Origin: Dyella sp. EPa41
GTDB taxonomy: Bacteria; Pseudomonadota; Gammaproteobacteria; Xanthomonadales; Rhodanobacteraceae
Direction: 5' to 3'
Assembly (NCBI RefSeq): GCF_016586165.1
Contig: NZ_BCPR01000043.1
Span: forward strand, 1 to 37,894
Length of the DNA stretch: 37,894 nt
Below the pieces are notes generated by a model. That model searched no databases and was not told where the DNA came from. It was given only the letters and a program-made list of their open reading frames with translations. Shown piece by piece: positions 1-37,894 of the stretch. Positions within the stretch are counted from its first letter, which is position 1. Each line of letters opens with the position of its first letter. The position numbers and the translations under genes are program-made.

Positions 1-2
1 CC

Positions 3-164
3 AAGACGCTCAAGCCCAAGCAGCGGCGCGCGACGGCGATGGCGCTGTTCTCCACCTTGGTCGGCACGCTGGCGATGGCGCGAGCCGTGGCCGATGCCGA
101 CGCCTCGGATGACATCCTCGCCGCGGGGCGCAAGGCCGCGCTGGCGCTGGTTGCGGCCAGCTAG
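3..164 (+). CDS. C-terminal end of a TetR/AcrR-like transcriptional regulator (partial)
   Basis: The window opens inside a reading frame that ends at TAG 162-164, giving 53 residues that include ATAMALFSTLVGTLAMARAV and DDILAAGRKAALAL. This alternation of small and hydrophobic residues, with an LxGxLxxAR-type helix followed by ILAAGR, is typical of the last ligand-domain helices of TetR-family repressors. The DNA-binding half lies outside the window, so the family call rests on the tail alone. It runs in the same direction as the efflux operon that begins 170 bases downstream and could be a neighbouring regulator of it, but nothing in the sequence proves that. Confidence 0.55.
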   Translation, partial: KTLKPKQRRATAMALFSTLVGTLAMARAVADADASDDILAAGRKAALALVAAS

Positions 165-271
165 GCCTCCACTCGCTTTCTCCCCTTCGGCAACCGCCCG
201 GCTTCCGGCGGTTGCCGGCGCGGTGCCTGGCCGGGCAAAAAGCCGTTGACGCCATCGTCACAAAAAGTCGC

Positions 272-310
272 TTGCATTCTGCAAGTCGGTATTTATATGA
301 TGATCATCAT
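272..310 (+). promoter_or_regulatory. Promoter and palindromic operator of the HxlR-efflux operon
   Basis: A -35-like TTGCAT (272-277) and a -10-like TATGAT (296-301) are separated by 18 bases. The -10 lies inside a perfect 14-bp palindrome, ATGATGATCATCAT (297-310). A second inverted repeat, CTTGCA-TTC-TGCAAG (271-285), overlaps the -35. The HxlR-type gene starts 26 bases after the palindrome. HxlR regulators bind as dimers to short inverted repeats, so the layout suggests autorepression of regulator and pump. The binding itself is inferred. Confidence 0.6.
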
Positions 311-336
311 CTAAAGACGGAGCGAGGCTCCCCTTC

Positions 337-843
337 ATGAACCGCAAGAGCCTGGAAGGCATGCAATGCCCTGTGGCACGCAGCCTGGAGCGGGTCGGCG
401 ATGGATGGAGCATGTTGATCCTGCGCGATGCCTTCTACGGCATCCGCCGCTTCGACGATTTCGTGCAAAGCCTGGGCATCGCGCCGAACATCCTCAGCCA
501 TCGCCTGACGAAACTGGTGGCGGCCGGATTGCTGGAGCGCCGCGCGTACAGCACGCGTCCGGCGCGCCACGAGTACGTGCTCACCGACCAAGGCCGCGAC
601 TTCCGGCCGGTGCTGCTGGCGTTGATGGCCTGGGGCAACCGGCACTTCGCGCCCGAAGGGCCGAGCATCGTGCTGACCGACACGTTGACCAGTGAACCGG
701 TGGAACTGGCACTGGTGGACCTGCGCACCGGCGAACCGATCACCCGGGGTCGCCACACCATCACCGCCGGCGCCGTCGCCAACGAGCGCACGCGCGCCAA
801 CGTCGAATTCAGGAACGCGCGTCTCGCCGCGGACCGGCACTGA
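337..843 (+). CDS. HxlR-family winged-helix transcriptional regulator
   Basis: This 168-aa protein shows the HxlR signature: CPVARSLERVGDGWSMLILRD (residues about 9-29), then a recognition helix region (FDDFVQSLGIAPNILSHRLTKL) and a wing (LLERRAYSTRPARHEYVLTDQG). The single N-terminal Cys of the family is present at residue 9; in some HxlR proteins such cysteines sense electrophiles or quinones. The last 60 residues extend beyond the usual 100-120 aa and could carry an effector function. It is the first gene of a four-gene string with an adaptor, a DHA2 pump and an outer-membrane factor, and most likely regulates that string through the palindrome at 297-310. The family call is firm; the inducer is unknown. 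Confidence 0.9.
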   Translation: MNRKSLEGMQCPVARSLERVGDGWSMLILRDAFYGIRRFDDFVQSLGIAPNILSHRLTKLVAAGLLERRAYSTRPARHEYVLTDQGRDFRPVLLALMAWGNRHFAPEGPSIVLTDTLTSEPVELALVDLRTGEPITRGRHTITAGAVANERTRANVEFRNARLAADRH

Positions 844-878
844 CTCACCTATCCCCACATCTTCCTGGAGTCCATCCC

Positions 879-1985
879 ATGAACAGCATTGTCGCCGAGC
901 GGGCGGACGCGCCCGCCATTCCCATCGCCGAGCCACGCAACAAGCGAAAGCGGATCGTGCGCGCCCTGGCAGGCGTGGCGGTGGTCGCCGCCGTGATCTA
1001 TGGCGTGCACTGGTGGAGCGTCGGCCGCTTCATCGAAGACACCGACGACGCCTACGTCGGCGGTGACATCACGGTGGTCGGCCCGAAGGTGTCGGGCTAC
1101 ATCGCGCAGCTCGCCGTGACCGACAACCAGGCCGTGCATGCCGGCGACCTGCTGGTGAAGATCGACGACCGCGACTATCGCGCCGCTGTCGCCAAGGCCG
1201 AAGGTGCCGTGGCGGCGCAGCAGGCGCTGCTGACCAACCTCGATGCCAACGAGCGCCTGCAGCAGGAAGTGATCCACCAGGCGCAGGCCGGCGTGCTCGC
1301 CGCGGACGCGGAAACCCTGCGCTCGCAGCAGGACGAGGCGCGCTATCGTGACCTCTCCAGCCGCTCCGCCGTCTCCATCGAAAGCGCACAGCGCGCCGAC
1401 GCCACCTTCAAGACCGCCAGGGCCGCCTCGACCAAGGCGCAGGCCGCCCTGATGGCCGCGCAGCGGCAGATCGACGTGATCGAGTCGCAGAAGCTGCAGG
1501 CCCGCGCCGCACTGGAGCAGGCCAAGGCCGAGCTCGATATCGCGCGCCTCAACGAGGGCTATACCGAATTGCGCGCACCGTTCGATGGCGTCATCGGCAA
1601 CCGTCGCGCCCGCGTCGGCGCCTACGCCGCGGCTGGTTCGCAGCTGCTGTCGGTGGTGCCGGCGCATGGCCTGTGGGTGGATGCCAACTTCAAGGAAGAC
1701 CAGCTCGCCCGCATGCAGTCGGGGCAGGCCGTGAACGTGCGCGCCGACGTGATGCCCGGGCGCGTGTTTCACGGCCATCTCGCCAGCCTGGCACCGGCGA
1801 CCGGCGCGCAGTTCAGCGTGCTGCCGCCCGAGAACGCCACCGGCAATTTCACCAAGGTCGTGCAGCGCGTGCCGGTGCGCGTGATCCTCGACGGTCATGA
1901 CGACACGCTCGGCGTGCTGCGCCCGGGCCTGTCGGTGGTGGCGGAAGTGGATACCCGTACCGTTCGCGAGGCCGCCACGCCATGA
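879..1985 (+). CDS. HlyD/EmrA-type periplasmic adaptor of a tripartite efflux pump
   Basis: The 368-aa product has a short cytoplasmic N-terminus, one membrane helix (about residues 27-50, RALAGVAVVAAVIYGVHWW) and a biotinyl-lipoyl-like region with DDAYVGGDITVVGPKVSGYI. A long Ala/Gln-rich coiled coil follows, then a beta-barrel part containing LRAPFDGVIGNRRARVGAYA. This order is that of EmrA/HlyD membrane-fusion proteins, which link an inner-membrane transporter to an outer-membrane channel. A TGGAGT Shine-Dalgarno precedes the start, 35 bases after the HxlR gene. The stop overlaps the start of the downstream transporter gene (ATGA), so the two are probably translationally coupled. It could be named emrA by role, but the substrate cannot be read from sequence. 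Confidence 0.93.
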   Translation: MNSIVAERADAPAIPIAEPRNKRKRIVRALAGVAVVAAVIYGVHWWSVGRFIEDTDDAYVGGDITVVGPKVSGYIAQLAVTDNQAVHAGDLLVKIDDRDYRAAVAKAEGAVAAQQALLTNLDANERLQQEVIHQAQAGVLAADAETLRSQQDEARYRDLSSRSAVSIESAQRADATFKTARAASTKAQAALMAAQRQIDVIESQKLQARAALEQAKAELDIARLNEGYTELRAPFDGVIGNRRARVGAYAAAGSQLLSVVPAHGLWVDANFKEDQLARMQSGQAVNVRADVMPGRVFHGHLASLAPATGAQFSVLPPENATGNFTKVVQRVPVRVILDGHDDTLGVLRPGLSVVAEVDTRTVREAATP

Positions 1986-3580
1986 ACGCCACGGCTTCGG
2001 CCATGCGCTTTGCGGCGCCGGTGGATCCGGCGACGCTGGGCATGACGCAAAAAGTGTTCGCCTTCGCCAGCATGTGCGTGGGCATGTTCATCGCATTGCT
2101 GGACATCCAGATCGTCTCCGCCTCGCTGCGCGACATCGGCGGCGGCCTTTCCGCTGGCGCCGACGAAACCGCATGGGTGCAGACCAGCTACCTGATCGCC
2201 GAGATCGTGGTGATTCCCTTGTCCGGCTGGCTGTCCAAGGTGTTCTCCACACGCTGGCTGTTCGCGGCGTCCGCGCTGGGCTTCACCCTCGCCAGCCTGC
2301 TGTGCGGCGCCGCCTGGGACATCCAGAGCATGATCGTGTTCCGCGCGCTGCAAGGCTTCCTCGGCGGCTCGATGATCCCGATGGTGTTCACCACCGCGTT
2401 CGTGTTCTTCCACAACAAGCAACGCGTGATCGCCGCGGCCACCATCGGCGCGATCGCCTCGCTGGCGCCCACGCTGGGGCCGACGCTGGGCGGCTGGATC
2501 ACCGATCACGCGTCATGGCACTGGCTGTTCTACGTCAACCTGGTGCCCGGGATGTTCGTCGCCATCGCGGTGCCGCTGCTGGTGAACATCGATTCGCACG
2601 ACTACTCGCTGCTGCGCCACGCCGATTACCTCGGCATGGTGTTGCTCGCCATCTTCCTCGGCTGCCTGGAATACACGCTGGAAGAAGGGCCGCGCTGGAA
2701 CTGGTTCAGTGACCAGACCATCCTCACCACGGCATGGTTGTCCGGGCTCGCCGGCGTCGGCTTCGTGCTGCGCAGCCTCACCTACGATCATCCGGTGGTG
2801 GACCTTCGCGCGCTGCGCGACCGCAACTTCGCGCTCGGGTGCCTGTTCTCCTTCGTCACCGGCATCGGCCTGTTCGCCACCATCTACCTCACGCCGCTGT
2901 TCCTTGGTCGCGTACGCGGCTACAGCGCGCTGGAAATCGGCGAGGCGATCTTTTCCACCGGCGTGTTCCAGATCCTCACCATCCCGCTGTACTCGTTCCT
3001 CGCCACGCGGTTCGACCTGCGCTGGATCATGATGGCGGGCCTGGCGTTGTTCGCCGTGTCGATGTGGGACTTCACGCCCATCACCCACGACTGGAGCGGA
3101 AACGAGCTGTTGCTGCCGCAGGCGCTGCGCGGCATGGCGCAGCAACTCGCGGTGCCGCCGACGGTGACGCTGACCCTGGGCGGCCTGCCGCCGGCCCGGC
3201 TCAAGCTCGCTTCGGGCCTGTTCAACCTGATGCGCAACCTGGGTGGCGCGATCGGCATCGCGGTGTGCGCCACCGTGCTCAACGACCGCACCAACCTGCA
3301 TTTCTATCGCATGGCCGAGCATCTGAATGTCGACAACGAGCCGATGAACCGGTGGCTGGCGCAGGCCGGCGCTCATCTGGCCGAGCTCGGCTCGAACACC
3401 ACCGAAGCCGGCAACAGTGCGTTGCACCAGCTGTGGCAGCTCACCTACCGCGAAGCCCAGACGCTGTCCTACGCCGATGCCTTCCTCGTGATCATGGCCT
3501 GCTTCGTCGTCGCGACGGCGCTGGTGCCGCTGATGCGCAAGGTCGCCCCGCCGGCCGGTCCGTCCGCGGATTCGCACTGA
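1982..3580 (+). CDS. DHA2-family MFS drug:H+ antiporter, EmrB-like
   Basis: The 532-aa length and about 14 hydrophobic segments fit the DHA2 subfamily of the major facilitator superfamily. LDIQIVSASLRDIGGGLSAG in the first helix region matches the usual LDxTIVNVALPxI motif, and the family's motif C-like stretch is seen as LAPTLGPTLGGWITD. The start ATG overlaps the stop of the adaptor gene, which is the standard emrAB arrangement. With the adaptor and the outer-membrane factor downstream, the protein should drive proton-coupled export of hydrophobic toxic compounds across both membranes. The family assignment is strong; the substrate range is unknown. Confidence 0.94.
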   Translation: MNATASAMRFAAPVDPATLGMTQKVFAFASMCVGMFIALLDIQIVSASLRDIGGGLSAGADETAWVQTSYLIAEIVVIPLSGWLSKVFSTRWLFAASALGFTLASLLCGAAWDIQSMIVFRALQGFLGGSMIPMVFTTAFVFFHNKQRVIAAATIGAIASLAPTLGPTLGGWITDHASWHWLFYVNLVPGMFVAIAVPLLVNIDSHDYSLLRHADYLGMVLLAIFLGCLEYTLEEGPRWNWFSDQTILTTAWLSGLAGVGFVLRSLTYDHPVVDLRALRDRNFALGCLFSFVTGIGLFATIYLTPLFLGRVRGYSALEIGEAIFSTGVFQILTIPLYSFLATRFDLRWIMMAGLALFAVSMWDFTPITHDWSGNELLLPQALRGMAQQLAVPPTVTLTLGGLPPARLKLASGLFNLMRNLGGAIGIAVCATVLNDRTNLHFYRMAEHLNVDNEPMNRWLAQAGAHLAELGSNTTEAGNSALHQLWQLTYREAQTLSYADAFLVIMACFVVATALVPLMRKVAPPAGPSADSH

Positions 3581-3635
3581 TTCGAACCGTTCCCCATCCC
3601 CCTTGTTAGCCGAGCCCCTGGCTCAGGACATCCTC

Positions 3636-5162
3636 ATGAACACCACGCTGTCGTCTTCTTCGGTCGCCCGTTCGCCGTGGTCGCGGACGTCGCGTCACTT
3701 CACCCTTCGCCTGGCGGCCATGGTCGCCGCCATCGCGGGGCTCGCCGGCTGCATGGTCGGCCCCGATTACGTTCGCCCCGAAGTGAAGACCAACCCGGGC
3801 TACGCGAGCCAATCGATGCTGGAAGCGCGGGGCGTCTCTCGCCCCGCGCCCGCACTCGATGCCTGGTGGACCGGCTTCGACGATCCCGAGCTCAGCCTGA
3901 TCATCGGTCGCGTGATGACGCAGAACCTCGACCTCGCCGCCGCGATGGCGCGGGTCGACCAGGCGCGCGCCATCGCACGCGAGGCAGGTGCGCAGCTGAT
4001 GCCGCAAGGCAGTCTCGACGCGCAGGTGGCGCGGGAGTACCAGTCGACCAAGAGTCCCCTGGGTGAACTGGCCAGCCACGAGCCGGGCTACAAGCGCACG
4101 CAGACGCTGGAAAACATCGGCGTGGGCGCCAGTTGGGAGCTGGATCTGGCGGGCGGCCTGCATCGCGGCGCCGAAGCCGCGCAAGCCGAAGCGGAAGCCG
4201 CCGAAGCCGACCAGGACGGCGTGCGCGTAATGGTCGCCGCCGAAGCGGCCGACAGCTATTTCCAGGCGCGTGGCGCGCAGGAACGCCTGCACCTCGCGCA
4301 GCAGCAGATCGATACCGAAGCGCAGCTGGTGGACCTGGTGAAGGTGCGGCTTGCCGGTGGCCTCGCCACCTCGCGTGAACTCGCCCAGGCCCAGGCGCTG
4401 CTGCTGCAGGCGCGGGCCACGTTGCCGCCGTTGCGCATCACGCTCGCGCAACAACTCAATCGCCTTGACGTGCTGATGGGGGCGGCGCCCGGCACTTACG
4501 CGGCGGAATTGCAGGCGCCGGGCGCCACCTACACCGTGCCCGCGGTCGGCGCGGATGGTGGCCCGCAGATGCTGTTGAGCCGGCGGCCTGACGTGATCGC
4601 CGCCGATCGCAAGCTTGCCGCGTCGAACGCACGCATCGGCGTGGCCACGGCCGAGTACTACCCCAAGGTATCGCTGGGTGCCTTGCTCGGTTTCGAAAGC
4701 CTGCACAGCGGCTCGCTGTTCTCTTCCGCCGCGTTCCAGCCGCAGGCCCTGCTTGGCCTGCACTGGCGCCTGTTCGATTTCGGCCGCGTCGATGCCGAGG
4801 TGGCGCAGGCCAAGGGCGCCAACGCCGAAGCGCTCGCGCAATACCGGCAGTCGATGCTGCGCGCCACCGAAGACGTGGAAAACGCCATCGTCTCGCTGGC
4901 CGAGCTGGAGTCGCAGCACCGCGAACTCACCGACGAGGTGGCTGCACACCAGCAGGCGCGCGATGCCGCGCAGGATGCGTACAAGGGTGGTGCCGTCAGC
5001 CTGATCGAAGTGCTGGACGAGGATCGCCAGTTGCTCAGCTCGCGCGACCAGCTTGCCCGCGTGCACGCGGACGATGCGCGTGCCGCCGTGGCCATGTTCC
5101 GCGCGCTCGGCGGCGGTTGGGCCGGCAGCGCCAGCGGCGCCAACGCGGTGGCGCAACGCTGA
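3636..5162 (+). CDS. NodT-like outer-membrane efflux lipoprotein
   Basis: The start at 3636 is preferred over 3603 because it leaves a normal lipoprotein signal: basic residues, a hydrophobic stretch (LAAMVAAIAGLAGC) and the lipobox LAGC, followed by MVGPDYVRP, the characteristic start of mature NodT/OprM-type proteins. Two OEP repeats follow, with long Ala/Gln/Glu-rich helices and ARIGVATAEYYPKVSLG in the second repeat. At 508 aa it has the usual length. It should form the trimeric outer-membrane duct for the upstream adaptor and pump and closes the operon. Its stop lies only 13 bases from the stop of the convergent cytochrome gene. Confidence 0.93.
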   Translation: MNTTLSSSSVARSPWSRTSRHFTLRLAAMVAAIAGLAGCMVGPDYVRPEVKTNPGYASQSMLEARGVSRPAPALDAWWTGFDDPELSLIIGRVMTQNLDLAAAMARVDQARAIAREAGAQLMPQGSLDAQVAREYQSTKSPLGELASHEPGYKRTQTLENIGVGASWELDLAGGLHRGAEAAQAEAEAAEADQDGVRVMVAAEAADSYFQARGAQERLHLAQQQIDTEAQLVDLVKVRLAGGLATSRELAQAQALLLQARATLPPLRITLAQQLNRLDVLMGAAPGTYAAELQAPGATYTVPAVGADGGPQMLLSRRPDVIAADRKLAASNARIGVATAEYYPKVSLGALLGFESLHSGSLFSSAAFQPQALLGLHWRLFDFGRVDAEVAQAKGANAEALAQYRQSMLRATEDVENAIVSLAELESQHRELTDEVAAHQQARDAAQDAYKGGAVSLIEVLDEDRQLLSSRDQLARVHADDARAAVAMFRALGGGWAGSASGANAVAQR

Positions 5163-5175
5163 CGCCGACGGAGCC

Positions 5176-6573
5176 TCAAGGCTGGGCAGGCTGCGCGCTC
5201 GCGCGCGGATCGTAACCGGTCATCAGGGTCTGCTGATGCGCGGGCAGCTTGCGCAGATCGGACACCTTCGACGCGGTGACGGCGGCACCCCGGTTGCCCC
5301 AGCTGGAGCGCACATAGGTCAACACGTCCGCGATCTGCTGGTCGCTCAGGCGATCGCGGAAGGCGGGCATGCTGAACTGCGCAGGCGCGTCGCGACCGGA
5401 GGGCATGGTGCCGCCGTGCAGCACCAGTCGCGCCAGCGACGTCGGGTCGGGCGCATTCACCGAGGGGTTGCCGGCGAGCGAGGGAAACACTTCACCGTAG
5501 CCGTGGCCGTCCGTGCGATGACAGGTGGCGCAGTTGTCCACGTAGAGCAGGGCGCCCGGCTTGTCGGTGGTGCCGGCGTACAGCGCGCTGCGCGTCGCCT
5601 GGTCATAGGTGATGGCCGTCTCCTCGCGGGCCGGAGGAAGCGACTTGAGGAAATGCGCGATGGCGGCGAGATCCTCGTTGCTCATGTACTGCGTGCTGTG
5701 CTGGACCACGTCGCTCATGCCGCCAAAGATGGCGCTGCGCGCCGAGCGGCCGTTCTTCAGCAGTGCCACCAGTTCTTCCTGGTCGACGCTGCCCAGCCCG
5801 CTGGCCAGTTCACCGCGCAGGCTGGGCGCGACCCAGTTGTCGTTGACGCCACCGCCGAGGTACGCGTTGCCGTCGCCGGGCGATAGCGCTTTTTCCTGCA
5901 GCGTGAAGGCACGCGGTGTGTGGCATGCGCCGCAGTGACCCAGGCCTTCCACCAGATACTGGCCGCGGGCGAGCGCGGCGTCGCCGGTGGCCGCCGTTTC
6001 CACGGGGGCGACTTTCGGCGCGAACAGCCAGCGCCAATAGGTGAGCGGCCAGCGCATCGACAGCGGCCAGGGAATATCCTCGCGGTGGTTGGCCTGTTCC
6101 ACCGGCGCCACCCGATGCATGAAATACGCATACAGCGCCTGGATGTCGCCATCGCTCACCTTGGCATACGACGGATACGGCATCGCCGGATACAGCGTGT
6201 GGCCCGCCGCGTTGATGCCGCGACGCACCGCCCGCTCGAACTGCCCATAGCTGTAGTTGCCGATGCCGGTCTGCGGGTCGGGCGTGATGTTGGTGCTGTA
6301 GATGGTGCCGATCGGCGAGGCGATGGCGAGCCCGCCGGCATACGGCTTGCCGCCGGGCGCCGTGTGGCAGGCCGCGCAGTCGCCCAGGCGCGCCACGTAC
6401 TCGCCCTGCTTCATCAACTCGTCGTTGGGCGCCGGCGCCGTGGCCGACGCGTCGCCACCGCCGCCCTGGAACAGCAGTGTGGCGACCCATGCCAGCGCCA
6501 CCAGCACGATCAGCACCAGGACGGCGCGCAGGATGCCACCGCCGCCACGCCGATGCCGGGCCGCGGCGTTCAT
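5176..6573 (-). CDS. Tri-heme cytochrome c subunit of a membrane-bound flavoprotein dehydrogenase
   Basis: This 465-aa protein has an N-terminal membrane anchor (residues about 14-36) and three CxxCH heme sites: CAACH at 66-70, CGACH at 214-218 and CATCH at 348-352. Three such domains in tandem are typical of the cytochrome subunit of gluconate 2-dehydrogenase, sorbitol dehydrogenase or FAD glucose dehydrogenase, which passes electrons from the flavin subunit to ubiquinone. Its ATG overlaps the stop of the GMC gene (ATGA). It is the last gene of the three-gene operon. The family is certain; the sugar or polyol substrate is set by the flavin subunit and is not known. Confidence 0.92.
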   Translation of the reverse strand: MNAAARHRRGGGGILRAVLVLIVLVALAWVATLLFQGGGGDASATAPAPNDELMKQGEYVARLGDCAACHTAPGGKPYAGGLAIASPIGTIYSTNITPDPQTGIGNYSYGQFERAVRRGINAAGHTLYPAMPYPSYAKVSDGDIQALYAYFMHRVAPVEQANHREDIPWPLSMRWPLTYWRWLFAPKVAPVETAATGDAALARGQYLVEGLGHCGACHTPRAFTLQEKALSPGDGNAYLGGGVNDNWVAPSLRGELASGLGSVDQEELVALLKNGRSARSAIFGGMSDVVQHSTQYMSNEDLAAIAHFLKSLPPAREETAITYDQATRSALYAGTTDKPGALLYVDNCATCHRTDGHGYGEVFPSLAGNPSVNAPDPTSLARLVLHGGTMPSGRDAPAQFSMPAFRDRLSDQQIADVLTYVRSSWGNRGAAVTASKVSDLRKLPAHQQTLMTGYDPRASAQPAQP

Positions 6574-8345
6574 GCCTGCACCAGCGGGCCGGGGTTCTTC
6601 AGATAGGTCTCACGCAGGGCTTTCGCCGACATGTAGGTGAGGCCGCCGATGAGACCGGTGGGGTTGTAGCCCAGGTTCTGCGGAAACGCCGAGGCGCCGG
6701 TGACGAACACGTTGTGCACGTCCCAGCTCTGCTGGAAGCGGTTGAGCGCGCTGGTTTCGGGTGACGCGCCCTGGATCACGCCGCCGGTGGTGTGCGTGGT
6801 CTGGTACTGCCGCACGTCATAGTGGTCGCCCGCCTTGCGGATGGTCTGCGAGGTCTGCTTCGGCTTCATCGCATCGGCGATTTCCTGCGCGCGGTCGGTC
6901 AGGAAGCGCGTCATCTTGTATTCGTTGTCGTGCCAGTCGAAGGTGAGGCGCAGCAGCGGGAGGCCGAAGCTGTCCTTGTAGGTCGGGTCAAGATCGAGAT
7001 AGCGATCGCGATACGCCATCACCGAGCCATGCGTCTGCACGCCGGTGGTATGCAGGTAGCTGTCCTTCGCCGCGCGTTTCCACTTCTCGCCCCAGCCCGG
7101 CGTGCCCGGCGGCAGCAGCAATTGCTGGATGGGGCGTCCGCCCGTCTGTCCACCCAGGATGTAACCGCCGCCGACGAAACCGTGCGGCCCGTGATCGAAG
7201 TGGTCGGAGTTGAAATCGTCGATGATCTCGTTGCCGCCCGAGCCCGCGCCGATGAAGGGATTGATCGCCACGTCCTTGTCGTAGAAGACGGTGACGTTGC
7301 TCATCATCTGGTACGCGTAGTTCTTGCCGATCACGCCCTTGCCCGTGTTCGGGTCATACGGCGTGCCGATGCCCGAGAGCAGCATCAGCCGCACGTTGTG
7401 CATCTGGAACGCGGCCACGATGACCAGGTCGGCCGGCTGTTCCACCTGCTGGCCCTGCGCATCGATATAGGTGACGCCGGTGGCGCGCTTGCCCGTGTTG
7501 TCGAGGTTGACCTTGATGACGTGGCTCTGCGTGCGCAGCGCGAAATTGGGCTTGCGCATCAGCACCGGCAGGATCGTGGTCTGCGGCGACGCCTTGGAAT
7601 ACATGAAACAACCGAAGCGTTCGCAGTAGCCGCAAAGGTTGCACGGGCCGAGGCGCACGCCGTGCGGGTTGGTATAGGGCTGCGAAGCGTTCGAGGACGG
7701 TTGCGGAAAAGGCTTGTAGCCGCGAGAGCGCGCCGCGTCGGCGAACAGCCTGGCGCCGTAGTTGCTGGCCACCGGCGGGTTGGGATACTCGCGCTTGCGC
7801 GGTCCCTCGAACGGGTTGCCGCCTTCCCTGATCTCGCCGTTGAGGTTGCCCGCGCGGCCGGAGGTGCCGCACAGGTATTCGAACTGCTCGAGGAAGGGTT
7901 CCAGCTCGTCGTAGGTGACGCCGTAGTCCTGGATCTGCATGTCCTCCGGCATGAACTTCGCGCCGTAGCGCTGCCGGTTGTGGCTTTCGAACACCAGATC
8001 TTCCGGTGACGGGCGATAGTGCTGGCCGTTCCAGTGGATGCCCGCGCCGCCCACGTTGTTGCCGAGCAGGAACGAGCCGTATTGCCGGTACGGCACCGCC
8101 GTTTCGGTGAGCGCGTGGCGAATGGTGATGGTCTCTTTCGCCAGCGGCTGGAACAGCTCGCCGCGGATGCCGTAGGCGAGTTCGTCGGCGTTGTGCGGAT
8201 AGGTGAAATCGGGCGAGGTATCGCGGTAGGCACCTCGCTCCAGGGCGAGCACGTTGAGGCCGGCCTCGGTGAGTTCCATGCCCATGATCGCGCCGGTCCA
8301 GCCGAAGCCGACGATCACCACGTCGACCGGTTTCATGCGGATCAT
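6570..8345 (-). CDS. GMC-family FAD-dependent dehydrogenase, large catalytic subunit
   Basis: The 591-aa product starts with an FAD-binding fold (VDVVIVGFGWTGAIMGMEL, followed by LALERG). It contains NNVGGAGIHWNGQ near residue 95 and the C-terminal GMC stretch GYNPTGLIGGLTYMSAKAL. Length and motifs fit gluconate 2-dehydrogenase large subunits. A cysteine cluster, CNLCGYCERFGC, sits in the middle; similar cysteines in FAD glucose dehydrogenases bind a 3Fe-4S cluster. There is no signal peptide, so it is probably exported with the Tat-carrying subunit 3 encoded just upstream, whose stop overlaps this start (ATGA at 8342-8345). A second in-frame ATG nine bases on (MKPVD) is also possible. Confidence 0.92.
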   Translation of the reverse strand: MIRMKPVDVVIVGFGWTGAIMGMELTEAGLNVLALERGAYRDTSPDFTYPHNADELAYGIRGELFQPLAKETITIRHALTETAVPYRQYGSFLLGNNVGGAGIHWNGQHYRPSPEDLVFESHNRQRYGAKFMPEDMQIQDYGVTYDELEPFLEQFEYLCGTSGRAGNLNGEIREGGNPFEGPRKREYPNPPVASNYGARLFADAARSRGYKPFPQPSSNASQPYTNPHGVRLGPCNLCGYCERFGCFMYSKASPQTTILPVLMRKPNFALRTQSHVIKVNLDNTGKRATGVTYIDAQGQQVEQPADLVIVAAFQMHNVRLMLLSGIGTPYDPNTGKGVIGKNYAYQMMSNVTVFYDKDVAINPFIGAGSGGNEIIDDFNSDHFDHGPHGFVGGGYILGGQTGGRPIQQLLLPPGTPGWGEKWKRAAKDSYLHTTGVQTHGSVMAYRDRYLDLDPTYKDSFGLPLLRLTFDWHDNEYKMTRFLTDRAQEIADAMKPKQTSQTIRKAGDHYDVRQYQTTHTTGGVIQGASPETSALNRFQQSWDVHNVFVTGASAFPQNLGYNPTGLIGGLTYMSAKALRETYLKNPGPLVQA

Positions 8346-9055
8346 GCCTTGTCTCCCTGGATGGACACGGGGCCAAACGGATAGACCTTGCCCGGCTGTT
8401 CGATCCAGTCGGCGTAGTCGGCGCGCGCGCCCGGAAAGCCGATCATCTTCCACGCGCCCATGTGCTTGTTGCCGCCGTACATCGGGTCGGCGAAATAGCC
8501 TTCCTTGGTGTTGGTCAGCAATTGCGTGAAGAACGCATTCGCCGGCACCTGGTCCAGCTTGATCTCGCCCTTTTCCAGCTGGTGCAGCACGCCATCGCGG
8601 TCCTCCGGCGACAGCGCGGCGAACTTCTTGCCGTGCTGCTTCTGGCACCAGTCGTCGATGGCGGCGATGGCGGTGCGATACATGTCGCGCGGCGTAAAGC
8701 GCAGCTGGTAGCCGAGCGTGGGCGGCGTGTCGGGTGCGAACGGACCCTGCATGTACCAGTAGCCGCCGTGGCCGTAGGTGTCTTCCATCTGGCGATCGAT
8801 GAACTCGGGCACGCCCGCTTCCACCGCGCCGGGTCCATCCTCGTTCGGCGGAATCAGCCGGTCCACGGCGGCCTGCAGGAACTCCCATTCCGCGGCGTTG
8901 AAATAGCGCGGCGCATAGGCCGCCGCCGCCGCCGTGGTGGTGCCGGCCTGTGACTGTGCAAGGGCCGAACCGCCGAGCAGGGTGACCGCGGGCATGGCCA
9001 CCATCGACTGCCGCAGGAAGTCACGACGGGACGGCGAACTAGGCTTGTCCGGCAT
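8342..9055 (-). CDS. Gluconate 2-dehydrogenase subunit 3 family protein with Tat signal
   Basis: The 237-aa protein begins with a twin-arginine signal, SRRDFLRQSMVAMPAVTLLGG, ending near ALAQ. The mature part contains FNAAEWEFLQAAVDRLIPP, EAGVPEFIDRQM and YPFGPVSIQG, which are hallmarks of the small gamma subunit (subunit 3) of membrane gluconate or glucose dehydrogenases. This subunit acts as the export escort of the flavin subunit. A purine-rich GGGGGA lies upstream of the start. It is the first gene of the operon and is divergent from the cation transporter gene at 9270. Confidence is high from both motif and context. Confidence 0.92.
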   Translation of the reverse strand: MPDKPSSPSRRDFLRQSMVAMPAVTLLGGSALAQSQAGTTTAAAAAYAPRYFNAAEWEFLQAAVDRLIPPNEDGPGAVEAGVPEFIDRQMEDTYGHGGYWYMQGPFAPDTPPTLGYQLRFTPRDMYRTAIAAIDDWCQKQHGKKFAALSPEDRDGVLHQLEKGEIKLDQVPANAFFTQLLTNTKEGYFADPMYGGNKHMGAWKMIGFPGARADYADWIEQPGKVYPFGPVSIQGDKA

Positions 9056-9149
9056 AGGAGTCCCCCAACACGATCGCGTGGAAATGCAAGCGATGCTGGC
9101 GCGCGTCGTGGAAGCAAAACGTGAAGGCAGCGGGTGATGCCTTCCGGGC

Positions 9150-9192
9150 TTTCACGCGCCGGTGACCGTGGACCCCACCTTATAATTCGCCA
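9150..9192 (+). promoter_or_regulatory. Probable promoter of the cation transporter gene
   Basis: A perfect TATAAT lies at 9181-9186, with no convincing -35 at standard spacing. Transcription would start close to 9193, so the in-frame ATG at 9192 is unlikely to be used. This supports the downstream start at 9270. Confidence 0.4.
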
Positions 9193-9269
9193 TGAAGCCG
9201 CCGGCGCACGCGCCGATGTCTGGCGGTGCACCGGGCGTATCCGTTGACTCCTCAAGGGCTGGCTCTCGT

Positions 9270-10172
9270 ATGGACACCACTCGCGAACAACGCCAGCTGC
9301 GCCTGTCGATCCTTGTCACATTCGTGGTCGGCGTCGCCTGCGTGGCCGTCGGCCTGCTGATGCGTTCGCAGGCGATCGCGTTCGATGGCTTCTACTCGCT
9401 GGTCGACGTGGTGCTCACCGGCGGCTCCCTGCTGGTGTCACGGCTGGTATCCAGCGAAGGCAGCCGACGCTTCCAGTTCGGCTACTGGCACCTCGAGCCC
9501 TTGATGGTGGTGTTCAACGCCAGCGTGCTCACCGCCATCTGCAGCTATGCCGCCTTCACCGCCCTGCACGACCTGCTTACCGGTGGCCACGAGATCGCCT
9601 TCGGCCTCGGCGCCGCCTGGGCGGCGGTGATGGGCGTGGTCAGCATGGGCATGGCTTACCAGATGCATCGCCAGTCGAAGCTGCTGGGCTCGGTGCTGGT
9701 GCAACTCGACGCGCGCGGATGGCTGATCGGCGGCTGCATCAGCGTCGCCGTGCTGATCGGCTTTGCGTTGGCGGCCGTCATCAAGGGTGGCACGCTCGAC
9801 CATTGGACGCGCTACATCGACTCCGCGATCCTGCTGCTGCTCGTCGTCGTGCTGCTGCCGCTGCCGTTGGGTAGCCTGTGGCAGGCCTTGCTCGAAGTGC
9901 TGCAGCTGGCCCCCGATGCGCTGGACCAGCGCGTGCGCAGCGTGATGCAGGCGATGGTGCACGAGCGCGGCTACCTCGACTTCACCAGCTACGTGGCGAA
10001 GATGGGCCGCATGCGGTTCATCGACATCCACATCCTGGTCGATCCATCGCGTCCCTTGGGCACGATGGCATCCATCGACGAAGTGCGCAGCGAAATCGCC
10101 CACCGCCTCGGCAGCGACATCCGGGTGGAATGGCTCACCATCGTGTTCACCGGGAAGCGGGAGTGGATGTAA
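9270..10172 (+). CDS. Cation diffusion facilitator (CDF) family transporter
   Basis: The 300-aa protein has about six hydrophobic segments. DGFYSLVDV in the second segment gives the Asp-xxx-Ser-xx-Asp pattern of CDF metal sites, and a cytoplasmic C-terminal domain of mixed alpha/beta character runs from about residue 210 to the end. CDF proteins export divalent metals (Zn, Co, Fe, Mn) in exchange for protons. The metal cannot be told here, because the fifth-helix site is not the standard HxxxD (DSAILLLLVVVLL is seen). A longer frame opens at 9192, but its first 26 residues look like untranslated leader and the only -10 box abuts that ATG. Confidence 0.85.
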   Translation: MDTTREQRQLRLSILVTFVVGVACVAVGLLMRSQAIAFDGFYSLVDVVLTGGSLLVSRLVSSEGSRRFQFGYWHLEPLMVVFNASVLTAICSYAAFTALHDLLTGGHEIAFGLGAAWAAVMGVVSMGMAYQMHRQSKLLGSVLVQLDARGWLIGGCISVAVLIGFALAAVIKGGTLDHWTRYIDSAILLLLVVVLLPLPLGSLWQALLEVLQLAPDALDQRVRSVMQAMVHERGYLDFTSYVAKMGRMRFIDIHILVDPSRPLGTMASIDEVRSEIAHRLGSDIRVEWLTIVFTGKREWM

Positions 10173-10189
10173 CGGGTATCGCCGTCCTT

Positions 10190-11070
10190 TTCCTATAGGA
10201 GCGCACCCGGTGCGCGACCGTGGGGGTGCGTCGTTACCACTCCGTAGGCTGTTCGGTGTCTCCGTTGTAGGAGCCCACCCAGTGGGCGACCGCAGGGCCA
10301 CGTCGTTACCGCGCTGTAGGCTTTTCGCGCACTGGGTGCGCTCCTACAGCGATAGTGACGCTCGGCGCACCCGGTGCCGCTCCTACAGGGAGAGAAAATG
10401 TCCCCGTTGTGTAGGAGCCCACCCTGTGGGCGACCGCAGGGCCACGTTGTTACCACTCCGTAGGCTTGTCGCGCACTGGGTGCGCTCCTACAGCGATAGC
10501 GATGCTCGGCGTACCCGGTGCGCCGTTCCCGCAGGGAGAGAAAATGTCCCCGTTGTAGGAGCCCACCCTGTGGGCGACCGCAGGGCCGCGCCGTTACCAC
10601 TCCGTAGGCTTGTCGCGCACTGGGTGCGCTCCTACAGCGATAGCGATGCTCGGCGTGCCTAGTGCCGCTCCTACAGGGAGAGAAAATGTCCCCGTTGTAG
10701 GAGCCCACCCTGTGGGCGACCGCAGGGCCACGTTGTTACCACTCCGTAGGCTTGTCGCGCACTGGGTGCGCTCCTACAGCGATAGCGATGCTCGGCGTGC
10801 CTAGTGCCGCTCCTACAGGGAGAGAAAATGTCCCCGTTGTAGGAGCCCACCCTGTGGGCGACCGCAGGGCCTCGTCGTTACCACTCCGTAGGCTTGTCGC
10901 GCACTGGGTGCGCTCCTACAGCGATAGCGATGCTCGGCGTACCCGGTGCCGTCCTGCAGGGAGAGAAAATGTCCCCGTTGTAGGAGCCCACCCAGTGGGC
11001 GACCGCAGAACCTCATCATTACCTCGCTGCAGGCTCGTCGCGCACAGGGTGCGCTCCCACAGGGTGAGGG
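10190..11070 (+). repeat. Tandem REP-like palindromic repeats, about six units of 141-145 bp
   Basis: The unit begins GTAGGAGCCCACCCTGTGGG and recurs near 10266, 10411, 10555, 10697, 10839 and 10980, with a diverged partial unit at 10193 and a broken last one. Each unit holds three palindromes: one on GGAGCCCAC/GTGGGC, one on GCGCACTGGGTGCGC and one on GCACCCGGTGCCG. Each is flanked by TAGGAGC or GCTCCTA, the GTAG-type head of REP sequences. The open frames through the region are by-products of the repeat. Such clusters are usually mobilised by a RAYT transposase encoded elsewhere. They lie between a plus-strand and a minus-strand gene end, where they may also stop transcription. Confidence 0.9.
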
Positions 11071-11077
11071 CGCGAGC

Positions 11078-11926
11078 TCATGCCCGCTTCTGCAACCAAT
11101 CCCCCAGCTGCTTCAACACCTGGCTTCTCGCCGGCTCCGCTTCATTGAACAGCTCGTGGTACAGCGCGTCGAAGTAGCGCGTGGTGAGGTGGTTGCCGGC
11201 CCAGGCGGCGGCGGAGAAGTCGCGGCTGCCGGAGGGGTCGACCAGTTTGTCCGAACCAGCCACCAGCAGCAGGGTGGGCACGGCCAGCCGCGTGGCGTCG
11301 CCGATGCAGGTGTCGCCGGTGCGGAAGATGAAATCGGCCAGCCGCGGCGTGATCCAGCCGTGGCGCAGCGGGTCGCCGCGATAGGCCGGTTCGATCTGCG
11401 GGTCATGGGAAAGCTTGTCGAACGGCAACCCGTTCGGCAGCGGCAGGTTGGGGGCGACGCGCGCCAGCACGCCGGCCAGGCGTTGCATGAACGTCGACTC
11501 CCAGGTCCTCAATGCGGGCGAGGACAGCACCAGGGCCGGCGGGCGGACGCGGCGGTCCAGCACGGCGCGCGCGGCGACCAGGCCACCCATGCTGTGGCCG
11601 AGCAGCAGCGGCGGGCGGGGCAGGGCGGCGGCGTAGCCGTTGTAGACGGTGGCCAGGTCTTCCAGCAGGTCGTCGGCGTGGCTCAAGGCGCCCCGCGTGC
11701 CCGGCGTGTGGCCGTGGCCGCGCTGGTCGTAACTGCGCACCGAGTAGCCGCGGGTGTGGAACCACTGGGCCAGCCGCTCGTAGCGGCCGCTGTGCTCGCC
11801 CAGCCCGTGCACGATCAGCACCGCATCATGCGCGCGCGCGTGCGGCCAGTCCCGCAGGAACAGCGCCTGGCCGTCGGGCATGGTGAGGAGCTGCCCGTCA
11901 TTGCGGTGGTCGCCCGGGTGGTTCAC
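11078..11926 (-). CDS. Alpha/beta hydrolase, monoacylglycerol lipase or lysophospholipase type
   Basis: The 282-aa product carries VLIVHGLGEHSGRYERLA near residue 35 (oxyanion-hole HGxGEHSGRY of the Hydrolase_4 group), YDQRGHGHTPGTRG, the nucleophile elbow LLGHSMGGL (catalytic Ser) and a late VAGSDKLVDPSGS plus YHELFNE that supply the Asp and His. It should cleave acyl esters of small lipids in the cytoplasm. I place the start at GTG 11926; the ATG at 11881 would cut the N-terminal strand short (MPDGQALF). The frame stays open upstream into the receptor gene, but that part is antisense or terminator sequence and not coding. Confidence 0.88.
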   Translation of the reverse strand: MNHPGDHRNDGQLLTMPDGQALFLRDWPHARAHDAVLIVHGLGEHSGRYERLAQWFHTRGYSVRSYDQRGHGHTPGTRGALSHADDLLEDLATVYNGYAAALPRPPLLLGHSMGGLVAARAVLDRRVRPPALVLSSPALRTWESTFMQRLAGVLARVAPNLPLPNGLPFDKLSHDPQIEPAYRGDPLRHGWITPRLADFIFRTGDTCIGDATRLAVPTLLLVAGSDKLVDPSGSRDFSAAAWAGNHLTTRYFDALYHELFNEAEPARSQVLKQLGDWLQKRA

Positions 11927-11993
11927 GCAGTGGCCCCTTCTGGAAAGACCCGGATTCTGCAACAAGCCGGTACGCCATGGCGCATGGGGCGCC

Positions 11994-12027
11994 AAAAAAA
12001 GAAGGGAGCGGCCAGGCCGCTCCCTTC
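11994..12027 (-). terminator. Intrinsic terminator of the TonB-dependent receptor gene
   Basis: A perfect 13-bp inverted repeat, GAAGGGAGCGGCC-A-GGCCGCTCCCTTC (12001-12027), is followed on the minus strand by seven T residues (A-tract 11994-12000 on the plus strand). It lies 25 bases past the stop codon of the receptor gene. Confidence 0.92.
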
Positions 12028-12051
12028 CAGGACCATCGTCGTGCGCGACCC

Positions 12052-14315
12052 TTAGAAGTCGGCGCGGAACTCCACGCCGAGAATGCGCGGGTCGTTGACG
12101 AAGGCGGTGCGGTTGTTGAAGTCGATCGCACCGGTGATGTACTGCTTGTTGGTGATGTTGCGGCCGTACAGGGCGATTTCGCGCTTGCCGAAATCCCAGT
12201 TGTAGCCCACGCGCACGCCACCCTCGAGCATCGGCTTGCCGCGGAACTCCTCGGACTGGTACAGGAAGAAGTTCACCTCGCTGCGGTAGCTCCAGTCGGT
12301 GTAGAAGAAGAACTCGCCGCTCTCGCCGTACGGGATGCCGTAGCGCGCCGTGAGATTGCCGATCCACTTCGGCGCGTTCGGCAGCGGGTTGCCGTCCACC
12401 AGCGCGTTGCCCTGCGCATTGAGCGGGTCGAGCACCGTGCAGCCCGAGCCGCACACGGCCACGGCCAGGTTCGGGTCCTTCAGCTCGGTGTGGTTGTAGC
12501 TGCCGCCGGCGGTGAGGATGAAGTTCGGCGTGAGGTACGCTTCCAGGTCGAACTCGGCGCCGTAGCCTTCGGTCTTCTTCGCGTTGATCAGGCGCGTGAC
12601 GTTGATGTCGCCGCCCACCGCGGTGAGCTGCTCGTTGTGCATGATGTAGTTGTAGACGTCCGCGTTGAAGCGCAGGCGGTTGTCCATGCCGGTGGTCTTC
12701 ACGCCCAGCTCGTACGAGGTGATCGTCTCGGGCTTGGCCTGCGAGATGAAGTCGGCGAACAGCACGCGGCCCTGCACGCTCGGTGCACGGAAGCCGTTGG
12801 CGATGCGGCCGTACACGTTCACGTTCGGATTGAGCGTCCACGTACCGGTCAGGTCGCCGCTCCAGCGCGCGTCATGCGGGTTGGCGCTCAGCGACAGCGG
12901 GCCGCCGCCGATCGGCGAGAGGATGCGGTCCACGTGGAAGTCGCGCGAGTCGTGCGAGTAGCGCGCACCGGCGCGCACGTCGAAGCTGTCGGTGAGGCGA
13001 TAGTCCACCGAACCGAAGCCCGCCCAGGCGCGCGTGGTCTGGCTCTGCACCGCATAGCCGTCCATCGCATGGTTGTTGAGCGTCGCGTAGTCGTAGTTGG
13101 CGATCGCGATGTCTTCGTAGAAGTAGTACGTGCCCACCTGCCAGTTCAGCTGGTCCTGCGGATTGCTGGCGAGGCGGAATTCCTGCGTGATCTGGTTGTC
13201 ATGCGGCAGCGCATCGGCCGTTTCCGACGGGAACGGCGTGACGTATTTGTCCTGGCCCGGGTTGTGCGGGATGGCGATACCGCCGTCCACGTCGCCCAGG
13301 CTGTACGTGTCGGCCTTCTCGAAACCGGTGATCGAGGTGAAGGTGTAGTCGCCCAGGTTCCAGGTGAGGTGCGCATTGCTGCCCCACGAGAACAGGTGCT
13401 GGCGGTTGCGGCCGTCCTGGTACACGGTGTCGCGCTGGAAGCCCGGCGCGAAGCTGTCGCTGCCCAGCGGGATCGCGTTCGCGCGGTTCACCATCGCGCT
13501 GCCGTCCAGCCAGCGTGCGTGCGCGTTGAGCAGCGCGTTGAAACCATCGTTGTCGTACATCGCCTGCAGGCGGATGGCACGGTCGTTATAGCCGCCCAGC
13601 GCATCCTTCTCGCCGGTGTAGGCGTTGTCGATCCAGCCGTCGCGATGCTGCGCCAGCGCCGACACGCGGCCCGACCAATGCCCGCCGAGCGAGCCGCCCA
13701 GCGCGGCCTCGGCGTTCGCCGTGCCCTTGGTGCCATACGACACGCGCGCATAGCCGCTGGTGTCCTGGCTCGGCTTCACCGAATCGAACTTGATCACGCC
13801 GGCCGGCGAGTTGCGGCCGACCCCTGTGTGCCTTGCGGGCCGCGCAGCACTTCCACCTGCTGCAGGTCAAACAGTGGAAAGCCCTTGAGGATCGGGTTTT
13901 CCTGCACGATGTCGTCGTACACCATCGACACCGGCTGCGATGCATTGAGGTCGAAGTCGCTGTTGCCGAGGCCGCGGATGTAGAAGCGCGGAAATTCACG
14001 GCCATACGAAGTTTCGGCGTACACGCTCGGCGCGCGGCCGGCGAGCTGCAGCACGGTGTCGCCGGACTGGCCGTAGTTGTTCAGCTGCTCGGGCGTGAGC
14101 ACGCTCATCGACACCGGCACCTTCTGCAGGTTTTCGACGCGCTTTTCGGCCGTCACGTTCACGGTGGCCAGCTCGACAGGCTTGCTGTTCTTGGCGGGCG
14201 CGTTCTGTTGCGCCGTCGCGTCCTGTGCGTGGGCGGAGGAGGCAGCACCCATGGCAAGAGCACTGGCAATGGAAAGGGCAAGCACGGCGAAGCGCGTCGG
14301 GCTGGCGGCGGTCAT
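12052..14315 (-). pseudogene. TonB-dependent receptor interrupted by a frameshift
   Basis: The first frame (14315 to 13794) encodes a signal peptide ending near AHAQ, then VELATVNVTAEKR and a plug domain up to QVEVLRGPQGT. The second frame continues from NSPAGVIKFDSVKPS through a full beta-barrel to a C-terminal Phe (GVEFRADF). Together they give about 755 aa, normal for iron-siderophore or saccharide receptors of the FecA/CirA class. The break falls in the almost invariant PQGTLFGRNSPAG motif, around 13819-13828, where eight bases replace the expected six or nine. Either the gene is recently inactivated, or this is a sequencing error in a G-rich run, since everything else is intact. The ligand is unknown. 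Confidence 0.85.
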
Positions 14316-14516
14316 TGGAATTTCCCCGGATGATGGAAGGCAACGGCAAACAAGGGCGCCGCGATGAACGTACCAAGGCGTACGGCGGCGTCACGCTATT
14401 GTCATCGAAAGAAGGTGGTTAACGAAAGTAAAACTTTTCGCCGGAGCGTTGCCAAACAACCCCGGCGCCCCCATCTCGGGTTACTCTGGAGCCGCCTGCC
14501 GGCCACGCCTAAGCCC

Positions 14517-19049
<4,533 letters not shown>

Positions 19050-19072
19050 AAAGAAATCGCCCCAAGCTCGTC

Positions 19073-19092
19073 GCCCCTGCGCAGGCAGGGGC
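19073..19092 (+). repeat. Short palindromic hairpin downstream of lhr
   Basis: GCCCCTGC-GCAG-GCAGGGGC is a perfect 8-bp stem with a 4-base loop. No T-run follows. It looks like the common dispersed CGCAGGCAGGGG-type intergenic repeat and may weakly separate lhr from the convergent gene. Confidence 0.5.
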
Positions 19093-19155
19093 CCAGCGCC
19101 CTGGTCATCGGTTATCGCGAACCGCAAGTTTGGCCTTGAAAACAGGCCAAAAACC

Positions 19156-19527
19156 TCACTCGCTGTAATCCCCGATATAAACCAGCAACCCATCCCGCGC
19201 CCGAAACTCGCTGCGCCCGTTCAAGGTAATCGACTGCCCGGCCCGCACCCCGTTGGGCAGGTCCACCGCAAACGTCCCGTCAAAGAGAATGTGCGCCGTC
19301 GCCGTTCCATCCCGCTCCTCATAAGTCAGGATCAACTGCCGCCGCGCCGAAAACAGGTAGCTCGAACTCTCGGCCAGGTGCCGCAACTCGTCGGCACCCT
19401 GCGTGCGCACGCTCATCACGCCCGCCGTGTAGTTCTCGAACACCACTTCGCGATGCATCGTCGCCAGCATGCCGTCGACGTCCATGCGGTTATAGGCAGC
19501 CAGGTACCGCTCGATCAGCTCGCGCAT
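19156..19527 (-). CDS. NTF2-like / SnoaL-like domain protein
   Basis: The 123-aa product begins MRELIERYLAAYNRMDVDGML and contains FENYTAGV, ARRQLILTYEERDGTATAHI and GQSITLNGRSEFRARDGLLV. This is the helix-then-curved-sheet pattern of the nuclear transport factor 2 superfamily; the small SnoaL-like bacterial members bind or isomerise small hydrophobic molecules, or have no known role. The ATG at 19527 follows an AAGGATG Shine-Dalgarno and is preferred over the one 18 bases upstream. It is a single gene, convergent with lhr and divergent from the tRNA. The function cannot be stated more closely. Confidence 0.8.
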   Translation of the reverse strand: MRELIERYLAAYNRMDVDGMLATMHREVVFENYTAGVMSVRTQGADELRHLAESSSYLFSARRQLILTYEERDGTATAHILFDGTFAVDLPNGVRAGQSITLNGRSEFRARDGLLVYIGDYSE

Positions 19528-19696
19528 GACGCATCCTTTATCCACAAAGCGCCATCACCCGGCGCGTCGGCGGAAAGTCTACGTCACCCGCGCCGCCAAG
19601 CCGAAATCCACTCCGGCGGCCGCGCCCGCCAGGTCGACGCCCACCCCCGCTCCCGCTACCATGACCGCCCCACGCCGGCGCAACGCCGGCAGGCAT

Positions 19697-19772
<76 letters not shown>

Positions 19773-19821
19773 TATGCCACAAGGATTTAAGGCCAAATCG
19801 CCTGCAAGTCCCTTGCCTTGT

Positions 19822-19838
19822 GGTACAGTTTCGGTACA
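19822..19838 (+). promoter_or_regulatory. Paired GTACA direct repeat near attL (possible integrase arm site)
   Basis: GGTACA-GTTTC-GGTACA gives two direct repeats 11 bp apart, one helical turn, 50 bp inside attL and 22 bp before the integrase ATG. A matching arrangement, GGTACA-TTGGC-AGTACA, lies near attR (36892-36908). The role as integrase or excisionase binding site, or as integrase operator, is inferred. Confidence 0.4.
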
Positions 19839-19859
19839 TCGCTGGGATGCGGCAGCTTC

Positions 19860-20903
19860 ATGGCAACCCTCGTAAAGACCCCCTCTGGGACGTGGAAGGC
19901 AGTCATCCGTAAGCAGGGATGGCCCACGGCGGCGAAGACTTTCCGCACGAAGCGCGATGCCGAGGACTGGTCGCGCCGCGTCGAGGACGAGATGGTCCGC
20001 GGCGTCTTCATCGAGCGCGGCCCCTCGGAACGGACGAATTTTGGAGCGGCGCTCGATCGCTATCTCGCCGAAGTTACGCCAACCAAGAAGGAATCGACGC
20101 AGCGCGCCGAACGGCTCAAGGCGGTGCCTCTCCGCACCTTCTTCGGCAAGTACTCCCTCGCTGCGGTCAGTCCCGAACTCGTGGCCAAGTACCGTGACCA
20201 CCGCATTGCGGCGGGAAAGAAGCCCAACACGGTCAGGCTCGAACTGGCGCTGGCCAGCCACCTCTTCAACACGGTGATCCGCGAGTGGAGGATCGGCCTC
20301 GTCCAGAATCCCGTGGCCAGCGTCAGGAAGCCAAGTGCGGGAGAAGGGCGTGACCGCAGACTCTCCAGCAGCGAAGAGAAGCGGCTGCGCTCCGCCGTGT
20401 CGGCGTACTCCAACCCGATGCTCCGATGGATCTTCGAGCTAGCCATCGAGACAGGCATGCGATCGTCCGAGATCACCGGCCTGACCATGCGCCAGATCGA
20501 CATCACGCGCCGCATTGTCCGCCTCAGCAAAACCAAGAACGACAACGCGCGCACCGTTCCGCTCACCCAGAAAGCCAAGGACGTCCTCGCAGCGGCACTG
20601 GCGAATCCGGTGAGACCGGATGACTGCGATCTCGTATTTTTTGGTGAGCCGGGAAGAGACGGCAGACGGAGACCGTACAACTTCAACAAGGCATGGCTGG
20701 GCATAAAGGTTCAGCTGGGCCTCGGTGACCTGAGATTCCACGATCTACGCCACGAAGCAGTGAGCCGACTCGTGGAAGGGGGCCTCAGCGACCAGGAGGT
20801 GGCCGCCATCAGCGGGCACAAGTCGATGCAGATGCTCAGGCGCTATACGCACCTGAGGGCCGAAGACCTCGTGAGCCGCCTTGATGATCTGCGCAAGAGG
20901 TAG
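19860..20903 (+). CDS. int: Tyrosine-family site-specific integrase of the island
   Basis: The 347-aa protein (start at MATLVKTPSG; the frame opens 14 codons earlier without support) has an AP2-like arm-binding start (GTWKAVIRKQGWPTAAKTFRTK) and a core SAM-like domain. The catalytic residues are R201 (ETGMRSSEITGL), H294 and R297 (FHDLRHEAVSRL), H320 (ISGHKSM) and Tyr329 (RRYTHL). The set is complete, so it should be active. It lies 87 bases after the tRNA in the same direction, as in P4-like and related islands that integrate at tRNA 3' ends. It should recombine the 46-bp site. Confidence 0.95.
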   Translation: MATLVKTPSGTWKAVIRKQGWPTAAKTFRTKRDAEDWSRRVEDEMVRGVFIERGPSERTNFGAALDRYLAEVTPTKKESTQRAERLKAVPLRTFFGKYSLAAVSPELVAKYRDHRIAAGKKPNTVRLELALASHLFNTVIREWRIGLVQNPVASVRKPSAGEGRDRRLSSSEEKRLRSAVSAYSNPMLRWIFELAIETGMRSSEITGLTMRQIDITRRIVRLSKTKNDNARTVPLTQKAKDVLAAALANPVRPDDCDLVFFGEPGRDGRRRPYNFNKAWLGIKVQLGLGDLRFHDLRHEAVSRLVEGGLSDQEVAAISGHKSMQMLRRYTHLRAEDLVSRLDDLRKR

Positions 20904-21016
20904 CTCTCGCAGTCGTCCGCTTTGGCACCCTCCTCTGGAGCCCGGAACCCTGAGTCACATATCGCCGAACGCTCGACTCGCCCTGACAGATGCCGTGAAG
21001 CAATGAGGGATTCGCC

Positions 21017-21379
21017 GTGATCGATCGTGTCGTGACCCTGACCGTGTCATCTCGTGATGCATCACGAACACGCTTCATTTCCGCCGCCAAGGGCGAGAAG
21101 CAGGGTGACTACGTGGTCTTCGAGGAGGCAGCCGACCTGGCAAGGCTCCTCACGGAAAACCGCGTCCGGATACTTGAGTCGATGGCAGGCAGGGGAGCGC
21201 TTAGCATCGGCCAGATTGCCAGAATGGTCAGGCGCGGCACCCATGTCGTCCAGGACGACATCCAGGCGCTCGTCGACGCTGGGGTAATGGACCAGAACGA
21301 CAATGGCGTCGAGGTGGCCTGTGGCGCCATCCGCGTGGACTTCTTCATTCACTCCAAGTCGCCGGCCAATGTCGACTAG
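21017..21379 (+). CDS. HVO_A0114/TumA-like HTH protein, probable solitary antitoxin
   Basis: The 120-aa product starts at GTG behind a GAGGGAT Shine-Dalgarno. The N-terminus (SSRDASRTRFISAAKGEKQGDYVVFEEAADLARLL) and the wHTH part (RVRILESMAGRGALSIGQIARMVRRGTHVVQDDIQALVDAGVM) match the small DNA-binding proteins annotated as HVO_A0114-type. As I recall, these are often encoded next to a TumE-type (DUF6516) toxin. No such toxin is visible in the 113 bases between it and the integrase, nor downstream. It may act as a regulator of the island or as an immunity remnant. The family call is from memory of the motif. Confidence 0.65.
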   Translation: MIDRVVTLTVSSRDASRTRFISAAKGEKQGDYVVFEEAADLARLLTENRVRILESMAGRGALSIGQIARMVRRGTHVVQDDIQALVDAGVMDQNDNGVEVACGAIRVDFFIHSKSPANVD

Positions 21380-21455
21380 CGGACGGACAAGGACCGTGTC
21401 GTCGCGGCTATCTCAACCCCAGCGCACTTCCCTGCCTTTGGTATAGGAGACTCCA

Positions 21456-21695
21456 ATGGCCAAGTTCCCCGCCATCACTCTGGAAGAGCGCGCCCTCCGG
21501 CAGAGGCATGTCGACGGCGCACGCGCCAATGTAGGCCTCTCCGGCTTCAAGCCCGACGAGGCGACCGAAGAACGTGCTCGCCGTTACATCGAGGGCGAAA
21601 TCACCCTGCAGGAACTTGTCGATCCGCGACACGAAAGCGGCGGAAAGCCTGGAGTGGCGGCGCCATCCTTGAAACGAGAGGATGCGGGCCGCTGA
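21456..21695 (+). CDS. VbhA-like Fic antitoxin homologue without a Fic partner
   Basis: The 79-aa protein, behind a clear AGGAG site, reads RQRHVDGARANVGLSGFKPD and then ARRYIEGEITLQELV, the layout of the VbhA antitoxin family that blocks FIC-domain AMPylases. In VbhA the inhibitory helix carries (S/T)xxxE(G/N). The aligned residues here are N25-V-G-L-S29-G30, so both the Ser/Thr and the key Glu are missing. No gene with a Fic motif (HPFxxGNGR) is present in the window. The C-terminal 24 residues (HESGGKPGVAAPS and on) extend past the usual end. It may have lost its inhibitory function or recognise another partner. Confidence 0.65.
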   Translation: MAKFPAITLEERALRQRHVDGARANVGLSGFKPDEATEERARRYIEGEITLQELVDPRHESGGKPGVAAPSLKREDAGR

Positions 21696-21707
21696 GCAGC
21701 CTTTTTT
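21687..21707 (+). terminator. Probable intrinsic terminator at the end of the VbhA-like gene
   Basis: GGCCGC-TGA-GCAGCC pairs with one mismatch and is followed by six T residues (21702-21707). The stop codon TGA sits in the loop. The T-run also begins the first hairpin unit of the repeat array downstream. Confidence 0.5.
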
Positions 21708-22113
21708 GCGGAGTCTGCAAATTTCGCCGCAGGGATCGCTCGCCATCCACTCCTCGGCCGTAGCACAGACTGTGCTACGCACAGACATTTCCGTGGCACA
21801 GCGCGAATGGCTTCGTGACGCTATTTGGCGGGCAGATATACGCGAAACGTGGCACGCCCTTTATGTTCCACTATTGGCTCTGTGCGCCGCGCTGACGTAC
21901 TGGGGCGTGATTCGCAATTTTGAGCGGGCGCGCACCGAAGCGCGGGACTTTTTCGGAGTCCGAAAATTTCGCATTGGGCGAACCGAGGCGGGGACTTTTT
22001 TGCGAAGTCCGCAAATTTCGCGTGGGGTGAACCGAAGCGCGGGACTTCTTCGGAGCCCGAAAATTTCACGCGAGGCGAAGCGAAGCGCAGGACTTTTTCC
22101 GGAGTCCGGAAAA
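21705..22113 (+). repeat. Array of TTTTCGGA-G-TCCGAAAA hairpin units
   Basis: Five units share a palindrome with central G: 21705-21721 (TTTGCGGA/TCTGCAAA), 21950-21966 (TTTTCGGA/TCCGAAAA), 21999-22015 (TTTGCGAA/TCCGCAAA), 22047-22063 and 22095-22113 (TTTTCCGGA/TCCGGAAAA). The last four are tandem with 48-49 bp between centres, and each is embedded in GAAGCGCGGGACTTTTT...AAATTTCG. Arm changes are often matched in the partner arm, so the structure seems selected. The GGACT/AGTCC arms offer a competing stem. A 155-codon open frame across the array is low in plausible protein features and is not called. The role is unknown. Confidence 0.8.
21760..21778 (+). promoter_or_regulatory. Perfect 19-bp palindrome GTAGCACAG-A-CTGTGCTAC
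   Basis: A perfect inverted repeat with a single central base, followed by a related half CGCACAGAC. It lies between the VbhA-like gene and the hairpin array. The size fits an operator for a dimeric HTH protein. No T-run makes it a terminator. The function is unknown. Confidence 0.5.
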
Positions 22114-22277
22114 TTCGTGCAGGAGCCAAACGGCTCGAGCTGTCGATGAGGCCTCAAAGCTGTCGTACAAATTGTCGTACACATATCGTTAGCTGTACGA
22201 CATTTCAAATGGCTTCAGAACGCCATTTGACAGGGGAATCTGGGCGAAGTGTCATGCATTCCTTTATGTTCCACTAT
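21858..22277 (+). repeat. 17-bp direct repeat pair CCTTTATGTTCCACTAT flanking the hairpin array
   Basis: The same 17 bases occur at 21858-21874 and 22261-22277, in the same orientation, on either side of the tandem hairpins and iteron-like sites. They could be binding sites or the scar of an insertion or duplication of the region between them. Confidence 0.6.
22161..22230 (+). repeat. Iteron-like TGTCGTACA repeats and adjacent stem-loop (possible origin or operator)
   Basis: TGTCGTACA occurs at 22161-22169 and 22173-22181, 12 bp apart, with an inverted copy TGTACGACA at 22194-22202. Immediately after, TCAAATGGC-TTCAGAAC-GCCATTTGA (22205-22230) forms a perfect 9-bp stem. The group lies 130 bases past the 3' end of the initiator-like gene. 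Repeated sites next to an initiator gene suggest a replication origin or control region; this is an inference. Confidence 0.5.
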
Positions 22278-22358
22278 GCGAGTGCTGGGTGCCGCCAGCC
22301 TCCCCGAACGCCCTCCCACATGCGGTAAGTCCCACTCGGTCATCTCGTTGCTCAGTCC

Positions 22359-23204
22359 CTAGTCCGCCGTGATACCGGGGGCAGAGATGTGAAGTAGGGC
22401 GGCGGTCTTCTTCAGGAGCTCCCGGGTCTGCTCGGTTGGCGCCCTTTGCTCACCGCGCTTGTGTTGGTCATTCCGCTTTGCAGCCTCCCTCTCTGCGGCA
22501 GCTGCCCGGTCTCTGGCCACGCGAACTGCAAGGCGTGGAACAAATTCGCCAGCCCGGGCCTTCCTAGCGATGCCGTTGGCGTATTCGATCGGGGATCCCG
22601 CAATTCGACCGGGAATGGCCATCGCTCCAGCCAGCTCATCCACAACCGCCTGAGCGTCGCGGGGATGCAGGTCATGGACCACACTCCAGACTGCATCGCG
22701 CTCGTCATTTGTCAGCGACCGGGGATAAGCGATCTCCACGTCCAAATTGCTTGCATCCGTACTACTAGTAGTCCTTTGAGAAGTTCTTTCTGTATTGGTA
22801 TTTCTTAGGCTCGGAGTCTCCGGTTCCGGCTCAACCGTGCGGGGTTCGGCCGTAAACGGGTTTTCCGTTGACGGTGGAAAGTCCGAGCTACCGGCCCTGC
22901 TGCAGGCGCTGTCATCAATGGTCCATACGGTGGTCCCATACCTTCCTTCACACCCTCTGGACTGCTCGATGGTCACATAGCCTGCACGCTGCAGCTCATG
23001 GATGGCGGACATCGTGGAGTCACGGCCGTCGAGCTTCTGCTTGGATAGCCTAGATATGTGCAGCTTGTAGGTCTCCGAGAGGGACAGGAGGTAGACAAGC
23101 AAACCTGTTGCCTTCCAGCTCAGACGGGAATCTCGGATAAGGTCGTTGTCTAGTGTGGTGAAGTGGCGCTTGTGGCGCCGTCGCAGAACGACGATGTCAC
23201 TCAT
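22359..23204 (-). CDS. Winged-helix replication-initiator-like protein of an integrated element
   Basis: The 281-aa protein has an N-terminal wHTH of the HTH_36 type: HFTTLDNDLIRDSRLSWKATGLLVYLLSL, then ISRLSKQKLDGRDSTMSAIHELQRAGYVTIEQ and a wing ending TTVWTID (about residue 95). A Ser/Thr/Pro-rich linker follows, and then a helical domain (LTNDERDAVWSVVHDLHP to ARDRAAAAEREAAKR). Proteins of this shape are found in phage, plasmid and island replication modules. It is the second gene of a minus-strand pair, five bases after the small HTH gene. Iteron-like repeats lie beyond its stop. The replication role is inferred; a purely regulatory role is possible. Confidence 0.6.
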   Translation of the reverse strand: MSDIVVLRRRHKRHFTTLDNDLIRDSRLSWKATGLLVYLLSLSETYKLHISRLSKQKLDGRDSTMSAIHELQRAGYVTIEQSRGCEGRYGTTVWTIDDSACSRAGSSDFPPSTENPFTAEPRTVEPEPETPSLRNTNTERTSQRTTSSTDASNLDVEIAYPRSLTNDERDAVWSVVHDLHPRDAQAVVDELAGAMAIPGRIAGSPIEYANGIARKARAGEFVPRLAVRVARDRAAAAEREAAKRNDQHKRGEQRAPTEQTRELLKKTAALLHISAPGITAD

Positions 23205-23209
23205 GGCAC

Positions 23210-23461
23210 TTATCCAGTGAGCCGCTCAGCGCCGTGACCTTGCTCGTCAAACCGCTCGCTGAGAAGGCGGGCCACATCGATTGTCCTAAACAGGACCCTC
23301 CGCCCATAGCGAACACGCGCGAGACGCAGCCTTCGGGAAAACTCTGAGGCCCTGCCAAGGGACACTCTCAGCCCAGCTTCGCTTCGACAGAGTACCTTCG
23401 CCACCGCTGCAAGTGTCATGCATGGGCCGTGGATACTGATAAGTAGCTCTTCGGTTGTCAT
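23210..23461 (-). CDS. Small HTH protein, excisionase/AlpA-like
   Basis: The 83-aa product (MTTEELLISIHGPCMTLAAV onward) has a short helix-turn-helix (LAAVAKVLCRSEAGLRVSLGRAS), then basic residues and GRRVLFRTIDVARLLSERF, which resembles the wing and C-terminal helix of MerR-like excisionases and AlpA regulators. A TTG nine bases upstream is a possible alternative start. It precedes the initiator-like gene by five bases in the same direction, an arrangement often seen in integrative elements. It may direct excision or repress the pair; neither can be shown from sequence. Confidence 0.6.
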   Translation of the reverse strand: MTTEELLISIHGPCMTLAAVAKVLCRSEAGLRVSLGRASEFSRRLRLARVRYGRRVLFRTIDVARLLSERFDEQGHGAERLTG

Positions 23462-23487
23462 TGCTATCAATCCATGTGGAGGAGTGA

Positions 23488-23517
23488 TTGCAGGCTACGG
23501 ATAAGAACGCCTAGGAT
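23488..23517 (+). promoter_or_regulatory. Possible promoter of the 425-aa gene
   Basis: TTGCAG (23488-23493) and TAGGAT (23512-23517) are 18 bases apart and face the plus-strand gene at 23580. The stretch also serves as the divergent control region with the small HTH gene. Confidence 0.35.
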
Positions 23518-23579
23518 AGGACCATTTTCGGAACAAAGAAGTTGACACTCGGATGATCACGCGTGCGGAGAAGTTCGAC

Positions 23580-24857
23580 ATGGATGTCCGACTGCTCCGG
23601 CCCTTCAAGGGATGTGATCCCGAACTCGCACTCGCCGTCAAAGGCTTCCGCGCGTCGCTCACGCCTTCCCACAGCCTGACCTCGAGGCGATATTCAATCC
23701 GCGGTCTCTTTCGACGTCATCTCGATGAACCATTCGGGCGCATCCTGAAATTGATCAGTAGTTGGCCCGACCTGCGGAGACTCCTGCCAGACCTTTTTTC
23801 AGACGTACTGGTGGAAGGCACAATCAATCATCCTTGGATCCCACTCGGCAAAAGGCCGGTGAAGTCGTTTATTGCCACGGACTTGTCGGAACTTGGGTCT
23901 CCAGTCCGCCCGGTGGGCGTGCTTCCCGACGGAAGATCTGTGTTGAAGGAAGCAACCCGGCCCAACTGGATTGCGGAAGTCGACTGGCGCATCGCGCGGC
24001 TGGCCGTCTGGAATGAGAATGTCCGACAAGTCATCCGAGGCATCGACAAAAAGACACGAGCAGGCGAAGTCACGAACAGCGTCTCCAGGCGCATTGTGGG
24101 TTCGCTGGATACGATGCGAAGCATCCTGGATTTCGTGCGCCGCCGGCGGCCTCTACGAGGGCTCGACATTGACTTCGGCGCGGTGGCTGACGAAAAGCAG
24201 CGAAGACCATCAGAGGCCTTCTGCGAGCTTTGCTGGAGAGTGTCTGCCCGGACAAAAGCACTGAAGGAACTGGGCTGGCCATGGCCCGTGCCAGCCCGCG
24301 TTGCCCGGATCAGTGATCGCTTCTGCGCCGAACACAACCCAAGTGATCCGGGATCTCGATACCGCGCGGATCTTTATTACAAGAAAGCATTCCAGAGAGA
24401 GCTCGCTTCAATGACGAGCATGGTCGAGTCGGAACTCTGGTTGCGATTTCCCGCTCCCCGCGGCGCGGATGAGCAGGAGACGCGGAAGACAGCCTACGAC
24501 ACAGTGCACTCTGGGCTCGTACGTATCCGATCCACGAAGTCTCAACACAGTTCACTGAAAGAGCGGATCTTCGCCCTGTGGAAGAAGGGGCTGTCGCAAG
24601 CAGTCATCGCCAGGGAACTTGGAGTCAGTCGGCAAGCAGTATCGAAGGCGCTGAAAAGCCTTCGCCTTGTCGTAGAAGCAAGGGGCCGCGAAACGCATGT
24701 CAGCCCAACAACTGGCGAACCGTGGGTCAAAGACACCACATTGGAGTTGATCTTTTCCCTTCACCGAAAAGGAAAAGGTGTCGCCGAAATTGCGGGCGAG
24801 GTAGGACATCTGAAGCACACGGTGCGCACCTCGCTGAAGCGACGTGGTGGCGCCTAG
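23580..24857 (+). CDS. Unrecognised 425-aa island protein with Cys/His cluster and two C-terminal HTH motifs
   Basis: I do not recognise this gene. The start MDVRLLRPFKG at 23580 has a GGAGAAG site; an ATG 27 bases upstream lacks one. The first half is basic with no clear domain. Around residues 215-255 the residues CELCWR and later FCAEHNPSDPGSRY form a CxxC...CxxH pattern, suggesting a structural zinc knuckle. The end holds LKERIFALWKKGLSQAVIARELGVSRQAVSKALKSL, a resolvase-type HTH, and a second repeat-like unit, LELIFSLHRKGKGVAEIAGEVGHLKHTVRTSL. It is probably a DNA-binding protein for element maintenance or transcription. It stands alone, divergent from the initiator pair. Confidence 0.75.
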   Translation: MDVRLLRPFKGCDPELALAVKGFRASLTPSHSLTSRRYSIRGLFRRHLDEPFGRILKLISSWPDLRRLLPDLFSDVLVEGTINHPWIPLGKRPVKSFIATDLSELGSPVRPVGVLPDGRSVLKEATRPNWIAEVDWRIARLAVWNENVRQVIRGIDKKTRAGEVTNSVSRRIVGSLDTMRSILDFVRRRRPLRGLDIDFGAVADEKQRRPSEAFCELCWRVSARTKALKELGWPWPVPARVARISDRFCAEHNPSDPGSRYRADLYYKKAFQRELASMTSMVESELWLRFPAPRGADEQETRKTAYDTVHSGLVRIRSTKSQHSSLKERIFALWKKGLSQAVIARELGVSRQAVSKALKSLRLVVEARGRETHVSPTTGEPWVKDTTLELIFSLHRKGKGVAEIAGEVGHLKHTVRTSLKRRGGA

Positions 24858-24875
24858 TGCAGACACTGTTGGAGC

Positions 24876-24904
24876 TGATCACTTGAACTGATCACAGGTG
24901 ATCA
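24876..24904 (+). promoter_or_regulatory. TGATCAC repeats with a perfect 16-bp palindrome
   Basis: TGATCACAGGTGATCA (24889-24904) is a perfect palindrome, preceded by another TGATCAC at 24876-24882. It lies just past the stop of the 425-aa gene. It has no T-run, so an operator-like role is more likely than termination. The function is unknown. Confidence 0.45.
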
Positions 24905-24964
24905 ACTCGGAGACACCTAGATCGTAGCGAGCCATCGACCGGATCTGGCCGCAAACGGCAACTC

Positions 24965-25413
24965 AAGCGGTTGCTTCAACCATGCGTAGTAACCGCTGCG
25001 CTTGACCTTGAGCACACGACACATCGTGACGACGCGAAACCGCTGGCTATGGGCCTGCATGAAGGCGTACTTCGCCCTTACTCCTTGGCAAAGTACGCGG
25101 CGGCCATTTTTAAAATGTCGCGCTCCTCTTCGGCGCGACGCAGCTCGGCGCGAAGTCGAGCGTTCTCCTGCACCAGATCAACGTCCTTCTGGGCCTTGCG
25201 CGCATCGCGGCTGACGCCGCGCTCACGAAGCCATGCATAAAGGCTGTGAACGGACACACCCAGCCGCTCGGACACTTCGGCCACGGGATACCCACGCTCG
25301 CTGACTTGCTTGACCGCCTCGGCCTTGAACTCGTCGGTGAAACGCTTGCTGGTCATAGATCCTCCGATCCTCAATAGACACTATCAGGTGTCTACGGAAT
25401 CGGGGGTGTACCA
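24965..25413 (-). mobile_element. IS3-family insertion sequence remnant, right part deleted
   Basis: The element keeps its upstream end (TGGTACACCCCCGATTCCG on the minus strand, ending at 25413), orfA and the first residues of orfB, YAFMQAHSQRFRVVTMCRVL then KRSGYYAWLKQPL, after which IS sequence stops near 24965. The DDE catalytic part and the other terminal repeat are lost, so it cannot move. A small stem-loop, CAGAGATC-GGC-GATCTCTG (25434-25452), lies just outside the surviving end. Confidence 0.85.
25078..25356 (-). CDS. IS3-family transposase OrfA
   Basis: The 92-aa protein MTSKRFTDEFKAEAVKQVSE..., with GYPVAEVSERLGVSVHSLYAWL as HTH and a C-terminal leucine-zipper-like LVQENARLRAELRRAEEERDIL plus AAAYFAKE, is a complete IS3 OrfA. 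It would normally join OrfB by -1 frameshifting near its end, but OrfB is truncated here. It is probably only a relic. If still expressed, it could bind related IS ends. Confidence 0.9.
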   Translation of the reverse strand: MTSKRFTDEFKAEAVKQVSERGYPVAEVSERLGVSVHSLYAWLRERGVSRDARKAQKDVDLVQENARLRAELRRAEEERDILKMAAAYFAKE

Positions 25414-25649
25414 GTAGCCGGGTAGCACTCAAGCAGAGATCGGCGATCTCTGGCAGACGAAGGCAACTCCAACCCCGAGCCCCGCTCCTGCCAAGCAGAC
25501 CGAAGCCCTTCCCTGTCTCGTTACATGGGACTAACAGCGGCACGCGCAAAGTGATCTCAGGGAGCGTGGAATCATCCTCCTTGCTGCCCCAATCACCATC
25601 TAGCAGACACCTCTCGAACCATCTCTGCCTTAACAGCAGGAGCAGAACC

Positions 25650-25871
25650 ATGTCTAAGTCACGCCAAGATTTACGCGGCTTGCTAAGCCGGGTGGATGTA
25701 ACGGTATCTGTGTTGCGTACTAAATACCCCAAGGACAAGGAGTTTTTTGAATCTACCGACGGGGTCTTTTCTGATGTCCTGGCGCAATCCAGTCGTGAGG
25801 ACGAGGATTGGGTGCGGGGGATGATCGATTGGATCTGCACTCGTCACCGCATGCCCTATCCGGCAGCCTAG
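25650..25871 (+). CDS. Small acidic protein, family C member 1
   Basis: This 73-aa protein starts behind a good AGGAG site (25638-25642). It belongs to a two-member family with the convergent gene at 25966-26265: both read R(Q/R)DL, then about 20 residues later (Y/F)P, and exactly 27 residues after that Pro a DW (EDEDWVRGMIDW here, DDHDWITCQINA there). Phe and Asp lie between at matching places. It is predicted all helical, with no signal or membrane segment. I know of no function. Its placement suggests it is one of the cargo genes of the island's small-protein cluster. Confidence 0.6.
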   Translation: MSKSRQDLRGLLSRVDVTVSVLRTKYPKDKEFFESTDGVFSDVLAQSSREDEDWVRGMIDWICTRHRMPYPAA

Positions 25872-25965
25872 TCATCCTCTTGTGGCCGAACACAAGGAAG
25901 CCTTGAGCGCCCAGCGAAGGCTCGCGGGGCTTGTGCCCGCACCAGATGGATATTCATCCGAGCCG

Positions 25966-26265
25966 TTAGCGGACGAGTATTCCGCGAGCTTCCAACATGG
26001 CGTTGATCTGGCAGGTGATCCAGTCGTGGTCGTCAGGCCCGGCAGCATCGAAAATCAAGTCAGCCAGCCCGGCGAAGGCCGACAAGAGGTCCGCTGGATC
26101 GGGAAACTCTTGTAGCAGGCGAGGCAACTGCACCATGAGTCGATTGAGCTGGACCTGTTCAAGGTCGCGGCGGTGGAGCTTCGACGTGGGCTCGTCGCCG
26201 GCGACAGGGTGGAGCGTCGCGGGTAGAACCAAATGACCGACCAAATGAATATCGTTCGACGTCAT
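25966..26265 (-). CDS. Small protein, family C member 2
   Basis: The 99-aa frame runs convergent to its paralogue at 25650. The conserved part is HRRDLEQVQLNRL, QEFPDPADLLSAFAGLADLI and DDHDWITCQINAMLEARGI. The distance from Pro to Trp is identical to that in family C member 1. The start is uncertain: the ATG at 26265 has no strong ribosome site, and the first 25 residues have no counterpart in the paralogue. It is followed upstream in the same direction by family B member 1, 28 bases away, so the two are likely co-transcribed. The function is unknown. Confidence 0.55.
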   Translation of the reverse strand: MTSNDIHLVGHLVLPATLHPVAGDEPTSKLHRRDLEQVQLNRLMVQLPRLLQEFPDPADLLSAFAGLADLIFDAAGPDDHDWITCQINAMLEARGILVR

Positions 26266-26293
26266 GTGACGGGTACCATGTTGCCATCGTCAG

Positions 26294-26551
26294 CTAGGAA
26301 TGCGGTGCGATGAATCGCCTATCGTGACCACCGAGAACAGCAGTCACCATAAGGCGCCCCCTTCGCGTGATGTCCACGTTGTAAAGCATCCGGCCGGTAA
26401 CCGCGGCACCGTCCAGCGCTCCAACGGCCTCAATCAGGTTATCAGCCATAAGGCGGTCGGCACTGGCCAGCGGCATGCTCAGTAGCTCACCGTAGCTGAG
26501 CGAGAACAGGTAGTTGACGTCGTCCTGCTGCAACCCGGCACCGATAGGCAT
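26294..26551 (-). CDS. Small wHTH-like protein, family B member 1
   Basis: This 85-aa protein has a GGAGGAC ribosome site. It aligns without gaps over its full length to the 85-aa product at 29126-29383, with 53 identical residues by hand count. The shared core is QDD(V/I)NYLFSLSY, ELL.MP.ASADRLMA, V.LDGA and ITRRGR.MV. The helix-helix-strand order with a basic turn looks like a winged helix, but this is only a shape argument. The two copies lie in opposite orientation as the outer pair of an inverted duplication. The function is unknown. Confidence 0.75.
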   Translation of the reverse strand: MPIGAGLQQDDVNYLFSLSYGELLSMPLASADRLMADNLIEAVGALDGAAVTGRMLYNVDITRRGRLMVTAVLGGHDRRFIAPHS

Positions 26552-26887
26552 TACGTCCTCCAGAATCTCCGAGCGGATTTACCCTACGCCAACCAGAGGA
26601 ACGGGACCGTTAAGGTCTTGAGATCCGAAGCGCGCGTCGCCATGCGCGATAGCCAATGTGGCTCGCCCGACGCCGTGAACACGCCAGAAGACGATGGCAC
26701 CAATGCTCGCGGGTACCGATATCCGCGTTGGGTCTAAGGCACATCCAAGTGACAGAGACAAACAGACCGGAACGGAACAGCCCCGGCCTTGAGCTTCTTC
26801 TCAACGCAACGCGCACGCAGCCAATGGCGAAACGAGTCGCGCCGCTCGGTGGTCCATAACCGCATAGAATTGGACCCACCACCAGAG
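26552..26887. other. No convincing gene
   Basis: A minus-strand frame of 60 codons (26579-26761) and a longer overlapping one have no usual start, no ribosome site and no recognisable motif. The stretch could be untranslated leader of the family B gene or decayed sequence. Confidence 0.4.
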
Positions 26888-27049
26888 TCAATCTCGTTGA
26901 CCGACGGTCTGCGTCGATGCATTCACTGCGTATTGAAGCGTCTTTTGAACCGCTTCCTCCTGCACACCATCAGCATCGATTCTGAGCAACTCTTCATCCA
27001 GAGCAAGCAACTCGTCAACAAGCTGCGATCTTGTCATGGCCATATGCAT
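26888..27049 (-). CDS. Small helical protein, third frame of a coupled mini-operon
   Basis: The 53-aa frame MHMAMTRSQLVDELLALDEE... to TQTVGQRD starts inside the stop of the preceding frame (TAATG at 27047-27051), a classic coupling signal. The residues are acidic and helical, with heptad-like leucines (LVDELLALDEELLRID). I do not recognise it. The precise stop-start joints with the two frames upstream argue that it is translated, but its length makes this uncertain. Confidence 0.45.
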   Translation of the reverse strand: MHMAMTRSQLVDELLALDEELLRIDADGVQEEAVQKTLQYAVNASTQTVGQRD

Positions 27050-27225
27050 TACCGCCGCCCGATTTCCGTGAGCGCGTAAATAAACTTGCGCCATAAGCTG
27101 GTTGCCCGTGGCGATCGCTCCTGATGCATGAGGTGTAGCTCTTCAATGGAGGGCGCATGCTGATACTCGCCCCTGCGGAACGGACGGAAGAAGTATCTCA
27201 ACCTTTCGGCAGCACCCTTGATCAT
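27049..27225 (-). CDS. Small basic protein, second frame of a coupled mini-operon
   Basis: The 58-aa frame MIKGAAERLRYFFRPFRRGE... to FIYALTEIGRR starts by an ATGA overlap with the truncated fasciclin frame, and its stop overlaps the next start. It has basic amphipathic ends and no signal peptide. I know of no family. It could be a genuine gene joined to a fasciclin-like first gene in the ancestor, or a frame kept by chance after deletion of the fasciclin body. Confidence 0.45.
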   Translation of the reverse strand: MIKGAAERLRYFFRPFRRGEYQHAPSIEELHLMHQERSPRATSLWRKFIYALTEIGRR

Positions 27226-27308
27226 CGCCCGCCGCCTTGCCTGGCGGCCGCTGTGTCGACGAGCTTCTTGCTACCAGCGCTAGAGAGGCTGGCTTCGTTG
27301 TTGGACAT
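27222..27308 (-). pseudogene. Beheaded second fasciclin copy (first 24 codons only)
   Basis: The 28-residue frame MSNNEASLSSAGSKKLVDTA... aligns without gaps to the start of the fasciclin protein at 31769-32221; Lys14, Val17 and the Thr-Ala-Ala-Ala at 19-22 coincide. It then runs into unrelated GGGR and a stop. The DNA upstream also matches: a segment of about 127 bases recurs in front of both starts at nearly the same distance. It is therefore the promoter-leader and head of a second fasciclin gene whose body was deleted. Confidence 0.7.
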
Positions 27309-27363
27309 GATAATTCGATTTCACTATTAGGGGTCCGCGACAAGGATCCATAGCGGACAAAAT

Positions 27364-27490
27364 CCGCGACTCCAATGCAGATCGGAGAGGTACTCAGAGG
27401 GCGTCAGGAACAAGACCGCGTGACTGAGACGTCTGCCAGGGAGGAGACTTTCTATCCTAGCGTCCAAGCAGCATGCGCTTGTAGTTGTTA
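27364..27490 (-). repeat. Conserved leader repeat, copy 1 (before the truncated fasciclin)
   Basis: The 127 bases match 32271-32398 at about 80% by eye, with blocks such as GACTGAGACG, GGAGGAGACTT and GCAGCATGCGC. The match ends abruptly at TAACAAC (minus strand). The conserved distance to the start codon suggests promoter or 5' untranslated control sequence and not a random repeat. Confidence 0.75.
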
Positions 27491-27611
27491 CATGATGGTG
27501 ATCTGGCGCAGGCCACGGCTATGAAGGGATGGCAGCTGAAGATAAGCCAACACAAGCGACCGACTGCGGCATCGATGGCCAGCCATGAGGAATGTCCGCT
27601 CAGGCTTGCGA

Positions 27612-27930
27612 CTTCAGTCGGTCCTTGCAACACATTGTTGGAATCATTCGGCCGGTGTTTCGAAATTGAGCATCTCTGCCTTGGTCGCTCATTCAACTCC
27701 CGAGCCAGGGCATTGAGTTTAGCCCGTGAGGTCCGCGCCCTTGGGGAAGTACTGGCGAAGCAGGCCGTTGGTATTCTCGTTCGATCCCCACTGCCATGGA
27801 TTTTGCGGGTCGAAGAAGTAGACCTGGATACCGGTTGCCAGCGTGAAGCGCTGATGGTCCGCCATCTCCTTGCCGCGACCACAGGTCAGTGACTTGTACA
27901 GTTCACGAGGCATAGTGTGCTGCGTCGACC
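27612..27930 (-). pseudogene. IS30-family transposase remnant (C-terminal part)
   Basis: MPRELYKSLTCGRGKEMADHQRFT then FFDPQNPWQWGSNENTNGLLRQYFPKGADL is the C-terminal catalytic part of IS30 transposases, including the final Glu of the DDE triad (NENTNGLL). After ADL the frame shifts, continuing as LNALARELNERPRQ, and then again as LNFETPAE*FQQCVA with stops. The N-terminal two thirds and both terminal repeats are missing. It cannot be functional. Confidence 0.85.
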
Positions 27931-28088
27931 GACTGAAGTCGCACTCGAAGACAGACGTTGCTTGCCTTCCGAACGATCCTTTGCGCGATACCCATACTCA
28001 TGGCGCTACGGAGCGTCACATCATCATCAGACAACACTGGTAAGTCAGCGACAGAAAGAGCCGGGCGGCGACGGCGAGCGCATGGCGG

Positions 28089-28313
28089 CTACGCTCCAAA
28101 TGTGAGTAAGGGAGCAATGCGGCTTTGCACCAGGGCGTGGATGAAAGCGCTATCCAGGACTGCAATGTGCGAAGCCTGCAGTAGCTCACCACCCATTTCT
28201 CCTTGAAATTCACCGTCTCTCCAAAGCAGTGCGCGCCAGACTGCGTAATCTCGACGCGTCGTATAGGAGCCTTCGTAACTGTAGGGGCCAAACACGCCAC
28301 GTAGAATCGTCAT
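28089..28313 (-). CDS. Small protein, family A member 1
   Basis: The 74-aa frame starts at MTILRGVFGPYSYEGSY behind AGAGGA; an ATG 24 bases upstream is less likely. It matches the 73-aa products at 28791 and 33554 in its N-terminal two thirds: YEGxY, then VWxA, R(D/S)GxFxG and a Gly three to four residues on, with one single-residue gap. It is the most diverged member. It lies head to head with family A member 2. The short strands separated by Gly suggest a small beta-rich domain. The function is unknown. Confidence 0.6.
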   Translation of the reverse strand: MTILRGVFGPYSYEGSYTTRRDYAVWRALLWRDGEFQGEMGGELLQASHIAVLDSAFIHALVQSRIAPLLTFGA

Positions 28314-28790
28314 TTGGATCCTCTCCACAAACCGCAACGGGCGATATCTCTTCCAGCAATGGGCGCTCTGTCGGAGTCATCCCAGACTAGCCGCCCCAAG
28401 ATCCTCCGCTGCGGCGAATGGCAAGTCCATACGCCATCAAGTCGATCTTTTTGGCCTAGCTTCATGCTTGCCTACGGATTCTAATGATTGCTGATTGCTA
28501 CCCCGCACTCGTACAGACAACTGGCGCCACGGCGGTGGCTAAGAACTGACCGCATTTTGGACTCGCCCCTTTGCCAGGCGTCCCGACGTCCCCTCAGCTC
28601 TGGCGTCCGTGCCGACTGCACACGTATGCCCGTTGGCGTGCTTGCGGCACACGGACATGTCAGGTTTTACCGACGCCGGTTCGACGGCTGTGTATGTTTG
28701 GAACCGCACAGATGGATAGTCGTCCAGAAGACAGCATGGCATTTGGTGCGAATTGGGTGCGAATTGGGGTATGCCATGTCTGATGAGGCC
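28314..28790. other. Divergent intergenic region between family A members 1 and 2
   Basis: About 480 bases without a supported gene. A plus-strand frame covers part of it but has no ribosome site and low coding character. The region should hold both divergent promoters, and its midpoint is the axis of the B1-A1 / A2-B2 mirror arrangement. The heptamer-like GTGCGAATTGGG is repeated just before member 2 (about 28748-28770). Confidence 0.5.
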
Positions 28791-29012
28791 ATGTCTGAGC
28801 TTGCCGGTATCACGGGCAACGGTTTCGACTACACGGCGACGTACGCCACAGCTGCCCAGGACAGCGTGGTCTGGGCAGCCACTTATCGTCGGAAAGGCGA
28901 CTGTCATGGTGTACGCCATGGTCGGGTATTTCACGTTGCTGCACTGACGCAGCGGGGCCTTCAGACTGCCCTTATGGTGGACATCGAGCGATCCTTGGGA
29001 GACAAGCCCTGA
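28791..29012 (+). CDS. Small protein, family A member 2
   Basis: The 73-aa frame starts at MSELAGITGNGFDYTATY behind GATGAGG; this start is chosen because it aligns residue for residue with the 73-aa paralogue at 33554. Twenty-six of 73 residues are identical with no gap, among them GNGF.Y, Y, V.W.AT.RR.G...G.RHGR and DIE. A start 15 bases upstream is possible. It is the inner plus-strand member of the inverted duplication and is followed by family B member 2. The function is unknown. Confidence 0.7.
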   Translation: MSELAGITGNGFDYTATYATAAQDSVVWAATYRRKGDCHGVRHGRVFHVAALTQRGLQTALMVDIERSLGDKP

Positions 29013-29125
29013 GGTACTAGCCAAGGGAGGCGTCAGAGGTTTGGCCAATGGCTATGTTGCGTGCCGTACAGAAGTCGCACGAGTCTTCAATCAAGCTTGC
29101 TTTTAACGTGTTTGAGGTTTTGGCC

Positions 29126-29383
29126 ATGCCCGCAGACGACAGTCTGAGACAGGATGACATCAACTACTTGTTCTCCCTCAGCTACAGCGAGTTGCTGAAT
29201 ATGCCGATGGCTAGTGCCGATAGGCTAATGGCACAGGACTTGGTTGAGCCGGTTGGTTCGCTTGATGGCGCCAACGTTAACGGTATGGCGGACTACCATG
29301 TTGGCATTACACGAAGGGGACGCGGCATGGTGTCTGCCGTGCGCATGGGGCGTGAGCCTCGATTCGTTGAGCCACGCCCGTAA
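29126..29383 (+). CDS. Small wHTH-like protein, family B member 2
   Basis: The 85-aa protein starts at MPADDSLRQDD; the frame is open 26 codons further, but equal length with its paralogue at 26294 fixes this start. GAGG lies 13 bases upstream. SYSELLNMPMASADRLMAQDL could be a helix-turn-helix and YHVGITRRGRGMV a wing. With family A member 2 it forms a likely plus-strand pair 113 bases apart, the mirror image of B1 and A1. The function is unknown. Confidence 0.75.
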   Translation: MPADDSLRQDDINYLFSLSYSELLNMPMASADRLMAQDLVEPVGSLDGANVNGMADYHVGITRRGRGMVSAVRMGREPRFVEPRP

Positions 29384-29862
29384 GTTTCGGGGATGTGACT
29401 TGATCACAGTGACACCTCCCCGCAATGGGTGTCTATTACCTGTGATCCTGCATTCGCTGTCTTACGGCGGTCCTAGGGTCCTAGAGGTCACAGGAGGCGC
29501 CGAAGCTGATATCGCAGCTGCGGCATGCACCCATGTCTCTAGCCCAAGGGTGCCACAGTCGGCTCCTTAGCCGACAAGGAAGAGAGGCCAGCCACGCGCC
29601 CGCTTGCAGACAGCCATTTCAACTCCGAATCGTGATTCATGCCGGTTTGGCGACTTGAGTGCGGTCTCGCAACTGACCCGCGATAACAAGCTGAGGGTGC
29701 AGAGCGCGCCCTCTTCTGTCCCTGCATACCGACGAACACGCCAGGAGCCAGCATCGCTACCCAAGCGCGATGGGTTCAGGAGACTTGCCGTACTGGATCC
29801 CCCTTCCGCGAAACAGAGCAGCAGGGTGCTAAAATCTGCCAAAGGGCACGATGAGGACAGGT
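29384..29862 (+). other. Intergenic region upstream of the Crp/Fnr-type gene
   Basis: No gene is supported. It contains a stem-loop, GTCGGCT-CCTT-AGCCGAC (29558-29575), without a T-run, and a likely -10 TAAAAT near 29830, about 30 bases before the regulator start. A TTGATCACAGTGACACC near 29400 resembles the TGATCAC sites at 24876-24904. Confidence 0.45.
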
Positions 29863-30579
29863 ATGGCTGCTGTTCCCGACCCGAGGCAGAACCGGCTGCT
29901 TGCGGCGTTGCCAGATGCCGAATGGGCTCGATGGGCCTTGCACCTTGAGCCTGTCGATATGCCGCTCGGCAAGGTGCTGTACGAGTCCGGCAGCCGACTA
30001 AGCCATGTGTATTTTCCGACGACCTCAATCATTTCACTGCTGTATGTGATGGAAGACGGTGCCTCGGCCGAGATCGCTGTGGTCGGCAATGAGGGCATCG
30101 TCGGCATTTCGCTGTTCATGGGCGGCGAATCCACGCCGAGCCGGGCACTGGTCCAGAGCGCTGGCCAAGGGTTTCGGTTGAAGGCGAGCCTTATGCTGCG
30201 GGAGTTCAACCGCGCGGGACCTGTACTTCATCTGCTGCTGCGATACACCCAGGCGCTTATCACCCAAATGTCGCAGACGGCGGTGTGCAATCGCCACCAT
30301 TCGTTGGACCAGCAGCTGTGCCGCTGGCTGCTACTAAGCCTCGATCGCCTGCATTCTATGGAGTTGGTGATGACACAGGAGCTCATCGCCAACATGCTGG
30401 GTGTCCGCCGCGAAGGTGTTACCGAGGCGGCGGGCAACCTACAGCAGGCAGGGCTGATTCGCTACCAGCGAGGGCATATCACCGTGCTGGATCGCGCGGG
30501 ACTCGAGAAACGGACCTGCGAGTGCTATGCCGTGGTCAAGAAGGAGTATGACCGCCTTCTGCCATCACCCACGACCTGA
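29863..30579 (+). CDS. Crp/Fnr-family transcriptional regulator
   Basis: The 238-aa protein has a cyclic-nucleotide-binding-like beta-roll (LGKVLYESGSRLSHVYFPTTSIISLL through EIAVVGNEGIVGISLFMGG) and a C-terminal HTH_Crp domain (MTQELIANMLGVRREGVTEAAGNLQQAGLIRYQRGHITVLDR). The phosphate-binding cassette of true CRP is not conserved and no Fnr cysteines are seen, so the signal is unknown. Similar proteins with PTTSIISLL occur widely in Burkholderiales and Xanthomonadales. The ATG at 29863 has GAGGACA in front; one four codons upstream lacks this. As the main regulator in the right part of the island, it may control the small genes around it. Confidence 0.88.
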   Translation: MAAVPDPRQNRLLAALPDAEWARWALHLEPVDMPLGKVLYESGSRLSHVYFPTTSIISLLYVMEDGASAEIAVVGNEGIVGISLFMGGESTPSRALVQSAGQGFRLKASLMLREFNRAGPVLHLLLRYTQALITQMSQTAVCNRHHSLDQQLCRWLLLSLDRLHSMELVMTQELIANMLGVRREGVTEAAGNLQQAGLIRYQRGHITVLDRAGLEKRTCECYAVVKKEYDRLLPSPTT

Positions 30580-30799
30580 GCCCCAATTCCAGCGTGATCC
30601 GCGAAGCCCCCAATAAACTGCGCTGAGCGACCGCTCTTTCAGAAATGGTGATGGCGGGTTTTACTGCCAAGGCCGCGCTACTTCAAACGAGCGTCGGCGC
30701 ATCACTGCGGAACGCGCGGCGCACCAAGGTGTGTCGCGTCCCTTTCAGGGTGCCTTGCGGGGTGGCCGCTCATTCGAGCATCCGCGTTCAACGGCAGCC

Positions 30800-31030
30800 T
30801 CATTCGACTGTATAGGCTGCGCTGGCGATGCCACCCTGTTCACTGTGGATGTCGCGATAGGCCCGCCCCAGGGATCGCTCTACCGAACGAATCTGCATTG
30901 CACCCGAGGGGTGTCGCATCAGCTCAAGGCGCAGCAAATCGTTCTCTTTCTGCACTCGTTGATTCTGATCGAGCAGGACATCAAAGTCCCTCAGAAGGTT
31001 GTTGGCGCTTAGATGTGGATCCGTGGTCAT
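30800..31030 (-). CDS. Small coiled-coil-like hypothetical protein
   Basis: I do not recognise this gene. The start MTTDPHLSANNLLRDFDVLL is chosen for its strong TGAGGTG site; the frame is open upstream to MLRHRLESFRESL at 31177, which would give 125 aa. The 76-aa form has heptad-like VLLDQNQRVQKENDLLRLELM and a tail RSVERSLGRAYRDIHSEQ. There is no signal peptide or membrane helix. It is divergent from the gene at 31211. The size matches the other small genes of the cluster. Confidence 0.5.
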   Translation of the reverse strand: MTTDPHLSANNLLRDFDVLLDQNQRVQKENDLLRLELMRHPSGAMQIRSVERSLGRAYRDIHSEQGGIASAAYTVE

Positions 31031-31210
31031 GGCGCACCTCAGTAGTTCGAAGTCGTGTTGCCGTCCATGCATTAGCAGGATGTCCAGCCGCCGTTGCGCA
31101 GTAATTTGCCAGATTTCTCGCCTGACGTTACGCGTATTGAGGCTCTCACGGAACGATTCCAGGCGATGACGTAGCATGGCCACGCGTATTGCCAACGAGG
31201 ATATCCGAGT

Positions 31211-31687
31211 ATGTCCAACCTCATTGTTGCTAAATTTGATAGTCAGTTTGCAGCCGCGTCTGTCATCAACAAGCTGTTGGCAAGGGGCGTGCGACGCGCG
31301 CATGTGCTGGCTTGTGTGGATGAGAGCGTAGGAAACTCAGCCGCAAGTTCAAGTGCGCCGACAACGGTTGTGTCCCATATCAGTCATCAGGGTCACCGAG
31401 CAGGCCAGAAAGCATCGGAATTTCGATCACCAAGCCATCTTCCCGGACCGGCACAGATGGGCCACACTGTGGTTACGGTGGCGTTGGACGATGAGATGCC
31501 TGTTGACGATGTTCGTCATCTCATGGAGCTCGTTGGCGCGACATCGATTGAACTGCTGGATGCAAGCGTCCCCACAGAGAATCCGCTCTTGTGGCCGGAA
31601 TACAGCACCGGCTCTGCCGTGGATGTCGAGCGAGCTATTTGTGCCACGAGAGGTAGTGACGCCCTAGGGCGGCACTCTCGGCACTAG
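31211..31687 (+). CDS. Stress-protein-like hypothetical protein with two alpha/beta half-domains
   Basis: The 158-aa product begins SNLIVAKFDSQFAAASVINKLLARGVRRAHV, a beta-alpha unit like that of YflT/general-stress-17M type proteins. It ends with GHTVVTVALDDEMPVDDVRHLMELVGATSIELL, a second such unit. Between them is a Ser/His-rich linker where related proteins usually have a glycine-zipper membrane segment; that segment is missing here. It may be a trimmed member of that family. It runs convergent to the fasciclin gene, with a strong hairpin between the two stops. The family call is tentative. Confidence 0.5.
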   Translation: MSNLIVAKFDSQFAAASVINKLLARGVRRAHVLACVDESVGNSAASSSAPTTVVSHISHQGHRAGQKASEFRSPSHLPGPAQMGHTVVTVALDDEMPVDDVRHLMELVGATSIELLDASVPTENPLLWPEYSTGSAVDVERAICATRGSDALGRHSRH

Positions 31688-31730
31688 CCTCTTCCAGGCA
31701 AGTGGCATCCGACCCCATATCCGTATGGCG

Positions 31731-31760
31731 TCTTGTGGTGGGGCGGACCCCACCACAAGA
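31731..31760. terminator. Perfect 13-bp hairpin between convergent genes
   Basis: TCTTGTGGTGGGG-CGGA-CCCCACCACAAGA has a perfect stem and a tetraloop. It lies 43 bases past the plus-strand stop and nine bases past the fasciclin stop. There is no T-run on either side, so it would be a Rho-independent pause at best, or an mRNA 3'-end stabiliser. Confidence 0.6.
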
Positions 31761-31768
31761 TCCTGTCG

Positions 31769-32221
31769 TTAGTGCTTAGTGGGCACGATCACCGCATCGA
31801 TCGCATGGATGATGCCGTTGCTCGACGCGATGTCCGGCCCCGTGATGGTGGCGCCGCCAATGCTGAGCTTGTCACCGTCCTTTGTGATCGCTGCAGTCTG
31901 GCCCTGCAGCATCTTCGGCGCGGTCAGTTTCCCGACCTCAACGACCGATGCCCGGCCCGGCAGCACGTGGTACTTCAGTACAGAGATCAACTCTGCTTTG
32001 TTTTCTGGCTTCAGCCAGTTTTCCAGTGTGCCCTTCGGGAGTTTTTTGAACGCCGCATCCGTCGGCGCAAACACGGTGTAAGGGCCCGTACCTTTCAGGA
32101 CGTTGGTGAGCCCTGCCGCTTCGAGAGCCTTGCTAAGCGTATGGAACGAGCCGTTGGCGGCTGCTGTCTCGACGATGTTCTTGCCAGGAACGCGAGAAAT
32201 GTTGGAATCATGAATGGACAT
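31769..32221 (-). CDS. Fasciclin (FAS1) domain protein without signal peptide
   Basis: The 150-aa protein is one FAS1 domain: NIVETAAANGSFHTLSKALEAAGL, TVFAPTDAAFKKLPKGTLENWL (H1 motif), VLKYHVLPGRAS and ASSNGIIHAIDAVIVP (H2 motif). FAS1 domains mediate adhesion or, in some bacteria, act in periplasmic stress roles. Most bacterial members are secreted, but this one starts MSIHDSNISR with no signal peptide, so it may be cytoplasmic or exported in another way. Its leader (32271-32398) is repeated before a truncated second copy near 27.3 kb. The domain call is firm. Confidence 0.92.
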   Translation of the reverse strand: MSIHDSNISRVPGKNIVETAAANGSFHTLSKALEAAGLTNVLKGTGPYTVFAPTDAAFKKLPKGTLENWLKPENKAELISVLKYHVLPGRASVVEVGKLTAPKMLQGQTAAITKDGDKLSIGGATITGPDIASSNGIIHAIDAVIVPTKH

Positions 32222-32270
32222 GAATTTGCCTTGAGTTGTGATCCGCGTGGCGGATTTGGAGCGACCGAAG

Positions 32271-32398
32271 CCGCGACCTCCGATGCAGACCGGAGAAGAA
32301 CTCAGATGGCGTTAGGGAGAGGACCGCGTAACTGAGACGCCTGCCAAGGAGGAGACTTGCTTTCCTGGCGCCCGAGCAGCATGCGCGTGTGGTTGTTA
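32271..32398 (-). repeat. Conserved leader repeat, copy 2 (before the fasciclin gene)
   Basis: The 128 bases begin about 50 bases before the fasciclin start and match 27364-27490 at about 80% by eye. On the minus strand it begins TAACAACCACACGCGCATGC. It probably contains the fasciclin promoter and untranslated region. Outside these limits the two loci are unrelated. The rest of 32399-32778 holds no supported gene. Confidence 0.75.
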
Positions 32399-32778
32399 GC
32401 TGAGAGTGATGTGCCTGAATGAGCCAGGCGAGATGCCCGGCGTACTGGGCTCCATCGCTCCATAGGCAATGCAATACAAAGCAACTCTCATTCGTCCGTT
32501 CAATAGGGCGATCGAGTGATCACACACCTTCTAAGTCGACGCCCCAAGACATGGCGAAAGAACCGACACAATTGTCTGTCGACAGACCGCACGTCCTCGT
32601 CACAGTGAGTGGCGCACGCTCGCCGGGCGCTGAATCTTCTGACACTCATCCCCCGCGCCTCAATCGCGCGTCACTTTCCCTGACGCCCTTTGATTCATCT
32701 CCGGTTCTTGTCTTGCTGGAGTTGCGGACTGCGGTCCGCCTACGCTCGTTTGACGCGAGCCATACTCCAGGTGAATTT

Positions 32779-33006
32779 ATGAACGGCGTGTATTTCATTC
32801 CTCCCAGGCTCTATGACCGCCAATGCCCCGATCGGTGGCTGCCCGGCTATTACAGCGCTGCCTACGTGGTGCGCCAGGAGGTCGCAGATCTCAGCTCAAT
32901 TCGATGGTTGAAAGTGCCGATGCACGTGAAAGCAGGTGAGCAACAACGAGGCGCGACTTCGATGAAAGTCGGGCCGGCAACCTGGCGGAACATTACAGCG
33001 GCATAA
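32779..33006 (+). CDS. Small protein, family D member 1
   Basis: The 75-aa frame MNGVYFIPPRLYDRQCPDRW... starts behind AGGTGA (32768-32773). A longer frame reaches back to 32419 but has no ribosome site. It shares with the next gene an N-terminal motif: YFxPxxL, then after a variable gap (D/N)RW(L/F)PGY. The rest (VVRQEVADLSSIRWLKVPMHV) is unique. No membrane or signal segment is seen. Similarity is limited to about 25 residues, so common origin is likely but not certain. The function is unknown. Confidence 0.55.
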   Translation: MNGVYFIPPRLYDRQCPDRWLPGYYSAAYVVRQEVADLSSIRWLKVPMHVKAGEQQRGATSMKVGPATWRNITAA

Positions 33007-33180
33007 CAGAAGATGGCGCATGTTGATCGTGCACCGGGGCTTCGTTAGACCCGCTTCGGCTGCCTCAGACTATCTGTAGTTTTTCTTGCAAGGCCTCTGA
33101 GTTTTCTCCGCCTTGGCCGGAGCCGCGGGCTAGCGCTTGCTTAGACCTGAGGGATGCAGGTCGACACTCGAGGCAACTCC

Positions 33181-33459
33181 ATGTACATCATCAATCAAAC
33201 GAATTCGCTCTACTTCCACCCTCATAAGCTGCACTTCCAGCCCCTTTCCGAGGCTGTAGACAACGAGCAGCGCAATCGCTGGTTTCCGGGGTACGACGCA
33301 TCGGTGGCCTCGCCGCGAGCCAAGGCTACAGCACGACGAAGTGAAGTCGTGCCGAAGGTCGACTTGCTGGAGTCCCCCAAAAACCGCCTAGACCTGGACG
33401 CCGATCGTATGGACGACGACGGTGCGCCCTGCCTAAACGCTGAGCTTGCCAATCGCTGA
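33181..33459 (+). CDS. Small protein, family D member 2
   Basis: The 92-aa frame begins MYIINQTNSLYFHPHKLHFQ, with GAGG upstream of ATG 33181. SLYFHPHKL and RNRWFPGYDAS match the YFxPxxL...RWxPGY motif of the gene just upstream. The C-terminal half is charged and low in order (ESPKNRLDLDADRMDDDG). It is followed 94 bases on by family A member 3 in the same direction, so the three plus-strand genes 32779-33775 may form one unit. Confidence 0.55.
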   Translation: MYIINQTNSLYFHPHKLHFQPLSEAVDNEQRNRWFPGYDASVASPRAKATARRSEVVPKVDLLESPKNRLDLDADRMDDDGAPCLNAELANR

Positions 33460-33553
33460 CGGTAGTCGCTGGCCAACAACGCTCGACCTTTCCACGCCGG
33501 CCCCCATCCAGGGACGGAAGGCGCAAAGAGGATCTACCCCAAAGGAAGCCATC

Positions 33554-33775
33554 ATGACCAGTATTTCCGGCAAGACCACCAACGGCTTTACGTACGAAGG
33601 TGATTACGAGCGCGCCAACCCTGATCGCGTCACGTGGACCGCCACCTTCCGGCGTAGCGGCATCTTCTTCGGCATGCGACATGGACGCATCAACGAACTT
33701 CTGGGCGTTCCGGACGGCGAGATCAACGAGGCCGTTCAGGATGACATTGAGTTTGCGTGGGTCCAAACCAGCTAG
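33554..33775 (+). CDS. Small protein, family A member 3
   Basis: The 73-aa frame MTSISGKTTNGFTYEGDYER... has an AGGAAG site and the same length as family A member 2, aligning without gaps (26 identities). The motif NGF(T/D)Y...Y...D.V.W.AT(F/Y)RR.G...G.RHGR identifies the family; the tail has DDIE in common. It lies 4.5 kb from the other two members, in the D1-D2-A3 string. Conservation of length and motif through strong sequence drift suggests that the family is under selection. The function is unknown. Confidence 0.7.
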   Translation: MTSISGKTTNGFTYEGDYERANPDRVTWTATFRRSGIFFGMRHGRINELLGVPDGEINEAVQDDIEFAWVQTS

Positions 33776-33939
33776 GTGCCTTTCTAACTGCATGACGAGG
33801 GTGCATCCCTTTCCTCCAACACTGGCGAGTTGCTGCCGGCTGGATGGCTGATCATCGAATTGATGACGAGGTTTGCCTCGCCTGAGCTACAGGTTCCATC
33901 ATCTTTCCCGGCCCCAACGATGATGGAAATCCAGCTTGC

Positions 33940-34383
33940 CTACTTGCACGCCTCGCCAGCGCTGTGCGACATGCTCGAGTAGCGGCTGAAGGTATCGCGA
34001 ACATCGCGATATTCGCTTACGCAGCCATCACTGGGTTCGGGACTTATGGCACAGCGCGCCAATTGATTGGACGCTTGCTCCAGTCGGATGGACGCTGCAC
34101 AGGCATCCTTGCGGTCGTGCAGGCTGCCTCCAGGGGTGGAATTTGTCGAGGGTGGCATAGTCGACCTTCCATCTCCCAACATGGACATGCGCTTATCTGC
34201 GACGAAGGCTGCACACCCCTCGCTGAAAGACTCGGATATACCGACGCAGGTCGAAGTGTTGTCGACGTCATGTATTTGAGCCCAGAGATAACCTCGATGG
34301 TACTCATCCGTTGAGCTCGTCTGCTGCGCCCAACACGTCGAGGGGGCCCCCAGGAGGAAGGCGGCGGCAACGAGCACTTTCAT
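33940..34383 (-). CDS. Secreted six-cysteine hypothetical protein
   Basis: The 147-aa product starts MKVLVAAAFLLGAPSTCWAQ, a Sec signal peptide with likely cleavage after WA (residue 19). AGAGGA lies upstream. The mature part has EYHRGYLWAQIHDVDNTSTC, then SESFSEGCAAFV, which I have seen as a GYxWAxxxxIxxxxxC...SFxxGCxAYV pattern in unnamed island proteins. Six cysteines in the mature chain (TC, GC, AC, RC, GC, AC) could give three disulfides. It should be periplasmic or extracellular. A frame upstream of this start is open but unsupported. The function is unknown. Confidence 0.7.
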   Translation of the reverse strand: MKVLVAAAFLLGAPSTCWAQQTSSTDEYHRGYLWAQIHDVDNTSTCVGISESFSEGCAAFVADKRMSMLGDGRSTMPPSTNSTPGGSLHDRKDACAASIRLEQASNQLARCAISPEPSDGCVSEYRDVRDTFSRYSSMSHSAGEACK

Positions 34384-35464
34384 GATGCTAGTCCTCTGAT
34401 ACAGGCAGGCCGTCGTAGGCGGTCGTCGTGTCTTGCAAGGTCGGTCATCGCAAAGATATCGACACCTTGGGCAAGGTGGTTGCATGCGAAGCCATCCCCT
34501 TAGGCCTCAGCGGGCAGAGTGAAGGCGCGTGTCACGGCCTTACCAAATGCGCTTTCTTGACGGCGCAGCCAGCAAACCGAGATGAAATCCCTGGTCATCT
34601 CCGGGGCTGTTGTGATCCTGCTTCAACGTAGTGAGTTGCTTCGGTGGCGGGACTAGAATCCACACACAGCCAGAACCCGCGGACTACCTTCGATCCGAAA
34701 TTCTTGTGTCGTCGCAACGCCCGCTTCCGGCCAAAGGCGGACATTGCCCGAGCTCAGGCAACGGAGACGCTTCCCTGGCGCTCAGGGAGCTGCCGTGCAC
34801 GGCTCTCCCGCAGCTCAAAGTTGCAACCAATCTCTCTTCGATGGTTGGCCATCCGCTGCCGACCGCCAAGCGCACGCCTGACAGCCACACCCACCCATGC
34901 AAGGATCGAGACAACCGGATCTACATCGACATGGCACAAGTCGAGACGCTCCCTTGCGTACTAGAAAGAATTCGGCAAGGTCAAAGAATCCCTTCGTTGC
35001 CCTATAGCGAAGCAGGCCTTCCGCGGTCGGATCGGGATTCGCCGTCATATTCGTATGACTCCCTGTGTGGGACACCCATCATACGGCTACGTCTGTTACT
35101 TATTCAGTTGGCGGACGCCAACGGCGCGCCGAGATCCTCGAAAGAGGCAGGGCAGTCCGCCACGTGCGTTTCGGGTCGATGGTGCTGAAAATGCCTGGCC
35201 AAGAAAAATGGGGCGCGAATTATCGCGCGCGGCGCCCACGACGGTTCGATTCTTCGAGATGTTTCGCATCGAACTCGCCGGGAAGCGATTGTCGTGGCCG
35301 ATGCTTCGGGCTTCGGGCTTCGAGAGGCCCGAAATTTCGGAAGCGATTTTTTCGACACTATCGGTTGGACGCAGGCGTTAGCGCCGTCAAATGCCCGCGC
35401 TCGAACGAGAAACCATCTCCGCAAGACACCCTGAAAGCGGGCGCTTCGGGGCAGAGGTGCCTGC
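34384..35464. other. Long stretch without a supported gene
   Basis: Several open frames cross the region on both strands (for example 34815-35075 minus and 34631-35188 plus), but none combines a ribosome site, a family motif and sensible composition. A minus-strand run, TANPDPTAEGLLRYRATKG then FFDLAEFFLV, followed after a frame change by VVSILAWVGVAVRRALGG, could be a decayed membrane protein. GCCCGCTTCCGGCC-AAAGGCGGAC near 34720-34745 resembles a dispersed proteobacterial repeat. Confidence 0.4.
35312..35333 (+). repeat. Hairpin TTCGGGC...GCCCGAA resembling the left-end array
   Basis: TTCGGGC-TTCGAGAG-GCCCGAA is followed by ATTTCGG, as the left-end units are followed by AAATTTCG. A weaker inverted repeat, GTTCGAT...ATCGAAC (35244-35274), lies 40 bases before it. 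This may be a relic of the same repeat family at the right side of the island. Confidence 0.4.
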
Positions 35465-35569
35465 TTACTTCGCGTTCCGCTTCTTTTCCTGCTTGGCCGC
35501 CTTCTTTTCTTTCATCGTCTTCGCCGGCTTCTTCTTGTCGGATTTCTTCGAATCCATACCCTTGCTCAT
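35465..35569 (-). CDS. 34-aa lysine-rich protein
   Basis: The frame MSKGMDSKKSDKKKPAKTMK... ending KRNAK starts behind an excellent GGAGGAAG site six bases upstream. Twenty of its 34 residues are Lys or Arg by composition estimate, with Ala and Ser making up most of the rest, so it should be disordered and could bind nucleic acid or acidic surfaces. Similar tiny proteins beginning MSKGMD.KK are, as I recall, seen in Xanthomonadales. The strong ribosome site and biased composition make it very likely real although it is short. Confidence 0.75.
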   Translation of the reverse strand: MSKGMDSKKSDKKKPAKTMKEKKAAKQEKKRNAK

Positions 35570-36043
35570 GTCACTTCCTCCATCATAGTCATGATCTGTC
35601 GAGTCGCGCCTTGGTCGTCCTATTCCCTGGTTGCCGGGGCCTGCGCCGACGTGGCATCTCGCGAGCGGAAGCTCACGCCAAGCTGGAAGTCAGTAGAGCA
35701 CTGCCGGTGGGTATCTTGGCATCATCGCAAAGATCCGGGGGGCCGATGTTGACGAATGGCGAGGTTTTCACTGACACCACGGCAGCCTGGACTTGCAAGT
35801 GGCGCGTAGCGGCCAGATGGATGTGAAGCGGATACCGCCTACCACGCGGAAAGCGGCTGACACACCGTTCATGACACCCAGTCCTTCCAGAGCGTCTTTT
35901 GCGCTGAAAGCAAGGTCGCGGGTTAGACGCGAGCATGGAGAGGTTGATCTCTTTTGGGCTGACATCGTGGCCCGCTGCACATTATCGACAGCGGCGTGCC
36001 TCATCACGGTGATATCGTGGATCGACTCGCGGATACATATTAG
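35570..36043. other. No supported gene; decayed sequence
   Basis: Overlapping frames on both strands lack starts and motifs. A minus-strand run AFSAKDALEGLGVMNGVSAA then FRVVGGIRFTSIWPLRATCK has regular hydrophobic spacing and may be a remnant of a protein gene, but I cannot name it. In-frame stops separate this region from the hydrolase remnant that follows. Confidence 0.4.
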
Positions 36044-36340
36044 TATCCCGACGATAGAAAAGTCCTGTCCTGGGATGTGTCGGTGTATCCAAAAAACCGG
36101 TACGCCGCCGACGCCAAGTATGCCACCACGGGCGACCTGCTGAAGTTTGCCCATGCCCTGTTCGCTGGCCGGCTGATCGCGCCCGAAACGTTGCAACAGA
36201 TGATTAAGCCCGGGCTGGACGAGTACAGTGACGGCCTGTGGTCCTACCAGCTCACCGCCAAGGGTGCCAAACATTCGGTGATCAAGCGACCCGGACTCAT
36301 CATGGACGCGCAGGCGCGCCCGCCGAAGCGGGGGTCGTGA
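36044..36340 (+). pseudogene. Serine hydrolase (beta-lactamase class C-like) C-terminal fragment
   Basis: After an in-frame TAG (36041-36043) the frame reads YPDDRKVLSWDVSVYPKNRY, YATTGDLLKFAHALFAGRLI and PETLQQMIKPGLDEYSDGLW, then KHSVIKRPG. This is the late part of class C beta-lactamase/serine hydrolase proteins (ATTGDLLKF, GLW, and a K-H-x-x-K-R-P-G near the usual KTG-like motif). The N-terminal SxxK catalytic part is missing, and the end runs into an antisense transposase fragment (DAQARPPKRGS). It is a relic. Confidence 0.75.
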
Positions 36341-36600
36341 GGTGGCCGTTCGTGTTTCGTAACTCCGTACCTAGCGAGAAGTGCTTTGAAGTAGACCGAC
36401 TCAAACTCACTGCCGTGATCAACGACAATGATTTCTGGCAAGCGGCCGTGGCGTCGAACGTAGTCGCGTATCACACAAGAACAAGCGTGGTGGCTATCCG
36501 AAGCGACGAGTGGGCGATCCCACACATTGGTCTGAGTAGTCTTGGTGAAATCGTGGGCTGGGCACGTCCAGATGAATTTCCGCCGCGAAACATGCGAACT
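36325..36600 (-). pseudogene. TnsB/Mu-type DDE transposase fragment
   Basis: The minus strand encodes VIRDYVRRHGRLPEIIVVDHG then SEFESVYFKALLARYGVTKHERPPHDPRFG. The piece VVDxGxEFxSVYFxxLLARYGVxKxxRPP...PRFG is a hallmark of the catalytic core of TnsB-like transposases. Upstream the frame decays (possible frameshifts around 36500-36560) and downstream it is cut near 36325 by the serine hydrolase fragment. No terminal repeats or partner genes (TnsC-like) are visible. The remaining 36601-37029 holds no supported gene. Confidence 0.75.
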
Positions 36601-36891
36601 AGCAAAGGGCTGCGAGCGCTTGGGTACAACGTGAGGATCGGTGCATGAGGTGTTGAGGCCCCTGGTGGAGTGCTTCATCGGTGACGGTGACCTCGTGGTC
36701 GGAAACATCAGAGGGCCGCGTTTGGCCGAATGCGGTTCATGGACCAGCGGCGGTCTAGATGCTGGCGCGATGAGCACGACTGATTAGTTCGATTGATCCA
36801 CTTTGTCGGGGTGCCAGCGTACGATGGGCTTACGGGGGCATGTGGGCCAATGTGGTTACTGGGACACGCCAAACAGCAATATCGCTTGATC

Positions 36892-36908
36892 GGTACATTG
36901 GCAGTACA
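36892..36908 (+). promoter_or_regulatory. GGTACA...AGTACA direct repeat near attR
   Basis: GGTACA-TTGGC-AGTACA has the same 11-bp repeat spacing as the site at 19822-19838 near attL. It lies 122 bases inside attR. Matching sites near both ends suggest integrase arm binding, but this is inference. Confidence 0.4.
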
Positions 36909-37029
36909 CCGCGCATACCTACAGGGTTGCGCCATGATTCGCTAAGTTGATGTATTTAAAGCAATACATGTTCTAGCAGGTTTGCGTGGCTTAACCCTGA
37001 TTTCTAAAGGTTCGCTGCATTTCTGGTGA

Positions 37030-37075
37030 ACTCATAATCCCTTGGTTCCAGGTTCGAATCCTGGTGGGCCCACCA
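37030..37075 (+). other. attR: right attachment site
   Basis: The 46 bases repeat the tRNA 3' half (19727-19772) with one difference in the T loop (A at 37058 for G at 19755), through the CCA. Bases upstream do not continue the tRNA, so this is a duplicated end and not a second gene. It marks the right limit of the island; the following 244 bases hold no gene. Confidence 0.93.
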
Positions 37076-37319
37076 ATTGGGGAGTCTTTGAGCCTGATGT
37101 TGTGCACTTACCCATAAATTGGCCGTTTTGGCCAACTTGTGGTCACCAGTTGCCCATAAATTGTCCGCAATGGGTTCACGGGCCGGCGTTGTTTGCTGTG
37201 ACCCGTCGAACCACTGCCGGTGGTGAGACCCGGGTGATCGAAGGCAGGGGTACAGCGCTGCTCGACCGTACAACCCCGGTGCCATCCGCAACTGAGCAGA
37301 ACGATAGGTCTAAGCCGCC

Positions 37320-37894
37320 CTATCTTTTCTTGTTTGCGAGTATCCGCTCTCGCCGAAATGACTGTGGCGTCTGCCCCGTCCAGCGACGGAAGGCGTGAGT
37401 GAAGCTAGCGGATTCCGAGTACCCGAGTCGTTCGGCAATTTGTTCGATTGGCAGCCGATGCATGGCCAGCATCTGCTCGGCCATGGCCTGGCGAACCTCG
37501 TTGCATAGACCTATGTAAGTCACGCCCTCGTCCTGCAGACGTCTTCGCAACGTGCGTGTGGAGATGCATAGAGTAGACGCGATCTCTCCCATGTCCGGCA
37601 TGTCTCGAGGAGTTCTGGCGATAACGTCGCGAACCCTTCCGGCGAGGCCATATCGGGCCTTCCAGGCAGCCAGATACTGGCGGCATTGATCCTCTGCTAA
37701 TCGCAGGGCGAGAGGATTGTGGCGTGCCAGTGGCGCGTCCACATCGGTTCCCTTTAGAACCAACAAGCTTCGAGGCGACTCGAACGTTGGCGTCGTTCCA
37801 GTTAGGCGTCTGTAGATTCCCGTATCGGCGGGTCGAGCACCCTTAAGCATGATCGCTCGGGGAATCACGTCACGTTCAAGAAGGTCGCGCGCAA
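37320..37894 (-). CDS. AraC-family transcriptional regulator, C-terminal part (partial)
   Basis: The frame is open to the window edge, so the N-terminus is missing. The visible about 190 residues include the end of an arabinose-binding-like domain of the PF12625 type (RARHNPLALRL-like LARHNPLALRLAEDQCRQYL) and a complete double HTH: MPDMGEIASTLCISTRTLRRRL then LPIEQIAERLGYSESASFTH with AFRRWTGQTPQSFRR. Such regulators control catabolic or virulence genes with small ligands. High GC and its position past attR show that it is chromosome outside the island. The target is unknown. Confidence 0.9.
   Translation of the reverse strand, partial: ARDLLERDVIPRAIMLKGARPADTGIYRRLTGTTPTFESPRSLLVLKGTDVDAPLARHNPLALRLAEDQCRQYLAAWKARYGLAGRVRDVIARTPRDMPDMGEIASTLCISTRTLRRRLQDEGVTYIGLCNEVRQAMAEQMLAMHRLPIEQIAERLGYSESASFTHAFRRWTGQTPQSFRRERILANKKR

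Follow-up and report, generated by a model that had tools for sequence, protein, structure and literature searches.

Riboswitches and other structured 5' leaders are covarying multi-helix RNAs just upstream of a ribosome-binding site, and a riboswitch may head several operons of one function. Pho-box-like promoters, which OmpR/PhoB-family regulators use, have a pair of half-sites at 11-bp spacing in the -35 position. In integrons, the attC site has a GTTRRRY core paired with RYYYAAC and lies downstream of each gene. We analyzed a 37,894-nt stretch of DNA from Dyella sp. EPa41, here called the window, and found a leader that shares these features of the structured leaders, in kind and not as a family member, behind a promoter in which two half-sites 11 bp apart replace the -35 element. 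Unlike Pho-box promoters, its half-site is TNAC. Unlike the described riboswitches and structured leaders, the leaders tested here match none of the 4227 families of Rfam 15, membership being a score above the family's gathering cut-off; only tRNA was found in the window, and the leaders remained unmatched at E up to 5 in positions 25000-34600 and, across six loci that include both leader-bearing families of the order, at E up to 1. The main gene downstream of the leader encodes a single FAS1 (fasciclin) domain, as in PF02469 proteins, although no signal peptide is evident by eye in the fas product. It is probable that a new class of cis-regulatory leader RNA and a shared activator together define a fasciclin regulon, which the Rhodanobacteraceae have extended to small-protein operons.

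An island-borne cluster of small-protein genes

A first-pass annotation of this DNA had reported a cluster of small paralogous genes around a fasciclin gene and its truncated second copy; all are present and accurately placed (Table 1). It had also called them island cargo, and a tRNA-Met with a 46-bp direct repeat of its 3' end, together with a tyrosine integrase, identifies a genomic island. Genes E and F and the conserved upstream elements, leader RNA and promoter, had been overlooked.

Table 1. Features of the Dyella island and its gene cluster.
Feature	Position	Strand	Evidence or remark
tRNA-Met, left att	19697..19772	+	
Tyrosine integrase	19818..20903	+	PF00589 E 2.7e-30
Promoter motif ahead of C1	25521..25552	+	regex; five-hairpin leader not found
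C1, 73 aa	25650..25871	+	family C
C2	25966..26265	-	family C; homology starts near 26244
B1, 85 aa	26294..26551	-	family B
E, 68 aa	26888..27094	-	homologues in 10/41 large loci
F, 58 aa	27049..27225	-	homologues in 11/41 large loci
Truncated fas, ~28 codons	27222..27308	-	sequence read directly; repeat D4
Leader RNA of truncated fas	27321..27466	-	R1 109.7 bits, E 3.4e-28, not in training set
Promoter of remnant fas operon	27470..27501	-	regex
A1, 74 aa	28089..28313	-	divergent family A member
A2, 73 aa	28791..29012	+	family A
B2, 85 aa	29126..29383	+	family B
Crp/Fnr-type regulator (crp)	29851..30579	+	HTH_Crp_2 E 8.6e-16
hp158	31211..31687	+	conserved beside fas
fas, FAS1, 150 aa	31769..32221	-	PF02469 E 2.2e-33
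Leader RNA of fas, five hairpins	32229..32374	-	cmsearch R1 159.5 bits (in training set)
Promoter of fas	32378..32409	-	regex; TCAC-N7-TAAC direct repeat, then GCGCATGCT (-10-like)
Leader RNA of D1	32624..32771	+	R1 E 1.7e-10, not in training set
D1, 75 aa	32779..33006	+	family D; coding status least certain of cluster
Promoter of D2	32993..33024	+	regex; overlaps D1 end
Leader RNA of D2	33028..33173	+	R1 E 9.9e-6, not in training set; R2 83.8 bits
D2, 92 aa	33181..33459	+	family D
A3, 73 aa	33554..33775	+	family A
Right att, 46-bp copy of tRNA 3' end	37030..37075	+	98% identical direct repeat

The claim that A to D are real families under selection held. A2 and A3 are 36% identical; A1, 26-27% identical to either, is tied to family A by profile-profile comparison (E 2.9e-5) and has an 85% identical homologue at locus L147. 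C1 and C2, and likewise D1 and D2, are 25% identical pairwise and related by profile-profile comparison (E 1.6e-4 and 1.8e-5, respectively), while four unrelated control pairs gave E 0.16-0.58; B1 and B2 are 62% identical. Selection appeared mostly purifying by dN/dS, all values being pairwise, from a single method and few pairs: 0.00-0.25 within family A (A1, 0.21), 0.07-0.13 in B, 0.13-0.16 for C1, 0.26-0.30 for C2, 0.29-0.37 for D2, 0.11-0.13 for fas, 0.15-0.21 for hp158, 0.31 for F, 0.40-0.42 for E (measured partly across its overlap with F), and an uncertain 0.30 and 0.90 for D1. The order of the cluster genes, for which a synteny check had been proposed, is conserved in Dyella and its relatives.

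As the annotation supposed, the families lack a known role: curated families yielded nothing convincing (best DUF7529, E 0.0017, in 3/24 A members). The 24-row profile of family A had zero sequence matches in the PDB, and the confident A3 model (AlphaFold2 pLDDT 90.9; four strands and one helix) found no significant structural match there. The B model (pLDDT 66) has the helix-helix-helix-strand-strand-helix order of MarR/PadR winged-helix regulators, the class of most of its weak Foldseek matches, but B has just 85 aa and no sequence-family match, and its best E of 0.15 is not significant.

The fas product scores 115.5 bits against the PF02469 cut-off of 22. The fas remnant retains its leader plus ~28 codons and continues into F, its stop overlapping the F start (ATGA). 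The hp158 gene occurs in 9/41 large loci, every one with fas and D; hp167 is doubted as a gene because it overlaps hp158 on the opposite strand and because of a stop-codon error in the L132 alignment. In plasmid searches, B2, A3 and the fas leader had no match, and all 171 records matched by the fas protein were <60% identical.

Recovery and distribution of the leader

A ~146-nt five-hairpin 5' leader, ending at the ribosome-binding site, precedes fas, the fas remnant, D1 and D2. The 3' end of the remnant's leader appears decayed by eye. A covariance model (R1) built from 26 fas leaders only was run on 42 sources. It recovered 11 of 16 D2-type upstream regions (E 5e-4 to 1e-12) and missed five; it also matched, at E 3e-9 to 4e-15, D1-type leaders in five loci together with two D1-like copies, and one C1 leader (E 1.9e-14), none of these having been used in training. 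In the Dyella genome, its five significant matches all fell within two fas clusters, with two further at E 0.55 and 0.75. The leader lay upstream of fas in 31/33 matches (28/30 distinct loci) and of D in 16/20 (14/18 distinct loci). It was absent at two fas matches, one of which (L069) carries it ~80 nt further upstream, at four D matches and at all but one of eight distinct C1 loci. No significant leader preceded three more remote FAS1 paralogues in the genus or three plasmid FAS1 genes (Microvirga, Vibrio, Sinorhizobium; 3/171 plasmid records with a FAS1 match). Listings of open-access literature on fasciclin (Xanthomonas, Dyella, Lysobacter; riboswitches, RNA motifs, sRNA) gave no description of the leader.

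Over 398 genomes of the order, a broadened model, R2, matched 21, including that of Dyella; four belonged to a second family, and in all four the fas start codon lay 8-12 nt downstream. R3, likewise broadened, matched 31 of 277 second-family genomes, and at 26/27 newly examined loci fas followed immediately on the same strand. Since the E-values in this family are individually weak (1.6e-8 to 9e-3), the case there rests on the downstream gene. In the samples searched, the leader occurs in ~20 genera: 5 belong to the family of Dyella and 15 to the second. Sampling the class (369 genomes) and the phylum (388 genomes) yielded it only inside the order, under strict filters that lose weak matches.

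Leader structure and its possible signals

Judged from alignments, the leader bears two marks of a cis-regulatory structured RNA: its secondary structure is conserved through compensatory changes, and it lies on the sense strand between a conserved promoter motif and the start codon of related genes. Among 88 distinct leaders (alignment A15), 92.9% of cells pair, as against 34-39% in slid controls, and two-sided changes occur at 31/34 pairs, as against 22 in shuffles. The pairing fraction was 97.6% in A5, 91.8% in A8 (both MAFFT only) and 89.2% in A11, with 28-45% in slid controls over all four; these structures were derived from the very alignments on which pairs are counted, and A9-A11 and A15 were fitted to the model. 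The compensatory-change statistics ignore phylogeny, and since the Rhodanobacteraceae sequences are related, their agreement is not independent. For further pair types, one of the five measures applied to the D set, 56/500 shuffles reached the observed value. Single-leader MFE z-scores were modest (+0.8 to -2.8; 11 leaders). Single-sequence MFE folds often depart from the consensus. A pseudoknot between the P1 3' arm (GGCGU) and ACGCC before CUGAG, in which 93.8% of cells pair, is not claimed because it has zero two-sided changes.

Compensatory changes could also arise in folded single-stranded DNA, and by eye TAAC looks like an attC core, as does the GTTAGAC present in some D leaders. It is nevertheless very improbable that the element acts as DNA only, as a promoter with a folded recombination site or protein-binding DNA. 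Its position is constant, with its end at the following gene's ribosome site, and the downstream gene is the same in the 26/27 loci above instead of varied cassettes. G-U cells outnumber A-C cells (A5 65:10, A8 39:10, A10 161:37, A11 58:25), as expected of sense-strand RNA. We rejected an attC cassette array, since the element precedes genes and GTTRRRY is not conserved by eye in the aligned leaders.

If the leader is an RNA, its signal may be of several kinds. An RNA thermometer or a leader bound by a CsrA/RsmA-, Hfq- or S1-type protein, coupling translation to stress or growth phase, is a serious candidate, if short of an even chance. The near-invariant CUCAG/CUGAG (79-100% conserved per position in both families) suggests a sequence-specific contact, and fas leaders show by eye a pyrimidine-rich P2 loop and AGGA in P1; however, D leaders lack this AGGA, and the ribosome site lies outside any conserved local hairpin (both by eye). 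An orphan riboswitch, directly binding a small molecule or ion to which the fas regulon responds, can be proposed tentatively. It would fit the conserved multi-helix architecture, the near-invariant P2 sequence, the several copies per genome ahead of linked genes and a possible ribosome-site pairing in one family. Against it, the downstream genes give no metabolic clue, matches are confined to one order in the samples searched, and among the unpaired positions just three, of which two lie within the ribosome site, show strong conservation in both families. Its fuller form, an undescribed Lysobacterales riboswitch class with a ligand that governs how intracellular FAS1 proteins are translated and, in the Rhodanobacteraceae, a whole set of uncharacterised, island-spread small proteins too, seems rather unlikely.

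In the Rhodanobacteraceae, a candidate switch would have the helix 2 3' strand (GCC..UGAG) pair with the ribosome-binding region, CUCAAGGC or CUCGAGGC, to the exclusion of helix 2. This pairing was better than 95% of shuffles in 61% of 62 A10 leaders (control segment, 10%). The second family showed no such enrichment (8% of 25 leaders), and so the switch is not conserved as stated.

A shared promoter and the proposed regulon

The genes fas, its remnant, D2 and C1, the last without the leader, share the promoter TNAC-N7-TNAC-GCGCANNNT, which a regex search did not find upstream of D1. The full pattern precedes 53/61 and 22/25 unique leaders in two sets, and TNAC-N7-TNAC is found in 54/61 and 25/25 unique upstream regions; spacings of 3-6 and 8-12 give 0-5. 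Within 660 kb of chosen loci, 50 of the 63 pattern matches accompany a leader and 6 more lie ahead of C1.

These results bear on the regulation proposed by the first-pass annotation. Co-regulation is upheld by the common leader and promoter motif, but its Crp-type part is not. A Crp/Fnr-regulated small-protein system for stress, surface or defence functions is improbable: crp lies inside the cluster and in 7/41 large loci, yet it is found at 0/27 second-family fas loci (flanks ~1.5 kb), where promoter and leader persist, and the common site is an 11-bp direct repeat, with no Crp-type palindrome seen by eye. The defence role likewise lost ground, as PADLOC gave zero matches for nine cluster proteins (a set outside which A1, B1, D1, E and F fall); the 434-aa protein had five weak ones (E 0.002-0.03), confined to its helix-turn-helix part. 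Hardly credible is a leader-peptide attenuator, in which GCGCATGCTG opens a 26-codon ORF ending at CTGA in many fas leaders. An intact ORF of 25-26 aa is present in 10 of 27 anchorable fas leaders (of the 29 supplied, the remnant and L052 could not be anchored properly), but among the 27 the ATG is lost in six, an early stop occurs in eight and a stop is missing in three, and GCGCA is better explained as the -10 region.

On comparative grounds, we show a promoter motif, an RNA structure with compensatory changes, and their link to fas, to D and, at one locus, to C1. We propose that the cluster represents a fasciclin regulon, present in two families of the order, in an expanded version carried by the island. 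Most operons with the leader, D1 deviating, would start at an activator-type promoter, with TNAC-N7-TNAC replacing the -35 element, followed by GCGCA with a -10-like CANNNT. The activator would probably be a regulator of the OmpR/PhoB type whose gene lies elsewhere, and neither the Crp-like protein nor B. Transcription would begin at the foot of the first hairpin, and the leader would fold on the nascent mRNA and control translation under a common trans signal, either a small ligand or an RNA-binding protein. The FAS1 protein and the small proteins would then act jointly in one response.

Because this RNA class has a clear fold, a nearly constant partner gene and a promoter with a strong signature, and occurs in ~20 genera, standard probing and reporter assays can be used to look for its signal. 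For FAS1 proteins that show no evident secretion signal, it provides an entry point to their role in these bacteria; it also ties small proteins with no other distinguishing features into one regulon. The promoter motif also lies ahead of C1 at loci L128, L129, L131, L137 and L141.

A leader RNA and promoter shared by fas and some of the small genes

The common leader RNA and its promoter are the real find of this analysis. In a repeat search of the window, the regions 5' of the fasciclin (FAS1) gene fas, of its truncated second copy (the remnant) and of D1, a member of small-protein family D, were alike, and long conserved blocks were present in the upstreams of 30 fas and 17 D genes. The consensus leader, of about 146 nt, comprises the hairpins P1, P2, P3, P4 and P5 in that order, followed by AAGG and the start codon; P2 is CUCAG/CUGAG with an inner GCG/CGC, and P4 is, by eye, often capped by a UUCG loop. 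Pairing reached 97.6% in the fas set (29 rows; slid controls, 36-45%) and 91.8% in the D set (15 rows; slid controls, 28-44%), in alignments built without structure from which the structures were themselves taken, a bias in their favour relative to the slid versions. Two-sided changes occurred at 10 of 34 pairs in the fas set, as compared to 2.8 in shuffles, and at 11 of 32 in the D set (4.2 in shuffles), where one of five measures was matched by 56 of 500 shuffles. When 92 leaders, 88 of them distinct, were fitted to the structure, pairing stood at 92.9% (slid controls, 34-39%), with two-sided changes at 31 of 34 pairs (shuffles, 22) and in 418 cells (shuffles, 115). G-U cells exceeded A-C cells 2.3 to 6.5 fold in four alignment sets, indicating that it is the sense RNA that folds. 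Minimum free energy z-scores of single leaders were modest. A pseudoknot alternative was without covariation and was rejected.

Immediately 5' of the leader lies a TNAC-N7-TNAC repeat, then GCGCA and a T. The full pattern was found in 53 of 61 unique upstreams, a set that includes four rows from another family of the same order (the second family), and in 22 of 25 in a further set, with approximately none in shuffles. The TNAC spacing was 7 in 54/61 and 25/25, while any other spacing from 3 to 12 occurred in 0 to 5. The eight failures among the 61 were six D1 or D1-like and two second-family rows. In the alignment of fas leaders, the first two bases of CAT are invariant, as is a T three bases beyond it; these match the -11 and -7 positions of the -10 consensus, which would put transcription start at the base of P1. 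Four sites with the promoter pattern occur in the window, before fas, the remnant, D2 and the family C gene C1. Across 660 kb drawn from loci selected for these families there were 63 matches, 50 of them with a leader (23 fas, 12 D, 1 small gene F, 1 C1, and 13 to which the script assigned no gene). The other 13 comprised six before C1, one before a D gene with a decayed leader, one before F, one at a contig end and four unassigned.

Because the leader ends constantly at the ribosome-binding site and has no evident U-run by eye, it may control translation. For 61% of the 62 leaders in the Rhodanobacteraceae-side set, the predicted pairing of the 3' strand of P2 with the ribosome-binding region is stronger than in 95% of shuffles; a 5' control segment passes in 10%, and in the second family the P2 strand does so in 8% of 25. 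On these fractions, switching of this strand from P2 to the ribosome-binding region is plausible for the Rhodanobacteraceae side and unproved for the second family. The activator is expected to be conserved across the two families, a point against the Crp-like protein and against family B, whose model looks, weakly, like a minimal winged helix. Neither the Crp control nor the defence role proposed in the first-pass annotation was supported.

No description of a fasciclin leader RNA was found among the literature matches listed, which covered open-access literature. An excerpt of one report describes a fasciclin gene as upregulated in cocultures of Stenotrophomonas rhizophila with cyanobacteria (PMC5359482).

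Genes and genomes that carry the leader

The first covariance model, R1, built from 26 fas leaders, recovered 11 of 16 D2-type upstreams among the given sources. It also picked out the leader of the remnant, that of one C1 gene and seven of D1 or D1-like type; all of these sequences, the D2-type ones included, were absent from its training set. It missed the D upstreams of loci L121, L126, L134, L138 and L140. The leader lay directly 5' of fas in 31 of 33 matches (28 of 30 distinct loci), of D in 16 of 20 (14 of 18) and of C1 in 2 of 10 (1 of 8). It was directly upstream of A, B, C2, the small genes E, F and hp158, or the Crp/Fnr-type regulator gene in none of the matches examined. At L121:4391-4546(-), an R1 leader match (E 7.2e-15) has no assigned gene directly downstream.

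With R2, the next model, 21 of 398 order genomes matched, own genome counted. Four belonged to the second family, which we infer to be Lysobacteraceae/Xanthomonadaceae (E 7e-5 to 8e-4), and in each of them a fasciclin start codon follows the leader at a distance of 8-12 nt. R3 matched 31 of 277 second-family genomes at 34 places (E up to 0.01); four were already known. Of the remaining 30, 27 were retrieved, and in 26 of these fas comes next after the leader. In the sole exception (L209, leader 1501-1645, minus strand), a 66-aa ORF follows in place of fas. Second-family leaders were 89.2% paired vs 30-42% in controls. Samples of the class (369 genomes) and phylum (388) gave leader matches only inside the order, and no significant leader was detected at three distant FAS1 paralogues from the genus (best E 0.33) or at three plasmid FAS1 genes of other orders.

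The small-protein families and their island

All ORFs named in the first-pass annotation were present, and the families and cluster that it described were confirmed: B is clear (62% identity), while A, C and D are remote and were joined by profile comparison with working controls. The selection claimed for them was borne out by dN/dS well under 1 for A, B, C and D2; D1 was not clear. No convincing match was obtained for A1-A3, B1, B2, C1, C2, D1 and D2 in Pfam and NCBIfam, for A2, A3, B2, C1, C2 and D2 in PADLOC and PHROGs, or for E and F in Pfam only. DUF7529 was weakly matched by 3 of 24 A members (best E 0.0017). The predicted structure of A3, a confident model, has four strands and a helix; a structural search gave no significant match, and the insignificant ones, a lead only, include Pur-alpha, Mgm101 and a guide-RNA-binding protein.

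Family B was found in 8 of 20 genomes of the genus but in no more than 2 of 250 from the order (own genome counted); family A occurs in 13/20 genus and 54/197 family genomes. Two modules are seen repeatedly: hp158-fas-D-A, in which fas is divergent, and fas-F-E-B-C2-C1. A was present in 16/16 large loci having D, and fas and D in 9/9 having hp158, co-occurrence estimates biased by selection of the loci through matches to A, B, C1 or fas. The window's copy of the second module is missing the greater part of its fas, and this loss accounts for the truncated copy. Another cluster in the same genome, at C1:73-76 kb, contains A, fas (80%), F, E and the C1 gene (78%). Family A has expanded locally in one Dyella-group genome, where L134 holds four of its genes in a 2.7-kb stretch (5790-8502). 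D. jiangningensis SBZ 3-12 (CP007444.1; L008, L009) has two cluster copies that gave the same BLAST matches, near 0.21 and 5.26 Mb of its 5.40-Mb record; this duplication may be an assembly matter, as the genome shows 9% contamination.

The cluster is carried by a 17.3-kb island with a GC content of 56-62%, vs 64-70% to its left.

Features of the island and its bounds in the window
Feature	Position	Strand	Remark
tRNA-Met	19697-19772		left bound of island
tyrosine integrase	19818-20903		within island
imperfect 97-nt direct repeats with 44-nt sub-repeats	21684-22118		between integrase and HTH genes
434-aa protein	23553-24857	+	C-terminal helix-turn-helix (HTH_38, E 9.8e-10); N-terminal part without match
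IS3-type transposase-like ORF pieces, by eye only	25078-25374; 36244-36777	-; -	either side of small-gene cluster
COG2908 RNA, sub-threshold Rfam match	33954-33987	-	19.8 bits (cut-off 58.7); probably chance
46-bp copy of tRNA-Met 3' end	37030-37075		right bound of island
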